Assembly (NCBI RefSeq): GCF_014692515.1
Contig: NZ_JACOIK010000014.1
Span: 62,001 to 126,000, forward strand
Length of the DNA stretch: 64,000 nucleotides
Direction of reading: 5' to 3'
Origin: Sphingobacterium micropteri
Lineage (GTDB): Bacteria > Bacteroidota > Bacteroidia > Sphingobacteriales > Sphingobacteriaceae
Every line of letters starts with the position of its first letter. Within the stretch, counting starts at the first letter, position 1. The notes beneath the pieces were generated by a model, which was not told where the DNA came from, searched no databases, and worked only from the letters and a program-made list of their open reading frames with translations. Made by a program: the position numbers and the translations under genes. This document shows positions 1-64,000 of this stretch, in pieces.

Positions 1-2019
1 AGTCGATCCGTATAAGGTTGCGTACCGCGTACTACCGATACGATCATTCCCGGTTGTACCGTAACCGACACGTAGTTTCAGTTGGTTAAAAATTCCGTTG
101 TCCTCCATAAAGCTTTCGTTATGGATGTTCCAAGCAGCGGATGCTGACGGAAAAGCCCCCCATTTATTCCCTTGCCGGAAGGTGGATACACCATCGGTAC
201 GGACAGTAGCTGTTACCAAATAACGATCATCGTAATTGTAAATTCCGCGGAAGAACCCCGATACCAAGCCGTATCGACGAGCTTCGGATTCGCCCCGTTC
301 GGTACGCCCGGCTAAGCTAACGTCCTTCAATCCAAAATTACTCGGCGGAAATTCGAAATAATCATGTTTAAGACCTTGACTTTCTTCATAGCGCACTTCA
401 TGTCCTACCATTAAATTGATATGATGTTTATCCAGATCTTTCAACCACGATAAGGTGTTTGTCCACTGCCACTCAAATCCCTCTGCATTTTCCATCGAAC
501 CATACGGACCGCCATTGTTTCTGGCGTCCCGTGTCCTACCATCATCCCAAAAATCGGTACGGGTTTGCCCCCATTGGTATGATCCCTGCGTACGAAAGGT
601 AAAATTATCGAGGAACTTCGCTGTTAAACCTACGTTGACATTTGCCAATCGGGAAGCGCGCTCCCTCATCCTTGCATCATTCATAATGATGGGGTTGCTC
701 AGATCGTATTGGGAATTGATCAAGGCCATATCCTCACCAATATCGGTATGTAACAATTCTTCGTTGGTATACCGCACACCACCCGTAACTGGCTGTAGTG
801 CCGCCATCTTGAGCATCCCTCCTAGAGAGCCACCTCCTTGTCGATTGGCATCTTGAAATAACGAATTAAAGTCTACATTAACGCCCTTAAATAATTGATG
901 ATCTACCTTCGCACGGACACTGTTCCGGCGGAAACCCGACTTTGCCAGTATACCATCTTGGTTGGTGTTGTTATAAGACAGCATCAATTTTGTCTTGTCG
1001 TTACCACCGGAGATATTGACATTATGGTTTTGTAACAACGCGCTACCACCGAATACTTCATCCTGCCAATCAATACCGGAGCGCGCCGCATAATCACGCT
1101 GGATTCTGTCGTATGCACCAGCGGCAAAATCAGGAGCAGACACATCGCCGCCATACATCTCGGCAAAATTATGTTCCTGCCCGGCCAATGTCTGGAATTC
1201 GTATTGGTATTTTACGTAGTCTTCTACGCCTAATAAATCCATCGTACGGCTCAGCCTTTCAAAACTCAGATAGGCGTTATAGTCAATGGCGGTACGACCG
1301 GATTTTGCGGACTTTGTCGTAATCAGCACCACGCCGTTTGCTCCCCGAGCACCATATATAGCAGTCGCCGAGGCATCTTTCAGGATGTCAATGTTTTCGA
1401 TATCATTGACGTCAATTTTCATCAACGCGTCTTCCATGACAAACCCGTCTACAACATACAACGGCGCCGTTGAACCGGTTATCGATGTTCCTCCACGCAC
1501 GGTAATATTGACGTCGGCTCCGGGTGCACCGCTTTGCGTAACTACGTTCACACCAGCGACCTTACCGGTCAATGCCTGCGCTGCCGTTGTAACGGGAACT
1601 TGACGAATATCTTCTCCTTTCACGGAGCCCACCGCACCAGTCAGGTCTCTTTTCCGCGCCGTTCCATACCCGATCACGACGACTTCGTCTAAGTCATTGT
1701 TGGCTGTCATCAGCAAGACGGTAATTGGGTTGCGATTAGCTAGGCTTACTTCTTCCGGGGTGTAGCCCACATAGCTCACTTGCAAGACGTCGCCGACTGT
1801 AGCCGGCAGAGAGAAAGTACCGTCACCACCTGTTAAGGTGCTTGCATTTTTTCCTTTAACCTGTACACTGGCACCACTAATGGGTTGATTGCTGGGATCG
1901 GTAACTCGACCCGACAGGGAAAATTCTTGTGCCCAAACGGCGGGCATTAATACACAAAAAAATACTAAAACAAGCAACCTTTTAAGATTGCCGTTTCGGA
2001 TTACGTTCCATTTTGACAT
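1..2019 (-). CDS. SusC-type TonB-dependent receptor, C-terminus outside the window
   Basis: Outer-membrane TonB-dependent transporter that would import oligosaccharides with a SusD partner. The window holds the first 673 residues, read without a stop to base 1. A signal peptide ends near PAVWAQ. A carboxypeptidase-regulatory-like beta-sandwich follows (about residues 28-105), then the hallmark motif DEVVVIGYG and a plug domain containing PLYVVDGFV and DASATAIYGARGANGVVLI, then barrel strands. An in-frame ATG four codons upstream (2031) is an equally possible start. It is transcribed from its own promoter (2110-2173), separately from the upstream operon, which ends at the 2192-2236 hairpin. 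That promoter carries the same operator as the PL1/FAS1 operon, so the two are probably co-regulated. A susD partner would be expected beyond the window edge. The family is certain; the substrate is inferred only from context. Confidence 0.95.
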   Translation of the reverse strand, partial: MSKWNVIRNGNLKRLLVLVFFCVLMPAVWAQEFSLSGRVTDPSNQPISGASVQVKGKNASTLTGGDGTFSLPATVGDVLQVSYVGYTPEEVSLANRNPITVLLMTANNDLDEVVVIGYGTARKRDLTGAVGSVKGEDIRQVPVTTAAQALTGKVAGVNVVTQSGAPGADVNITVRGGTSITGSTAPLYVVDGFVMEDALMKIDVNDIENIDILKDASATAIYGARGANGVVLITTKSAKSGRTAIDYNAYLSFERLSRTMDLLGVEDYVKYQYEFQTLAGQEHNFAEMYGGDVSAPDFAAGAYDRIQRDYAARSGIDWQDEVFGGSALLQNHNVNISGGNDKTKLMLSYNNTNQDGILAKSGFRRNSVRAKVDHQLFKGVNVDFNSLFQDANRQGGGSLGGMLKMAALQPVTGGVRYTNEELLHTDIGEDMALINSQYDLSNPIIMNDARMRERASRLANVNVGLTAKFLDNFTFRTQGSYQWGQTRTDFWDDGRTRDARNNGGPYGSMENAEGFEWQWTNTLSWLKDLDKHHINLMVGHEVRYEESQGLKHDYFEFPPSNFGLKDVSLAGRTERGESEARRYGLVSGFFRGIYNYDDRYLVTATVRTDGVSTFRQGNKWGAFPSASAAWNIHNESFMEDNGIFNQLKLRVGYGTTGNDRIGSTRYATLYGST

Positions 2020-2109
2020 CGTTACTGGCATATAATTATAATTAGCGCTTAAACTTAACACCCGGCCATGTTCATCGTTAAAACAATGACGAATGTTACT
2101 TAACGATGT

Positions 2110-2173
2110 CAAAAGTAGAATTCAATTCTGCTTTTGACTTTTAAAAATTGACGAAATCTGTTTAAAAATTGAC
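2110..2173 (-). promoter_or_regulatory. Promoter with 21-bp-period direct-repeat operator (class 2)
   Basis: In plus-strand reading, TTTAAAAATTGAC occurs at 2140-2152 and 2161-2173, exactly 21 bp apart. A perfect Bacteroidota -7 box (minus-strand TACTTTTG) lies at 2110-2117, 22 bp from the nearer repeat. The same arrangement, with identical spacings, precedes the PL1 gene at 18801-18864. Two repeats two helical turns apart, next to the promoter, fit an AraC-type activator such as an HTCS output domain. The regulator is not identified. Confidence 0.8.
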
Positions 2174-2191
2174 TACTTCCGGTAAATAGCA

Positions 2192-2236
2192 CTCTTTATA
2201 AAAAGCAAAATTTTGTGTGTTGCTTTTTATAAAGAG
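2192..2236 (-). terminator. Hairpin terminator after the eight-gene operon
   Basis: A perfect 17-bp inverted repeat (2192-2208 with 2220-2236, 11-nt loop) lies about 50 bp past the stop of the last susD. It sits just upstream of the next susC promoter, so it separates the two transcription units. There is no long U-run on the minus strand. Confidence 0.65.
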
Positions 2237-2288
2237 CATTAAATACATTTGATTGCTTTACACAGAGCGTAATAAAAGCACATTAATC

Positions 2289-3929
2289 TTACAACGGATA
2301 TTGTACAAACCAGTTTTGTTCGTTCATTAAATGTCCCCTGACTTGTTGTTTTTGTCCATCCGAATATTTTGCAGAAACGATATCGGCTAGGATAGCTGGA
2401 TCATTCCATCGCTTGGCAATACGCATCAATGCGAAATAAGCTTTTGCTTCGCCTGCACTTTCCATCAGCGTTTCTTCAGCTATAAGTTTATCCAATGCTT
2501 TCATATATGCGCGTTTCTTCTCCTCGGTATCCAAATCATCTTTCGATAAGCCTTGTGGGTATACCGGTGCAAGGCTCACTCTCCTTCGGATCCCCATATT
2601 GATTGCAAAATGAGAATTGATCGTAGGATCATCAAACGGAGCTTCCAAATTATCTCCGTTGCGCGATCGATATAGCTCAACACCATCATTAAACAAAGCC
2701 TCTGCCGGTCCAAACTTTCCTAGATTATTCAGCGCTTCGATTACAAAGAAATGCACATCGGAATCCCGGTAAATTGAAATATGGACATTGTTTTTATAAA
2801 TTTCAGAAGCACTCTCGCGATCTCTGGAAAACTTACGGATCACCCACTCCCCATTTTGGAAATAATACGTAAAATCAACCCCCCGATATCGATCTCCCAG
2901 GGTATGCCCATCATAACGTAATTGCGACTCGTAACGTTGCATAGCCACCTCTGTAGGTTTTAGATAATAAACAGAAGGTGCCTCGTTCGAGAAAAAACGG
3001 ATTAAACGATTGGTCTGGTTTCTTTCAAAATCGTAAGGAACCATATTAATCAACACGCGCGTACGCGTGATAGGATCCCGTGTAAATGCCTGTATCCATT
3101 CACCATTCCAATCCTCATTGCTGACTTTATATCTTTTGCCACCGCCATCTGAAATAAACGGTATACCGATGTCCACTACGCGCTGATATTCTTTATTCCA
3201 CAGGTACAATTCCATACGAAGAGGAGCCGGTGACGGACAGATCATGTTCCACACCAAATCTTGTTGGTTGGCCGGTATACCGGGATATAATATATTTCCC
3301 CAATTGGCTTCATATAGGCCATTTACACCATCTTCACCATTTTCCATCAGGGTAATCAACTTCGGAATCAATTCATCAAAACCGATTACCGGAATTTCAC
3401 CTATTTTATCTAGATTCAACTCGGGATCATCGAAATAGGCTACCTGCCCATATAATTTACCCAAAGTTAGATAAGTCCATACTTTAAAACGGATAGTTCC
3501 GGATATCAATGCCGCATAGTGCGCCTCCTCAATGGCAGTGGGGTTGCTTTTTCTGTACGCAATAATCTTACTCAGGTAAGCGTTTGCATTGACGATCAAA
3601 TCGTAATACGGTCTCGGATTGGCAAAGCTATTGCCTGGCTTTTCCTTGAAATTGTATAAATCCCAAAGATCCTGCGGGGCATTCACGGTCGGCTCGAGTA
3701 AATCCGTACGTAAATCACTGAGAAACACCGTCTGGTCCGCGATTGCCTGCATTTTAGACGCAACGCCCATATAACCGGAATACAGCTCATTCGACTCCTT
3801 TACATAATCTTTATCTAACAATATATCGTTCGTATCCACTTCAAAATAACGGGAACATCCCGTTAAAGTCAAGGCAACAGTGGCTATTCCACATACGAAA
3901 AAACTCCTTCTTATATTCATATTCTTCAT
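2289..3929 (-). CDS. SusD/RagB-type outer-membrane lipoprotein
   Basis: Cell-surface glycan-binding lipoprotein that caps the SusC channel and delivers substrate to it. Of 546 residues, the N-terminus is a lipoprotein signal peptide with lipobox LTGC (Cys25). The following sequence (SRYFEVDTND, then ELYSGYMGV and repeated helices with NAYLSKII) is the usual RagB/SusD start. The C-terminal part has helical repeats ending in YPL. Its ATG overlaps the stop of the upstream susC by one base (TAATG), so the pair is translationally coupled. It is the last gene of the eight-gene PL1/FAS1 operon. It is diverged from classical starch SusD, and no binding residues can be assigned from sequence alone. 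The ligand is presumably a pectic fragment, given the PL1 at the head of the operon. Confidence 0.85.
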   Translation of the reverse strand: MKNMNIRRSFFVCGIATVALTLTGCSRYFEVDTNDILLDKDYVKESNELYSGYMGVASKMQAIADQTVFLSDLRTDLLEPTVNAPQDLWDLYNFKEKPGNSFANPRPYYDLIVNANAYLSKIIAYRKSNPTAIEEAHYAALISGTIRFKVWTYLTLGKLYGQVAYFDDPELNLDKIGEIPVIGFDELIPKLITLMENGEDGVNGLYEANWGNILYPGIPANQQDLVWNMICPSPAPLRMELYLWNKEYQRVVDIGIPFISDGGGKRYKVSNEDWNGEWIQAFTRDPITRTRVLINMVPYDFERNQTNRLIRFFSNEAPSVYYLKPTEVAMQRYESQLRYDGHTLGDRYRGVDFTYYFQNGEWVIRKFSRDRESASEIYKNNVHISIYRDSDVHFFVIEALNNLGKFGPAEALFNDGVELYRSRNGDNLEAPFDDPTINSHFAINMGIRRRVSLAPVYPQGLSKDDLDTEEKKRAYMKALDKLIAEETLMESAGEAKAYFALMRIAKRWNDPAILADIVSAKYSDGQKQQVRGHLMNEQNWFVQYPL

Positions 3930-6900
3930 TACAGCTTAATGTTAACACCAAATTTAAATGTACGTGGCAATGGAATCTTACCATAATCTGCTCCCATATA
4001 GCTAATCGCATTGCTATATGCGGTCACGGGATCCAAACCAAGATAGTCTGTCCATGTAAATAAGTTTTCGCCAGCAATGTACCATTCCGAATTAGATAGC
4101 ACATTTAGTCGGTGCTGTCCAAACTTATACGACAGGGTGATGTTTTCCAGTCGTAGGAACGATGCATCTTCTATCCACCTGTTTGAAAAGCGCGCATTTT
4201 CCATAGGGTCACCATAAGCAGCTTGGGGAATATTGGTCTGCTGACCGTCAGTTTGCCAGCGGCGGAGTACGGCTTCCGACTGATTGGCATAACTATCCAT
4301 GCTCTCCATACTACGACGCAAACCGTTGTACATCTGATTTCCTTGGCTGAAACTGAGCAATCCCTGTAGATGGATGTTTTTATAACGGATGCTAAGGGAG
4401 GTTCCTCCGAAAAGGTTCGGCAAACTGTTGCCCAACGGTACCTGGTCTTCATTGTCAATTACGCCATCTTGATTAATATCTGCGAAGTGCGCATCACCGG
4501 CACCAAAATATCTGTTCTTATAATCCTGTAATCCCAAAGCGTCTGCCTCTGCATCACTGGAAATAACACCGCGGAAGTTTGCACCGTAAAAAGAGAAGGG
4601 AGAGACGCCGACGCGATTAATGCGGGTAACACCGTCCGCCTGCTGATGGAGCATATCGGCTCCACCGACCAAACGCTTAACCTTACTATTCAAGGTAGAC
4701 AGATTACCTCTCCAGGTTAAAGACCAGTCCCGGTTATCGATGACTGCCACATTCAGCTCCACTTCCAGCCCTTGATTGTCTATGGCACCGCCATTCATGT
4801 AGATCCGGTCGATGCCACCGATTGGCGAGACAGGAAAGGCATTTAATAAGTTGCTGGCACGATTAAAATAATAGCCTACATTAAGATTCAGGCGCTGGTT
4901 CATACCCGAGAAAATTAAACTCGCCTGCCAGTTTTCGTTATCTTCCCAGCGGATGTTTTGATTAGGAATGTTACCTACCACGATGCCCGCTAATTGGCGG
5001 TACAACTGGCTCCCATAATATGCCTGTCCAATCTTCGACGAAAAGCGACTATTTCCAGTCTTCGCATAGCCAATTTTAAATACGAGGTTATCAATACTGT
5101 TGATGTCTTTCAAAAGTGCTGTGTTGGACAGTAGGAACGACAAATCGGCTGCCGGGAACACACCGAAACGACTGGCGTTCGCCCCCGATACAGACGAACC
5201 ATCTATACTCAAATTGACGTCCAATTTGGCTAAACTACGCCAACTGTACTGTGTATAGCCGTATATATTCATCCAGTTCCACTGTTCATTGTAGCCCCAA
5301 AAAAGGCGACCAGCATTATTCACATAATTGAGGGTACGGTAGAAATCCGAGCTGGTGTTTCTTCCACTTCCGGCATCATACTCCTGAGAAGTTAACAAGC
5401 CCTGTACACCGCCTCCGAAGAACGCCTCATCCTGATTCCATTTTTTGTGGTAGGTTCCGTAGAGGTTCCATGAAATATTGGACGTTTGTCCCGCTCCTGC
5501 TCTGGCGCTATTCAACGCTAGTCCATCTTCAAGCGGCAAGATCGTACCACTGGATAATCCGGGGATGAAAGCATTCTGCCGTGTATAATTGGAAAAAAGG
5601 CCTAAAACAGCGTTTAATCTAAAGCGATCGGTAGCTTGATAGCCTAAGTTTGCCTGTACAAACACATCATAGATATCCGATTTAAAATCGGCAGTTTGCA
5701 AAAGCGCCAATGGGTTGGAAACACCAAACTGTCCGACGCGATCCAGATCTGGCAAAACATTATTGTCCACATCTTTTTGGTATGGGCTAAGGATCGGCGC
5801 TCGGTATAATGCAGATATTAAGGGGTTTGTTGCCGTTAGGATACCCTGTTCCTGTAAACGGGAAGTACTATACGTAAGCGCTGTAATAGCTTTTAAATCG
5901 AACTTACCTCCTAAATTGATGCTGGAATTCAAGCGTGTGCTATATCGTGTGGTCGCAGTCTGATCCAGTGCTCCTTGCTGGCTAAGTACGCCCAGCGACA
6001 AATCATATTTCGCTACCGCATCGCCACCTTTGATACGCAAATGGTTATCGGTTACAAAGGCATTTCGATAAATGACATCTTGCCAATCTGTCGTATTATT
6101 ATATAGGTAGTTATAATAGTAGTCTGGATCATCACGCAGGAAAGGGAACCTCGTCAATAGTTCGCCCATATCTTCGTATTGCGTCATGCCGACACTACCT
6201 AGTAAACTTTTATATGCACTACCTCCTAATAAAGGTAGTGTGCTATAATTGTGGGCGAGACCATAGTTACCTCTGAATTCTACAACGGTTTCCAAATCGT
6301 CGGAGGACGATGTTTCTAAAAGAAGTACGCCGTTCGATCCCAAGGATCCGTATCGGGCAGTTTCTGCTCCCTTCAACAAACGGATATGTTTGATATCTTG
6401 CAAGGCAAAGGGTGCGAACGTCCCTCTGGAATAGCCGCCGATAAGGGGCGAGTTCCCTAAATCTGGCAAATATGGCACACCATCGACCACAATCAACGGT
6501 GTATTATCCGCATCGAACGAGCGTACGCCTCGAAAGTTAAACATCCCACCTTCGGAGACCATCCCACTCTTATTGAGAACGCGCAGTCCCGTCATTTCGC
6601 CCGTTAATACCTGCTCGATATCGACGGCGCCCGCACGATAGTCGTTATCAGACAGCACATTGCTGTTCTTATCAGAAAACGTTCCGTCGACCACATTGAT
6701 ATAGTTTGTCCGCCCTTCACCAATCAATGTTATTTCGAAAGTACTGCGTCCCAAAATTTCTACGTATGCCTCATAGTATCCCGGGCTCCAGACCCGAATC
6801 GTAGTGGCCCGATCGTCGACCTCATCCAATGTAAAGGATCCATCTTTCTTCGTACGGACGTTGGACGTTGTATTTAATACCGTCACTACTGCATCGGGTA

Positions 6901-7054
6901 CTGGACTTTTATCGTAATTACTAACCACCTTTCCGGTAATCGTCGTTTGTGCAAACACAGGAACGACCCCTAACGCCAACATGGTAAACAATAGCGAACG
7001 CCACATCCTCTTTTTCGTTATCTTCGTCATATATTCAGTTAATATTCGGTTCAT
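3929..7054 (-). CDS. SusC-type TonB-dependent receptor, divergent plug
   Basis: Outer-membrane importer partnered with the downstream susD. It has 1041 residues: a signal peptide to about residue 36 (PVFAQ), a carboxypeptidase-regulatory-like domain (about 38-110), a plug with LIVVDGVPYLPD and GSLGSNGVLLLET, and a barrel ending in GVNIKL. The typical VVVxGYG segment before the plug is absent; VVDGTFSDKNS stands there instead. The plug has GAETARYGSLGSNG rather than DAAATAIYGSRGANG. It therefore belongs to a divergent SusC branch. Its ATG overlaps the stop of the preceding FAS1 lipoprotein gene by one base, and its own stop overlaps the susD start. This tight coupling suggests the FAS1 protein, SusC and SusD work as one surface complex. 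An internal start at MTKITKK is also possible. Confidence 0.93.
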   Translation of the reverse strand: MNRILTEYMTKITKKRMWRSLLFTMLALGVVPVFAQTTITGKVVSNYDKSPVPDAVVTVLNTTSNVRTKKDGSFTLDEVDDRATTIRVWSPGYYEAYVEILGRSTFEITLIGEGRTNYINVVDGTFSDKNSNVLSDNDYRAGAVDIEQVLTGEMTGLRVLNKSGMVSEGGMFNFRGVRSFDADNTPLIVVDGVPYLPDLGNSPLIGGYSRGTFAPFALQDIKHIRLLKGAETARYGSLGSNGVLLLETSSSDDLETVVEFRGNYGLAHNYSTLPLLGGSAYKSLLGSVGMTQYEDMGELLTRFPFLRDDPDYYYNYLYNNTTDWQDVIYRNAFVTDNHLRIKGGDAVAKYDLSLGVLSQQGALDQTATTRYSTRLNSSINLGGKFDLKAITALTYSTSRLQEQGILTATNPLISALYRAPILSPYQKDVDNNVLPDLDRVGQFGVSNPLALLQTADFKSDIYDVFVQANLGYQATDRFRLNAVLGLFSNYTRQNAFIPGLSSGTILPLEDGLALNSARAGAGQTSNISWNLYGTYHKKWNQDEAFFGGGVQGLLTSQEYDAGSGRNTSSDFYRTLNYVNNAGRLFWGYNEQWNWMNIYGYTQYSWRSLAKLDVNLSIDGSSVSGANASRFGVFPAADLSFLLSNTALLKDINSIDNLVFKIGYAKTGNSRFSSKIGQAYYGSQLYRQLAGIVVGNIPNQNIRWEDNENWQASLIFSGMNQRLNLNVGYYFNRASNLLNAFPVSPIGGIDRIYMNGGAIDNQGLEVELNVAVIDNRDWSLTWRGNLSTLNSKVKRLVGGADMLHQQADGVTRINRVGVSPFSFYGANFRGVISSDAEADALGLQDYKNRYFGAGDAHFADINQDGVIDNEDQVPLGNSLPNLFGGTSLSIRYKNIHLQGLLSFSQGNQMYNGLRRSMESMDSYANQSEAVLRRWQTDGQQTNIPQAAYGDPMENARFSNRWIEDASFLRLENITLSYKFGQHRLNVLSNSEWYIAGENLFTWTDYLGLDPVTAYSNAISYMGADYGKIPLPRTFKFGVNIKL

Positions 7055-8622
7055 TAATAGTTATTTTGTGTTGGGATCAAAGCCCAGTGGTAAAGATCCA
7101 GCCGTTCAACATTTCCTTTACCTAGGCCTGCAAACTCCACCTTAATTTTAAAGGAACGCACATCGTCACCCTCAAGCATAACCGGGCCGACCAATCCACC
7201 CCAACCGTTGTACTTCGTTCCAGGCACCGTATTCGTATTCCGATCGAAATGCCAAGGTGTTGCCGGCTCCACATTGAGATTTAACGCAACGGGTTTATCG
7301 TCAATATAAATATTGACAAAGGGATGGTTCGTTGCTCGGAATCCCATATACAGGTTATACTCTCCGGGCGGTACTTCGACGACCTTATAATCCGTCGAAC
7401 CATCTGCGTTCCGCTCCAACATAACTGGTGTATAGTCAATCGATGTTGGTTTGTTATCTTCCAGATCACCCTCTATCCGTAGTGTGCGATAAGTTATCTC
7501 TACACCAATAGTAGGAAACGTTACGGTAACATCATCTGCAGGTCCAATACTTTTGACGTTATTCAATGTAAACCGCAAATCCTTTTCGTCATCCGGTACA
7601 AACTCCCAATAATGAAACAATTGCTTAATCATACTGATATGGACGTTATTTGGTATTTTGAGTTTGCTGATCTCGTAGATACGGCCGTTGCTCATGCGCC
7701 TAAAATTTGGGTCTACTTTTTGCACGGAAGGCTTCCAAAGCTTTCCAAAAACTGATGTAAGATCTTCTCCCGAAACATCATCGAGTAATGATTTATAAAA
7801 GATAGCATCTTTGATCCAGATGAAGGCCACTAAAGAATCCTCTTTCAAAAATTCCTTCCCAAATTGGTCGTACAATAGTCCTAGATCATTAAAACAATTT
7901 TCGATAACGTGATTGCTAGGCAAAAACATCGTTATTTCCGAAAACTCCGACCGGATATCTGCTTTTTCGAAAATAGGGTTGGTAATTACATATACCGAGT
8001 CATACAGCGTATTGCCCGTCGGGTCTACACCAATCGGAATACTGTTTTCCAGGTCAAAAATGGTATCGTTCATCGCGAGGATGGTATCCCGGATGATCGA
8101 GTAATCACTACCCAACGCTTCTATGTATTCATAAATGCTCAAATCAGGGGTCAAGAGTTGGTCGATCTCATGGACTACACCGTTCTGGCAAATCTGATTC
8201 CCTTTCACGACTGCTGCATCACCGACGTGTACGACCCCGCCATCTTTGTTTATCGATAAATATTTACCATTGAAGGTCATCACACGTAACCCACTCTTGA
8301 GCTTGGTATTATCATACATCAAACTGTTGATATGGTACCGCAGGATAAACTCGATATCTTCTCCCAAATTATTCAATGCGCCCATTTTTTCATTAGAAAC
8401 CGCCCAAATAGTCAGATTCTGGTCGCGCGCGAGTTCCGCTGCCAAATCATATTCTTCTAGCTTGGCCACAAAGTCCGAATACTGGGGCTGCGATTTTAAA
8501 TAGTCCAAAAGATTCAGGGAAGATACTGTTCCCTCTTCTTCCCCGTAATGGGTGTCCCAGTTTTTGTTACAACCGACAAGTATGGTAACTAAACATACTG
8601 TCGCATAAATTATCTGTTTCAT
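7054..8622 (-). CDS. FAS1 (fasciclin) domain lipoprotein
   Basis: Probable surface lipoprotein of 522 residues with lipobox LVGC (Cys18). FAS1-like blocks are recognisable by the patterns DLAAELARDQNLTIWAVSN, YHINSLMYDN and NGVVHEIDQLLTPD, and again by ITMFLPSNHVIEN. The last 150 residues are predicted beta-rich (GEYNLYMGFRATNHPFVNIY) and resemble a jelly-roll carbohydrate-binding or adhesive module. FAS1 domains mediate adhesion or protein-protein contact; their role in glycan uptake is not established. The gene lies between another FAS1 gene (16 bp upstream) and the divergent susC (one-base overlap). I infer an accessory role in the SusCD surface complex, by position only. Confidence 0.85.
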   Translation of the reverse strand: MKQIIYATVCLVTILVGCNKNWDTHYGEEEGTVSSLNLLDYLKSQPQYSDFVAKLEEYDLAAELARDQNLTIWAVSNEKMGALNNLGEDIEFILRYHINSLMYDNTKLKSGLRVMTFNGKYLSINKDGGVVHVGDAAVVKGNQICQNGVVHEIDQLLTPDLSIYEYIEALGSDYSIIRDTILAMNDTIFDLENSIPIGVDPTGNTLYDSVYVITNPIFEKADIRSEFSEITMFLPSNHVIENCFNDLGLLYDQFGKEFLKEDSLVAFIWIKDAIFYKSLLDDVSGEDLTSVFGKLWKPSVQKVDPNFRRMSNGRIYEISKLKIPNNVHISMIKQLFHYWEFVPDDEKDLRFTLNNVKSIGPADDVTVTFPTIGVEITYRTLRIEGDLEDNKPTSIDYTPVMLERNADGSTDYKVVEVPPGEYNLYMGFRATNHPFVNIYIDDKPVALNLNVEPATPWHFDRNTNTVPGTKYNGWGGLVGPVMLEGDDVRSFKIKVEFAGLGKGNVERLDLYHWALIPTQNNY

Positions 8623-8638
8623 AACAATAAGGTTTAAA

Positions 8639-10255
8639 TCATTCTACGGGATCAAATTGCAAATAATCCATCGTGATCAAACGACCATCCAGTGATAATA
8701 TACGCAAGGTATGATCTGCTGTTTCTGTAAATTCTACGGTGCCCATCGCTTGCGTTAGATTTCGCTCTTCTCTGGAGTTCGATATGACCAACCGAGCATG
8801 GATTATCTCATTATCAAGAATAAAAGCACAGATACCCGTATGTGCCGAATGCTTAGGGCTCGGCCAGACAAAGGAAACTTTATATCGTCCTTTGACGATG
8901 GTCGGGCTTTTAAACTCGATCCAGCCCGACTCACCCAATTCAGCACGAAGGTGGTCATGGTTCAATAGGGCATACCAATTCCCCTCCGATGGTCTATTGT
9001 TGCGATAGGTAACTACATTTGACTTGTATTCCGGACGTGCAGACCAGGTTATATTCGTTAGTTCATTGGCTGTAAATGTTTTATTGTACTGTGATCCTAA
9101 ATTGGAATTTCGGTATTGGCTAACATTTGCTTCAATATCGGGGTAATCGGTCAATTCCCATATCACCTGAACTTGCTCTGGGGAAAATAACGGCATCCAG
9201 TTGTTTACTTCGTGGACAACACCATTTTTACAGGCAATATTCATCTCCACGAAGGCAATGGACTCCCCGGTTTCGACATCTTCATTGAGCACTAAACCAG
9301 CGCCACTTTCAGAAACCTTAAGCAATTCATGGGGAGCCATGGTCTGCAGGTTCATTTTAGTACCATTTTCCGAGAATTTTCCCAGATCGGCATATGAACG
9401 CTGCTGATCCAATAAATGGTATGAAACATATTTATTCAATGGGTTATCCGGGTTTGTATAATCGCTGCCTGCCGACACCTCGAGTCGCTCCAATAAATCC
9501 TGTATGCCATGGATACCTGCTTTAGTATAGGTCTCATTGCTTACAACAAAGGCTGTATATTTAAACCGTTGCTGAATCGGATTCCCTAAAGGATCGGTCG
9601 TTTCGGTGTATACGGTTTCCAATCTTTCCTTATATCCGGTTAGATCTACCAGCTCCTTGAACAGGCTCCAATGTTGTTGTGCTTGCAACCGGTCATAAAC
9701 GGTCTCCACCAACGGAACCAGCACATCATCGATACTATGAATGATACCATTGGTCGCTTTGATATCATAACTGTTGAATCTCGACACGCCATTCAGATAA
9801 ACTGCCTCTAATCCCCCATTTCTAAAGTCAACAAATAGGTTATCGTCCGTCGCATTGAGTTCGTTAATGGCGCCACTTTGAAATTGTGCAAATTCTACTT
9901 TTGCATTCGGAATTAAATGATATCGCACCAAATAAGCAGCCTGTTCTTCCGACATTTCCGATATCGCCCCCAAGTTTGTTGCTTTTAGGTAACGTTCTAC
10001 CCCTTCGTTAACCGGAACGAAATGGGTATATATGGCATCGAGATTTAGTGTATTATATAGGTTTGCTTTTTGCAGTATCTCTACCCAAAGGCTGTATTTG
10101 TCTTCGTGGTTTTTCAGGTAAAGAGCGATTGGTGTCTCTTCATACGCGGTATAGGTGTTGTTTTCAAAAGCATCCTTACAGGAACTCACCAACGTGAGCA
10201 TCCAACCCAGAAAGATCAAGAGCCCCCAGCTCCAAATTTGTTTTTTTGTGTTCAT
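8639..10255 (-). CDS. FAS1 (fasciclin) domain lipoprotein with C-terminal beta-sandwich
   Basis: Lipoprotein of 538 residues with lipobox VSSC (Cys26). Two FAS1 repeats are visible: the first around IYTHFVPVNEGVERYL, YHLIPNAKVEF and NGIIHSIDDVLVPL; the second around FVVSNETYTKAGI, YHLLDQQRSY and NGVVHEVNNWMPLF. The C-terminal 130 residues (GWIEFKSPTIVKGRYKVSF through DHTLRILSLDGR) look like a CBM6/CBM35-type sandwich that could bind glycan; this is inferred from pattern only. It starts five bases after the susD stop at 10261, and another FAS1 lipoprotein gene follows. No catalytic motif is visible. Confidence 0.85.
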   Translation of the reverse strand: MNTKKQIWSWGLLIFLGWMLTLVSSCKDAFENNTYTAYEETPIALYLKNHEDKYSLWVEILQKANLYNTLNLDAIYTHFVPVNEGVERYLKATNLGAISEMSEEQAAYLVRYHLIPNAKVEFAQFQSGAINELNATDDNLFVDFRNGGLEAVYLNGVSRFNSYDIKATNGIIHSIDDVLVPLVETVYDRLQAQQHWSLFKELVDLTGYKERLETVYTETTDPLGNPIQQRFKYTAFVVSNETYTKAGIHGIQDLLERLEVSAGSDYTNPDNPLNKYVSYHLLDQQRSYADLGKFSENGTKMNLQTMAPHELLKVSESGAGLVLNEDVETGESIAFVEMNIACKNGVVHEVNNWMPLFSPEQVQVIWELTDYPDIEANVSQYRNSNLGSQYNKTFTANELTNITWSARPEYKSNVVTYRNNRPSEGNWYALLNHDHLRAELGESGWIEFKSPTIVKGRYKVSFVWPSPKHSAHTGICAFILDNEIIHARLVISNSREERNLTQAMGTVEFTETADHTLRILSLDGRLITMDYLQFDPVE

Positions 10256-10260
10256 CTCTC

Positions 10261-11727
10261 TTAATTTAAGTGTTCATAATAGGGGTTCTGTACTAAAAGC
10301 CTATTGAAGCGCAATTCATCGATGTGGATCGGCAGGTAATGTGCATTTTCATTCATCAGCTGCGCTCGAATCACCGGCGCAGCGGCTCCGGGGTTACCTG
10401 CTAGTACCTGTTCAATAAAATATTCTTTGTATTTATAGTTGTCTCGCTGCGCGACACGCAATAGATCAAACCAACGCTTCCCCTCTGCCAGAAACTCTTT
10501 TGCTCGTTCTTTGAGCAATGCGTCCAATAGCTGTAGCTCCGTAGTACCTGCGTCCAATGGACGAGATATCGTCGCTCTGGTGCGGACATCGGTAATGAGT
10601 TCTATCGCTGCCGGGTAGGAGCTTTCACCTTTCATGATCAGCGCCTCCGCCTTCATGAGATAAATATCGGCCATCCGGTATACAATCCAGTTTTGATCGC
10701 TAAACGAGCGTGGTACCCCCGTGCCTGCTTCGGCACCGAGATATTTCCATATTTTCAGATCGGTGGCATAAGAAGCTCCAAGCGCACGTATATCTTCTGT
10801 ATCTTCCGCATATAATGACAGGGCATAATTCGAGATAATCCAGTTATACGACGCACCGAACATATTCATCAAATCGTTATTCTGCGCCTTGGAGTTATCA
10901 AACTGTATCTCGAAAATCCCTTCGTTGGTATTGCCTTCACTAAAGATGGTGAACCAATTATTGGTGGTATTTATCCTTCCCTGAATCAATCCCACTCGCC
11001 CCGACTCCATCACGGCGTTACAAGATATGATGGCTTTATCATATTCGCCCATCCATAAATAGACGTCAGCCAATGTGGCGTGGATAGCCCATTTCGTGGC
11101 ACGTCCTTTTGTTTCCCATACCGTCGGCCAAATTTCTTTGCTATTGGCTAAAGCTGTTGTTAAATCGTGTTCAATCTGTAACATGATCTGTTCTTTGGAG
11201 GATTTCGCGACTTCGTAGGCTGCGTGGTCGTCCATATAAGGTTCAAGAAGGAGCGGTGCTTCCCCAAACGTGCGCACGATGTAGAAATAACTTAATGCCC
11301 GGAGGAAATACGCCTCTGACAGATAAGATTGCATGACGGCCTGATTAAACGAGGGATCCCTGTCCACCACATCCGGCGCATATTTCAATACCATATTGGC
11401 ATAATTGATAATCTGATAAAAATTGCTCCATTTCACCAGCTTGTTGGATGGCAGGATGGACAAGCCTTTTAGCCGTATTAAGTCCATATCTACGACAAGA
11501 CCCGCTACACTTAATGTATTGCCACGTCCGTCACCGAAAATTAACATATCCTTTACCGCTTTCTGGAGTCCGACATAAGCCGCTCCTAAAACCGCTTCCG
11601 CTTCTTCTTTATTTGCCCAATAGTCATCAGTAACCTGCTGGTTTTCCGGCTTTAATTCCAGCCATTTTTGGCAAGAACTGCTTATCAACAGCACTGTGAT
11701 TATTAGGAAGCTATACCATACTTTCAT
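10261..11727 (-). CDS. SusD/RagB-type outer-membrane lipoprotein
   Basis: Surface glycan-binding partner of the susC 12 bp upstream. It has 488 residues and lipobox ISSSC (Cys19). The start has the canonical RagB/SusD pattern (CQKWLELKPENQQVTDDYW, then EAVLGAAYVGLQ). The mid-section has YLSEAYFLRALSYFYIVRTFGEAPLLLEP, of which FLRALSYFYIVRTFGEAPL is the strongest family signature. The C-terminal half has FSDQNWIVYRMADIYLMKAEALI and LLKERAKEFLAEGKRWFDLLR. It ends in a conserved block (YLPIHIDELRFNRLLVQNPYY) in which family members place the last helix. It is part of the PL1/FAS1 operon and probably helps import pectin-derived oligosaccharides. Confidence 0.95.
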   Translation of the reverse strand: MKVWYSFLIITVLLISSSCQKWLELKPENQQVTDDYWANKEEAEAVLGAAYVGLQKAVKDMLIFGDGRGNTLSVAGLVVDMDLIRLKGLSILPSNKLVKWSNFYQIINYANMVLKYAPDVVDRDPSFNQAVMQSYLSEAYFLRALSYFYIVRTFGEAPLLLEPYMDDHAAYEVAKSSKEQIMLQIEHDLTTALANSKEIWPTVWETKGRATKWAIHATLADVYLWMGEYDKAIISCNAVMESGRVGLIQGRINTTNNWFTIFSEGNTNEGIFEIQFDNSKAQNNDLMNMFGASYNWIISNYALSLYAEDTEDIRALGASYATDLKIWKYLGAEAGTGVPRSFSDQNWIVYRMADIYLMKAEALIMKGESSYPAAIELITDVRTRATISRPLDAGTTELQLLDALLKERAKEFLAEGKRWFDLLRVAQRDNYKYKEYFIEQVLAGNPGAAAPVIRAQLMNENAHYLPIHIDELRFNRLLVQNPYYEHLN

Positions 11728-11739
11728 AATTCTTCTGTA

Positions 11740-14700
11740 TTAAAAATTTACATTTACGCCCAACGCAAACCGTCGTGGCCGTGGGGTGTTGGCATTATCT
11801 TGACTTAACATATATACATCGCTGGAAAGTGATACTTCGGGGTCTTGACCCGAATATTTTGTCCAGGTATACACATCTTGTAAGGTGGCAAATACGTCAC
11901 AACGGGAGACTCCAAAGCGCTCTATGAGCGACTTAGGTAACGAATAACGTAGCGACACCATCTTCAATCGCACGAATGATGCATCTTCGACGAAACGATC
12001 TGATCCAAGATAGTTATAGCCTTCACCGTACAGCGCCCTCGGGATCATACTGGCATCACCCTCGTTCCGCCATCTTCCCAATACGGCGGTACTCTGATTG
12101 CCCGTTCCGCGCATATTCTCTGTACTCATCCGAATTTTGTTCACCACTTTCTGTCCGAATCGTCCGTGGAAAAAGGTGCTCAAACGGAACCCTTTATAAT
12201 GGACATCAATTCCTCCACCCGCCGTAAAGAGCGGCATGGCATTTCCCAAGTAGACAATATCATACTGATTGATAACCCCATTTCCATCGATATCCTGATA
12301 TTTGGCATCGCCCGCAAATACGCGTCGATCTCCATTCCGGGTGAACACGGCTTCTCCATCGAGATCCCGAATAACTTCGCCATTCAGATCCCGGGCGTAG
12401 GTTTCTTCTATATTTTGATACACGCCTTGATACCGATAACCATAGAATGAACCCAATGGATTTCCTTCTACAATTTTGTGCGCATAATTTTCGTTGTCAA
12501 AATCATAGCGTTCAAACTCCATATTATCTGGCAATTCCAGCACGGTATTTCTATTCTTGGAAATATTCAGGTGGCTAAAACTCAAACCAAAGTCTTTACT
12601 ACGAATGGCCTCGACATTCAGGATCAATTCCCATCCTTTATTCTCCATTTGGCCGGAATTGTAGAAGCTCATTTCTGTGAATCCGGTCGAGGACGGCAGT
12701 TTTACATCTTTCTGTAATAAGTCGGTGGTCACGCGGTTATAAATTTCACCGGTAATAGTCAACCTGTTTTTAAAGAAGGCCAGATCAACGCCGAAATCGG
12801 TTTGTGTAACCGTTTCCCATTTGAGGTTGTCGAGCTGCATGGATACAGGCCTGATCGCCGCCATATCACCATAACCGGGGGTAATCGGCTCAAATACGCC
12901 TAAATAGGTGTAATTACCGCGTGGCGAGTTACCGGTTTTCCCCCAGCTATAACGTAGTTTGACCATATCGGCGATGCCCAATTTCTTGATGAACTCCTCG
13001 TCACCAAGATGATAAGCCACCCCGAGCGCAGGGAATCCCTTCCAACGATGCTGCGCAGAAACTGCGGTACTAGCTTCCCAGCGATAGGTTCCGTTAATTA
13101 AATATTTATTTTTAAATCCGTAATGCACACTGGAGATCACACCAATATCTCTTCCCATCGAGTTACCGGATCCCATTTTTGCAATCGCTCCACCTGAAGT
13201 GGGATCACTCAGTGAGGAAGATGCATTTCCGGAGGTCTCGCTGGCATAACTAAAATTTCTTGACTCTCGCGTCTGTACCAATGCGGCCCCGACAATACTG
13301 TGATCTTGTTGAAAAGTCTTATTGTATATAAATTTATTTTCTGTTGAAATGTATAAGTTATCGGCTAGCGCATCTGTACTTCTGTTGAAGAACGGATCTG
13401 TCCAGATCACTCCAGTCACGGATTGTGGCAAATACTTTTTATTCTTGGTGGAACGGGTATCAAAGCCTACCGTAGCAGTATATTGCAGTTCAGGAAGGAC
13501 CTGGTACTGTGCTCTAAAAATAACACGTGCCTGCTCTCCAGATGTTTTATTAACCGATTCATTGACCATCGCGACAGGATTGTACATACTTTCTTTTTCA
13601 TCCCCAATAAAACTTCCCTGGAAATTAAGACGCGGTGTAAAATACTCGTCCGTATAATTACCGTACGCATCTATAAAGTACGGACTCATGTTCGGCATCT
13701 TCGTCATCGCCATGCCACGTGGTGTCTGAATCTTTCCCGTCCAAAAATTGTCGCGGTTACTCAATGAATACGACATATCCGCATTTATATTAAACTTGTT
13801 CGAAAACTTATAATTCACGCTTACCAAGGAATTGTAGCGGTTCAACCCCGTTCCTTTTGTCGTTCCGACATCGTTCAAGTAGCCTAAGGATACACGGTAA
13901 GTGGCCTTATCTCCTCCGCCGCTGATCGACAAAGAATTGTCGACAAAATACCCGACTTTGGTAACCTGATCCATCCAATTGGTATTTTGGTTATATTCTT
14001 TAAAATAAATCCATGACGGATCGTAGTTGATCTCTTGGGTATTATACAACAACGAGAGATAAGGAAGTGCGCGCTGATACCCCAAATCGTTTACGGAATT
14101 CCAGATCGCATCCTGAATCATGGCGACATATTGTCCACCATCCAACATCGGAATGGTCTCTGCCTCTCGTTTGACGTCGACTTTACTGGAAAAGGCAAAT
14201 CGTGTTTTCCCCTGTCGGCCTTTTTTGGTTTTAAAGAGTAAAACGCCATTCGCGCCACGCGATCCCCATATCGCTGTTGCCGCCGCATCTTTCAGTACTT
14301 CGATCGATTCGATATCCATCGGCGAAATGTTGATTAACGCGCCGAAATCCTCATCATTGGCCGTCGAGAAATTAAAATCACTGGAAATCTCCGTTGGATA
14401 GGGTACACCGTCAACAACGATTAAGGGCTCCGAACTTCCATTGAGCGAGGAGGTTCCGCGAATACGGATCGAGCTACGCGCTCCGGGATCGGCACCGGAA
14501 ATAATATCTACGTTGGCCAATCGTCCTTGCAGACCACTTTCAATAGAAGCAAAAGGCATGGTTTCCAGAGCTTTCATATCGATACTCTCGGTTGCCGAAA
14601 CTTGATTTCGGTACGAAATACCCATGGCATTCCGTTGCTGATCTCCGGCGCCGGTAACCACGACCTCTTCAATAGACTTATCGTCAACTTGTAAAGTCAC

Positions 14701-14991
14701 ATTCACTTCAGCTTGCCCCGTATAAGGGATCCGTTGTGAAATGTAGCCTATACACGCAACTACAATTGTCAAATCACTTTCTGCGGGCACCTCGACACTA
14801 TATTGTCCTTGGGCGTCTGTGGAAGCCCCCCTTAAGTTTCTATTATCTTTGTTTTCTACAAAGATCGAAGCCCCTTGTAGCGCTTCATTTCCCTGACCTT
14901 TTATATTTCCCGTCAACACATTGGATGATTGACCGACGACCAGAGAAATAACGCTCAAACATGTTATTAAGGTTAATATATATCGCCTCAT
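11740..14991 (-). CDS. SusC-type TonB-dependent receptor
   Basis: Outer-membrane importer of 1083 residues. The signal peptide ends at VVGQ. A carboxypeptidase-regulatory-like domain (about residues 25-105) follows, then EEVVVTGAGDQQ, a plug with IRIRGTSSLNGSSEPLIVV and DAAATAIWGSRGANGVLLF, and a C-terminal barrel ending in the outer-membrane signature GVNVNF. It pairs with the susD 12 bp downstream. The upstream neighbour, 41 bp away, is a FAS1 lipoprotein gene, and PL1 heads the operon, so this is the most canonical SusCD pair of the homogalacturonan-side operon. Confidence 0.96.
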   Translation of the reverse strand: MRRYILTLITCLSVISLVVGQSSNVLTGNIKGQGNEALQGASIFVENKDNRNLRGASTDAQGQYSVEVPAESDLTIVVACIGYISQRIPYTGQAEVNVTLQVDDKSIEEVVVTGAGDQQRNAMGISYRNQVSATESIDMKALETMPFASIESGLQGRLANVDIISGADPGARSSIRIRGTSSLNGSSEPLIVVDGVPYPTEISSDFNFSTANDEDFGALINISPMDIESIEVLKDAAATAIWGSRGANGVLLFKTKKGRQGKTRFAFSSKVDVKREAETIPMLDGGQYVAMIQDAIWNSVNDLGYQRALPYLSLLYNTQEINYDPSWIYFKEYNQNTNWMDQVTKVGYFVDNSLSISGGGDKATYRVSLGYLNDVGTTKGTGLNRYNSLVSVNYKFSNKFNINADMSYSLSNRDNFWTGKIQTPRGMAMTKMPNMSPYFIDAYGNYTDEYFTPRLNFQGSFIGDEKESMYNPVAMVNESVNKTSGEQARVIFRAQYQVLPELQYTATVGFDTRSTKNKKYLPQSVTGVIWTDPFFNRSTDALADNLYISTENKFIYNKTFQQDHSIVGAALVQTRESRNFSYASETSGNASSSLSDPTSGGAIAKMGSGNSMGRDIGVISSVHYGFKNKYLINGTYRWEASTAVSAQHRWKGFPALGVAYHLGDEEFIKKLGIADMVKLRYSWGKTGNSPRGNYTYLGVFEPITPGYGDMAAIRPVSMQLDNLKWETVTQTDFGVDLAFFKNRLTITGEIYNRVTTDLLQKDVKLPSSTGFTEMSFYNSGQMENKGWELILNVEAIRSKDFGLSFSHLNISKNRNTVLELPDNMEFERYDFDNENYAHKIVEGNPLGSFYGYRYQGVYQNIEETYARDLNGEVIRDLDGEAVFTRNGDRRVFAGDAKYQDIDGNGVINQYDIVYLGNAMPLFTAGGGIDVHYKGFRLSTFFHGRFGQKVVNKIRMSTENMRGTGNQSTAVLGRWRNEGDASMIPRALYGEGYNYLGSDRFVEDASFVRLKMVSLRYSLPKSLIERFGVSRCDVFATLQDVYTWTKYSGQDPEVSLSSDVYMLSQDNANTPRPRRFALGVNVNF

Positions 14992-15032
14992 TTATCTTTT
15001 TTTAAATGCTAAACCTAAAATATTTTAATCCG

Positions 15033-17231
15033 TTATCGTTTTAACAGCTTGTTTATTCGATAAACAGCTCCATCACTGAATACCTGCGGAAAATCTCCTA
15101 AAATCGGGACTACGGTACCATCCGAATCAATTAACTCGAGATTTGTTCCGCGATCTGCCAGACTGATCTGTCGGTATCCCGAAGCTCCCAGTCGCAAAGC
15201 TGTATCCCATGTTCCCTGAACACCAAATCCCGGAAATGGATAGTCGCCCAAAGAGTTATCCGGAACAGATACAAAATAGGATTTCAGGTATGCTGCTAGT
15301 TCCGATTTTTCAGTCGGGATGCTACCATCTTCCAAACCAGCTAACACCGTCTCGTTATCTGGCGCAAAGAGTAGAAAGCGATTACCAAACAGGAAAGACA
15401 AGGAGTTCCCGACTTCCATCAATCCGGCACGAGCTAGTAATTTGGAGAATTCGGCATAGGGATGTAGCACGTTCACAGAAGATTCTGCACTGATCAACGT
15501 AAACTTGATCGTTCTCGTTTCCGCACCCATCGCTACCTGTGTTTCCATACTCCGACCGTTGTACCATGCACCTTCGATATTACGGGCAGCTACATCTTCT
15601 TGCCCGTTATAGGTAGATGTAGAGTATACTTTTCCGTCTATCACATAGACATAGTTAAACGGATTTCGGGTGCGGTACACTTTTTTCCCTTGTAGGGTGG
15701 TGATTTCATCATATACAATATGGTCTGAAACAAAGTTCTCCATTTGATTTTGGGATAAGGCCACGAGGACGCCGTCCGAGTTTTCAACCAAAATGTATTC
15801 GTCGCCAAATACTGCTGGATTTCCCTCCGTCCAAAACAGCTGGCTATCTCCAATATAAGTATTCTGGATAACCACGTTGGTCGGTATAAAAAGTGTAAAG
15901 TCGATATCATTACTCGCTAAGGTTTCATAAAGGCCGGATTGGAACAACATATACATGAAAATTTTGTAATTCGGATTCCGGAATGCCGCACCGGTTACAC
16001 TATTGAACATATCGGGCACCAATACTTTATCCAAGCCATAGAAAGCGCCATTGGAGGCAATAGCTTTTTGTTTTACATCGTTGTCTGGATCAAATACGAT
16101 CGGCGTACCGAAAGCCGTCTTGATATCGGGATTCTTTCCGATTTCGGACGGGAAGACAATACTACCCGCATGCACATGGTTATACATTAACAACAATAGG
16201 GGCAGTAGATCTACTTGACTCAGCGACGTATAGTGTTCGGCCAAATAGCTATCAAAAAAGCTTTCCAAGGCTCTGTTATTTGGCGCAAACACATTAAACC
16301 CTCTATAAGCCAGTCCGGCTAAATCAAAATATGCGACCGCATCTGACAAGCCATAGGTGGTCCATTCGGACGCGATAGATGGCAATGCACCGTGCGACAC
16401 ATTAAAGAGGGAGTCTCCCGCTAGCGCATAGTCTCTGCTAGTCTCCTCATCATAAGTGAACGTCCGGTAACGATCGTAGATAGTCAAAAAATCCTTGTAT
16501 TCGGGATATTCTTCGAGCGTTGCATGCAAGGTTTTCAACGGCTTCAAGACTTCGTCGACGATGTAGATATATCCGTTATCGCTGGGAATGGAATACTCGG
16601 TTACTCCGGCATTTCCCACGTTAAAACCGCTGTCTCCTTTCCAGGTTCCGCTGCCAAAGAAATACCCGTAGTTGCTTGCAGCATCAATACCTTTGGTCTG
16701 AAAATGTGTTGGAGATAAAACCGGCAGAAAGCGATCCTTGTTGAATACTTTTCGCTGCTTTCCGGTAATCTGATCCAGCTCTATGCTGATCGAATCTGAG
16801 CTACGCGTACGATGTTTGTAATAGAGTCCCGCCATATTGGGCTCTCTCGCTTCGCTGCCGTTGGGCTGATAATTGACCAACATGTCTTTATTGAAGGCGT
16901 AGTAGACTAAGTGGTAGCCAATCAGCTTTTTCAATTCTTGTTGTGGAACTTGGGCTACGGAAGACCACTTGTTTTCGGCCAGATATCGCTGAAACGCTTC
17001 GTCGGACGGAGCAAAAACCGTGGCGATGGTTTTTCCATCGAGGACCTCTTTAAATCCTGCCCGTTCTGCTGCTTCCAAAAACAGGGTAAACTGGCCCCTA
17101 TCCTCCAAGACTTCCCAACTATTGCCTTTTAGCCAATCCGGACGTTCGTAATGCGAGACCAGTTCTTTCTTGGAACATGCCACAAAACAAGCTATAAATA
17201 CACTCATTGTGTACAGTAACAGTTTTCTCAT
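15033..17231 (-). CDS. Large multi-FAS1 lipoprotein
   Basis: Lipoprotein of 732 residues with lipobox FVAC (Cys19). About four FAS1-like repeats can be seen. The first has GKTIATVFAPSDEAFQRYL and IGYHLVYY. The second has FNVFAPNNRALESFFDSYL. The third has DIDFTLFIPTNVVIQNTYI and DHIVYDEITT. The fourth has NRFLLFAPDNETVLAGL. The H-boxes (YHLVYY, DHIVYD) are recognisable but irregular. It is the second gene of the PL1 operon, 56 bp after PL1 and 41 bp before susC. No enzyme motif is visible. I infer a surface scaffold or adhesion role next to the SusCD complexes. It is longer than the other two FAS1 proteins and lacks their beta-rich C-terminal module. Confidence 0.85.
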   Translation of the reverse strand: MRKLLLYTMSVFIACFVACSKKELVSHYERPDWLKGNSWEVLEDRGQFTLFLEAAERAGFKEVLDGKTIATVFAPSDEAFQRYLAENKWSSVAQVPQQELKKLIGYHLVYYAFNKDMLVNYQPNGSEAREPNMAGLYYKHRTRSSDSISIELDQITGKQRKVFNKDRFLPVLSPTHFQTKGIDAASNYGYFFGSGTWKGDSGFNVGNAGVTEYSIPSDNGYIYIVDEVLKPLKTLHATLEEYPEYKDFLTIYDRYRTFTYDEETSRDYALAGDSLFNVSHGALPSIASEWTTYGLSDAVAYFDLAGLAYRGFNVFAPNNRALESFFDSYLAEHYTSLSQVDLLPLLLLMYNHVHAGSIVFPSEIGKNPDIKTAFGTPIVFDPDNDVKQKAIASNGAFYGLDKVLVPDMFNSVTGAAFRNPNYKIFMYMLFQSGLYETLASNDIDFTLFIPTNVVIQNTYIGDSQLFWTEGNPAVFGDEYILVENSDGVLVALSQNQMENFVSDHIVYDEITTLQGKKVYRTRNPFNYVYVIDGKVYSTSTYNGQEDVAARNIEGAWYNGRSMETQVAMGAETRTIKFTLISAESSVNVLHPYAEFSKLLARAGLMEVGNSLSFLFGNRFLLFAPDNETVLAGLEDGSIPTEKSELAAYLKSYFVSVPDNSLGDYPFPGFGVQGTWDTALRLGASGYRQISLADRGTNLELIDSDGTVVPILGDFPQVFSDGAVYRINKLLKR

Positions 17232-17287
17232 GGATTAATTGGTTTACTGAATTGTTAGTTATTGTTTATTATTTATTCTAGTCTATC

Positions 17288-18688
17288 TTATTGTTTTGCA
17301 AGATGATGGAGATAAACTTCTATATTCAAATATCCCCCGTATTTCGGATCATTACTTAACTGGAGGGCATCTGTCTTCTTATTTTTATCCAAACCTAGAC
17401 GGACTTCCCACTCGTCGGGAATACCATCATTATCGGTATCTATTAATGATGGCTCATCTGCTAGATCACCCAATCCAGCATTACTTAACGGTAAATCCGA
17501 CTCGTCATAAACATAAAGTCCGGAGACACCTTTACTAGATAGCTCATCAATTAGCAAAGCATCTACCTGATCTCGTTTCGGCCGTGTTGCGCCAACTTGA
17601 TTAATCAGATAAGAAACTACTTCTTGTGCTTGCAACGCCGGCGATACGGAGGGATAATCGGCATAATCGGCCTTTGTTTTAAAATTTTTCAACATCAACC
17701 CTGGATACCATTGCTCATTCTCTTCTATCAACACTCCATCTAATATCCCATTTTGGTTGTTATCGTAATAATTGCCCGTTTGATACAGGTTAAAATTCTC
17801 GTTCCCTCTCGAAAACGGACTTTGCTTGTCCTTCGGTGTGGCAGGACCACCAATAAAATAGTTATTTAGTATGAGCGCATTAGAAATCATCTCCGAATTG
17901 CCCCCTAGAATATAAGCATCTGCTGACAACTGATGTTCATTATTGGTCTTATTGGCATTACCAAAATTGTAGACAACATTATTCACAAACTCACTGATTC
18001 CTTTTACTTTCGGGTTACGGGTCTTATTACTGATATAAAGCGACTTTAATATGGACAACTTACCTCCTGTTTGCATCAACCCGCCTGCAGAATGATTATA
18101 CCGATGTAGCCCCTGCGCAATAATGCAGTTCTGGAGCGTTATACTATCCGGCTCCACGCCCTTTTTATCCCAGCTGACAGAGAAAACTTCATCTAATCCC
18201 CATGAAAACGACATGTGATCCAAGATTATATTTTTACCGTTTGCGATGCCGGACGCATCCTCATTTTTTCCTGCACCTGTATTAGCACCCAAACGAATAC
18301 GTAAGAAACGCACGATGGTTTCATTAGCGCCCGAAAAGGAAACTTTTTTTCCATACAAAACAATCCCGTCTCCCGGAGCGGTATGTCCGGCAATGGTGGT
18401 GTAAGGGGCAACCGTTATGTTGCTTTTTAAATGTATTACACCCCCAACCCTAAAGACAACAAACCGTCCAGGTTGACTTACTGCCTCCCGAAAAGAACCC
18501 GGACCATCGTCTGCAAGGGTCGTTACAAAATAAACACGAGGTTCTTCGTGTCCTCTTGCGCCTTTTGCAAACCGTCCAAATCCTTCTGCTCCCGGAAAAG
18601 ACAGCAATGACTGCGCCTGTAATACGGAACTTAGGGTGAATAAGACCCCGACAAATAATCCTCCGATTAGGTTCAAATCTCTCCTCAT
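17288..18688 (-). CDS. Secreted pectate lyase, polysaccharide lyase family 1
   Basis: Cleaves alpha-1,4-galacturonan by beta-elimination with Ca2+, giving unsaturated oligogalacturonides. It has 466 residues with a cleavable signal peptide (VLQAQS). The N-terminal block FPGAEGFGRFAKGARG, then YFVTTLADDGPGSFREAVS, VVFRVGGVIHL and TTIAGHTAPGDGIVLYG, is diagnostic of the Bacteroidota PL1 parallel beta-helix branch. Further rungs carry RFLRIRLG, LDHMSFSWG and LQNCIIAQGL. The C-terminus has a DTDNDGIPDEWE calcium-binding loop typical of this branch. The family is certain; preference for pectate over methylated pectin cannot be read from the sequence. It is the first gene of an eight-gene operon and has the class 2 operator upstream. 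The mRNA leader is about 105 nt. Confidence 0.93.
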   Translation of the reverse strand: MRRDLNLIGGLFVGVLFTLSSVLQAQSLLSFPGAEGFGRFAKGARGHEEPRVYFVTTLADDGPGSFREAVSQPGRFVVFRVGGVIHLKSNITVAPYTTIAGHTAPGDGIVLYGKKVSFSGANETIVRFLRIRLGANTGAGKNEDASGIANGKNIILDHMSFSWGLDEVFSVSWDKKGVEPDSITLQNCIIAQGLHRYNHSAGGLMQTGGKLSILKSLYISNKTRNPKVKGISEFVNNVVYNFGNANKTNNEHQLSADAYILGGNSEMISNALILNNYFIGGPATPKDKQSPFSRGNENFNLYQTGNYYDNNQNGILDGVLIEENEQWYPGLMLKNFKTKADYADYPSVSPALQAQEVVSYLINQVGATRPKRDQVDALLIDELSSKGVSGLYVYDESDLPLSNAGLGDLADEPSLIDTDNDGIPDEWEVRLGLDKNKKTDALQLSNDPKYGGYLNIEVYLHHLAKQ

Positions 18689-18800
18689 CTTAGTTAGTTT
18701 AAGACAGGCTTAAAAAAGCCCCTATTTTAATGTTTATACGTTGGTGTTTAGTTATTACATCCGTTTATCTCGAAACGATGTAGGTGTTACTTCACATAGT

Positions 18801-18864
18801 CAAATGTAGGGCACGTCTATTTTTTAGGTATTTAAAAATTGACGAAATACATTTAAAAATTGAC
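18801..18864 (-). promoter_or_regulatory. Promoter with 21-bp-period direct-repeat operator (class 2), PL1 operon
   Basis: In plus-strand reading, TTTAAAAATTGAC lies at 18831-18843 and 18852-18864, 21 bp apart. A perfect -7 box (minus-strand TACATTTG) lies at 18801-18808, 22 bp from the nearer repeat. Spacings and repeats match the promoter at 2110-2173, although the surrounding sequence differs. The site is shared by two units that both encode SusC importers. Confidence 0.8.
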
Positions 18865-18909
18865 AAAGCGCTTTTTTTAAACGATTTAACCAAAAATTGC
18901 TAGGAAAGC

Positions 18910-18938
18910 GTTGGTGTATTATGAAGCGACACACCAAC
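18910..18938 (-). terminator. Hairpin after the HTCS gene
   Basis: Inverted repeat GTTGGTGT/ACACCAAC (18910-18917 with 18931-18938), directly after the HTCS stop codon. It is a modest 8-bp stem with no strong U-run, so a terminator role is plausible but not sure. Confidence 0.4.
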
Positions 18939-18940
18939 AA

Positions 18941-21900
18941 TCATCCCTTTTTTTTCAGATAATCAGATGGGGAAACCTGATACATCTCTTTAAAGCAGGT
19001 ACTGAAATAACCCGAACTGTTGAATCCCACTTTGTAGGCAACTTCCGTCACCGTAAGCTCACCGGTATCCAGCAACTGCTTGGCTCGTTTCAATCTAATG
19101 TCCCGAATAAATTCTACCGGAGACATATTTGTTAAGCTTTTCAGCTTTTTATAGAACGTGGTTCTTCCCATCGCCATCGCATTTACGGCCACGTCAATAG
19201 TAAACGAGGTGTCCGACATCTGGTTTTCAATAATTTGGATAACCTCTCGTAAAAAAGTTTCGTCTTTAGACGTGATGACGACTTCCGTAGGTTCCAGTTT
19301 CAGTATCGTTTGCTGATCCACAATAGCAGCAACCAACCGTTGTCGATTTTTTAAAAGATTTTGCAGCAGATGCTTTACATAATCGATATGGAAAGGTTTC
19401 GTAATATAAAAATCTGCTCCGTAGGAAAGTCCTTTTATTTGATCTTCTATAGCGGACTTCGCTGTCAATAAAATAATGGGAATATGGCTCGTTGTCAGAT
19501 CACTTTTTATCTTTTCTAACATCTCGATACCATCAATTTCTGGCATCATGACATCCGAAACAATCACATCCGGTATCAATTCTCTCGCTTTCTCATAGCC
19601 TTCCTTGCCGTTGCTGGCTTCGTATACCGTATATACCGCTTTGAATTCATCAACCATAAAGCGTCTTAACTCCGGATTATCTTCGACCAAAAGTAATTTA
19701 AGGCGGTCTTCTCCATATTTTTCGTCCGCATCGGTTTCGCATATCCCCGTCGGCACATCAGCGCGTTCTTTTTCTTGACGGACTTCTAGATTTTCGGCCA
19801 ACAGATCTTGCGGTTCAAAATGGGCATTGCCTTCCAAAAATTGGATGGTAAAGGTCATCCCTCCATCTTCGTTTATTTCCGCAACGATCGTCCCACCGTG
19901 CAAATTCATAATATCTTTTGATAAGGCCAAACCGATTCCGGTGCCTTTAAACGCTTTATCTTGCGAATTTCCCCCTTCGTAATAAGGCTCGAAAATAACG
20001 TCGAGCTGATCTTTATGAACGCCCTCGCCTTGATCATGTATCTGAACGATGATATGCTCTCTTTCTTTTTCGATACGGATAACAATTCGACTTTTGTGCG
20101 GAGAGAACTTAACCGCGTTGGATATAACATTAAAAAACACAATATCCATTTTATCCTCATCACACCACATCTGGATTTCCGACTCACCGGTAATCAGCTC
20201 TAAGGATATCTGCTTATCCGCGACGATATCCGCGAAATTATCCAACAACTGTGTCAGAAAGCTCACCAATTCTACTTTTTTCACATCTAACTGTGCCTTT
20301 TGTTCTTGAATCTTACGAAAATCCAGCAATTGATTGACAAATCGAACCATACGGTCCGTATTCCTATTAGCCACATACAAGTATTTAACACCCTTTTCTG
20401 ATAACGTTTCGGTCTGCTTCAATTTACGCAATGGGTTGACGATAAGTGTTAAAGGCGTTCGCAATTCGTGTGAAATATTTGTAAAGAATTGTATTTTCAA
20501 GGCCGCTATTTTCTTCTCTACGGCTACTTTATGCTTTAATCTTATCATCGTGAAAATAATCCGTCGAACGACCTCCAGTGCACCGACAACCAAAATAATA
20601 TAACAAAGGATCGCCCAGCCACTTAACCACCAAGGTTTGTTTACGATGATAGCTATACTTTTTTCCGGTATGTTCGCGAAGTGTCCGTTGCTGGTCGTTT
20701 TCACCCGAAACGTGTAATTCCCAGGCGGGATTTTGGTATAGGTAGCTTTCTTCTGGTTTTTTACAAAATGCCAGTCTTTATCATATCCCTCCAATATATA
20801 AGCATAGGATATATCATCCGGCGCCCGATAATCCAACACGGTGTATTCAATGGTAATCACATCCTGATCATGCCGAAATACAATTTTGTCCGCATAATTA
20901 ATGGATGTTTTCAGTGGCGATTCGGGATCCTTAATGTCCATCTCTTTATTATACAGTTGGCTTCCCGTAAACACCATATTGCCGGGAAATTTTTCATTCA
21001 CAATTTTGTCCGGATAAAACGATATATAACCGTCCATTCCTCCAAAAAAGATCTCTCCTTTATCGGTTTTGAGACAGGCCGCTTCGGAAAAGCCCACTTT
21101 AGGGAGGCCGTTATAGGTATTGTAGTTTCTGAAATCTTCTGTTGCGACATTCATCACCGCAATACCATTCTCGGTGGTCATCCAAAGATTTTGATGGTTA
21201 TCCTCAATGATGCTTAGGATGATATCATTTGGCAACCCCTGTTCTTTGGTAAAAGCTCTAAATCGCAGATCCTCATTAAATTGGCCGGGTTTATTCAGAA
21301 CTTTACTCAGGCCTCCGCCAAAAGTACCGATCCAAACTTGATCATTACTCGATTTAAAAAGGTACATGATATCGTTATTTCCCAAACTACTTTTATCTCC
21401 CGCTATCTTTGCCGTGGGTATAAATTTAATGTCATCGGGATTTCCGTCCGGATCAAACCGCAGGAGCCCGTCGGTAGTTCCTAACCATATCTTGTTATCC
21501 GGTCCTTCCATAGCATGCCGTATCACCTGAAAAGCGCGTTTGGGATAATGCTTAAAGGAATTGTTAATATTTTTAAAATGCACCTTCCCCTTTTCTTCGA
21601 CCAATAGATTTGGACCTTTCTGAAAGGTAAATATCCACAATTTACCTTTATCATCTTCGGTAATGTTATAAATCTGATTACTGCTCAGACTCGTGATGTC
21701 CCTGGGATCGTTCTCATAACGGACGACCTTATATCTCGTTCGCTGCTCATTTTCAGGCTCCAGTTTAATCAGCCCGTAGCCTTTGGTGCCCATCCAGATG
21801 TTCTTATGCCGATCTTCTGTTATACAATATATACTGCCTGGAATTTGGCTATTATTGAGCACTTTTACATCGTCGTTTTTATGGAAATATACTTCACCTC

Positions 21901-23326
21901 GCTTATTTGTAATCCATATCTTTCCGTCGGAATCCTGTAGTAAAGCCCTTATTTCATTATCAAACCGGTCCGGGGAGGTATTGACTAAACGACTATGCCG
22001 GAAGTTGTCAGAAAAAAAAGTTGCTTTATTCACCCCACCATTTCGAGTACAGAACCACAATACCCCTTTTTTATCTGAATATGCCGCAACGATATTGTTC
22101 GAAAACAGCCTATTCGTATCGGCAGGATCGTTATAGAAGTAGGCCAATTTATTTGTCCCGCTCTCATACGCGCCAAATCCTCCCCCTTTTAAGCATACCC
22201 ATATCGTTCCATTAATATCTTCAAAGACTTTAAAACTTCGGTCGTTTATAAATCCTTCTTGCGTTATAAAAGGTAAATTATGTTCTTTCTTATGCACAAA
22301 GGCGTCGAATGTATCGGTCGATGGATTGTATAAAACGGCTCCGTCTTTTTCCGGTTCTAACCAGAGACTTCCGGTTCGATCTTCATACATAGACAAATAA
22401 TTCGCTTGTCCATTTTTCTGCTGCAGGGTACCATGTTGGGTGTCATAAATCTTCAACCCCTGATTGGGCATGGTTAAATAGATCTTGCCTGTTTTGGAGA
22501 ACAACATATCGGAAATTTCGCCGTCTCCTATCCGCTTTTGGGAAAAGGTTTTCGATGTCGGCTCATACGCTACCAAAATACCATCCGTTGTTGCGAAATA
22601 CAATTTTCCTTTTGCATTAGTCGCCGCATGCGAGAAGTTATGTTGTTGCCCATACACCTGATTTTTAGGTTCGAGAAGGGGAGTATATTCTTTATTCGCT
22701 TTGGTTAAACAGATCAAACCACGTTTCGTTCCAAACCAAACCCGATGCATGAGGTCTTCAAATATGAAGTTGACGTTATTTCCTAGATATGCGGTTTCCA
22801 TACTGTAGTTTACGACCTGCAACTTTCCATTTTCTAAGTCGGAGACGCATATCGCACTGTTGTCTTCCGTGGTTAACCACACATCCCCATTTGCCGTCGG
22901 AATAATACTTGAAATAAAGGCATGTTCCAGACTTCCTCCTTTATCGGTCATCGTAATCGGCAAAAATTCTTCTTTGCGCTTGTCAAAACGATATACTTTC
23001 TTATCGTATGTTTTTACCCATAGATATCCACGCTTATCCTCAACTATTTCCCTTATTTTATTACTTTTTAACGTAGACTGGTCTCCAGGTCTGGATTTAT
23101 AAACGACAAATTTATTGCCATCATAGCGATTCAATCCATCCCAAGTCCCGAACCATATAAAACCTTCCCTATCTTCTACTATACAGGAAACCCCATCATG
23201 AGACAATCCATTTTCGGTTGAATAGGTTCTAAATCTAGGTTCTCTCGCGATTCCTTGTGCATGAAATATAATGATAAACATTATCCATATCACCGCACCC
23301 CAAGCTTTTCCAATTTTTGCAGTCAT
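18941..23326 (-). CDS. Hybrid two-component system sensor/regulator (HTCS)
   Basis: Single-protein sensor and transcription factor that detects a glycan fragment in the periplasm and activates PUL promoters. It has 1461 residues. Order: signal segment; about 14 beta-propeller repeats (for example DREGFIWFGTWDGLNRYDG, ENIWMGTKGYGLIKL); a Y_Y_Y domain (SYAYILEGYDKDW); a transmembrane helix at about 901-920; a histidine kinase with NISHELRTPL (phospho-His953) and ATPase boxes (FNVISNAVKFSP, GTGIGLALSKDI); a receiver with phospho-Asp1258 (VSDVMMPEIDG); and a C-terminal AraC DNA-binding domain ending in VAYKVGFNSSGYFSTCFKEM. All key residues are present. Its own promoter carries the class 1 direct repeat, as do six other promoters here, so it is the best candidate for the factor binding them. 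That assignment is inference. Confidence 0.96.
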   Translation of the reverse strand: MTAKIGKAWGAVIWIMFIIIFHAQGIAREPRFRTYSTENGLSHDGVSCIVEDREGFIWFGTWDGLNRYDGNKFVVYKSRPGDQSTLKSNKIREIVEDKRGYLWVKTYDKKVYRFDKRKEEFLPITMTDKGGSLEHAFISSIIPTANGDVWLTTEDNSAICVSDLENGKLQVVNYSMETAYLGNNVNFIFEDLMHRVWFGTKRGLICLTKANKEYTPLLEPKNQVYGQQHNFSHAATNAKGKLYFATTDGILVAYEPTSKTFSQKRIGDGEISDMLFSKTGKIYLTMPNQGLKIYDTQHGTLQQKNGQANYLSMYEDRTGSLWLEPEKDGAVLYNPSTDTFDAFVHKKEHNLPFITQEGFINDRSFKVFEDINGTIWVCLKGGGFGAYESGTNKLAYFYNDPADTNRLFSNNIVAAYSDKKGVLWFCTRNGGVNKATFFSDNFRHSRLVNTSPDRFDNEIRALLQDSDGKIWITNKRGEVYFHKNDDVKVLNNSQIPGSIYCITEDRHKNIWMGTKGYGLIKLEPENEQRTRYKVVRYENDPRDITSLSSNQIYNITEDDKGKLWIFTFQKGPNLLVEEKGKVHFKNINNSFKHYPKRAFQVIRHAMEGPDNKIWLGTTDGLLRFDPDGNPDDIKFIPTAKIAGDKSSLGNNDIMYLFKSSNDQVWIGTFGGGLSKVLNKPGQFNEDLRFRAFTKEQGLPNDIILSIIEDNHQNLWMTTENGIAVMNVATEDFRNYNTYNGLPKVGFSEAACLKTDKGEIFFGGMDGYISFYPDKIVNEKFPGNMVFTGSQLYNKEMDIKDPESPLKTSINYADKIVFRHDQDVITIEYTVLDYRAPDDISYAYILEGYDKDWHFVKNQKKATYTKIPPGNYTFRVKTTSNGHFANIPEKSIAIIVNKPWWLSGWAILCYIILVVGALEVVRRIIFTMIRLKHKVAVEKKIAALKIQFFTNISHELRTPLTLIVNPLRKLKQTETLSEKGVKYLYVANRNTDRMVRFVNQLLDFRKIQEQKAQLDVKKVELVSFLTQLLDNFADIVADKQISLELITGESEIQMWCDEDKMDIVFFNVISNAVKFSPHKSRIVIRIEKEREHIIVQIHDQGEGVHKDQLDVIFEPYYEGGNSQDKAFKGTGIGLALSKDIMNLHGGTIVAEINEDGGMTFTIQFLEGNAHFEPQDLLAENLEVRQEKERADVPTGICETDADEKYGEDRLKLLLVEDNPELRRFMVDEFKAVYTVYEASNGKEGYEKARELIPDVIVSDVMMPEIDGIEMLEKIKSDLTTSHIPIILLTAKSAIEDQIKGLSYGADFYITKPFHIDYVKHLLQNLLKNRQRLVAAIVDQQTILKLEPTEVVITSKDETFLREVIQIIENQMSDTSFTIDVAVNAMAMGRTTFYKKLKSLTNMSPVEFIRDIRLKRAKQLLDTGELTVTEVAYKVGFNSSGYFSTCFKEMYQVSPSDYLKKKG

Positions 23327-23369
23327 TTATATCGGCTCCAATACTATCGTCATTTTGGTTTACAATTTC

Positions 23370-23414
23370 TAAATATAAACCATTCCTTAACATCGCGCAT
23401 CATGTAGTATCCTG
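23370..23414 (-). promoter_or_regulatory. Class 1 operator and promoter, HTCS gene
   Basis: On the minus strand, half-sites CAGGATAC (23407-23414) and CATGATGC (23397-23404) are spaced 10 bp apart. After exactly 19 bp comes the -7 box TATATTTA (23370-23377). The expected transcript start is about 37 nt before the HTCS ATG. The second half-site occupies the usual -33 position, as for a class II activator. This implies autoregulation if the HTCS binds it. Confidence 0.8.
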
Positions 23415-23435
23415 CTCGGCACTGTATTACAAAAA

Positions 23436-23465
23436 AACAGGCTGTCCGTGAAGGAACAGCCTGTT
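23436..23465 (-). terminator. Intrinsic terminator of the PL22-GH105 operon
   Basis: Perfect 10-bp stem (23436-23445 with 23456-23465) followed on the minus strand by seven U residues. This is the clearest rho-independent terminator in the window. It lies 27 bp after the GH105 stop and before the HTCS promoter. Confidence 0.85.
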
Positions 23466-23492
23466 GAAAAGTAAACAATATAAACTCCTTTT

Positions 23493-24914
23493 TTAATACG
23501 TTTGCCCGTCTACCCCGAAAATCGCTGCATCCGTTTTTGGATCTATCTCGTAGTATTGAATCGCGCTATCATTCATTTTCGGATAGCTTTTCTTAATCAA
23601 CGTTATCATTTCTGCTCCTGCTAACAATGCCGGCCCATATCCGTGTGCTGCATAGGCATTTACCGGACGATGGTAATAATAGGCCGGATCAAAAGCCATA
23701 CCCGTACCTACACAGGTACCTTCTACCTGTCCTTTCGCATTGATTTGCGTGGACACCGCGCTCCATCCCAATTGTGCTACCGGTCCGTAGGATATAACAT
23801 CCAGCCAACCTTTGTTAATGCCACGCGCAATACAGTATACATAGATCGCCGTAGCCGAAGTTTCTAGGTAGGAATCATTTTTATCCAATAACTGGTGCCA
23901 GAAGCCGGTACCTGATTGATAAGGAGCAATACCTTTGACATGCTTTTTATAAATATCGAGTATATCGTCTCTCTCTGGATGATCCAGCGGCAATACATCA
24001 AGCACTTCGGTTAGTGTAAGCAACGCCCATCCGTTGGCACGTGCCCAATGAAAAGCAGGGTGGCTATCTGCGCTTTCGATCCAGCCATGCATATACAATC
24101 CTTTTTCCGGCACGAACATACGTTGTGTAAATTGCTTTATCTGGCGTACAGCTTCGTCGAAATAACGTTTCTCGCCCGTGTAACTCCCCATTTGCGCAAG
24201 TGCAGGTATGCCCATGTACATATCATCCAGCCATAGACTATTCGCCTGTGGACGCATACGGGCGAACGTGCCATCGGCCAGACGGTGTTCTTTATTTTCA
24301 ATAAAGTCCATGTAATTGTTGATCAGCTCCTTGTAATCTACACCAGATGCCGTATGGCTAAATTTCACCATCGCGGCACACATTGCGCCGGCATCATCCA
24401 ACGAACCAGGCAATATCACTTGCCGGATTTGCCTATCCACCACATGGTGTTCTTCGTGCAGGCGCCGAAAATGCGGAGCCACGTCTGATAGAAAATCAAA
24501 GCGTTTCGCTACGTACTCCCTATATTTCGGATCTGCTGTTGCTTCCGCTGCCTCCAACATACCCGCATAGGTCACTCCCCATTCGTAACTTGCCAGACGA
24601 AAGTCACCTTTTTCCAATTGGGCATGTTTATTTAGTTGTGTGTAGTCTGTAATATCCTTTCCTGTTATAGTATCCAGTACACGGGTAGGTGTCTCTTCAT
24701 CTAGATAAACAAATATCCGATCAAGATGCTGTTTAATTTCCGCTGCGGTCCACTCTTTATAGGGCGTGGTATATTCTGGCGCCAACAGGTGCAGCGGAGT
24801 ATTCGAATCGTTGACCTTCGTCTCTTGTGTGGTCGTCTCTTGACATGACATCATTCCTACTATGGAAATGAGTCCTATTGATAAATACGCGGTTCTCATA
24901 TGTTCGTTAATCAT
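23493..24914 (-). CDS. GH105 unsaturated galacturonyl hydrolase, lipoprotein
   Basis: Family GH105 enzymes remove the 4,5-unsaturated galacturonyl residue left at the non-reducing end by pectin or rhamnogalacturonan lyases. It has 473 residues and lipobox MMSC (Cys24), so it is membrane-anchored, probably facing the periplasm. The (alpha/alpha)6-barrel motifs seen are DDMYMGIPALAQMG, FHWARANGWALLTLTEVLDVLP and SYLETSATAIYVYCIARGI. The start overlaps the upstream GH106 stop by four bases (ATGA); an in-frame ATG five codons later (MRTAYLS) is also possible and would give a more typical signal peptide. It is the last gene of the PL22 operon. A second, diverged GH105 lies in the neighbouring operon (41664-42824), so the two probably act on different oligosaccharides. 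Confidence 0.9.
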   Translation of the reverse strand: MINEHMRTAYLSIGLISIVGMMSCQETTTQETKVNDSNTPLHLLAPEYTTPYKEWTAAEIKQHLDRIFVYLDEETPTRVLDTITGKDITDYTQLNKHAQLEKGDFRLASYEWGVTYAGMLEAAEATADPKYREYVAKRFDFLSDVAPHFRRLHEEHHVVDRQIRQVILPGSLDDAGAMCAAMVKFSHTASGVDYKELINNYMDFIENKEHRLADGTFARMRPQANSLWLDDMYMGIPALAQMGSYTGEKRYFDEAVRQIKQFTQRMFVPEKGLYMHGWIESADSHPAFHWARANGWALLTLTEVLDVLPLDHPERDDILDIYKKHVKGIAPYQSGTGFWHQLLDKNDSYLETSATAIYVYCIARGINKGWLDVISYGPVAQLGWSAVSTQINAKGQVEGTCVGTGMAFDPAYYYHRPVNAYAAHGYGPALLAGAEMITLIKKSYPKMNDSAIQYYEIDPKTDAAIFGVDGQTY

Positions 24915-27775
24915 TTTATCGTTCTTTTCAAAGGAATTAGGGTTACTTCACCCGAAAGACCAGAAGCTTTCGGGTTCCAATTTCGGGCAGAGAATATACC
25001 ATCTTCCCCTCTATTTTCTGCACGTCTAGCCGCAAAATTGATATTATAAAATTTTCGCCAAGTCATTCCTTGTTTATCCATATAGGCTATACGGTTGGCC
25101 ATCAGATTAGATACAGCAATTTTCAAGGTGTCGTTCCCATGCAAGGCTTCTACTGGTATTTCCAATTCGTATGGCGCATTCAACAGGGTACCGATATGCT
25201 TGTCATTCAAATAGATGGCCGCACTCTCATGCACATTATCCAAACGCAACAACCAAGCGTCGGTACTTTCCGATAAGGACGGAATAATCGTCATGTATTC
25301 CGCCGTCCCAGAAAAATGTTCATAATCGCTACCATAATTCACCCAGGACTGCAATTTTTCTGTCGAGACACTTTCCGGCAAGATAGGACCTCCTTTAATA
25401 AAATCAATCTTCCAGTCTGAGAGGGCGACAGCATTGTCCAATATTTCGTAGAAAGGGTATAATTCTCCCGTATAAATATCCTTAAATGTCTCCACGACAA
25501 TCGATTCTTCGGGACGAATACTTACATATATGACGGTTTTTCTTTCATCTGATTTGGTAAACGCATACCCTTCCGCACCTGTCATCGGGTTATATAATGC
25601 GGCCGAAGTGTAATCAACCTGTAGGGCAATCCATCCCTTAAACAATGTATCGGAGGTATTTTTGATAAAATAATAGTAGTTACCATCATCTTTAAGACGA
25701 CGAATCGATTGTAAACCATCGTTGTAAAACGATTCAGGCTGAACGCCGGAATATGTGACAAGCTCCGGGAGCTCTTCAGCGACCACAATTAATCCTTTTC
25801 CATAAGCCGCCATACACCGGTTGCCTTCCTGTTTAAACGATAATTCGTTTTTCAAATGTGCTATCTTCTGCGTTCCCTCTGCCTTTCCGCCCATACCCGG
25901 AGCGGCCTTTGGAAGATCTTTCACAAATAACAAAGTTGCTCCCTCATTCGCCAAATTAATCAGTTTTTCAAAGGTCTCAGCCGGCATAAGGGACGCTTCC
26001 GGAATTAAAATAGTTTTATAGCTATTCCCATTTGTAAGGAGTTGATTAACCTCGTAGGTAACATCCTGCAATTGTTGATCGGAAATAGCATCCCAGGAAT
26101 ATCCATTTTCCGACAAGTAATCCCCACAGACCTTGAGACTGAGATCGTCAAATAAGGTGTTGGAATGAAAGTGCTTCAACATGTAATTCCCTCGTTCTGA
26201 CCAGTGGTCGGCAACATTAAAATAAACCAGTATATCATTGGCTGGACGCCCTGCTTGCAGGAAACTCTGGGAACGGGCGACGTATTGGTTTAATGTTTTA
26301 AAATCGTCCCACAGACTATTGGTCGGCGTAAAATGTACCGCTGCATAAAAAAGCCATCCTGGCCACATAGCTTCTTGTGGAGAATAAGCCGTACCATGAT
26401 AAAAGATATGATTTACGCCAGAAAGAAACATGTTATCTACCGCATTCTTTACATCCCCCCAATTAGACTCAAAATGTTCATTAAGCCAAGTGGCCGATTC
26501 GGAGGAAATCAGCTTTTTACCCGTAACATGTGCGGCTGAGGCGGCACTTTTAAGGTTAACGATTTCGCGGCCTTCGATTTCGGGCACGTCGCTGGCTGCG
26601 TACAAATCCAACACATTTGCCGGCGAGCCGTGCGCCTGATTACGGATGCCTTTACCCTGTGCACTCGCCCATTTCTGCCATGGTTTGGTATAGTTTTCTA
26701 ACAAAAGCTGACTTATCGTCCAGCGGTAATCATATATAACGCGGCCGTTCATTTCCTCCGTATCTCGTCCTAACAAGGCAGGGATATAGTTGCGCAAATC
26801 GTAGTCGTTTAGCTGCTGGAATGCTGTAAAGAAGTCTGGAGTCCAATTGGCTTCGCCATGGGCGTCGTCCACTTCATAGGAATCGTTAAAATAATATCTT
26901 AGATAGTTGAGATCATGATTTTTGAACGCTGTATCAAACTTATCCAAATATCCGTCTAACGCTGATCTTGAGAAATGATCGATCACATTTCCTTCTCCTC
27001 CAGGGCCAGCACGCTCTACCTGTTTGCCGTGCAAACCTTCAAACAGTGCACAGATCACCCACTCTCCCTCGGGGACTACCCATGTCAGCTGGCCATCTTC
27101 TACCTGATTCGTCAGGTCGATCTTCTCCGTAAAACCATCTTGACCAGACTTATGTGCCGAAACCAAAATCAGCGGCAAAGGCTTCTCCAAACGCACCTGA
27201 TCGAAAGCGTATTCTTGCAAATCACCATAAGTTGACAACGGTTCTTTTACATCGTTGATTTGCACCTTCTTTCCGTCTTGCATACGCAGGACAGGTTGCT
27301 GCATATACGCTATGTTTGTTGAAAATGTTTCTCCACCGGCGACGTTAAACACTTGAGAAGTGAAATATCGAGATGCTGTTTCCGCGCCAACCCAAGGTCC
27401 ACCGAATGGCCATCCTGATGCGTTAGCTAGATCTACACCTAATCCAAGTCGCTCGGATTCTTTCAACGTATACACCAACTTCTCCGTCCAATCAGGAGAA
27501 AGAAAATCAATAAACTGTTTTTCTTCTCCTTTTACACCATAAATAGGTGTTATTTCCACACCCCCCAATCCCGCTTCTTTGTAGGCCTCCAGTGATGCTG
27601 TTAATCCTTTTTCCGTTACCGCACTACCATGCCACCACCAGCGTGTCCAAGGTTTCATTTCCGGTGTAATTTCCGGCCAGGAAATTTTCCCCGTTTCTTT
27701 TTGTTGCAAATTATTTTGCTCGCAGCTCGAGAATACAGTTATCAGACAAAGAGAAAGAAAAATAAAGTGTTTCAT
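24911..27775 (-). CDS. GH106 alpha-L-rhamnosidase, lipoprotein
   Basis: Releases terminal L-rhamnose from rhamnogalacturonan oligosaccharides by inversion. It has 954 residues and lipobox FSSC (Cys18). The N-terminal GH106 signature is strong: EMKPWTRWWWHGSAV, GLGGVEITPIYGVKG and GLGVDLANASGWPFGGP. Later blocks are GPGGEGNVIDHFSRSALDGYL, of which GPGGEGNVIDHFS is best conserved, plus FNDSYEVDDAHGEANWTPDF, NQAHGSPANVLDLYAASD, KLISSESATWLNEHF and GVNHIFYHGTAYSP. The C-terminal beta-sandwich ends with NLMANRIAYMDKQGMTWRKF. Catalytic glutamates were not mapped with certainty. The neighbouring operon has a second GH106 with an ordinary cleavable signal peptide, which suggests different locations or linkages for the two. 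Confidence 0.93.
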   Translation of the reverse strand: MKHFIFLSLCLITVFSSCEQNNLQQKETGKISWPEITPEMKPWTRWWWHGSAVTEKGLTASLEAYKEAGLGGVEITPIYGVKGEEKQFIDFLSPDWTEKLVYTLKESERLGLGVDLANASGWPFGGPWVGAETASRYFTSQVFNVAGGETFSTNIAYMQQPVLRMQDGKKVQINDVKEPLSTYGDLQEYAFDQVRLEKPLPLILVSAHKSGQDGFTEKIDLTNQVEDGQLTWVVPEGEWVICALFEGLHGKQVERAGPGGEGNVIDHFSRSALDGYLDKFDTAFKNHDLNYLRYYFNDSYEVDDAHGEANWTPDFFTAFQQLNDYDLRNYIPALLGRDTEEMNGRVIYDYRWTISQLLLENYTKPWQKWASAQGKGIRNQAHGSPANVLDLYAASDVPEIEGREIVNLKSAASAAHVTGKKLISSESATWLNEHFESNWGDVKNAVDNMFLSGVNHIFYHGTAYSPQEAMWPGWLFYAAVHFTPTNSLWDDFKTLNQYVARSQSFLQAGRPANDILVYFNVADHWSERGNYMLKHFHSNTLFDDLSLKVCGDYLSENGYSWDAISDQQLQDVTYEVNQLLTNGNSYKTILIPEASLMPAETFEKLINLANEGATLLFVKDLPKAAPGMGGKAEGTQKIAHLKNELSFKQEGNRCMAAYGKGLIVVAEELPELVTYSGVQPESFYNDGLQSIRRLKDDGNYYYFIKNTSDTLFKGWIALQVDYTSAALYNPMTGAEGYAFTKSDERKTVIYVSIRPEESIVVETFKDIYTGELYPFYEILDNAVALSDWKIDFIKGGPILPESVSTEKLQSWVNYGSDYEHFSGTAEYMTIIPSLSESTDAWLLRLDNVHESAAIYLNDKHIGTLLNAPYELEIPVEALHGNDTLKIAVSNLMANRIAYMDKQGMTWRKFYNINFAARRAENRGEDGIFSARNWNPKASGLSGEVTLIPLKRTIK

Positions 27776-27794
27776 ATTACAGGGCTTGAGTTAT

Positions 27795-29096
27795 TCATGA
27801 ACCGACCTTCAATTCATTAGCAGCAGAAACTTCTACCACTACTTTCGCGGCTAATTGTTTCGCCAGATCCACAATGTAGTTTTCAAAATAATCACGGTTA
27901 CGGAAACCCTCGTCGCTCAATTCCCAACCGGCAATGGCATAATAGCTGACATGGGCATCATCGGAGATGTCTAGTTTGGCCATATAACTATCCACCAATG
28001 GACCTATTTTCGGAGCTTCCGTGTATCCGTTGTAACAGTCATACGGCAGGATAAGAGCCAATCCCAACCACCACTCCTGACCGTAGGACTGTCGATCGTG
28101 TGTATACAAGACCACCCATTGGTTATCGATGATGATTTCTTTGGGTGGCTGGCTCGAAAAAATATTGACCAAGCCCACAAGTAAGGTATCTCCCTCTTGC
28201 ACCCCTTGGGCACGAACCGTATTCTGATAGCCGTACATCCCTGCCCAGATAACAGGCTGCTCCGTTAAGCTATAATAACGACCTCCTGCTTTCCAATTCC
28301 GGTACTGAAGATCCATTGAAGATCGCAAAGGTCCTTTCTCTACAACCCTAAAAATCGTTGTGTCCACGTTGTTAACGGCATCCAATGCGGTTACCCCGAC
28401 ACGGTACATAGCATCTCCATTGGCCAACGCAATCCCACCAATTCCCACAGAGTTCCCTACAGGCATGATATCCCTTCCCCAATCCAACATCACATGGTAG
28501 TTGTCTTCCACAGCCCCCTGCGCATTGATGCCAACATCGGAGGGGCTCATATAAGAAACCTTTTTACCAAAAACGTCCTTCGAATTACGACCGTCCAAGT
28601 AATGCCGAAACCCCACTTTGTCGTTTTCCCAAGAAGGCCCATCCGTTTGGTATGGTTGGTAACCTATGCTAAGTGGCAATTGATCAGCGTAAAGTGTGTC
28701 TCCCAATCTCGGTTGTACGGGGTTGCCCAGTCCGTCTCGCTTACCAAACCGAACCGCCGTTTTCTGTTCATACGCTATGCTGTCATCGGTATGTTGCGCT
28801 GTCAAGACCACTTCGCCCAACGCGGGAATATCGATCAGGAAAAACAGTTCATCCCACTCACCGTCTCCGGTGGTATCATTTACTTGGGAGGGAATGGTAT
28901 CGCCCTTTGCATCAAGCAAGAGTGGGTAAAATTTCTTATCGTTCGTCAAATCCGACCGTTTGACGACAATGGCCTTCTGCCGTAAATCAACAGAATCAGT
29001 ATTCTTCAGCGTAATTATCTTTATTTCTTCGCGTTGGCTACATGATGATAATGCGAAAAGGGCTGTACATCCTAAAAAGAATAAATATTTCATCAT
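27795..29096 (-). CDS. DUF4861-family lipoprotein, function unknown
   Basis: Lipoprotein of 433 residues with lipobox LSSC (Cys19). It matches the DUF4861 pattern often found in uronic-acid PULs: ALGEVVLTAQHTDDS, GPSWENDKVGFRHYLDGRN, DVFGKKVSYMSPSDVG, YHVMLDWGRDIMPVGNSVG, GLVNIFSS and YYAIAGWELSDEGFRNRDYF. The many conserved Trp, Asp and His residues and the beta-rich composition suggest a carbohydrate-active enzyme with a supersandwich-like fold, but no activity is known to me. It sits eight bases after PL22 and 19 bases before GH106, in an operon otherwise made of pectin enzymes. This suggests it processes unsaturated galacturonate or rhamnogalacturonan oligosaccharides. The function is left open. 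Confidence 0.75.
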   Translation of the reverse strand: MMKYLFFLGCTALFALSSCSQREEIKIITLKNTDSVDLRQKAIVVKRSDLTNDKKFYPLLLDAKGDTIPSQVNDTTGDGEWDELFFLIDIPALGEVVLTAQHTDDSIAYEQKTAVRFGKRDGLGNPVQPRLGDTLYADQLPLSIGYQPYQTDGPSWENDKVGFRHYLDGRNSKDVFGKKVSYMSPSDVGINAQGAVEDNYHVMLDWGRDIMPVGNSVGIGGIALANGDAMYRVGVTALDAVNNVDTTIFRVVEKGPLRSSMDLQYRNWKAGGRYYSLTEQPVIWAGMYGYQNTVRAQGVQEGDTLLVGLVNIFSSQPPKEIIIDNQWVVLYTHDRQSYGQEWWLGLALILPYDCYNGYTEAPKIGPLVDSYMAKLDISDDAHVSYYAIAGWELSDEGFRNRDYFENYIVDLAKQLAAKVVVEVSAANELKVGS

Positions 29097-29104
29097 CTTA
29101 TCGA

Positions 29105-30478
29105 TTAGTCAAGTCTTTTACTATATGTTCGTTCCAACCAACTTTTTGGTACAGGAATAATACAGATATTCATCGTACGGTCATCTTCCGAGAGCATGGC
29201 GGATTGAATCTGGATACGCGTGCCATCTGGACTGAATGTGGGGTGTGGGTGGTCTGCTGCGGTAGTTTTATGCCCCGAAGACAACAGCACCATCTCGTGG
29301 GTATGACGGTCAATCAGATAGATATCTCGTGCAAAGTCATCCCCAACCAGCCAGCGGCCATCACCCGAACCAGCTACGTGCCAAAAACCACTGCCACGAT
29401 GGGTCTGCCCTTCAATACGCATTTCCCGTGTTCGGAGGTTTACAACGGCAAAACCCGTAGGCTTCTCCCGTGTACCGGAAGGACCCCAAGCTGTTTCCTG
29501 TCCCGGATTAGCACCACCAACGTTTGTGCCCGGAGACGTCTGACCCTTCACAACCCCAGGAATAGGGCGATGCCCCATAATCGCAACACCGACTTCATCC
29601 GTCGTCAGAAATGCTTCATGGGTGACCCATTCGTATTCGGACTCGGGATAGAGCGGTCGCAGTCCGGTACCATCCGCCATAACCGTCCATGTACGCTGAG
29701 GCGACTTGCCCCCGGTTTCCCAGCAAAAGACAATTTCACCCTTTTTCCAAGGGTTTGTCTGTATATGTCCCACCTGAAAAGGAACAGAGATCACATGGGC
29801 GACTTCACCAGTCTTAATATTCATCTTTGCGATACCTGATGGACCGGCTCCCATATTGCGGGGACCAAACGCTTCTTCAATTTTTGTACCCTCGGGCAGG
29901 TGTTTAGCCGCTTCGTCCTTACCAACACGGAAAAACACCCATTCTTCGCTATCGCCGTCCAATGCCATATCGCCACCGGCACCGATTTCAGGAGACGTGG
30001 TCCCGCAAACCCTTTGGTAGACCGATGCCGACTGCAAATTTCCCGTCTCAATATCAGCAAACAGCTTTGCCAGATCCACTTCGATAACTTCCATTGATCC
30101 ATCTGCACTCCTTCCCATAGGTTTGCGCATGAAATAGAGGTGCATGGAGTTTCTCGCGATATTTAACATACCGGTGTACCCTCCTTCAGTAACTTGCACC
30201 ATTTCTCCGCTTTCTTCATGAGCGGCAATTGCTTCGCCAGGTTCACGGTCTGAACGAAAGATCAACCACTTTCCATCCGACGTCCATTGGTTGTGTGTCT
30301 GGTATATTTTTGAATCCCCAACCGGTGTGCTGGTTAAAAATACCAGATCAATACCGGTAACCGGATCATTGACAACCTTTCGCTCGGAAGGAAAACGTTT
30401 ACCAATCTGTGCTGTGGCAGACCAAGAACACAACAAGACCATACCAAACATCATCAATTTCAAATAAATCGTATACAT
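29105..30478 (-). CDS. PL22-like oligogalacturonate lyase, beta-propeller
   Basis: PL22 enzymes split short oligogalacturonides, including unsaturated digalacturonate, into monomers. It has 457 residues with a signal peptide (WSATAQ), so it is periplasmic, unlike the cytoplasmic enterobacterial enzyme. Beta-propeller blades are seen: TSDGKWLIFRSDREPGE, QVTEGGYTGMLNIARNSMHLYF, GHIQTNPWKKGEIVFCWETGG and WVTHEAFLTTDEVGVAIMGHR. The last blade, ADHPHPTFSPDGTRIQIQSA, matches the PL22 C-terminal HPHPSF block. Conserved His residues in these blades would bind the Mn2+ and substrate. It starts four bases after a 47-residue mini-ORF (30483-30626), so it may be translationally coupled to it. It is the first enzyme gene of the operon. 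Confidence 0.85.
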   Translation of the reverse strand: MYTIYLKLMMFGMVLLCSWSATAQIGKRFPSERKVVNDPVTGIDLVFLTSTPVGDSKIYQTHNQWTSDGKWLIFRSDREPGEAIAAHEESGEMVQVTEGGYTGMLNIARNSMHLYFMRKPMGRSADGSMEVIEVDLAKLFADIETGNLQSASVYQRVCGTTSPEIGAGGDMALDGDSEEWVFFRVGKDEAAKHLPEGTKIEEAFGPRNMGAGPSGIAKMNIKTGEVAHVISVPFQVGHIQTNPWKKGEIVFCWETGGKSPQRTWTVMADGTGLRPLYPESEYEWVTHEAFLTTDEVGVAIMGHRPIPGVVKGQTSPGTNVGGANPGQETAWGPSGTREKPTGFAVVNLRTREMRIEGQTHRGSGFWHVAGSGDGRWLVGDDFARDIYLIDRHTHEMVLLSSGHKTTAADHPHPTFSPDGTRIQIQSAMLSEDDRTMNICIIPVPKSWLERTYSKRLD

Positions 30479-30482
30479 AAGC

Positions 30483-30626
30483 TTAATAACTGTCTTTTTT
30501 TCTTACAAAATGTACAAGCAAAGTGAAGAGTTGCCCATGATAAAGTTGAAAGATCTCTTCAAAAGCGACCTCATCGCCTTGGCGAAGACGATCGATTAAT
30601 ATTGGATTAACTACACTTCTAGTCAT
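30483..30626 (-). CDS. 47-residue ORF resembling the N-terminus of an ECF sigma factor
   Basis: A short ORF (ATG at 30624-30626, TAA at 30483-30485) lies between the operon promoter and PL22. Its core, LIDRLRQGDEVAFEEIFQLY, then HGQLFTLLVHFVRKKDSY, reads like sigma region 2.1 and the start of 2.2 of Bacteroidota ECF sigma factors. Those would normally continue into the AEDIVQEVF-type helix, but here a stop codon follows. The ATG is about 36 nt downstream of the predicted transcript start, the same leader length as the HTCS gene, and PL22 begins four bases after its stop. It may be a remnant of a truncated sigma gene, or a translated leader or mini-protein. The resemblance is by eye only. Confidence 0.6.
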   Translation of the reverse strand: MTRSVVNPILIDRLRQGDEVAFEEIFQLYHGQLFTLLVHFVRKKDSY

Positions 30627-30668
30627 GAGAAAGGTTTATAATGTTTATTTATAACATAGTTGCCAATT

Positions 30669-30713
30669 GCAATTTAGGGAATACCTTTCGTAACACTATC
30701 ATGCTGTATCCTG
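30669..30713 (-). promoter_or_regulatory. Class 1 operator and promoter, PL22-DUF4861-GH106-GH105 operon
   Basis: On the minus strand, half-sites CAGGATAC (30706-30713) and CATGATAG (30696-30703), 10-bp period, are followed after exactly 19 bp by the -7 box TAAATTGC (30669-30676). The predicted start is about 36 nt before the mini-ORF and 184 nt before PL22. The whole 304-bp gap before PL22 is thus filled by the mini-ORF, this promoter and the susD terminator. Confidence 0.75.
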
Positions 30714-30734
30714 TGTACAGATGGCTATAATGAA

Positions 30735-30761
30735 AGAGAGCTGCAAATCAAGCAGCTCTCT
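30735..30761 (-). terminator. Hairpin terminator after susCD
   Basis: Perfect 10-bp stem AGAGAGCTGC (30735-30744) with GCAGCTCTCT (30752-30761) and a 7-nt loop, 21 bp after the susD stop. Only a short U-run follows. Confidence 0.7.
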
Positions 30762-30782
30762 AACATATACATATAATAAAAA

Positions 30783-32291
30783 CTAATATCCGTTATTTTG
30801 CTCATAAAGTCCGGGCGCATTACTCATTTCCGACTGCGGAACGGGATATAGGATATAATCCGTTTTGAAATCTTCCATTTGCCCTCCGGTATCCTCCTCC
30901 TCGATCCAAGTTTTCATCGTGGTTTCCGCCGTTCCTGACCGAATAAGATCAAACCAACGCAATCCCTCGCCCACGAATTCACGACGACGTTCCTCCAGAA
31001 GCTGTGCCTTCGTTACATCGGTGAGGGTTGTGGTCAAGCCGGCACGCTCACGAACTGCGTTCACGACTGCATCTACATCAGTTATTGTAGAGCCCGGTGC
31101 TCCATTCAATACACATTCTGCTTTTAACATCAACAGGTCTGTGTAACGGAATACGATATAATTAATCGGCCAGTCAAACCGGCTCGTGGTGGGCACCTTG
31201 GTGATATCTACATATTTTCTGATAAAGGAACGGTTTTCGACGACAGCTCCATACGTATACCCCTCCTGTATACTAAAGGCTCTACGAACATCATTTTCGT
31301 CATATTTACTTAATAAATCCAAAGAAACCGGCCGTATCATAAGGCCTCCCTGTACCCCAAAACCTAAAGATTGGAACCAAGTATCGGGTACCAATACCCA
31401 AGGGAAGGTTGCACCAACGACAGGGTTGGATCCGCTGGAATATTCAATATTAAATACGACCTCTTTATTACGTTCATTACCGTAATTGAATATCTCTTGA
31501 TAGGTCGGTAAAAACTGAAACTCATTACTGGTTATAATATCGTTAAATTCATTCACAGCCTCGCTCCATTCGTTTGTATTCAGTCCGGCTCCATCAATAC
31601 CATAATTAGGCCCCGAACGTGTCATATACACCAGTCCAAGCAACATCTTGGCGGCGTACTTGTTCGCACGCCCTTTATCTGCAGTAGCATACGTACTCGG
31701 TGCAGGCAGATAGTCAATCGCCAAGTTAACATCTTCGATGATTAAATTATAGATATCGCTGACCTCACTGCGAGGAATAGTCTTCGCTTCATTCGCGGAG
31801 ACTACGCGGTCAATTAAGGGGACTCGCCCAAAATAACGAAGCAAATCAAAATAATAAAATGCCCGGAGAAAACGTACTTCTCCTTCCATACGCCGACGTA
31901 CAGCCTCATCTAAAATGACGGATTCGCCTTTTTCCGCTAATTGCTCCAAATAGTTATTAGCCCTAAAAATACCGGTAAAATTGGCCTCCCAAGCTTCCTC
32001 CACATAAGGATTGCTCGAAATGGTACGATGAAAACTGTTAATGCCCTCCCAATCGCGCACCCCTCCATCCGAAATTGCATGCAGATTGTCCGATCTCGTC
32101 TCGGATAGATTCATGAGTCGGTCCGGATAGCTTCTTGCCGAACTATAGACCGCATTTAGTCCTTGGTTAAAATCATCCACCGTTTGAAAATAAGTTTCAG
32201 ACGACGCCTCTGAGATCGGCTGCTGTGCTAAATCCATATCACAGGACGTTAACAACCCTAAACTCATTACAAAATATAATATCTTTTTCAT
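30783..32291 (-). CDS. SusD/RagB-type outer-membrane lipoprotein
   Basis: Surface glycan-binding partner of the adjacent susC (gap four bases). It has 502 residues and lipobox LTSC (Cys17). Family hallmarks: CDMDLAQQPISEASSETYF, FNQGLNAVYSSARSY, RRRMEGEVRFLRAFYYFDL followed by LRYFGRVPLI, then FRYTDLLMLKAECVL, LLEERRREFVGEGLRWFDLI and a C-terminal YILYPVPQSEMSNAPGL. It is a textbook SusD, unlike the divergent one at 2289-3929. The pair is placed between the two rhamnogalacturonan enzyme operons and shares their operator, so its likely ligand is a rhamnogalacturonan oligosaccharide. Confidence 0.96.
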   Translation of the reverse strand: MKKILYFVMSLGLLTSCDMDLAQQPISEASSETYFQTVDDFNQGLNAVYSSARSYPDRLMNLSETRSDNLHAISDGGVRDWEGINSFHRTISSNPYVEEAWEANFTGIFRANNYLEQLAEKGESVILDEAVRRRMEGEVRFLRAFYYFDLLRYFGRVPLIDRVVSANEAKTIPRSEVSDIYNLIIEDVNLAIDYLPAPSTYATADKGRANKYAAKMLLGLVYMTRSGPNYGIDGAGLNTNEWSEAVNEFNDIITSNEFQFLPTYQEIFNYGNERNKEVVFNIEYSSGSNPVVGATFPWVLVPDTWFQSLGFGVQGGLMIRPVSLDLLSKYDENDVRRAFSIQEGYTYGAVVENRSFIRKYVDITKVPTTSRFDWPINYIVFRYTDLLMLKAECVLNGAPGSTITDVDAVVNAVRERAGLTTTLTDVTKAQLLEERRREFVGEGLRWFDLIRSGTAETTMKTWIEEEDTGGQMEDFKTDYILYPVPQSEMSNAPGLYEQNNGY

Positions 32292-32295
32292 CGTT

Positions 32296-35200
32296 TTAGA
32301 AAGTCAAGTTAACACCAAATGTAATTGTTTTCGGCAGTGCCAGTCCGCCGTAATCGCCAGCTTCGGGATACCGATCGCTACCACTCAGATTCGTATTAGC
32401 CGATTCGGGGTTAAGTCCACCATCGTATTTATCGTTACCCCAAAAGTTTTCCAAGGTCAAATATACCCGTCCGGAATTTAACCAGGATTGCCCTGCTAAG
32501 CGCAGTTCTCGGAAATTGTATCCGAACGTCACGTTGCGCAAACGCCAATAGTCTGAAGAATACAGCCAATCGGTATTTTTGATACGCCCGAAAGTAGAGT
32601 AAGCCTTTCCGACCCGTCCCTCACCAGGGTCTTCGGCCGAATACCACCTATCTCTATAGAAACCGAGCGCATTGTCCGTCGCTCCTTGGCCTGTACGCCC
32701 TAAAGCCCGACCCAATAGCGAGTAGAGGTGTCCGCCGTTCTGCCCTTGAAACATAAAGCTTAAGTCAAAATTCTTGTATCGAAAGTCATTGGTGATCCCC
32801 CAAACATAATCTGGATTCGGATGCCCTACAATCACCCGATCATCTGCATCAATCACTTTATCGCCATTGGCATCTACATAACGTGGATCACCAGCAACCT
32901 GGCTACCGTATAAAGCCACTCCATTATCAATATCCTGTTGCGTCAGGATACCATCTTGCTGTACGACATAAATACTATACATCGGTTGCCCTACCCGCAG
33001 GATGCTATGTTCAATATCAAAAGAAGAAGGAATCAGGATTTCCTGTTGATCGCCTATTAACTGCGTCACTTTATTGGTATTATGGCTCAGATTAAAGGAG
33101 GTCGACCAAGTAAAATTATCCCGTTGTATATTACGCGAAGTGATCTCCAGATCCCAACCGCGGCTGCGCACTTCGCCAGCATTGTCCAATAAAGAACCAA
33201 ATCCCGTCGACCACATCGTCGGTACATTCAGCAATAGATTGCTACTGGTTCGTTGATAAACATCAAACGATCCCGATAGCCGGGACTGGAACAAGGCAAA
33301 GTCTAATCCCACATCGAAGGTTCTGGACTTCTCCCAGGTGAGATCCGGATTGATGATATTCGATGGCGCCCAACCCGGCGCCGCGCTACCATCCCAAGAA
33401 TAATTGGCTTCACCTAGAACGGCTATACTACTATAATCGCCGATGTTATTGTTTCCAGATTCACCGTAACTACCTCTGATTTTCAAGTCTTGAATAAATG
33501 TTGCCGATTGCATAAAACTTTCATCCGACAGGCGCCAACCCGCGGATATAGATGGGAACCAACCCCATTTGGTATTCATACCGAAGCGGGACGATCCATC
33601 ACGACGCATGCTTGCAGAGAACAAATACTTACCGTCGAACGCATATTGCACCCGTCCGAAATAAGATAATAGCAAATTTTTCGTCGCATTCGTCGATGCT
33701 ATGGTTCCCACCGCCGCGTTTAACGTCATGATATTACTGTTCCTATAACCTCCCTGCGACGTAATGGTTGACCCATCAAACCTGTCGTAGTTATAAGCAT
33801 GCCCTAACAACGCCGTTAAATTATGTTTATCCCGTTCCAAATTATAGGTTAAGGTATTCTCGTTGACAAAAGTCTGTTTCCGGTATTTATTACTCGACCC
33901 GTAGGTAGCCTGATTTGGATTGGTTATCCGTTGCTGCAACGTTCCCCCAATCGTATACGGCCGGAAACTAAACGCCGTACGGTCGGTATGGTCCACGTTT
34001 ACCGTGGTCTTAAAGATCAAATTATCTAAAATATTATATTGACCATACAACGTAGCCAGTATCCGAGCGGTCTTATTTTCACCCACATAATTGGTCAACT
34101 TAGCTATAGGATCATTAGTAGATGTACTCCAAGGGTATTTTTCATTTTCAAAAACATTGACGGTACCCACAGGGTTGTCCTGAACGGGTGACATCGAATA
34201 AATCTGGTGTATCATATTGTCTTTGCCTTCTACACCCGGATCGTTTGCCTCCGAATACGTCGGTGCCAGATTCATCCCGAAGGTCAGCTTCTTCGTTGGC
34301 TTCACATCGATATTGGCACGAAGCGCATAATTTTTATAATCCAATCCCTGCACAATCCCTTTCTGATCCATATAGTTACCCGACACATAATAATTCACGA
34401 ACTCCGTACCACCAGAAGCACCCAACTGATAGTTTTGTACCAGTCCGTTACGATAGGCCTCATCCTGCCAATCGATAATATGCAATCCGGGGTATCCTGG
34501 CTCCAGCCAGCGTTCGTCATACATATAAGCAGTGTTATAGGTTCCCGGGGCCAAGCCTAAAATTGCCCCGCGTTCGGCTATGCTTTGTGATGCGGTGCGT
34601 CCCGCGCCGGAAGTGACCCACGCACTGTTAATCATTTCTATAGAACGATCTATCCATTCCTCTCCATTTAACATATCCAGCTTCCTATAGGGTGATGACG
34701 CCCCTAGATAGGTATTAAAAGAAATCGTCGGCTTTCCAGATTTCCCACGTTTTGTGGTAATGAGTACGACCCCATTGGCTGCTCTTGACCCATAAATGGC
34801 TGCTGCCGAAGCATCCTTTAACACTTCAATCGATTCAATATCGTTCGGATTAATGTTATCTAATGGATTACCTGACGCATAATTTCCGGATCCATTTGGT
34901 GCGGCCGTTGCCAAGGGAAAGCCATCGATAACATACAACGGCTCGCTTCCCGCTGTAATCGACCCGGATCCACGAACTTGCACACTAAGGCCTTTACCCG
35001 GCACACCGGTTGTCTGTTTTACGCGGACACCGGACATTTGCCCCACCAATGCCTGATCAACACGTACCAATGGACGCTCCTCCAAGCCTTCGGCATTAAA
35101 TTTAGAAACAGGGGCAATAACATCCGAACGCCTTTGCGTCCCATAACCAATAACAACGACTTCGTCCAATACTTCATCACTCGCTTGCAGGGTTACCGTA

Positions 35201-35475
35201 AGTGGCTGTAAGTTCTTCACGACAATACGCTGACTTCTGTATTCCACCGACGTGAAGACCAATGTTTCGCCGATATTAATCGACACGCTAAATTCGCCTC
35301 CCGTTCCGGTCGATGTCGACCGCTGATTGTCTCCCAACACTTGCACAGAAACCCCAACTAATGGTTGTTCCGTGGCGTCCACAACCTTACCCGTTAATAG
35401 TTCTTGTGCTACGGCCTGATGAGCAGCTCCAAGAAAGAGGGCAAGTAGACTGTAAAAAAAGATTTTTCCTCTCAT
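32296..35475 (-). CDS. SusC-type TonB-dependent receptor of the rhamnogalacturonan unit
   Basis: Outer-membrane importer of 1059 residues. The signal peptide ends at HQAVAQ. A carboxypeptidase-regulatory-like domain covers about residues 26-105. Then come LDEVVVIGYGTQRR, a plug with VQVRGSGSITAGSEPLYVI and DASAAAIYGSRAANGVVLI, and a barrel ending in TITFGVNLTF. It is coupled to the downstream susD. The promoter at 35517-35561 has a weaker version of the class 1 operator with exact spacing. It is a standard SusC in length and motifs; the substrate is inferred from the flanking enzyme operons. Confidence 0.97.
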   Translation of the reverse strand: MRGKIFFYSLLALFLGAAHQAVAQELLTGKVVDATEQPLVGVSVQVLGDNQRSTSTGTGGEFSVSINIGETLVFTSVEYRSQRIVVKNLQPLTVTLQASDEVLDEVVVIGYGTQRRSDVIAPVSKFNAEGLEERPLVRVDQALVGQMSGVRVKQTTGVPGKGLSVQVRGSGSITAGSEPLYVIDGFPLATAAPNGSGNYASGNPLDNINPNDIESIEVLKDASAAAIYGSRAANGVVLITTKRGKSGKPTISFNTYLGASSPYRKLDMLNGEEWIDRSIEMINSAWVTSGAGRTASQSIAERGAILGLAPGTYNTAYMYDERWLEPGYPGLHIIDWQDEAYRNGLVQNYQLGASGGTEFVNYYVSGNYMDQKGIVQGLDYKNYALRANIDVKPTKKLTFGMNLAPTYSEANDPGVEGKDNMIHQIYSMSPVQDNPVGTVNVFENEKYPWSTSTNDPIAKLTNYVGENKTARILATLYGQYNILDNLIFKTTVNVDHTDRTAFSFRPYTIGGTLQQRITNPNQATYGSSNKYRKQTFVNENTLTYNLERDKHNLTALLGHAYNYDRFDGSTITSQGGYRNSNIMTLNAAVGTIASTNATKNLLLSYFGRVQYAFDGKYLFSASMRRDGSSRFGMNTKWGWFPSISAGWRLSDESFMQSATFIQDLKIRGSYGESGNNNIGDYSSIAVLGEANYSWDGSAAPGWAPSNIINPDLTWEKSRTFDVGLDFALFQSRLSGSFDVYQRTSSNLLLNVPTMWSTGFGSLLDNAGEVRSRGWDLEITSRNIQRDNFTWSTSFNLSHNTNKVTQLIGDQQEILIPSSFDIEHSILRVGQPMYSIYVVQQDGILTQQDIDNGVALYGSQVAGDPRYVDANGDKVIDADDRVIVGHPNPDYVWGITNDFRYKNFDLSFMFQGQNGGHLYSLLGRALGRTGQGATDNALGFYRDRWYSAEDPGEGRVGKAYSTFGRIKNTDWLYSSDYWRLRNVTFGYNFRELRLAGQSWLNSGRVYLTLENFWGNDKYDGGLNPESANTNLSGSDRYPEAGDYGGLALPKTITFGVNLTF

Positions 35476-35516
35476 AGATTTATCAACTCGTTATAAAGAT
35501 TTATACTAGCTCAAAA

Positions 35517-35561
35517 GCAAGGTAGAAAGTTTGCGTAACAAAACTGTTATGCACTCTCATG
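35517..35561 (-). promoter_or_regulatory. Degenerate class 1 operator and promoter, susCD
   Basis: On the minus strand, CATGAGAG (35554-35561) and CATAACAG (35544-35551), 10-bp period, are followed after exactly 19 bp by TACCTTGC (35517-35524). The half-sites differ from the consensus at several positions, so this is the weakest of the seven sites, but the geometry is exact. An inverted repeat (GCGTAACA/TGTTATGC, 35533-35552) overlaps it. Confidence 0.55.
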
Positions 35562-35566
35562 GTCAT

Positions 35567-35609
35567 TATAAAAGAGGCCATTTCCTTTTCGAAAATGGCC
35601 TCTTTTATA
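35567..35609 (-). terminator. Strong hairpin terminator after the nine-gene operon
   Basis: Perfect 17-bp stem (35567-35583 with 35593-35609) and a 9-nt loop, 19 bp past the GH106 stop. The stem ends in an A/T run on both sides. It separates the nine-gene operon from the susCD promoter, which begins five bases further on. Confidence 0.85.
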
Positions 35610-35628
35610 GAAAATAGACAGGAAAGTA

Positions 35629-38370
35629 TTAATAGCTGAATAAACGCACTGGTCCTTTTAGACCGCTATCCATTAGTTTCCATTGACTTGCATCGAAATC
35701 GTTATAATCAATATTCACAAAGTTGATTTCATGATAATTACGCCAGGAAACTTTTCGTTTATCGAGATCCCGAACGCGATTGGCCATCAAATTCGCCACT
35801 TCAATACGAATATCATTCTTACCATTTTGTAACAGTTTTCCAATCTCCAGCGTAAACGGATGAGCCCATACGATACCGGCGTCTTTTCCATTTACCCATA
35901 CCTGTGCACTTTCACCCACTGTCCCCAAATGCAATTGATATCCTTTGTCCGACTTATTTTCGATGGTGAACGAGGTTTCATAAGCAGCCATGCCAGAAAA
36001 CTTATCAGCAACCGCATCTCCCCAAGTTGTCCAATAGCTTAGCGTGTTCAATGTTCGTGCTTTTGGTAATTGTGGTCCGCCGTGCAAGAAGCTTACCTTC
36101 CACGGATGAACGAACACCTTTTCCTCCTGCGGCTGATTGATATAGTGATAGTCCGGATCTACCTTATCCGTATTGGACGCGTACACCACCCAAGCATAAC
36201 CAGCAGGAATCTGCAAACGAATATCGCTCTTTTCTATCGGAAGATTAAATATATCGCCAGTCTGCGGATCCAATAACGTATAATGCGCTGCTTCGCTATT
36301 TAACCGAACAAACTGATCTATTGTTTTATCGGTATGATTTACCAAGTAATAATATGTTCCTTTTTCCGTCACCCGTCTATTGAATTTCAGCCCTGTACGT
36401 GCTAATCGTTCTGCATATAATTGCTCTGTTTCCAACGCAGAATACACATCATTCGTCAGGTAGACTTTTCCCTTACCATAGGCTGTATATTGGTTTTCTT
36501 CATCCCCATCAAAGTGGAGTGTTGCCAATAAGTCGTTCAGTTTTTTGCGACGCGATTCCAGATTCGCTAAACCGCTAACATCTTTAGGCAACGTTTCAAA
36601 AATAAGTGTCGCGCCATTCCTTGCCAACGTCAATAGATTAGCGAGGGTTTCCTCCGAAAAATATTGTGTAGAGGGAATATAGATAACTTTATAGGGTCGC
36701 GCATTTTCCGCCGTTACGACAAGCTTATCGTGAACGGTTGATTTCGCAAGAATAGCGTCTGTCACAAAATCAAAACTATATCCTAAGCGCTGCAAAGACA
36801 TGCTTTGTTTGTAGAATTCCGTGGGGTGTAACCAGTCATCAACATGATGTACACTCAACGTCTTAAACGGAGCCTTTGTATCATGCCAGACATCATATAT
36901 TGGCCAATAAATCAAGAGTTCATTATCTGCCTGTGTCGTCTGTAAGATGGATTGTACACGGGTAATGTAATTGTTTAATCCAGGCAGGTGTGGCCAAAAA
37001 GAATTGTTGGTCGTAAAATTAACCGATGCATAAAACAACCAACCCGGATAAGGTACATCTTCGGGAGAATAGGTCGTACCATGATAAAAAACATGATTTA
37101 CACCTGCTAAAAACAATTGCTCTACCTCTGGCTTTGCCTGTGCGAGGGATGTTTTAAAATGTTCGGTAAGCCAGGTAAACGTTTCAGAAGATGTATATTT
37201 TTTACCTGTGGTGTGCGTTGCAGAGGAAGCGAACTTAAACATCATCGGATCAGGATCAACGTTCCGAACATCGGTGCTATCCCGTCTCAGATCCGGAATA
37301 GCAAAAAAACTTGATCCAAAAGTCTCACATTCAGCAATATCAGTACTGGCATACAGATCGATCAAATTTCCTGGCGATCCATGTGCTTGGTTTTTCGATA
37401 GCGCTCCGTGTTGATTAGAAAACGAGGTAAAAGGGATCAAAAAGTTATCCCGAAGAATAGCATTCACTACTTCCCGGTAATCTGATTTCACACGTTTTTC
37501 CCGCTCCTTATCATTTCCCTTCCCAGCAAAATCTAATAAATATGCCTGTAATTTATACTCTTTTCTTTTTTCAAATTCTTCCAAAAATTGGTCTGTCCAA
37601 TTGGCGCCATATACTTCATAACTGTCGTTAAAAAAAGCACGAAGCTGTAAATCCTTTCCTTGAAAGGCTTTCTGAAAATGGTTAAAGTAGCGTTGTACAG
37701 GATCTTTACCCAAATGATCAAGTGTGAAGCCTTCGCCTCCGGGTGCTGCACGTTTTACTTTTTGGCGGGTCCGACCTGAGAAAAGGGCGATCACACGGAC
37801 ATTTTCGGGCGCAGTCCAGCTTCCCGACTGATTATGCATATAGCTGTCCAGATTAATCTCCTCTCCATTGGATTTATAGGCGCGAAGAGCTTGTAGCTTA
37901 CTGAAGCTTTGCTTCGTATCGCTTACCCCTAATGGAAATGATATTGGCTGTCCCATCTTCAACTCGATCTCATCCAAAAACAATTTGGTCGCCGCATGTT
38001 GTTCGTCGATTTGGGGTCCACCAAATGGCCAGCCTGTCCCTAAATTAATGTCGACACCCATTTGGTGAGACTTTGCCTGATCTATTGTAAATGCTAACAT
38101 ATCCAGCCATTTATCCGACAAAAAGGGGATATACCGGTCCTCATATCCTTTAGCCCCATAAATCGGCGTCACCTCTACTCCTCCGAAACCTGCTTCATCT
38201 AGTAGCTTTATCTCTCTGGACAGATTGGGCTTATCCACAGCGGAACCGAGCCACCACCAACGTGTCCACGGCTTCATTTCCTTCGTTACGCTAGGCCACA
38301 AATCTTGTGCCCATCCCACGGAGGTGGCCATACCATAACATAGCAATATCGTTATAAATCTTTTCTTCAT
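35629..38370 (-). CDS. GH106 alpha-L-rhamnosidase, secreted
   Basis: Removes terminal L-rhamnose from rhamnogalacturonan fragments. It has 913 residues with a cleavable signal peptide (TSVGWAQ) rather than a lipobox. GH106 signatures: EMKPWTRWWWLGSAVDKPN, FGGVEVTPIYGAKGYEDRY, GVDINLGTGWPFGGPQ, AAPGGEGFTLDHLGKDPVQRY, FNDSYEVYGANWTDQFLEEF, NQAHGSPGNLIDLYASTDI, GVNHVFYHGTTYSPEDVPYP and a C-terminal NLMANRVRDLDKRKVSWRNY. It is the last gene of the nine-gene operon, six bases after rhaM. The direct adjacency of a rhamnosidase and a rhamnose mutarotase supports L-rhamnose as the released sugar. It is clearly diverged from the lipoprotein GH106 at 24911-27775. Confidence 0.95.
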   Translation of the reverse strand: MKKRFITILLCYGMATSVGWAQDLWPSVTKEMKPWTRWWWLGSAVDKPNLSREIKLLDEAGFGGVEVTPIYGAKGYEDRYIPFLSDKWLDMLAFTIDQAKSHQMGVDINLGTGWPFGGPQIDEQHAATKLFLDEIELKMGQPISFPLGVSDTKQSFSKLQALRAYKSNGEEINLDSYMHNQSGSWTAPENVRVIALFSGRTRQKVKRAAPGGEGFTLDHLGKDPVQRYFNHFQKAFQGKDLQLRAFFNDSYEVYGANWTDQFLEEFEKRKEYKLQAYLLDFAGKGNDKEREKRVKSDYREVVNAILRDNFLIPFTSFSNQHGALSKNQAHGSPGNLIDLYASTDIAECETFGSSFFAIPDLRRDSTDVRNVDPDPMMFKFASSATHTTGKKYTSSETFTWLTEHFKTSLAQAKPEVEQLFLAGVNHVFYHGTTYSPEDVPYPGWLFYASVNFTTNNSFWPHLPGLNNYITRVQSILQTTQADNELLIYWPIYDVWHDTKAPFKTLSVHHVDDWLHPTEFYKQSMSLQRLGYSFDFVTDAILAKSTVHDKLVVTAENARPYKVIYIPSTQYFSEETLANLLTLARNGATLIFETLPKDVSGLANLESRRKKLNDLLATLHFDGDEENQYTAYGKGKVYLTNDVYSALETEQLYAERLARTGLKFNRRVTEKGTYYYLVNHTDKTIDQFVRLNSEAAHYTLLDPQTGDIFNLPIEKSDIRLQIPAGYAWVVYASNTDKVDPDYHYINQPQEEKVFVHPWKVSFLHGGPQLPKARTLNTLSYWTTWGDAVADKFSGMAAYETSFTIENKSDKGYQLHLGTVGESAQVWVNGKDAGIVWAHPFTLEIGKLLQNGKNDIRIEVANLMANRVRDLDKRKVSWRNYHEINFVNIDYNDFDASQWKLMDSGLKGPVRLFSY

Positions 38371-38376
38371 TGTCGT

Positions 38377-38685
38377 TTAATCTAAATGGAATACGTTTGT
38401 TAAAGGTGTAGAAACCGGAGAAAAGTCAGGATTCGTTACCATAATATCAGCCATATATTTCCACCAGCGCTGGACAACTTCCGTATTTCCCAGTTCTTGG
38501 GACGAGTTACCGGTTAAACGTTGCACCGCAAAAAGTGTATACGTTTCCTCATCCAGAAAAATCGTGTAATCCGCAATACCATTATCTTTTAATAAAGCGA
38601 CCAATTCTGGCCAAATAGCTGCATGTCTCTTCTCATATTCTTCCTTCATTCCCGGTTTCAATTGCATCTTAAACGCTACTTTCAT
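38377..38685 (-). CDS. rhaM: L-rhamnose mutarotase
   Basis: Interconverts the alpha and beta anomers of L-rhamnose so that isomerisation can proceed. It has 102 residues, the normal family length, and no signal peptide, so it is cytoplasmic in the middle of an operon of exported enzymes. The family core is clear: KMQLKPGMKEEYEKRHAAIWPEL with the expected catalytic His21 (the E. coli enzyme uses His22), and VQRWWKYMADIM. Its start overlaps the upstream GH2 stop by one base and GH106 follows six bases later. No rhamnose isomerase, kinase or aldolase is in the window, so the rest of catabolism is encoded elsewhere. Confidence 0.95.
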   Translation of the reverse strand: MKVAFKMQLKPGMKEEYEKRHAAIWPELVALLKDNGIADYTIFLDEETYTLFAVQRLTGNSSQELGNTEVVQRWWKYMADIMVTNPDFSPVSTPLTNVFHLD

Positions 38686-41636
38686 CAGTTTATTTTTTTG
38701 TGGATATCTATTTCAATAATACTCAATCGCCCTTTTGCGCCGATATCATCCCGCGCCACACCATCATCCAATTTCTTACCCCCAATTTCGGCATGTTGAT
38801 TTTCCGCAGCAACAACCGAACTCCCCTTCAACTGAATTTTCACCCGACGTCCTTCCGTACGGGGGATTTCTAATGTATAATATCCTAATGTTGTTTTTGT
38901 ATTTCCATCAAATACCAGCTTGTCATCGACAAAAACCTGCAACGGATAGCTTCTAGATCTAAAGTTATTCAATTTTAGATCAATCTCGTCAATAGCCGAT
39001 TTCTTTGCCAAGGTATATTCTATCCAGGCGTTTTGAAGAGATCCATCGTTTACCCAGTCCGTCAGCTCATTATCATCATAGGAGGAGGCTGCCATTTCTT
39101 GATTTGCACCTGCCTGAACTTTCTGTATCCGCAAGGTTATACGTTGTTGCTTTAATGGTTCCTCTTGCAAACCTTCCCCTCTATCTAAATTCAAGGGCAA
39201 TCCTATTCCGGAATTTTTCACAAAAAGCCCATTTTTATCCAAGATAGGAGAAACTTCCCATATAAGGCTATCGGCGATAAGACCATTTGCCTGTGCGTGG
39301 ATTTTCACTTCTCCGGCTTCACCAAATCGGGTACGCAGCATAACCCTGTTTACGCCGGCTTCTACTGGCAACGATTCGGAAAGGATGTAATTGTTAGGTC
39401 CCTGCGCAATACCTCCTCGCCAATTCATAGGGCCATCCCAACGAAAATCAATCATATTGGTCGCTGTAGGGCAACGTCTACCCTCTTTATCCAGCACTTC
39501 TACGTCAACCAAAACCATATCATTGCCATCGGCATACAAACCGTTATCGCCGTGCTTATAGTTTAGTTTTACACGATAAGGCTCGCCTGCCGTTTGTATC
39601 AGCTGCTCATTCAATACATTATTATTTTCGTCATAAGAACGGGCTTTCAGTTCACCGGGCGCAAAAGCTATTTGCGGAAAAGTAAACAGAAACTGGTAGG
39701 AACGTTCGCCAAACCCTTGGCTCTGTCCGTTCACAAAGAGCTCTACTTTTTCGCCCGCACTAACAACGTGTATATCCTTTTTCGTATCTGTTGGATAATT
39801 CCAGTGACCAATGATATGGAGACCTTTCGGATCGGGATCTACCCAGCCGTTCCACATCACCTGGTGGGCATAATACGCATCTTTAGGAATCCGCATCGCA
39901 TCGACTTCTCCGCTTCGACGATAGTTCTCTTTACCTCTATAATGGGTATTAGAGTCGGAGAAAATAATATTTACGCCCCCCGAACTCACGCGTTTCCCGG
40001 TTCCCGGGCGTACTTTCCAGTATTCCCACCACCGTCGAATGGTTTCCATGGCATGCTGATCCTGGTTCCTGTTGTAATCGCTGGCATCGTTACCTTTATA
40101 CAAGGGGCCTTCTCCCTCCTTATGAAACGGATAGGTATATTCATCCCAGTATTTACGCAAACCTTCATCGCGCATGTATTCGGTAGCGATCATCGGATGT
40201 TTAGCACTTTTATTGATATAGAGCATCTCCCCGCCGTACTCAGCTAGCTTGCTATCCAGCATTTCACGGGAGCCTATGGCCCGCCCGCCATGCAGATCAT
40301 ATTGATCGCGAATGGTAATCATCTCGGCCATGTGCTCTTCTGATATAGACTCATTGCCACTCTCCCAAAACAGAACACTTGGACTGTTGCGATAATAAAT
40401 AATTGCATCCCGCATCAGTTCTGTACGCTGTTCCCATCGACGCCCCTCCACATCCCTTTCCGCATCTCCGGCAGGCAGCATTTGCATCAGTCCGACCCGG
40501 TCGCAAGATTCTACGTCTTGACGCCAAGGTGCTACGTGCATCCAACGAACTAGATTCGCATTACTTTCCACCATCAACTTGTTGCTATAGTCACTCACCC
40601 ATGGAGCAACGGAGAGCCCTACTGCAGGCCATTCATTGCTCGTCCGTTGGGCATATCCCTTCATCATCAATACCTGATCGTTGAGATAAACCATACCGTC
40701 CCGAAATGCAGTTTTCCGGAATCCTGTACGCGTATCAACCGCATCGATCGTTTCTCCACCAACGACCAATTTAGACGTTACCGTATATAGATAACCATAT
40801 CCCCAGTTCCAAAAATGCACATTGTCCATTTTTGACTGTACCTGGATTATCCCGGTCGCTCCTGCTTCCAGTGAAAAAGGATTTTCAAATGTTTTCACCA
40901 ACACCCCTTCAGCATCTCGTACTTCCACCAAAAACTGACCATTATATGTATTAGCTGTTTCGTTTTTCACTTCAGACTCCACATGCAGATCCAATTGCTT
41001 TCCGGGAATATCTATGTTTTTTGCATAAACATATACACCCGTAGTTCCTAAATTGGAATATAAAGGCAAGGTTTGATACATTCCACCGGTAAAATGAATC
41101 CATACGTTTTTGGGAATACCGCCGTAATTCGCATTAAAATTCTTATCGTTCCATTGGAAAATGCTATTGGTTGCATTTTCCCTATACCGCCAATCGTTAT
41201 CCGTTCGAATAGCTAGGACATTTTCACCTTTTTTTAATACCTCTTTCGAGATATCTAACCCTGCTGCCATGACACCGTTTTCGTGGCGGCCTATCCACGT
41301 ATCATTGAGATAAAATTCTGCGCCGAAACGCAGGCCTTCAAATTCTAAAAACACCTTTTCTTGCGGCACGTCATCCGGCAATGTAAATGTTTTACGGTAC
41401 CAAACCACCGCTGTGCTATGTTCGTGTATAGGTTTTGCGAAAGCTTCGTCCTCATTCCAGGCATGGGGCAGCGTAACCTCTTTCCATTCCTTATCGTCAA
41501 ATGCAGCTTGTTTGGCTTCCGGTATGTCACCAATATGTAGCTTCCATGCGGCATTAAAACTATAGGTCTGTCTCGATTGGGCAAAAACTGCGGTACAGCA
41601 TAGCACGACGCATATCGTACTCCAAAACTTCATCAT
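38685..41636 (-). CDS. GH2 glycoside hydrolase with C-terminal discoidin-like module
   Basis: Exported exo-acting beta-glycosidase, 983 residues, signal peptide ending TAVFAQS. Domains: jelly-roll sugar-binding domain (VTLPHAWNEDEAFAKP, VVWYRKTF, LEFEGLRFGAEFYLNDTWIG); Ig-like domain; a TIM barrel with acid/base Glu in SVLFWESGNES and a likely nucleophile in MIATEYMRDEG; further beta domains; and a C-terminal F5/8-type module (SYDDNELTDWVNDGSLQNAWI, of which DNELTDWVNDGS is best). It most resembles beta-galactosidase or beta-glucuronidase GH2 enzymes of pectin PULs. Removal of galactose or another side-chain sugar from rhamnogalacturonan I is the likely job; the exact sugar is not determinable here. 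It sits between GH105 and rhaM. Confidence 0.9.
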   Translation of the reverse strand: MMKFWSTICVVLCCTAVFAQSRQTYSFNAAWKLHIGDIPEAKQAAFDDKEWKEVTLPHAWNEDEAFAKPIHEHSTAVVWYRKTFTLPDDVPQEKVFLEFEGLRFGAEFYLNDTWIGRHENGVMAAGLDISKEVLKKGENVLAIRTDNDWRYRENATNSIFQWNDKNFNANYGGIPKNVWIHFTGGMYQTLPLYSNLGTTGVYVYAKNIDIPGKQLDLHVESEVKNETANTYNGQFLVEVRDAEGVLVKTFENPFSLEAGATGIIQVQSKMDNVHFWNWGYGYLYTVTSKLVVGGETIDAVDTRTGFRKTAFRDGMVYLNDQVLMMKGYAQRTSNEWPAVGLSVAPWVSDYSNKLMVESNANLVRWMHVAPWRQDVESCDRVGLMQMLPAGDAERDVEGRRWEQRTELMRDAIIYYRNSPSVLFWESGNESISEEHMAEMITIRDQYDLHGGRAIGSREMLDSKLAEYGGEMLYINKSAKHPMIATEYMRDEGLRKYWDEYTYPFHKEGEGPLYKGNDASDYNRNQDQHAMETIRRWWEYWKVRPGTGKRVSSGGVNIIFSDSNTHYRGKENYRRSGEVDAMRIPKDAYYAHQVMWNGWVDPDPKGLHIIGHWNYPTDTKKDIHVVSAGEKVELFVNGQSQGFGERSYQFLFTFPQIAFAPGELKARSYDENNNVLNEQLIQTAGEPYRVKLNYKHGDNGLYADGNDMVLVDVEVLDKEGRRCPTATNMIDFRWDGPMNWRGGIAQGPNNYILSESLPVEAGVNRVMLRTRFGEAGEVKIHAQANGLIADSLIWEVSPILDKNGLFVKNSGIGLPLNLDRGEGLQEEPLKQQRITLRIQKVQAGANQEMAASSYDDNELTDWVNDGSLQNAWIEYTLAKKSAIDEIDLKLNNFRSRSYPLQVFVDDKLVFDGNTKTTLGYYTLEIPRTEGRRVKIQLKGSSVVAAENQHAEIGGKKLDDGVARDDIGAKGRLSIIEIDIHKKIN

Positions 41637-41663
41637 ATGTATAAAGGTTTATTCTTTTTATTA

Positions 41664-42824
41664 TTATTTATTCGTTTCCAAAAAACGGTATATCTCTGTT
41701 CCAGCCAACAAAAAACAGCCCAATCCGTAATCTTCAAAATCGGGCACACTCGCGTAGCTCACCGGCTGACCGTCTTTGGGTTCTTTTCCTGTTCCTTGCA
41801 GGTAACCTAAAAAACCCGAAGGATGTACGGCTTCGTTTACCATGGCCTTCCATGCTTTCTCCATAGCAGGTCGGTAGATTTCCTCATCCAGTAATCCTTG
41901 ATTTATTCCCCAAGCCATACCGTACACAAAAAGAGCCGTGCCACTGGTCTCTCGACCGCCGAAATTAGTGGGATCATGCATACTAACATTCCAGAAGCCA
42001 TCTTCCCGTTGCGTAGCCAGCACCCCCTGCATAAGATCCTTGAAGTCCTGTACATATTCTGCACGATGTTGTTGATTTTCCGGAAGGAGATCAAGTACCC
42101 GAACTAATGCAGCCACGACCCAACCGTTTCCACGCGACCAATAACAATCTTCTCCATTAGGTTCCGTATAAGGGGGAACAAAATCTTTGTCGCGCCACCA
42201 TAGTTTATCTTCTCTATTATATAAACCGCCTCCTTCAACATCACGCGAATGCACATACATTTTGTACATATAATCAAAATACTGCTCGTCGTCAAACATA
42301 ACACCCAATTTCGCGTATATTGGCATCGCCATCTGAATAGCGTCTATCCAGGTCCAATCATCTACTTTTCCCGATGCGATGACGAAATCGATATTCGCTT
42401 TAATATCCGCTATACGCTCTGGTTGTGGATCTATTTCGTAAAGATCCAAGTAGGTTTGACCGCAATTTTGATCATCGCCATTACGGGTTTCTATACCATT
42501 GCGCAACCCCCATGCATGATTATTACCCCAGTCGACCGCATAGTCATAATAGCGTTTATCCGGATCAATCTTATATAGCGCCATTAACCCCTCGTAATAT
42601 ACACCTCTCGTCCATATATTACTCGGACGCCAGCGTGTCGTATAAATAGGTTTCTTCGTATCCGGCCATTTATCCATAAAATAGTTATTGGTTCGCCGTA
42701 AAACTTCTAATACCTCATGTTTCTCGTCCTGTTTCGATGTCAATTGTTTTTTGGAAGCACAAGCACTCAAGAGAATAGTCATTACGACAAGCATACTATA
42801 GGTAATTCTTTTTCCGTTAGTCAT
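41664..42824 (-). CDS. GH105 unsaturated rhamnogalacturonyl hydrolase, lipoprotein
   Basis: Hydrolyses unsaturated galacturonyl-rhamnose units produced by the PL11 lyase of the same operon. The chosen start (MTNGKR) gives 386 residues; an ATG seven codons upstream (42845) is in frame, but its AATAATAAT stretch looks like leader. Lipobox LLSAC indicates a membrane anchor. (alpha/alpha)6-barrel motifs: RWRPSNIWTRGVYYEGLMALY, of which NIWTRGVYYEGLMAL is typical, plus GDDQNCGQTYLDLYE, DCYWSRGNGWVVAALVRVL and GRETSGTALFVYGMAWGINQG. It is shorter and closer to the YteR type than the other GH105 (23493-24914). Confidence 0.93.
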   Translation of the reverse strand: MTNGKRITYSMLVVMTILLSACASKKQLTSKQDEKHEVLEVLRRTNNYFMDKWPDTKKPIYTTRWRPSNIWTRGVYYEGLMALYKIDPDKRYYDYAVDWGNNHAWGLRNGIETRNGDDQNCGQTYLDLYEIDPQPERIADIKANIDFVIASGKVDDWTWIDAIQMAMPIYAKLGVMFDDEQYFDYMYKMYVHSRDVEGGGLYNREDKLWWRDKDFVPPYTEPNGEDCYWSRGNGWVVAALVRVLDLLPENQQHRAEYVQDFKDLMQGVLATQREDGFWNVSMHDPTNFGGRETSGTALFVYGMAWGINQGLLDEEIYRPAMEKAWKAMVNEAVHPSGFLGYLQGTGKEPKDGQPVSYASVPDFEDYGLGCFLLAGTEIYRFLETNK

Positions 42825-42853
42825 ATTATTATTGCATAAATACATGTAATTTT

Positions 42854-44470
42854 TTATTGATATCGTACGTTTCCCTTATTCTTATCCAGCTGCTGATAGG
42901 GTATCACACCTACACGATCCGCCCAGGTATCATAAATATCCGTTAACTCTTTTACTATTTCCGGATATTTTTCCTTAACGTCGGTAGTCTCCGTCCGATC
43001 TGCAACAAGATCATAGAGATACCAGATATTCTCCGGATATTCCGCCACTAACTTCCATTTCCCTTTCCGAACGGCTTTATTTCCTTCGTGTTCAAAACAA
43101 ATCGCTCGATCTTCTTCTATTATCTCTTTGCTCCATATCGTCTGCAAAGCTTTTCCCTCCATCGGCTGAATGGCGTGTCCAGTAAATTCCGTTGGGTAAG
43201 TAGCATTTGCCCATTCCACTAAAGAAGGCATAATATCAATCAGATGCGCAGGTTCATCAATCTGCAAACCTGTTGGAATATAGTTGGGACCATAGGCAAT
43301 AAAACCGGTAGCATTTCCTCCTTCAAATTCCCAATGTTTGAACTTACGAAAAGGTGTGTTACTGACTACAGCTCCTTCCCTCCCATAAGCCGTAAAAGAT
43401 TTGGGATGACTCGCCGGAAAGAAATTGGCTGCTCTGATTTCTGCTGTGAATCCTTGATTGGTTATTGTTTCGTTACTTGCGCCGTTATCGGATAGGAACA
43501 GGAAAATGGTGTTCTCCAACTGACCGTTTTTACGTAGATGCTCTACTAACCTACCGACATTTTGATCGATGGCATCTACCATCGCAGCATACACGGACAT
43601 ACGTTCATCCCAATGTACTTTTTCTTCCCAGGAAAGATCCTTCCAATTGCCGATGTTCGTATCTAATGGGGACAACTCCGTCGACGACGGAAACAATCCT
43701 AAGGTTTGTTGCTTTTCAAATCGTAGCTGACGAACAGCCTCCCAACCATCCATATATTTCCCTTGATAGCGTGCAATGTCTTCCGGTTTGGCATGTAATG
43801 GCCAATGTGGTGCTTGATAGGCGATATAAAGGAAAAATGGATCTGTTTTTCGCTCCTGTAGGTGCTCCTCTACGAACGAAATGGCATAATCGGTATAGGC
43901 ATCGGTACTATAATAGTTTTGAGACGGTGTTATTTCTTTGTTATCCAAAGCAATGGTCAGCTTTTGATTGGGCCGATAGGGTCTGTTCTCAAAATAACTA
44001 TTTGCACCATCAATAAGACCATAAAACCGATCAAAACCACGCTGTAGTGGCCAGTGTTCCTGTGCCTGTCCTACATGCCACTTGCCTGTCATATACGTAC
44101 CATACCCAGCACTTCCTAATACTTCTGCGAGTGTAACCGTCTCGCGGTTCAAGTATCCCTGATAGGCCGGATAAGGCCGGGTATTCATCATATCACCGAT
44201 CCCTGCTTGGTGGGGATATACCCCCGTAAGCAACGATGCCCGAGATGGACAACAACGTGAAGCATTGTAAAAGTTGGTCATTTTAACGCCGCCTTGCGCC
44301 ATACTATCCAGATAAGGTGTCTGTATTTCGGATCCAAAACAACCTAAATCCGAATAGCCCATATCGTCCGCCAGAATTAAGACGATATTTGGTCGCTCAG
44401 CAACTTGCTGCGCCACAACGATGTCGAATAGTGCTAAAACGCAAATCAGACTGATGCTTATTTTTTTCAT
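42854..44470 (-). CDS. Secreted type I (S1 family) sulfatase
   Basis: Formylglycine-dependent sulfate ester hydrolase, 538 residues, signal peptide ending IVVAQ. The activation motif is CCPSRASLLTG, with Cys73 the residue converted to formylglycine (C-x-P-S-R). Metal ligands are visible in LILADDMGYSDLG (Asp35, Asp36) and FLFLSDNGASNET, and TGKWHVGQAQEHWPLQRGFD is the usual next block. No sulfatase-maturating enzyme is in the window. Rhamnogalacturonan from land plants is not normally sulfated, so this gene within an otherwise standard rhamnogalacturonan operon is unexpected. It may point to sulfated pectin-like or algal/mucin-like substrates. Flanked by CE12 (44 bp) and GH105 (29 bp). Confidence 0.95.
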   Translation of the reverse strand: MKKISISLICVLALFDIVVAQQVAERPNIVLILADDMGYSDLGCFGSEIQTPYLDSMAQGGVKMTNFYNASRCCPSRASLLTGVYPHQAGIGDMMNTRPYPAYQGYLNRETVTLAEVLGSAGYGTYMTGKWHVGQAQEHWPLQRGFDRFYGLIDGANSYFENRPYRPNQKLTIALDNKEITPSQNYYSTDAYTDYAISFVEEHLQERKTDPFFLYIAYQAPHWPLHAKPEDIARYQGKYMDGWEAVRQLRFEKQQTLGLFPSSTELSPLDTNIGNWKDLSWEEKVHWDERMSVYAAMVDAIDQNVGRLVEHLRKNGQLENTIFLFLSDNGASNETITNQGFTAEIRAANFFPASHPKSFTAYGREGAVVSNTPFRKFKHWEFEGGNATGFIAYGPNYIPTGLQIDEPAHLIDIMPSLVEWANATYPTEFTGHAIQPMEGKALQTIWSKEIIEEDRAICFEHEGNKAVRKGKWKLVAEYPENIWYLYDLVADRTETTDVKEKYPEIVKELTDIYDTWADRVGVIPYQQLDKNKGNVRYQ

Positions 44471-44514
44471 TCGCTGTTTTTCGTGATTCGTAACTAATCA
44501 AAAATTACCAGAAA

Positions 44515-45312
44515 CTAATTAGGAGATACCAAATACTTTTTCAATCCTATTTCGGAATTTTTCCCCAAATAATCTGCTATTAACGATGCGTTCACTTCTG
44601 CCCCAGCTTTCAACGTATGGGTATGATCTTTTGGATCAAAAAATAAACGGCCTACTTCTGCTTTTCCGCTTTTTTCATATTCGGCTATAATCAAATCTTC
44701 CAACGGGATGAAAAATGCATCGGCTTGTTGTGCGGCTTCTTTTGCCCATATGGCATAATCTGATCGGATTACTTTATCTCCTTCCCAACGATTGCGGGGA
44801 ATAGGTGAGCAGACAATCGCTGTAGCTCCTTTATCCCGAATATTTTTCACAAATAAGCGTAGATAGTATCCATAACTATAAACTATTTCTTTCTGTTGTA
44901 GTAGCGGGTTTTTCACCTCTTGATAATCGTCGCCGTTTCCTTTGATCGTACCACGCGCACGCGAGGTGTCTACAATCGGACTGGCATCATTATGGCCAAA
45001 CTGCATGATGACGTAGTCTCCCGGCCGGATGCTGTCCAAGACCTGTTGCCATAGTTTCGGATTGTTGTAAAATGTACGGCTGCTCGTTCCGCCTAATGCC
45101 TTATTCTGCACATCGATCTGTTGCAGATTAAAATAATCTGCGATAAAACTGCCCCATCCCCATTGTCCGTTGCCACCGTCCCCTCGCCCAGTTTTTACCG
45201 TAGAATCTCCGATAAGAAAAAGAGTAGGTTTGTCTTTCTTCTCGATAAAAGAGCATAAGCCCCATACCAATAAAATAAAAGATAACGTTATACTAATTTT
45301 GTTGTTCGTCAT
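44515..45312 (-). CDS. CE12 rhamnogalacturonan acetylesterase (second copy)
   Basis: SGNH-fold esterase that removes acetyl groups from galacturonate in the rhamnogalacturonan backbone, opening it to lyases. It has 265 residues with an N-terminal hydrophobic signal. Block I LFLIGDSTVKTGRGDGGNGQ carries the nucleophile Ser37; block II NKALGGTSSRTF; block III VIMQFGHNDASP; the catalytic Asp-His pair lies in DPKDHTHTLKAGAEVNA. All four SGNH blocks are intact. Its start overlaps the stop of the upstream CE12 gene by four bases. The two copies differ strongly, so they are not a recent duplication and may favour different acetylation positions. Confidence 0.93.
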   Translation of the reverse strand: MTNNKISITLSFILLVWGLCSFIEKKDKPTLFLIGDSTVKTGRGDGGNGQWGWGSFIADYFNLQQIDVQNKALGGTSSRTFYNNPKLWQQVLDSIRPGDYVIMQFGHNDASPIVDTSRARGTIKGNGDDYQEVKNPLLQQKEIVYSYGYYLRLFVKNIRDKGATAIVCSPIPRNRWEGDKVIRSDYAIWAKEAAQQADAFFIPLEDLIIAEYEKSGKAEVGRLFFDPKDHTHTLKAGAEVNASLIADYLGKNSEIGLKKYLVSPN

Positions 45313-46067
45313 TTTATATATTTTACCAATGGATGTTCTACATTTCTTAAACCTTCTATCACCGAAGCCGCATTCTCCATAGCTCCCTCATAATTAGTGT
45401 GGGTATGGTCTCCCGGAAAATACTTCGCTTTCGCCTGTTCGGGTCCAATCTTATCGTATTTTTTGGCGGTAATTTCATTCAGATCGATAAAGGGTACCTG
45501 TTCCTCTTCTGCAATCTGTCTTGCCCATAGACCGAAATCCTGATTCGCGCGTTTCACGTTTCCCTGCTCATCCCATTGATTTCGTGGAATCATCGAAAGC
45601 AATATCGGAGCGACACCTATCTGCTTCGCCTCCCGTACAAAACGACGTAAATTTTCACCATAGGTGCGTACTATTTCTCTTTCCCCATTTCCCCAATCCA
45701 ACGTAATGGAGTCTTGTCCGATTCCTCTTAACACACCTCGATAGCCTTGTCGGGTTGTATCCGGCTTACTGCCCTCATTATGTCCAAATTGAATCAACAG
45801 GTAATCACCAGGTTTCATATTTTCCTTCACCTTATCCCAGCGCCCTTCTTTACGGAAAGTACGTGTGCTTCGACCCGCCATGGCATGATTGGCTACAACC
45901 ACTTGTGTCGTATCCAAAAATTCGCCGATTAGCGATCCCCAACCCCAATACGCCTGATTACTATTTCTTACCGTAGAATCTCCAATCAAATAAATCGTCG
46001 GTCGATCTTGTTTTCCAAAAGAAAAAAGACATACCGCCAATACGATGATCGTCAATTGTTTTATCAT
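45309..46067 (-). CDS. CE12 rhamnogalacturonan acetylesterase (first copy)
   Basis: SGNH esterase, 252 residues, signal peptide ending near FSFGKQ. Block I IYLIGDSTVRNSNQAYWGWG (Ser31); block II NHAMAGRSTRTF; block III LLIQFGHNEGSKPD; block V YFPGDHTHTNYEGAMENA. It deacetylates rhamnogalacturonan I together with the downstream CE12. It follows the PL11 gene by nine bases. Export is to the periplasm or surface, matching the lyase. Confidence 0.93.
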   Translation of the reverse strand: MIKQLTIIVLAVCLFSFGKQDRPTIYLIGDSTVRNSNQAYWGWGSLIGEFLDTTQVVVANHAMAGRSTRTFRKEGRWDKVKENMKPGDYLLIQFGHNEGSKPDTTRQGYRGVLRGIGQDSITLDWGNGEREIVRTYGENLRRFVREAKQIGVAPILLSMIPRNQWDEQGNVKRANQDFGLWARQIAEEEQVPFIDLNEITAKKYDKIGPEQAKAKYFPGDHTHTNYEGAMENAASVIEGLRNVEHPLVKYIK

Positions 46068-46076
46068 TTGCTTATC

Positions 46077-47957
46077 CTATTTATTTGTTTTTAAACCTCG
46101 ATCTGGTTTTACGATACGTATGTCCGGCGTTTTAACGGGTAAGGTCATTCCTGTTCCGAGATAAAAACCAGTATGGGGAGGTTGATTATAGGCTACATTT
46201 TGCCAAGCGATACTCAAACGGTATACTGGATCATGCATCAATGTGTACAGACGGTGTTCCGTTGGAATGGTTGTCGTGTATATCCGTAGGGACTGGTTGT
46301 CATCGGATCGAATGACAAGCTCTTCCCGCCAGTCACCGAAGATATCTGCACTCAGATTGGGGGTGCTTTTTGATCCATTAATGGAGGAAGCTCCTTCGGC
46401 TCTAAAAATAACACCCTGTTGATATTTCTCTATATAATTACTGTTCAACAACTCCCGGCTCAAATCCTCATCCCACCAGATAAGAAAATTGGCTGAACGA
46501 GGGGAAGGCCCCACCGGATTTCCTTTCATATCATACATAACCTTTGAACCTAACCACCACATATAGGCTCCTCGGTGATTGGGATCGATATTAGCTGCTA
46601 CTCCTCTTCCTACATCTTGGTCAATAGCTCCTTTAAAGAGCACTTCCCCTGTTCTTGCATCGCGAAGTGCCGCTCCTACACCTTTACGTCCACCTTTCAA
46701 TTCATGTATACCAAACGCCTCCAAGCCCGGACGGTCCGGATCTAAATCGGTTACATGCAATGCATCGCCATGTCCTAAACCTGTTGTATATAATCCAGTA
46801 CCGTCATCATCGATGCACATCGCACCGAATATAATTTCGTCTTTTCCATCTTGGTCTACGTCAGCCACCGATAGACTATGATAGCCTTGTCCCGCATATG
46901 GATGTTTACCCGTTTTCGTATCAAAAACCCAACGGCTCACTAATTTTCCATCTTTAAAATCCCAAGCGGCTAGTGTCGTCCGTTCATAATAACCTCGTGT
47001 CATGACAAGACTAGGATTCGTTCCATCTAAATAAGCAATCGCTGCCAGATAACGTTCTGAACGATTCGCTCGAGTATCTCCCCAACTGCGAAGATCACCT
47101 CTTTCCGGAAGATAATCCACGGTGCTGACCGCCGCACCTGTACGTCCGTCAAAAACAGTCAAGTATTCTGGCCCCTCTAAAATACGACCATAGGTAGACG
47201 AGTTGCTGTCGGTATCCCGCCAATCCGCATCGGCATCGCCTATTATCTTTCCGAGGCCGTCTTTTGTACCGTCTGCCGTTTTACATACGAACTCTGCACA
47301 TCCGTCTCCATCCAAATCGTACACCATAAATTGTGTGTAGTGGGCACCCTCCCGAATATTTTTTCCGAGGTTAATTTCCCAAAGAAAAGTGCCATCAAGT
47401 TTATATGCCTGAAAAATAGGATCGGTCGTGATACCATTATGCGCATTGTCATGTCCCTTTCCCGTTTGATGTATGATAATTTCATATACGCCATCGCCAT
47501 CTAAATCCCCTACAGATGCATCTCCTGGCGTATAACCTGCCGGGGTTTGTAGTGGAATCTCCAAATACTGCCTTACAGGTGTATTCTTCGCCAGTTTCAG
47601 CTCGGCTTCGAAGTTTTCCTGTTGGTTTTGCACACTAACCAACGTATAGGTTACGTCTTTCGTTAAATTGACTTGTTTATCTTCAAAGTTTGTTCCTTTC
47701 ATCAACGGTTGATCGGTAAGGCGCACCTTTTCCTCTCCTCCGTATTGTCGATAAAGGTGAAAAGGAAGATTATACGCATCCGTTGCGAGCAGACGCCAAC
47801 TGAGAAATGCGCTATTATCGCCCGTTTTAACCGCAATCAATCCACGGTCTAAATATTCCATATAACGTTGGGCCGAAAGAGGTGTTGCCAGAAACACGGC
47901 AGATATGACGAACAGGAGGTTTATCAAGAAGTTCTGTGGGGTTGTAGTGCGTACCAT
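46077..47957 (-). CDS. PL11 rhamnogalacturonan lyase
   Basis: Cleaves the rhamnose-galacturonate bond of the rhamnogalacturonan I backbone by elimination. It has 626 residues, the normal PL11 length, with a signal peptide ending PLSAQ. Family blocks: YMEYLDRGLIAVKTGDN at the mature N-terminus, SWRLLATDAYNLPFHLYR, DASVGDLDGDGVYEIIIHQTG (a Ca-binding loop, core DLDGDGVYE), YDLDGDGCAEFVCKTADGT, SVADVDQDGKDEIIFGAMCI, DIFGDWREELVIRSDD and LYTLMHDPVYRLSIAWQNVA. These repeated DxDGDG calcium loops make up the eight-bladed propeller of the family. It is the main backbone-cutting enzyme of the locus; its unsaturated products feed the GH105 enzymes. Confidence 0.97.
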   Translation of the reverse strand: MVRTTTPQNFLINLLFVISAVFLATPLSAQRYMEYLDRGLIAVKTGDNSAFLSWRLLATDAYNLPFHLYRQYGGEEKVRLTDQPLMKGTNFEDKQVNLTKDVTYTLVSVQNQQENFEAELKLAKNTPVRQYLEIPLQTPAGYTPGDASVGDLDGDGVYEIIIHQTGKGHDNAHNGITTDPIFQAYKLDGTFLWEINLGKNIREGAHYTQFMVYDLDGDGCAEFVCKTADGTKDGLGKIIGDADADWRDTDSNSSTYGRILEGPEYLTVFDGRTGAAVSTVDYLPERGDLRSWGDTRANRSERYLAAIAYLDGTNPSLVMTRGYYERTTLAAWDFKDGKLVSRWVFDTKTGKHPYAGQGYHSLSVADVDQDGKDEIIFGAMCIDDDGTGLYTTGLGHGDALHVTDLDPDRPGLEAFGIHELKGGRKGVGAALRDARTGEVLFKGAIDQDVGRGVAANIDPNHRGAYMWWLGSKVMYDMKGNPVGPSPRSANFLIWWDEDLSRELLNSNYIEKYQQGVIFRAEGASSINGSKSTPNLSADIFGDWREELVIRSDDNQSLRIYTTTIPTEHRLYTLMHDPVYRLSIAWQNVAYNQPPHTGFYLGTGMTLPVKTPDIRIVKPDRGLKTNK

Positions 47958-47974
47958 ATCTTTATTATTTTGGC

Positions 47975-49306
47975 TTATTTCTGAACAATTTCTTTACCGT
48001 TCACGACGACATTGTTTAATGTAAAATCCGCAATATAGTCCTGATTGATATGTGGTCTTTTCGCTTTGACATTCATGTTTTCAAATGTAAAATTGGACAG
48101 CTGATACTGATCGGAGTTACTGACGTCAAACAATACATTACATTCCAAATCGATATTACGTAGGACGATATTCCGCGCATAGGAAAGTTTAATACCTTCT
48201 TCTCCCTTCAGGTTAAAAAACTGTGTCCAAGGGCGGATAAACAGCATGATATCAGCGGTTCCCTTGACATTTTCAACAAGAATATGTTCGTATTCCTGTG
48301 GGGTATCCGGACGCATCTTCAATTGTAGCATTCTTTTCGCACCATTTAGCGTATTATTCCGATAAATAATGTTGTAGCTATGGATCGATTCACTACCACA
48401 GGTTAAGGTACTATGACAGAATCCAAACGTACAATCTTCAATAATAATATTATAATTCGGGCCATTATTAGGGTCTTTGTCGGCTTGCGGTCCTTTGCCT
48501 CCTTTTAACGCAATAGCATCGTCGTTCACCGACATATAGCAATTTTTAATCAACACATTATGGCAGTCATCTAAATCAATCGCATCGGAACTCGGCGCCT
48601 TAACAGGTTTCTCCGGTGCGGTGATATGTAAATCAACAAGTTTTAAGTTTTCACAACGGTAATAATGTGATGTCCAGAACGGAGAATTCTTTAAATGTAT
48701 CCCCGAAACCTGTACATCTTTGCTGTTCGATACATACAAGACCCGTGGACGCATTTCATCTTTGTTCGTACAGTCCGGATTGAATCCTCTCCGAAGCCAA
48801 AAGGCTTTCCAGTACCGCAGTCCGTTTCCATCTAACGTCCCTTTGCCCGACACGGTAAAACCATCAACTTTATCGGCATTGACCAACGCCGCAAAATACT
48901 TAACCGTTTCTCCTTCTATACGTGTCATCAATAGTTTAAAATGGCTGATATCATCACTTCCTTTTAAGACTGCACTCTCTTCTAAGTGCAAATGGGTTTT
49001 TGGCTTAAAAAATAAAGATCCACTAAGAAACGTACCTCTGGGTATAATGATTACCCCTCCTCCACTTTCATAGGCCTTGTCTATGACAGCCTGAATCTTC
49101 TCCGTTTGGAGGACAGTACTATCTTGCACAACGCCAAAATCCGTAATACGATAGGATTTCCCTAGTGTTTCTATACGGGTCGGCTCCACCTTTTTAAACC
49201 AATCGGAGACTGCCGTTCCATCTGGAAATTGATCTTGCCCCTTTACCAGGCTTATGGAAGTCAGTGTTACAAATAACACGGCAATTATGAAGATTCTGCT
49301 TTTCAT
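47975..49306 (-). CDS. GH28 exported polygalacturonase/rhamnogalacturonan hydrolase-type enzyme
   Basis: Right-handed beta-helix inverting hydrolase, 443 residues, signal peptide ending SLVKGQ. N-terminal block YRITDFGVVQDSTVLQTEKI and GGGVIIIPRGTFLSGSLFFK are typical of bacterial GH28. The catalytic region shows SSDAIDLDDC in place of NTDGID, VNDDAIALKGG (the conserved DD pair), FCHSTLTCGSES in place of GHG, and LQLKMRPD in place of RIK. The acidic residues are thus kept, but the flanking residues deviate from endo-polygalacturonases. An exo-acting or rhamnogalacturonan-specific activity is more likely. It is the first gene of the nine-gene operon, 17 bp before PL11, with a class 1 promoter about 55 nt upstream. 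Confidence 0.9.
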   Translation of the reverse strand: MKSRIFIIAVLFVTLTSISLVKGQDQFPDGTAVSDWFKKVEPTRIETLGKSYRITDFGVVQDSTVLQTEKIQAVIDKAYESGGGVIIIPRGTFLSGSLFFKPKTHLHLEESAVLKGSDDISHFKLLMTRIEGETVKYFAALVNADKVDGFTVSGKGTLDGNGLRYWKAFWLRRGFNPDCTNKDEMRPRVLYVSNSKDVQVSGIHLKNSPFWTSHYYRCENLKLVDLHITAPEKPVKAPSSDAIDLDDCHNVLIKNCYMSVNDDAIALKGGKGPQADKDPNNGPNYNIIIEDCTFGFCHSTLTCGSESIHSYNIIYRNNTLNGAKRMLQLKMRPDTPQEYEHILVENVKGTADIMLFIRPWTQFFNLKGEEGIKLSYARNIVLRNIDLECNVLFDVSNSDQYQLSNFTFENMNVKAKRPHINQDYIADFTLNNVVVNGKEIVQK

Positions 49307-49367
49307 ATATTCTTTTTTTCGGTCAGCTCGCTAGCTCTATTATCGTTTAACTTTCAATTTATAATCC

Positions 49368-49412
49368 CTAAACTATTAACAATTGGCAGCACAGGCAACC
49401 TGTAGTGTCCTG
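49368..49412 (-). promoter_or_regulatory. Class 1 operator and promoter, nine-gene rhamnogalacturonan operon
   Basis: On the minus strand, half-sites CAGGACAC (49405-49412) and CAGGTTGC (49395-49402), 10-bp period, then exactly 19 bp to the -7 box TAGTTTAG (49368-49375). The predicted leader is about 55 nt. The -7 octamer is identical to that of the lone GH2 promoter (60703-60710). Confidence 0.8.
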
Positions 49413-49554
49413 TTTGCACCGCTAAAAAAGTGAATTAAAGTCGCTTTTCTAAAGAAAAAGCCTGTATATAGGGTTTGATAGCGATGTGTAAAAACTTTGT
49501 TATGGTTACCTCCAACCGGACGGAAATACAGAAAAAAAGTGACTGTTATTGAAA

Positions 49555-49950
49555 AAAAAGTGATCACATTTGAAACACCAATGACCATTAGCAAAACAAA
49601 CGTAATTATCGACAATATAAATATCGCCACATCTGATATGCCAACGGCCACCAGCAAATGACAAGCGGCCATGAATAACTCTCCGATAACCACTGGATAT
49701 GTGCCAGCAAACACCGCTAAAACAAAGATGATCATCGACAGTTTACAGGCGGACATAGGCAAAACAAAAGTGATCACAGATGGTACATCAACGATCACTG
49801 ACGGATTACGAACGAACACGGAAAATTCACCAACAACCGTTGAAAGTTCGCCAACATAGATTGTCAAAAAAGATACAACCACCGTCAGTTTACAGGCAGG
49901 CGTAGGCAAAACAGAAGTGATCACAAATGGTACACCAGCAGTCATCGGCA
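49555..49950. repeat. Degenerate 147-bp repeat region in a long non-coding gap
   Basis: The 844 bp between the GH28 start and the 50151 stop contain no gene I can support. Part of it is repetitive. A block starting with GTTTACAGGC at 49741 recurs at 49888 (147 bp apart), including CATAGGCAAAAC/CGTAGGCAAAAC and AAGTGATCACA, followed by TGGTACA. A third copy of the AAGTGATCACA word is at about 49559. In one plus-strand frame the words read as KVITDGTS/EVITNGTP-like units broken by stops. This suggests the remains of a repetitive coding sequence. Confidence 0.5.
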
Positions 49951-50120
49951 GATCACGGGGAACCACATGCAGATCGCCCGTGATCGCTTGTACTTCAGCA
50001 GCAACCCCTTTTTCCATTTGGTAGTTTACACACACTTCGTGGGATCCTACCGAACTATGATATTTTCACAAACTCCAATCACTTCGATAATTGAAAAAAT
50101 AGATACTTCTCAAATAGAAA

Positions 50121-50143
50121 AACGAGGCTATAAAAACCTCGTT
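50121..50143 (-). terminator. Hairpin terminator of the small secreted-protein gene
   Basis: Stem AACGAGG (50121-50127) with CCTCGTT (50137-50143), followed on the minus strand by a short U-rich stretch, eight bases after the stop at 50151. A nearly identical hairpin follows the paralogue at 51516, as part of the duplicated block. Confidence 0.65.
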
Positions 50144-50408
50144 CCTATTTTCACCATTCCTTATACCGAAGAAAAGGTATATCCTTGGGAGGCAATAGTT
50201 CATCCTTATCCATATCAAAAAGGGAGTACTTTACGACTTTGTAATATTCTAATAAGGTTGGCATTTTGCTAATTCGGGGATTATGCAGACTATGATTGTA
50301 GGTATAACTATAGCCTTTTTTGTCTTTGTATTGGACAGAATCTACTCCAATTGCCTTATTCAAAAAATTTACAAATTTTTCGCGGTTAGGCCCACGTTTT
50401 ATTTGGTT
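50140..50408. repeat. 269-bp direct repeat, copy A
   Basis: Identical base for base, by visual alignment, to 51505-51773 (offset 1365). It covers part of the terminator and the C-terminal 85 codons of the small secreted-protein gene. Beyond 50408 the copies diverge quickly. Confidence 0.85.
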
Positions 50409-50627
50409 TACCATATTCACGTACTGTTGTTTAGCCTCATTTGTTTGCTGTGCATACTTATCTGACAGCTGTGCATATTTATCGTACTCTACACTAGATT
50501 CACGAAGTTTACCAAGCATAACTCTAATCGTTCGTTCCTCTTGATTAGAGTTATGCTGAGCCATACCAATTCCTATACATAGAACCAATCCCAATGTAAA
50601 AAGTAAAATTTTTTCAAGTATTTTCAT
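50151..50627 (-). CDS. Small secreted protein, paralogue of 51516-51986
   Basis: I do not recognise this family. It has 158 residues with an N-terminal signal peptide (LVLCIGIGMAQ), so it is probably periplasmic. The middle part is a Lys/Glu/Gln/Tyr-rich helix, likely coiled coil (YDKYAQLSDKYAQQTNEAKQQY). The C-terminal 90 residues are identical to those of the protein at 51516-51986, while the N-terminal halves differ. It is the last gene of the accessory cassette. Small exported paralogues next to a lipoprotein with a peptidase-like C-terminus recall immunity proteins beside a toxin, but no sequence match supports that. It could equally be a binding partner of the same lipoprotein. Confidence 0.75.
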   Translation of the reverse strand: MKILEKILLFTLGLVLCIGIGMAQHNSNQEERTIRVMLGKLRESSVEYDKYAQLSDKYAQQTNEAKQQYVNMVNQIKRGPNREKFVNFLNKAIGVDSVQYKDKKGYSYTYNHSLHNPRISKMPTLLEYYKVVKYSLFDMDKDELLPPKDIPFLRYKEW

Positions 50628-50661
50628 GATTATTCTTTTTTTTTAAATTTCAGCATCATAC

Positions 50662-50916
50662 CTACTGTTCTTTTTCGACATAACGGTCTATCAAGAAATA
50701 CAATTTATTCTTTTAGTCATCACAATCTGAACCAAGGGTACTAAGTGGTATCTTACCAGCTATCACGTCTTTTATTTGGCTGTAACTCCCTGTACCAATC
50801 AAGAAAAAAACAACATCAGAATCGCCACAGGCAAAGTTGTTGCCCATGGCGATCCCAATGTCATACAAGGAAGGCTTACTAAACTTCTCGTTTGTTATTC
50901 CCTCTCCGCATAACGG
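50662..50916 (-). pseudogene. Coding remnant with in-frame stop, no start
   Basis: The 316-bp gap between 50628 and 50943 contains an open frame without a plausible start (stop TGA just upstream at 50917-50919). It reads EKFSKPSLYDIGIAMGNNFA, CGDSDVVFFLIGTGSYSQIK, DVIAGKIPLSTLGSDCDD, then a TAA (50713-50715), and in the same frame KNKLYFLIDRYVEKEQ. A similar tail, LLYFTIDRYAERE, occurs in another frame directly after the 50944 gene. The composition looks like protein, not spacer. I interpret it as a decayed gene of unknown family whose C-terminus was duplicated. Confidence 0.4.
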
Positions 50917-50943
50917 TCAATTGTAAAATAAAGCAGAATCGGT

Positions 50944-51434
50944 TCAAAAAGTCACTTTATATCCCGGTCTATCCCCTCCAGCTTCTATGTAAGCCTCTGT
51001 CTTCTCCGGTAAGAGGGTATCCCTTCTCTCAAAAATGTGCTTCTTAATGATCTTATATAGGTCCAACCTATCTATAGAATGCAACGTAAGATCAAATGGC
51101 ATGGAAGGGGCAGAATAACTATATCTGATACGTGGGGGGCCGTCGTACTCCACTTTGTTCTGTGCGATCGCACCGTTGATATGTGACAAGTATTTATCGG
51201 GAGCATTCCGGATAATTTCGATTTGATCCCGATACAGGGTGTACATCGAATCCCGTTTATTCTCGTAATGCTTGTACTTTTCAGCCTTTCCTTTGTACTC
51301 TTCATAACTACGCTTATAATGTAGCAACCAATTAAACTCTGCATCCACACCAATACTTTCTCTTTTTCCTGAGCAAATATTGCCGATGGTTGACTAAAAA
51401 TAAGGATAGTTATAATAAAAATAATATTTTTCAT
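50944..51434 (-). pseudogene. Small secreted protein, frameshifted
   Basis: Two overlapping frames together make one protein of about 160 residues. The first frame begins at ATG 51434 with a clear signal peptide (MKNIIFIITILIFSQPSAIF, then AQEKE). The second frame continues from SIGVDAEFNWLLHYKRSYEEY to GYKVTF at 50944. The join falls at an A5 run on the minus strand (51363-51367); one more A would restore the frame. It has the same plan as its neighbours: signal peptide, Lys/Tyr-rich helix (EYKGKAEKYKHYENKRDSMY), then NGAIAQNKVEYDG, parallel to LNKAIGVDSVQYKD. It is therefore a distant paralogue. A sequencing error at the A run would look the same. Confidence 0.65.
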
Positions 51435-51485
51435 AAACTTCAATCATTTCGACAAATGAGAAAATAGATACTTTTCAAGTGGAAG

Positions 51486-51508
51486 AACGAGGCTATAAAA
51501 ACCCCGTT
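51486..51508 (-). terminator. Weak hairpin after the 51516 gene
   Basis: Stem AACGAGG (51486-51492) with CCCCGTT (51502-51508), one G-U pair, and no U-run. It is the diverged partner of the hairpin at 50121-50143. Confidence 0.4.
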
Positions 51509-51773
51509 CCTATTTTCACCATTCCTTATACCGAAGAAAAGGTATATCCTTGGGAGGCAATAGTTCATCCTTATCCATATCAAAAAGGGAGTACTTTACG
51601 ACTTTGTAATATTCTAATAAGGTTGGCATTTTGCTAATTCGGGGATTATGCAGACTATGATTGTAGGTATAACTATAGCCTTTTTTGTCTTTGTATTGGA
51701 CAGAATCTACTCCAATTGCCTTATTCAAAAAATTTACAAATTTTTCGCGGTTAGGCCCACGTTTTATTTGGTT
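51505..51773. repeat. 269-bp direct repeat, copy B
   Basis: Identical to 50140-50408 over its full length, including third codon positions. Flanks are similar but not identical on both sides (about 80 bp on the 5' side and 80 bp on the 3' side), which shows an older duplication with recent homogenisation of the centre. Confidence 0.85.
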
Positions 51774-51986
51774 CACCATATCAACGTACTGTTTTTTAGC
51801 CTCATTTTTTTGCTGTTCGTACTTATCCGACAGTTGGGCATATTTATCGTACTTCACCGCATAGTCTAATAAATACATAAGTTGCTTTTTTATTTCAACT
51901 CTTTCTGATACCTCTTGTGCTACAGTAACTGTACATAATAAGCACAAGAAAAAACATTTCAAAAGTGTTATTCCCATCTTTTTCAT
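51516..51986 (-). CDS. Small secreted protein, paralogue of 50151-50627
   Basis: Family not recognised. It has 156 residues with a signal peptide ending LCTVTVAQ. A helix rich in Lys, Tyr and Gln (YDKYAQLSDKYEQQKNEAKK) is followed by the C-terminal domain identical to that of 50151-50627 (GPNREKFVNFLNKAIGVDSV ... LLPPKDIPFLRYKEW). It starts 28 bases after the stop of the lipoprotein gene at 52015, so it is probably in the same transcript. I propose it interacts with that lipoprotein; this rests on position only. Confidence 0.75.
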   Translation of the reverse strand: MKKMGITLLKCFFLCLLCTVTVAQEVSERVEIKKQLMYLLDYAVKYDKYAQLSDKYEQQKNEAKKQYVDMVNQIKRGPNREKFVNFLNKAIGVDSVQYKDKKGYSYTYNHSLHNPRISKMPTLLEYYKVVKYSLFDMDKDELLPPKDIPFLRYKEW

Positions 51987-52014
51987 GATTATTCTTTTTT
52001 TAAAGTTAAAAAAT

Positions 52015-53607
52015 CTATTTATGTCTATAGTATATTCTATAATATTTCGTTGTCACCGTTCCATTTCCTGTGAACGTGACTGAAGGATGCACTGGTCCAT
52101 AAGATTCTGGAATATCTCTCGGATGATGCTGTATAACGCCATAAACTCCCATTTTACTCTCCACTTTTGTGGCATATCCATCTAAATCAATCTCTGTCAC
52201 AATGGCTGAATGTTGTATAGCGTCTCGCCAATCTTGACTAGGAGATGTCCAAATATAATAGCCAACTCTATCCCCTACTTGCACGTTATCACTTGGTGTT
52301 AATGCATCGTAATTAGAAAGGTCAGGATAATAAATAAATTTTGTATGAGGAAGATCATAAGATGATGGATCTGAATTTTCACCAAATGCATAATAATGAC
52401 AATTATAAAATGCCGGATTTGGAATTTTCTCTCCGTTTTCATCAAAAATTAGTTCACCTTCATCATCATATAAATACATCAAATCTGGCTCTGGGAGATG
52501 TTCATAAAAATCATCAGTTGTTTTCAGTTTATCCCGCCAAGGAGTCGATGCAGGACTCCTATCCCCAACTTTATACGATTGCTGCGTACCTCCACCAGGG
52601 TTAGGATTCGTTGGAATTGGATCAACATACCCCGGATTTGTACCAGAGCCGGAACCCGAGCCGGAGCCGGAACCGGACCCAGAACCGTTACCACTGCTAG
52701 AACCATTGCCATTACCAGGAGGATCTGTCTGCTCACCCGGACTTCCTGTATCATCGTCACACACTTGTTGATACTGCAATTCCCATTTTGGTTCACAGTC
52801 CATATCTACATTAATCACATCCTCTCCCCATTCCTCATCCCATTCCGAGTGGGTATCTTGTTCACAGCCCTCCACCTCTACCCATACGGGGACGGTACTG
52901 CAAGAATTCCAACCTCCGGTAGTAGATGAGAAGGTAGTCATCACCGGTTCTTCGGCAGGCGTTATCCGAGCAACGATTTTCCCCTCCCGATAGCGCCATC
53001 CATTGATTAAGGAGCCATCCAGATTATAGAATTTCACATCACCCTCAAAGTCTTTATCCCGTTTGAAATAGCTGTTCTTGTGTATCCTATCTGTTCTTTT
53101 CAGATAATCATAGGTACCCACAAATACAGATATAAAGGAACGCATTTCGCCTGTTTCCATATCTTTTTGGATAATCAGTCTCGCCGAATTACGAACAGCT
53201 TTCCTATCCGATTCCCGATTCATCCGTTCCTTGGTCTCTGCATCTAGGAAAAGTACTTTTCCTTTGGTTTTAATAGGCATTTCCACTATCGCATAACGCC
53301 CTTGTTTTCTCTCTTTTGCACGCTCCCAATTCGGCATAGATAATATACCTTTTTTCTTACTAGCTTGACCGCTAGCCCGCTGTTGTTTAGCAGAAGCATC
53401 TGGTCCGGTTTTAAATTCGAAGACAGGCTGCTCGACGGTATTATACCATCGCTGAGCTTCATCAACTTTTAGATTTAGTTCGTCCTGATCGTCTATGCGC
53501 TCTGTGTAAGGAAGGAAATCATGCCGGTTACAGGCGTATGCCAGCAAGATAACGATTCCGATGAGCTGTAGCCATCGGTGCCTTTGTTTTTGTGGGGTTC
53601 TCTTCAT
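52015..53607 (-). CDS. Lipoprotein with Gly-Ser linker and cysteine-peptidase-like C-terminal domain
   Basis: Lipoprotein of 530 residues with a basic N-region and lipobox LAYAC (Cys26). Three parts are visible. The N-terminal domain (about 30-290: DEAQRWYNTVEQ, SMPNWERAKER, YAIVEMPIKTKGKV) looks like an N-terminal scaffold I associate with various Bacteroidota lipoproteins. A linker at about 295-335 is Pro/Gly-rich and contains (GS)n. The C-terminal domain (about 345-530) has NCHYYAFGE (Cys403), GDRVGYYIW, IQHSAIVTEID (His466), KVESKMGVYGVIQHHP and YYRIYYRH. The C...H order with GDxVxY and HSAIV is that of papain/NlpC-like cysteine peptidase or amidase folds. Substrate and role are unknown; an exported effector or wall-remodelling enzyme is possible. 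Confidence 0.7.
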   Translation of the reverse strand: MKRTPQKQRHRWLQLIGIVILLAYACNRHDFLPYTERIDDQDELNLKVDEAQRWYNTVEQPVFEFKTGPDASAKQQRASGQASKKKGILSMPNWERAKERKQGRYAIVEMPIKTKGKVLFLDAETKERMNRESDRKAVRNSARLIIQKDMETGEMRSFISVFVGTYDYLKRTDRIHKNSYFKRDKDFEGDVKFYNLDGSLINGWRYREGKIVARITPAEEPVMTTFSSTTGGWNSCSTVPVWVEVEGCEQDTHSEWDEEWGEDVINVDMDCEPKWELQYQQVCDDDTGSPGEQTDPPGNGNGSSSGNGSGSGSGSGSGSGSGTNPGYVDPIPTNPNPGGGTQQSYKVGDRSPASTPWRDKLKTTDDFYEHLPEPDLMYLYDDEGELIFDENGEKIPNPAFYNCHYYAFGENSDPSSYDLPHTKFIYYPDLSNYDALTPSDNVQVGDRVGYYIWTSPSQDWRDAIQHSAIVTEIDLDGYATKVESKMGVYGVIQHHPRDIPESYGPVHPSVTFTGNGTVTTKYYRIYYRHK

Positions 53608-53622
53608 TTTTTGATTTATTTG

Positions 53623-55359
53623 TTAATATATATTAAATGCGTCTCTTAATTGTTGGTGTAGCTCATAAGTTTCAAAACTGTAAATCTTCACGTCTTCTTC
53701 CAGCACTTGTCTGGCTAACGATCGTCCCTCTTCCCATTTACCCATATTCTTATACAGGATCGCCAAGCGTACCCTTGTCCGCTGCCGGGAAGGAACCATA
53801 GCATTTGCATAGATATACATCTGTTCGGCTTTATGAAAGCTGCTAAGCGCATAAAGGCAATCTCCCCATAGGATATAGGCCTCATTAACAGGTTTAATGT
53901 TTACCCATTTCTGTAAAACGGCAATACATTCCGCATATTGATTGTTTTTAAACAATGTTTGGGCATAATATGCCAAATATCTGGCATTCTGCTGAAGAGG
54001 AGTCTGCAACGATTGCAGAAATCCAAGGTGCTGATCCGCAGAATAATGACGTCTATTCTGCCAGACCTGTACAAATAATCGATGGCTGCGCCACTGATCA
54101 AAAATTCCAATCGTTATAAAGCAAATAGCTATAAGTAAGAAAACACGACCTAATCCTTTCCTTTGTATAGACAGCTTTATACAATGGTTCTTTCGTGCCA
54201 GCTCGCGCACAGCTAGGGCAAACAATATAGCCATCCACAGCAGAATTGCGTAGTTTGCCGTAGGGTAAGCAAATAGGCCCTGCACGATATAGGCCAATAT
54301 CGCTACTTTTAACGTAATGCCAAGTTTTTGACGCGGTCGGAATCGAAAAAGCAAATAATAGATCCCGCCAAGGTAAAAACACAGGCCTACCGCACCATAA
54401 GCCACTGCTATGCGGATAGGTTCATTAAATACTAAATAATTGTTCCCCGCAAGTCTTTTTTCGCTAGCTATCCCCCAATTTTGCAAATACATTGCTTGAT
54501 AATGCATGTAGTTTGCTGAAAAGCCGTTGCTTCCCCAACCCCAAACGGGCTTTTCTTTTATCATATCCCAAGATACTTTCCAGATCAACATCCTGCCTTG
54601 TACGGATTCCGTTCTTTTAAAATACTGCCAACTAAGTATAGGAACAAGGATAAGAATAAGCGTTATCAACATCAATCTTTTAGATTTCTCTTTCTTTTTT
54701 ACGCACCAACTTGAGCCGCGAAATAGGATATATCCTGTGCTGGCTATTAAAGCCAATAACGCCGCTCTGGAATCAATTGTTATAATTAAAGGAAAACAAC
54801 TTAAACAAGCCATTAAAGCACCTTTTCTCCCTCTATTGTGTCTATCCAAAAAGAAAAAAGCAACTATTGAAACAAATAAAATACTCATAAAACCGCCAAA
54901 AAGTGCTGGATTATGGAATGGGCCCGTAATATCAAAAAAGGTATTGTTTGACGGCAAAACACCGAAATATTGCAGATAACCCTGTAAGGCTAAAAGACAC
55001 AAACCCATCAAACCTGTATAGAAAAATAGCCGTATATGGATAACCGGATTTAATGCTCTAATCGAGACAAACAGCAAGAGTAAGGATACCCAAAATAAAC
55101 TGGATAGATAAGTGCCTCCAAACAAACCCCTACTTGCTAAATAAACAAAAATGACTCCTACTATATAGTCAAACCAACTTATATAAAATCGATTTCCCCA
55201 CCGAACAAAAAGAACAATAATTCCAAGAATAGTGGCAAACAGGATTCCCGTAAAAAGAGATCCATCTATTGGAACATGGTGATATCCTACCAACAGATAA
55301 GCTAAAACAGGAATTCCGACACCAATAATCAGGTATATAATTGGTTTGATACGTTCCAT
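53623..55359 (-). CDS. O-antigen-ligase-like (Wzy_C) membrane protein with C-terminal TPR-like region
   Basis: Polytopic inner-membrane protein, 578 residues, with about ten to twelve hydrophobic segments up to about residue 430. Wzy_C family cues: GPFHNPALFGGFMSILFV, IDSRAALLALIAS, GRMLIWKVSWDMIKEKPVWG, WGSNGFSANYM and a large periplasmic loop, with FAYPTANYAILLWMAI near the end. The last 140 residues are soluble and helical (LQTPLQQNARYLAYYAQTLF, NEAYILWGDCLYALSSFHKAE), resembling TPR repeats. Such proteins ligate lipid-linked glycans to lipid A core or to proteins. It starts two bases after the transglutaminase-like gene and 15 bases before the peptidase-like lipoprotein, so the three form one unit. 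No other glycan-assembly genes are near. Confidence 0.85.
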   Translation of the reverse strand: MERIKPIIYLIIGVGIPVLAYLLVGYHHVPIDGSLFTGILFATILGIIVLFVRWGNRFYISWFDYIVGVIFVYLASRGLFGGTYLSSLFWVSLLLLFVSIRALNPVIHIRLFFYTGLMGLCLLALQGYLQYFGVLPSNNTFFDITGPFHNPALFGGFMSILFVSIVAFFFLDRHNRGRKGALMACLSCFPLIITIDSRAALLALIASTGYILFRGSSWCVKKKEKSKRLMLITLILILVPILSWQYFKRTESVQGRMLIWKVSWDMIKEKPVWGWGSNGFSANYMHYQAMYLQNWGIASEKRLAGNNYLVFNEPIRIAVAYGAVGLCFYLGGIYYLLFRFRPRQKLGITLKVAILAYIVQGLFAYPTANYAILLWMAILFALAVRELARKNHCIKLSIQRKGLGRVFLLIAICFITIGIFDQWRSHRLFVQVWQNRRHYSADQHLGFLQSLQTPLQQNARYLAYYAQTLFKNNQYAECIAVLQKWVNIKPVNEAYILWGDCLYALSSFHKAEQMYIYANAMVPSRQRTRVRLAILYKNMGKWEEGRSLARQVLEEDVKIYSFETYELHQQLRDAFNIY

Positions 55360-55361
55360 TT

Positions 55362-57563
55362 TTATTGGTCTATAGTATGAATAAATTTCTGCTGTCCGTT
55401 TTCATATAGAAAGGGTAGCTCTTCCCTTCCATTGGACAAATTTCTGAGCCAATAAACCGTTCCCGACGGTACGTCCTTAAAACTAATAAAGTTAAATTTT
55501 GCTTTCTTGGTTTCGTGAGCCTTCCAATCTCCCCCATCAAAATAATACAAACGGTACTCGTCGTCGGGCACTATACCGTTATCGGCAGTTCGCGGCACAA
55601 ACCTGACATGTGTTATTACCACCGGCCTGCCAAAATCCATCCCGGTTCTGGAGCTTCCACCAACGGTTGCAATATCGCCATCATAGACATAGTGAGGATA
55701 AGAACCTATGGCTTGTGGCTCTCCAATAATATGATATAAATTCCTTTGATCTACCCTATTTGTATCTTGAGGCACAAAAATCGGTAGAGGGGACGGCTCT
55801 TTATATGAAACTCCAACCTTAGGTTGACCTAAAAACTCCATTTCTGCTATATGAATCGGTCCACCGTCATGGGTATAAAACCGGTAATAGCGATAGGGCT
55901 TATCGTTATACAATGCAACCTCCTGCCAATAAGGGATAGGTGCAGTATCTAGAAAAGTCAATGTATCTTTACGCTTGCCTTCAATACCTACAAAATAGCT
56001 ATTCTTTAAAGCTTGTTGCATCTGCTTCAAATGTAGTTTTTCTGGATATTTACGAGTAACAGTCATCTCCTCATGGGACTGCGTCAACGGGCTTAGTTTG
56101 ATATATTCCAATTTTAGGTCGTCATTCTTTTTGCTTATTTGTTCAAAGTCATTTTCTTGCCCTAATACAAATTCATATATTTTTTCTTGCTTATTTTTCG
56201 TTAAAGGTTCTGCGAATGCATTTACCGTACTACGATCCCGAATAACAAAAGGAGAAGAAAAAATAATACACGATTCGTCTTCATTATAGTACACTGGCAC
56301 AAATACGGTATTTAGTGGAACCTGCTCAAAAACTGCTTCCTGTTTTTGCTTATCAACTTTTCCCCAAGCCACGGGGTGCAGTTCTTCTCCTTGAAATAAG
56401 CATAAATACGCGACTTTATTCTCTTCATTCTCCGGGAAAGGCATCCTTAATGTTATGGTCTTGTGGTATCGCCAAGTTTGATCGTTCAATAGCGGAGACG
56501 ATAGTTCCTTCGGCACAAACTCTAATGAGGAGGACGTTAGGAAATAGGGTGTATTTTTATTAACTCCAAAAGTTCTACGATATACTTTACTGGCTTGTAT
56601 AATATCGCTTTCCAAATTCTCCCGTAGATTATTATCCGGTGTTGTATAAGGCTGCCATATACCCGAAGAGTCCGGAGAAACACCCCAAAAATGTCGACTG
56701 TTACGATCCTTCCATTGAGGAGTATACTCGTAGACTACCGGTACGCCACAGGATCTCAATATATTCACGCTCCAATTCGTCAGACTGTGACAATTCATAC
56801 TGAACTTTGGAAAAATTAGATCATATATGGCCGCATGGCTTTCTGGTTTTGTATACTTATTTAACCAACGACATTTCCCAATAAATGCTTTATAGCGGTT
56901 TAGCGGTTTTCTAATATCCTCCAGACCATCATATGTCAGAATTGAATTCCATTGTCTTTTTAAGGCTGACCGGTTAGTCAGTAACTCCTCATTAGTCGTT
57001 CTATAAGGTAAAACAAACTCCTTGAAATCTTCAAAGGACATTTTTACCAGTAATGGACTTTCTTCCCACGTCATAAAAGCATGATCAATATGTTCTGTCA
57101 GAAATGCTGAAGAAATGAGTTTAATGTCACTGATGCTATTTTCGGCAAAAGCTGGCTTTTCCATCTTTTGAAATACGTATCCGATTTCTGTCCTGACCGA
57201 ATCATATATTTTGGGTGTTATCTTCAGGATAGAATCACTGGTCATACCATCAAACATATATTGATACGTGGAATCGAGAAGAGCAAAAAAGTCATTATAT
57301 GCTTTAGGTAGTTTGACGTGCTGTTTACTCCTATGATAAGGCATATTCGCAATTAAGAAGCAAGCCGCTCTGTATTTCTGCTTATTTTGAAAACGGTAAT
57401 GATCAAGTACAGACTCTAATTCTAGACGATTTTCTCCGGCAAGCTTTAATGCTTCCTCTACATCCGTAGGGTATCTCCCTCATGACAAGAACAAAACACA
57501 TATTCCCAGTGTTAAGCATAGCATTACTCTTACAGCCGCATGTTTTATATTTTGGTTTATCAT
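55362..57563 (-). pseudogene. Transglutaminase-like lipoprotein, interrupted by TGA at the lipobox cysteine
   Basis: The frame from ATG 57561-57563 gives MINQNIKHAAVRVMLCLTLG, ICVLFLS, then TGA (57480-57482), then GRYPTDVEEALKLAGENRLE and on without a break to 55362. The stop stands exactly where a lipobox FLS-Cys-G is expected; TGT or TGC to TGA is one base change. Downstream are a helical domain (ENRLELESVLDHYRFQNKQK), a transglutaminase-like core with Cys258 (FSMNCHSLTNW) and His291 (RHFWGVSPD), and a C-terminal discoidin-like module. An ATG at 57344 could allow internal initiation, but without export. The core belongs to a family common in Bacteroidota; substrate unknown. It heads a unit with the ligase-like and peptidase-like genes. 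Confidence 0.75.
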
Positions 57564-57635
57564 CTTGGTATTGGATGAGTTAATAGTAAAATATACCGTA
57601 TCGGTCGGTTATGACTTTATAGTTTACAATTTATT

Positions 57636-57680
57636 TAAAAATAAAACTATAAATTAATTTCGGCAACCTGCGGTATCCTG
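57636..57680 (-). promoter_or_regulatory. Class 1 operator and promoter, transglutaminase-like cassette
   Basis: On the minus strand, half-sites CAGGATAC (57673-57680) and CAGGTTGC (57663-57670), 10-bp period, then exactly 19 bp to TATTTTTA (57636-57643). The predicted start is about 66 nt before ATG 57563. This is one of the best matches to the consensus, yet it precedes genes with no obvious carbohydrate role. Confidence 0.75.
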
Positions 57681-57705
57681 CTCACTATTGCTAACGCATA
57701 AAAAA

Positions 57706-57734
57706 GGTCGACCAACGATCACCGTTGGCCAACC
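57706..57734 (-). terminator. Intrinsic terminator of the lone GH2 gene
   Basis: Imperfect 12-bp stem (57706-57717 with 57723-57734, 5-nt loop) followed on the minus strand by six U residues (57700-57705). It lies between the GH2 stop and the next class 1 promoter. Confidence 0.8.
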
Positions 57735-57737
57735 AAG

Positions 57738-57775
57738 CTAAACTTAACTAAACTAAAACTAAACTAAAACTAAAA
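57738..57775. repeat. Short CTAAA/CTAAAA tandem tract
   Basis: About seven imperfect copies of CTAAA(A) in the 3' untranslated region of the GH2 gene. It is simple-sequence; no function can be assigned. Confidence 0.7.
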
Positions 57776-57805
57776 GAGTCTCTTATGATGGTGCCTAAAT
57801 CATCT

Positions 57806-60685
57806 CTAATCGGTCAAGATATTCTCTTTAGGCATCACAAATTGTGTGTTTTCTTTTTCCCCTCGCGGTATACCGAAATAGAAATAGAGCGTGCGGGATA
57901 TGGGTTGATCTAAGACTGTCATTTCACCTGTCGGACCGTTAACTTCCGGTCTATTATTAATTCCCATGGCCAATTTAGTCCCAATTGCCGGGATAGCATC
58001 TAAAAAAGAAATATCACCTTCTGGGAGCCTCGGATAGTGCCGTGGTCCGGAAATACCATAAAAATCAAATAAACGTAAATACATATCATCTTGCTCCGTA
58101 GCAACAAGAAACTTACCTTGTGTCGTATTAAACTGTACCCAGCTTACATCGGAAAAATACCCTTTGAACTCGGGAAATTCCCAAGGGCCAATCCCTGCTC
58201 TGGAGTCGTTATACATATTTTCCCAAGTATTTAGGGTAACGCCTTGTAGTCGGTTTTTCCAAACACGATACGGTCCGTTACCCAACCATTTTGCCGTGAT
58301 GATATAATTTTCCGGAAAATTAAAACTTACGCCAGCATACGGACGCTTTCCTTGCATCTCATAGCTATAATCTAATTTTAGCCACCCATCAGGTCGCATG
58401 GTCCAGCGGATATAACCCAACTGACCGTCAAAGGTAAACTCCACGGTCTTATTTTCGCCTACCGAATTCGTCTTTACATCCTTCAGGGTGTATTCTCCGT
58501 CAATCAAAAGCGGTCCATCTCGGAAAGCGAGCTTCATACTATAATCATTTGCTAAATCAGCCAACAAACCTGTTTCCTTTGCTATAAAGGCAGTAATACC
58601 ATTGGCTTTCAACATATAGTGTACACTATCCTCTGTCAGCTCTACCGTAGTCGCCGTCTTGACAGGTAAGATATCCTTCGTAATAGCCGCATTATCCCGA
58701 ACCCGCCAAGACCAGGTATATATTTCTTCGCCATGAGGATCAGTGGCTGTTAACAATAATGCGTCATAAACTTTCCAGTCGTCCGGCAGTTGAAGCTTTA
58801 AGATTCCCTTTTCGGTCGGCTTTATCGCCGGCGCGCTCAGGCCGTATTCTTTTTCTGTCCGTATCCCCGTAGCATCTGCATAGGGTAGTTGATAGCGAAC
58901 CAGCTTATAGGCAAACGAACAGGCGGAAAGGTCCGTATGATGATAACGATTTTCGACCTCGATGTTTCCATCAAAATCAGCCGGCAGCTTTTTCAGCTTG
59001 ATATGAACTGGAGAGAAAATCTCTTTTATCGCAAAGAAACTCCCCTCCTTTTGACGATATGGCCCTAAAATGCCGTCAGGTGCATTTACCCGATTGACAT
59101 CGATAGTGCCATTAAAGTCTGTCCGTACGATGCCTTCGTCTGCAAAGTTCCATATAAAACCTCCCCCTCCAAGTTTAGCCTCCCAATGCAATTCCCAAAT
59201 ATCGGCTAATCCGGCCGCTGCACCACCGTCATCTTGTGCATGTAGGAATTCTGTCGTCATGTAGATATTTGGTCCTTCCAGTATTTTTTTTGTAGAATAA
59301 TAATCTTCATAGTGATTGCCGTCTATACCGTTAATGGCATTTCCCGGCCGATGGTGAGCATGAATCACTGTGCGTGCGGATAAATCATATTTCGCGTATT
59401 CGTCTACTAATTCTTTATTATGACCGCCCTCGTTACCGTTGCTCCATAGGATGATTGACGGATGGTTCACATCACGTATGACCATCTCTTTTACTAATTT
59501 CTTTCCGACGGGTGTTCCGTATGCTTTTTGCCAACCAGCAAGTTCATCCAGCACATATAGACCTAAGGAGTCGCAGTAATCTAGAAACGATTTGTCGGGC
59601 GGATAGTGTGAACAACGAACGGCATTCATATTCATCTCTTTGATAAGCTTCACATCGTTCAAATCTAATCTTGGGTTTACGGAACGACCTGTTTCAGGCC
59701 ACCACACATGGCGGTTTACGCCTTTCATTTTCACTTTCACACCGTTCACATATATCCCATCTCCCTGGCGTACCTCAACCGTACGAAACCCGAAACGTTC
59801 TGTTGTTTGATAGTTTTCCACGCGGTCATTTTCTAACGTAAAAACGGCATGATATAGATGAGGCGTCTCTGCTGTCCATAAGTTGGGGTTCTTTACAGCT
59901 AAGGATACTAGTCTCACCGAATCAGACGCTTGTAACTTGACACGTGTCGTTGCGACAACACTTCCTTCTCTATCCTTCAAATCTACACGTAAGGCTGAAT
60001 TTTCTTGAATATTCTCTAGATAAACATTGCTCTTAAACGAACCATCGGCTTTTGCATCAATAGCTGTCCATGCAATATGGGCTTTAGGCGTAGCTTCCAA
60101 ATATACGGGTCGGTATATCCCGCCAAAAATCCAATAGTCGGCCAAGCGTTCCGCATTATTCACCGTATTGTCTTTCGACATTTTTGAGACCGTTGCCTCC
60201 AGTGTATTCTCCCTGCCGAAATGAACCTTGTCTGTAATATCATACGTAAACCGATAGAAAGAACCCTGATGGATATCGCCAGCCAATTCTCCATTAATCT
60301 TCACCTCGGTATCCGTCATCGACCCTTCGAAGACGATAGAAATCTTTTTGTCTTTCCAATCTGCAGGAACCTTAAATGCATGCCGATAAATACCTTTTTC
60401 TTCATGAAAACGAAAATTCTTACCGTAGGTCACATAGTCGCGACCATAATTATAGGATCCAAAGCCCTGTTGTTCCCAATGACTAGGTACGGCAATTTTT
60501 GACCACTCCCCTGCTTTCCTCCCTCCGGTGATCCAAAAATCCCACGCCACGGTGTGCTCGTTATCAGTACCCGATAAATATTGCACTTCTTTTGCAACCT
60601 GCGCGTAACCAGGCAGGACAATGCACAGAAGAAGTATACAAATGATATATATGTTTATTTTATGTAAAAACATAGGTTTGTTCAT
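57806..60685 (-). CDS. GH2 beta-galactosidase-type glycoside hydrolase
   Basis: Exported retaining beta-glycosidase. The start at MNKPMFLHKIN (959 residues) is chosen because it precedes a normal signal peptide (CIVLPGYAQ) and follows the promoter by 11 nt. The longer frame from 60751 would read through the operator itself. Domains: jelly roll (IAVPSHWEQQGFGSYNYGRD, VFEGSMTDTEVKINGELAG), Ig-like, and a TIM barrel with acid/base Glu in ILWSNGNEGGHN and nucleophile Glu in IYMTTEFLHAQDDGG, then C-terminal beta domains. The layout MKGVNRHVWWPETGR and RCSHYPPDKSFLDYCD is that of beta-galactosidase/beta-glucuronidase relatives. Likely trims galactose from rhamnogalacturonan I side chains; not proven. 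It forms a single-gene unit. Confidence 0.9.
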   Translation of the reverse strand: MNKPMFLHKINIYIICILLLCIVLPGYAQVAKEVQYLSGTDNEHTVAWDFWITGGRKAGEWSKIAVPSHWEQQGFGSYNYGRDYVTYGKNFRFHEEKGIYRHAFKVPADWKDKKISIVFEGSMTDTEVKINGELAGDIHQGSFYRFTYDITDKVHFGRENTLEATVSKMSKDNTVNNAERLADYWIFGGIYRPVYLEATPKAHIAWTAIDAKADGSFKSNVYLENIQENSALRVDLKDREGSVVATTRVKLQASDSVRLVSLAVKNPNLWTAETPHLYHAVFTLENDRVENYQTTERFGFRTVEVRQGDGIYVNGVKVKMKGVNRHVWWPETGRSVNPRLDLNDVKLIKEMNMNAVRCSHYPPDKSFLDYCDSLGLYVLDELAGWQKAYGTPVGKKLVKEMVIRDVNHPSIILWSNGNEGGHNKELVDEYAKYDLSARTVIHAHHRPGNAINGIDGNHYEDYYSTKKILEGPNIYMTTEFLHAQDDGGAAAGLADIWELHWEAKLGGGGFIWNFADEGIVRTDFNGTIDVNRVNAPDGILGPYRQKEGSFFAIKEIFSPVHIKLKKLPADFDGNIEVENRYHHTDLSACSFAYKLVRYQLPYADATGIRTEKEYGLSAPAIKPTEKGILKLQLPDDWKVYDALLLTATDPHGEEIYTWSWRVRDNAAITKDILPVKTATTVELTEDSVHYMLKANGITAFIAKETGLLADLANDYSMKLAFRDGPLLIDGEYTLKDVKTNSVGENKTVEFTFDGQLGYIRWTMRPDGWLKLDYSYEMQGKRPYAGVSFNFPENYIITAKWLGNGPYRVWKNRLQGVTLNTWENMYNDSRAGIGPWEFPEFKGYFSDVSWVQFNTTQGKFLVATEQDDMYLRLFDFYGISGPRHYPRLPEGDISFLDAIPAIGTKLAMGINNRPEVNGPTGEMTVLDQPISRTLYFYFGIPRGEKENTQFVMPKENILTD

Positions 60686-60702
60686 TGTTTTTAAAAGCAG
60701 GG

Positions 60703-60747
60703 CTAAACTACAAAACAAAATACGGTTTTGCATCCTGCGGCGTCCTG
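60703..60747 (-). promoter_or_regulatory. Class 1 operator and promoter, lone GH2
   Basis: On the minus strand, half-sites CAGGACGC (60740-60747) and CAGGATGC (60730-60737), 10-bp period, then exactly 19 bp to the -7 box TAGTTTAG (60703-60710). It decides the GH2 start: the ATG at 60685 lies about 11 nt after the expected transcript start. Confidence 0.8.
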
Positions 60748-60755
60748 TCAATTCG

Positions 60756-60786
60756 CGGTATAAGCGATGTACACTCGCTTATACCG
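60756..60786. other. 11-bp inverted repeat over the regulator's stop codon
   Basis: Perfect palindromic arms CGGTATAAGCG (60756-60766) and CGCTTATACCG (60776-60786) with a 9-nt loop. The right arm contains the stop codon of the GntR-type gene. No U-run follows on the minus strand. It may be a terminator or an operator next to the GH2 promoter, nine bases away. Confidence 0.5.
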
Positions 60787-61783
60787 AGGCACGCAAAACA
60801 GTATAAAAAGGTACTTCTAAACGACTTTTTAATCCGTCTAGAATACTGGTAGCTGCATATTCGCCCATCAGACGGAAATCTGTAGAAATGGTTGTGATAC
60901 CGTTTAATATAAATTTTTTAAGCGGAGTTTCGTTGTACGAAATAACACCGATGTCTCGTCCAATTTCTAACCCTTTTACACTCACTTTATCCAACAGACG
61001 GAATAAGTCGTCTTCCGCCAGGTTAATATAACAGGTTTCTTTTTCTATAGGTTCTTCATTCAGATCGCCAACCAACAGATGATCAAAAGCATATTCCTGG
61101 CAAAATTTATAGAAACCCTTGATAATGGTTTTTGGATAGTCGCTATTATCCGGAAAAACCAATTTAAGCATACTGTATTTGGAGAGTGGTTCCCGGATAG
61201 ACTCCAATGCTTCGTAGATATCTTTCTCATGGTTTTCACATACAATCGGAAAATCTCCATGGACGCCATCCACATCACGTCCCAACAACAACAGCTTGTC
61301 AGTTGGGATAACAGACAGTACTTCTGCCGCTTTTTCTCTCCCCTCCTTAAAGTAGGGAAAGACCACATAATAATCATACGGCTGCGATAGGTTTTGCAAT
61401 AGCGTACGTAGCTGGGCAATATCACTATTGTATACAAAGAGATCTATGGAAGCTTCATTGCCGAGCTTGGCTGCTAATGCATCGTAAACAATCTTCTTAT
61501 GTGCGCTTAATTTGTTTAGAAACACCGCTGTCCGCAAGCGAAAAGATTGCTCTTTAGCAACAAAATATCCCTTTCCCGGAGAAGATTTAATAATCTCTTC
61601 CTGACGTAATTTACGGTATCCTTTCTCCACCGTATCTCGTGCAATTTGCAGTTGATAACTTAAATCATTAATAGATGGAAGTGCATCACCAATTTCGACT
61701 ACCTTTTGCTTGATGGCCTCCACAATCGCGTCGGCTACCTGCACGTATTTAGGGGTCGCAGAAAAGTCGTTGATCTTAATCAT
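60779..61783 (-). CDS. GntR-family regulator with sugar-binding-like effector domain
   Basis: Cytoplasmic one-component transcription factor. The chosen start (MIKINDFS) gives 334 residues and is the usual family N-terminus; an upstream ATG at 61843 adds 20 residues of unlikely composition (METLYISSRARG). A winged helix-turn-helix occupies about residues 10-75 (TPKYVQVADAIVEAIKQKVV, LPSINDLSYQLQIARDTVEK, YRKLRQEEIIKSSPGKGYFV). The rest is a periplasmic-binding-protein-like effector domain as in LacI factors (DYYVVFPYFKEGREK, LLLLGRDVDGV, DIGVISYNETPLKKFILNGI, FRLMGEYAATSILD). It could sense a released monosaccharide such as rhamnose or galacturonate; the ligand is not readable from sequence. 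No promoter for it was recognised in the divergent gap 61844-62054. Confidence 0.9.
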   Translation of the reverse strand: MIKINDFSATPKYVQVADAIVEAIKQKVVEIGDALPSINDLSYQLQIARDTVEKGYRKLRQEEIIKSSPGKGYFVAKEQSFRLRTAVFLNKLSAHKKIVYDALAAKLGNEASIDLFVYNSDIAQLRTLLQNLSQPYDYYVVFPYFKEGREKAAEVLSVIPTDKLLLLGRDVDGVHGDFPIVCENHEKDIYEALESIREPLSKYSMLKLVFPDNSDYPKTIIKGFYKFCQEYAFDHLLVGDLNEEPIEKETCYINLAEDDLFRLLDKVSVKGLEIGRDIGVISYNETPLKKFILNGITTISTDFRLMGEYAATSILDGLKSRLEVPFYTVLRASV

Positions 61784-62054
61784 CTTAATGAGTGCGGCAT
61801 TTATGGTACCGCGTGCGCGAGAAGAAATATATAATGTTTCCATGTTACTATAATTTAAGGTTGGTTAACAAATCTTATTATTTTATCTCCATGATATTGA
61901 ATTCGTTGTTTATATAGAGTGATCAGCGTTTTACAAAGCTATTCCGAACAACAAACCGTAACCCGTAAAAAATGCTCAAATTCCCGGTAAAAACGTCTCA
62001 TATGCAATTATTAACCTATACTTTCATCAAGGAGACGATCATGATTTTATTTAT

Positions 62055-62099
62055 CAGGATGGAGCGGGATAGCATTATGAAGCTTTTTTTGTACTTTAG
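62055..62099 (+). promoter_or_regulatory. Class 1 operator and promoter, second HTCS (plus strand)
   Basis: On the plus strand, half-sites CAGGATGG (62055-62062) and CGGGATAG (62065-62072), 10-bp period, then exactly 19 bp to the -7 box TACTTTAG (62092-62099). It is the only site on the plus strand, and it points at the plus-strand HTCS, so orientation follows the gene. Confidence 0.7.
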
Positions 62100-62117
62100 A
62101 TGATTATGCTAGGAGCA

Positions 62118-64000
62118 ATGCTAACCGAAAAAAAAACGATGATCAACCTCATGCTGTTTGTACTCTTAACGAGTATAGGATTACCTGCCCGTGGTCAATT
62201 CCTGCAGCTCAAATTTGATCATATTACATCCGAAAAGGCGTTGCCCCAAAGTACCATACACGGTATCGCAAAAGACAAATATGGTTTTATGTGGTTTGGA
62301 ACCTGGTCTGGACTTTGCCGATATGATGGTTATAACATGCGTGTTTATCGGTATGACGCACAAAACCCTAGAAGTTTAATAAACAGCCGTATACATAATA
62401 TCCTTGCCGACAACAAGGGCGATTTATGGATATCTACATTTGACGAACAAACGCTATGTCGGTACAACTATGAAACAGATGATTTTGACCGCCTCGCTAT
62501 AGCAGATTGTCCACCGGAGCTTAAAGATAAAATAAACCGACGTAATCATCGCCTTCAAGTGAGTGTTAGCTATGAACAAACACGATGGCACCTCGATAAT
62601 CTGTCCACCACCTTGGTGGAAACACATCTTCCGTCGGGAAAACAAAAAACCTATTCCGTCGATGCGGCAAATCCCTGGTCCATAAACGATGCGTATGTCA
62701 GTGATCTCTTTCTGGACGATCAACATGTTATCTGGCTCGGAACATACAGTAACGGTATTAATCGTGCCTATCTCGACGCCAGCCCTTTCCATTATATTTA
62801 CCATTATCCAGACCGCCCTAATTCCCTAGCCGAGAATATTGTCCGTTCTATTTCCGAAGACAAGGATGGAAATCTATGGGTCGGCACGCGGAGTAAGGGG
62901 GTAACACTTATCAAAAAAAATGGCGAATATCAACATTTTCAACATGATCCGCAACGCAAGCATTCCATCCATAATAACTATATTAAAAAAGTTTATTGTG
63001 ATACAGAGGGTTATACGTGGATTGGAAGCCAGAACGGTTTAGATCGTTACAACCCACATATCGGGCGTATCGAACGCATCAGTGATTCCACCATATTAAA
63101 CACCGGTGTGTATGGAATGGCAGAAGATGTTGATGGTGATATTTGGTTAGCGACTTGGAATGGTATCTCTAAATTTGATCGTAATCGCCAAAGCATAGAA
63201 ACCTTTGATCTAAGTAATATGCTGACGCAACAACATGTATGGACTATCTTCATCGATCGTAAAGGACAAATCTGGGCGGGCACCGAAGGCGGGGGCGTCT
63301 TTGTCTTTAACGAAACCGATGACGGTCAGCTGGCTCTTCTCGGGACCTTACATCATGGCAATCCAACTGCTACGGCTATCAGTGACAACCGGATATATAG
63401 TATCTTTGAAGATCGTGAAAATCGGGTATGGATCGGAACGGGGAATGGCCTGGATTGTTACGACCCGCAGACAAATCGGGTAAAACAACTTTCTCAGCTT
63501 GGCGACCTCTGGCCTAAGGGCACCATTGCCGGTATTACAGAAGATGATAATGGCTTTCTTTGGGCTAGTCATAAACAGGGCATTTCACGGATAAACAAAC
63601 AAACGCTAGACATCCGCACCTTTTCGAAACAAGACGGTCTACAAAGTAACGAATTTGCAGACGGAGCCGTTTATCGCAGTATCCGCGCGAATCGCCTTTA
63701 TTTTGGAGGAAATAAAGGAATAAACTATTTTTGCCCGGATAGTATCCGCACCAATAATACGCCTCCTAAAGTTGTCCTGACTGAACTTCGTATTCTCAAC
63801 CAACCCGTAGAGGTAAATCAGGAGATTAATAATCGGGTCGTGTTGCAGCGTCCACTGTATCTAAGTTCTTCGATAGCACTTACCCATGAAGATAAAAGCA
63901 TCAGTATAGAGTTTGCTGCCCTGCATTTCGTCAATCCCGCAGGTAATCAATATGCCTATATGTTAGAAGGTTTTGACAAAGACTGGATCTACGGAGATGC
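62118..64000 (+). CDS. Second hybrid two-component regulator, N-terminal part
   Basis: Start of another HTCS, cut by the window edge; 627 codons are present. The ATG at 62118 is chosen because the promoter predicts transcription from about 62106; ATGs at 62100, 62106 and 62139 are in frame. After a signal peptide (LTSIGLPARGQ) come beta-propeller sensor repeats (DKYGFMWFGTWSGLCRYDG, EDKDGNLWVGTRSKGVTLI, DTEGYTWIGSQNGLDRYNP, DRENRVWIGTGNGLDCYDP) and the beginning of the Y_Y_Y domain (YAYMLEGFDKDWIYGD). Kinase, receiver and AraC domains should follow outside. It lies divergently to the GntR-type gene. It could be the activator for the class 2 promoters or share the class 1 sites; neither can be decided here. 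Confidence 0.93.
   Translation, partial: MLTEKKTMINLMLFVLLTSIGLPARGQFLQLKFDHITSEKALPQSTIHGIAKDKYGFMWFGTWSGLCRYDGYNMRVYRYDAQNPRSLINSRIHNILADNKGDLWISTFDEQTLCRYNYETDDFDRLAIADCPPELKDKINRRNHRLQVSVSYEQTRWHLDNLSTTLVETHLPSGKQKTYSVDAANPWSINDAYVSDLFLDDQHVIWLGTYSNGINRAYLDASPFHYIYHYPDRPNSLAENIVRSISEDKDGNLWVGTRSKGVTLIKKNGEYQHFQHDPQRKHSIHNNYIKKVYCDTEGYTWIGSQNGLDRYNPHIGRIERISDSTILNTGVYGMAEDVDGDIWLATWNGISKFDRNRQSIETFDLSNMLTQQHVWTIFIDRKGQIWAGTEGGGVFVFNETDDGQLALLGTLHHGNPTATAISDNRIYSIFEDRENRVWIGTGNGLDCYDPQTNRVKQLSQLGDLWPKGTIAGITEDDNGFLWASHKQGISRINKQTLDIRTFSKQDGLQSNEFADGAVYRSIRANRLYFGGNKGINYFCPDSIRTNNTPPKVVLTELRILNQPVEVNQEINNRVVLQRPLYLSSSIALTHEDKSISIEFAALHFVNPAGNQYAYMLEGFDKDWIYGD

Follow-up and report, generated by a model that had tools for sequence, protein, structure and literature searches.

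A 47-codon reading frame ahead of a PL22-like gene in Sphingobacterium micropteri is probably the decaying 5' remnant of an ECF sigma factor gene

Genes around the 47-codon reading frame

The DNA analyzed here (the window) is a stretch of 64,000 nucleotides from the 4.85 Mb genome of Sphingobacterium micropteri, referred to as G000. The list of open reading frames and the sequence itself show a 47-codon ORF on the minus strand at positions 30483-30626, intact from its ATG to its TAA (MTRSVVNPILIDRLRQGDEVAFEEIFQLYHGQLFTLLVHFVRKKDSY). A preliminary description of this DNA had reported such an ORF, and it is present exactly there; the spacing that it gave was likewise confirmed, the PL22-like gene starting 4 nt past the stop of the mini-ORF. 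Upstream lies susD, and the order behind the PL22-like gene is DUF4861, GH106, a GH88/GH105-type gene and a hybrid two-component regulator. The main features are the following.

30783..32291, minus strand: susD, used as synteny anchor (Pfam SusD_RagB and SusD-like_3; orthologues in 20 genomes of the genus)
30483..30626, minus strand: 47-codon ORF, putative 5' remnant of an ECF sigma gene (ORF list, sequence, homology to the intact syntenic sigma gene of G021)
29105..30478, minus strand: gene following the remnant, PL22-like (oligogalacturonate lyase-like; PD40 repeats, sub-threshold match to Pfam PF14583, PDB 3pe7/3c5m)

The enzyme had been labelled PL22 without qualification. Its score against Pfam PF14583 is 27.7 bits, which is sub-threshold for a cut-off of 30, no NCBIfam match above cut-off was obtained, and the oligogalacturonate lyase structures 3pe7 and 3c5m give the assignment weak support. 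Close relatives of the protein (64-93%) are common across Bacteroidota, and it possibly belongs to a distinct PL22-like group. In S. pedocola (L049, about 4461-7389), the PL22-like gene comes directly after a GH105 gene and not after susD, an operon order unlike that of the window. Elsewhere in the window, two paralogous small ORFs on the minus strand (50151-50627 and 51516-51986) have identical last 79 residues (80-158 of the first) and differing N-terminal parts, which looks like a recent duplication or gene conversion.

Homology to a sigma gene, frameshift and junction

To place the mini-ORF, the 47-residue query was searched against 120 relatives. One strong match was found, in the congeneric genome G021 (67% over 45 residues, E = 6.7e-14), and it sits inside an intact ECF sigma gene of 197 amino acids. 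The G021 sigma factor scores 141.5 bits against TIGR02985 (cut-off 126.4), with the Pfam Sigma70_r2 match at residues 26-90 and region 4 at residues 126-175. Its gene directly follows a susC-susD pair which is 86% and 78% identical to that of the window, so that the mini-ORF occupies, by synteny, the position of a complete sigma gene. The order in G021 is sigma, FecR anti-sigma, an opposite-strand gene, which we take from its sequence to be GH95, then an STN-type SusC, SusD and GH105. A chance ORF unrelated to sigma factors was ruled out by this synteny together with the E value of the match.

In profile comparisons, the match of the mini-ORF itself to Pfam Sigma70_ECF was only sub-threshold (E 0.21), and SigW was its best NCBIfam match (E 0.004). 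The sigma-like core noticed earlier corresponds to a real similarity, but one in which residues 34-47 are frameshifted. At the nucleotide level, the mini-ORF and the G021 sigma DNA align colinearly for about 133 bases, interrupted once, by a gap of one base in codon 33, which divides the ORF into two parts.

30528..30626, minus strand: codons 1-33, still in the sigma frame (nucleotide alignment with the G021 sigma gene, one-base gap in codon 33)
30483..30527, minus strand: codons 34-47 and stop, out of the sigma frame (FACTFCKKK in tblastn frame 3 matches the sigma factor; tail common to the DNA upstream of PL22 in G015)

Once past the gap, the mini-ORF encodes FTLLVHFVRKKDSY. Translated in the sigma frame, this DNA instead gives HFACTFCKKK, a match to HFAHTFCKEK of G021 and FACTYAKDK of G022 (E 0.004 in tblastn frame 3). 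The sigma-derived DNA stops near 30493. The rest of 30483..30527 is PL22-flank DNA, the last residues and the stop lying beyond the sigma homology, in sequence common to the DNA upstream of PL22 in G015. The preliminary description had remarked that the stop falls just where an AEDIVQEVF-type helix should begin; this is a coincidence, because the stop belongs to a different frame and was contributed by the PL22 flank. A sequencing error is unlikely to be the cause of the frameshift, as the missing base is shared with G015. By our own estimate, (61/64)^14, a further 14 codons stay open by chance about half the time, and an ORF of 47 codons needs no selection: 33 are open by descent and 14 by chance.

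Homology to ECF sigma factors thus covers residues 1-33, those in frame. Of region 2, which binds core RNA polymerase and the -10 element, only residues 26-33 are left in frame (8 of the 65 that the Pfam match spans), and region 4, which binds the -35 element, is absent from the 47-residue product. With region 2 incomplete and region 4 absent, the predicted protein fails to qualify as a member of the ECF sigma family.

Fate of the remnant in related genomes

When 94 genomes of the genus were searched at the DNA level, the sequence of the mini-ORF was found at this locus in G000, G021, G036 and G015 only, with one further and marginal match of 42 bases in G010 (E 5.5e-4). The intact 47-codon ORF is present in a single one of the 94, G000. 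The closest relative, G036 (susD 92% identical at the amino-acid level; sister of G000 in the rpoB tree, 100/100), has ATT in place of the start codon and lacks codons 13-46. G015 has lost roughly the first 31 codons, apparently by a deletion involving a GGCAA repeat, and also the stop, by the loss of one base, its leftover frame running into PL22. The frame has been destroyed independently in these two related lineages, and PL22 and its operon are intact in both.

No cognate FecR gene stands beside the mini-ORF, the next gene being the PL22-like one. FecR of orthologous grade (51-52% in G022 and G014) was not found in G000, G036 or G015, and the best FecR of G000 is 42% identical. In Bacteroidota, ECF sigma/FecR pairs are known beside susC-susD (TIGR02985, Sig70_bacteroi1; PF04773, FecR). 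The locus resembles them in that residues 1-33 match the N-terminus of such a sigma factor and that the intact orthologue and its FecR occupy the same place in G021, but it has lost about five sixths of the sigma gene along with the entire FecR gene, and the stump is frameshifted.

These data bear on the proposal, made in the preliminary description, of a mini-protein with RNA polymerase or an anti-sigma factor as its binding partner, which in a functional reading would regulate the operon. Split sigma factors do exist: RsoA of Bacillus subtilis has a sigma-2 domain and, in the SigO-RsoA system, cooperates with a sigma-4 partner that is a separate protein (PMC8103513). The mini-ORF is similar in being a short product with part of a sigma factor, its residues 1-33 matching the start of ECF sigma region 2, but it ends inside the start of that region and has no adjacent partner gene encoding sigma-4. 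Two points count against a reading as debris: the frame is open, with a plausible start, immediately ahead of PL22, and codons 1-31 differ from G021 by 8 synonymous and 6 non-synonymous codon changes, although this comparison also covers the time when the gene was intact. Against a functional peptide stand the frameshift, with the last 14 residues out of frame, the few region 2 residues left, the missing orthologous FecR in G000 and the rarity of the intact ORF in the genus. The preliminary description had itself held that frame disruption in close relatives with a conserved operon would speak against its proposal, and this is what is seen in G036 and G015. On frame, domain content and non-conservation we rejected a functional mini-sigma, which has practically no chance of being correct.

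The same two genomes bear on another suggestion, in which the stump is retained as a translated leader, its product useless and its translation coupled to PL22 through the stop-4 nt-start arrangement. That arrangement, with the stop 4 nt before the PL22 ATG, favors such coupling; however, G036 has neither start nor frame and G015 has no stop, so that the arrangement is not needed in relatives, whose PL22 is intact. We consider translational coupling very unlikely, and the earlier suggestion of a retained translated leader is unsupported. For the stump to have been taken over in this species alone, as a short translated peptide or leader tuning the PL22-like operon, the chances would be slimmer still.

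What the mini-ORF does resemble is a truncated pseudogene at a deletion junction: there is a 5' stump, a frameshift, a junction beside the start of another gene, and further deletions that differ between related lineages. The one dissimilarity is that the stump here happens to stay open for 47 codons. An intact syntenic orthologue exists in G021, frameshift and truncation are found here and the frame is not conserved in relatives; considered as a gene, the mini-ORF qualifies as a decaying pseudogene. The idea of a truncation scar, already raised in the preliminary description, is upheld by the synteny with the intact sigma-FecR pair. A search of the literature on truncation of ECF sigma genes in Bacteroidetes found no paper. 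A plasmid origin was also considered and rejected, no match being found among plasmids.

The leader and the loss of the sigma/FecR pair

Between susD and the mini-ORF lies a leader whose features are listed below.

30735..30761, minus strand: terminator-like hairpin after susD (terminator scan, 10 pairs)
30627..30715, minus strand: conserved leader, candidate former sigma promoter region (eight-genome alignment; likeness to the region upstream of the G022 sigma gene; element unique in the genome)
30696-30715, minus strand: leader block CACAGGATACAGCATGATAG (alignment of eight genomes)
30659-30672, minus strand: leader block TTGCAATTGGCAAC (alignment of eight genomes)
30633-30645, minus strand: leader block AACATTATAAACC (alignment of eight genomes)

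From the hairpin to the old start codon, the leader is 84% identical to that of G036; overall identity shows no constraint by itself, because this value is no higher than that of susD (88%). The blocks CACAGGATACGGCATGATAG, TTGC, TTAT and TATAAACC recur in most of the eight genomes. When the leader was compared with the region upstream of the orthologous sigma gene of G022, which lies at another locus, the local score was 44 versus 22.6 ± 3.8 for shuffled sequences, and none of 2000 shuffles scored as high; the direct comparison of the G021 and G022 upstream regions was weaker (14 of 2000 shuffles). A scan of the region for sigma-70-type promoters found 1 where 1.8 were expected, which is chance level. 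The class 1 promoter announced earlier had been given no definition; the leader is nonetheless conserved between species. No Rfam match indicating a structured RNA was found in the leader. A regulon-wide operator was rejected, since the genome has a single copy of the CACAGGATAC-GCATGATAG element when up to 3 mismatches are allowed.

The leader is found directly before GH105 in G034, G041 and G050, and directly before GH106 in G014, in each case with no sigma remnant. Within one Sphingobacterium clade the first gene behind this leader is thus of four kinds (sigma, PL22-like, GH105 or GH106), a pattern suggesting that the leader is kept while what follows it changes. As a separate observation on G014, comparison with window positions 18941-32291 gave 98% identity for GH105, 95% for GH106 and 91% for the regulator, against 80% for the adjacent SusD, a contrast which suggests recombination or horizontal exchange within the locus.

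Leaders without any remnant would also fit a history in which the mini-ORF is debris while the operon owned the leader from the start, the sigma-FecR pair having been inserted behind it and later lost with no hand-over of a promoter. The tree does not settle the branching order within the clade, which likewise leaves room for such a history. The likeness of the leader to the region upstream of the orthologous G022 sigma gene, in a different context, argues against it, though the G021-G022 comparison is less clear-cut. We regard an original ownership of the leader by the operon as a serious but rather unlikely alternative. Judging from these comparisons, the leader and promoter that once served the sigma gene are most likely used by the enzyme operon today.

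Taken together, these results indicate, with a probability of about 0.93, that the mini-ORF is the decaying 5' remnant of a full-length ECF sigma gene, its open frame being a neutral leftover and the leader DNA being kept. A full-length ECF sigma gene and FecR would once have followed susD, as they do today in G021. A deletion, or a replacement, with one breakpoint within the sigma gene would have taken the rest of that gene together with FecR, joining the stump to the DNA just before the PL22-like gene. A further one-base deletion would have frameshifted the stump, the stop of the 47-codon frame being supplied by the PL22 flank, and the kept leader most likely still drives transcription of the PL22 operon.

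A candidate sigma-like mini-protein is hereby removed from consideration. The locus would instead offer a clear example of a polysaccharide-utilisation locus losing its sigma/anti-sigma switch, a point of modest interest for how such loci evolve.
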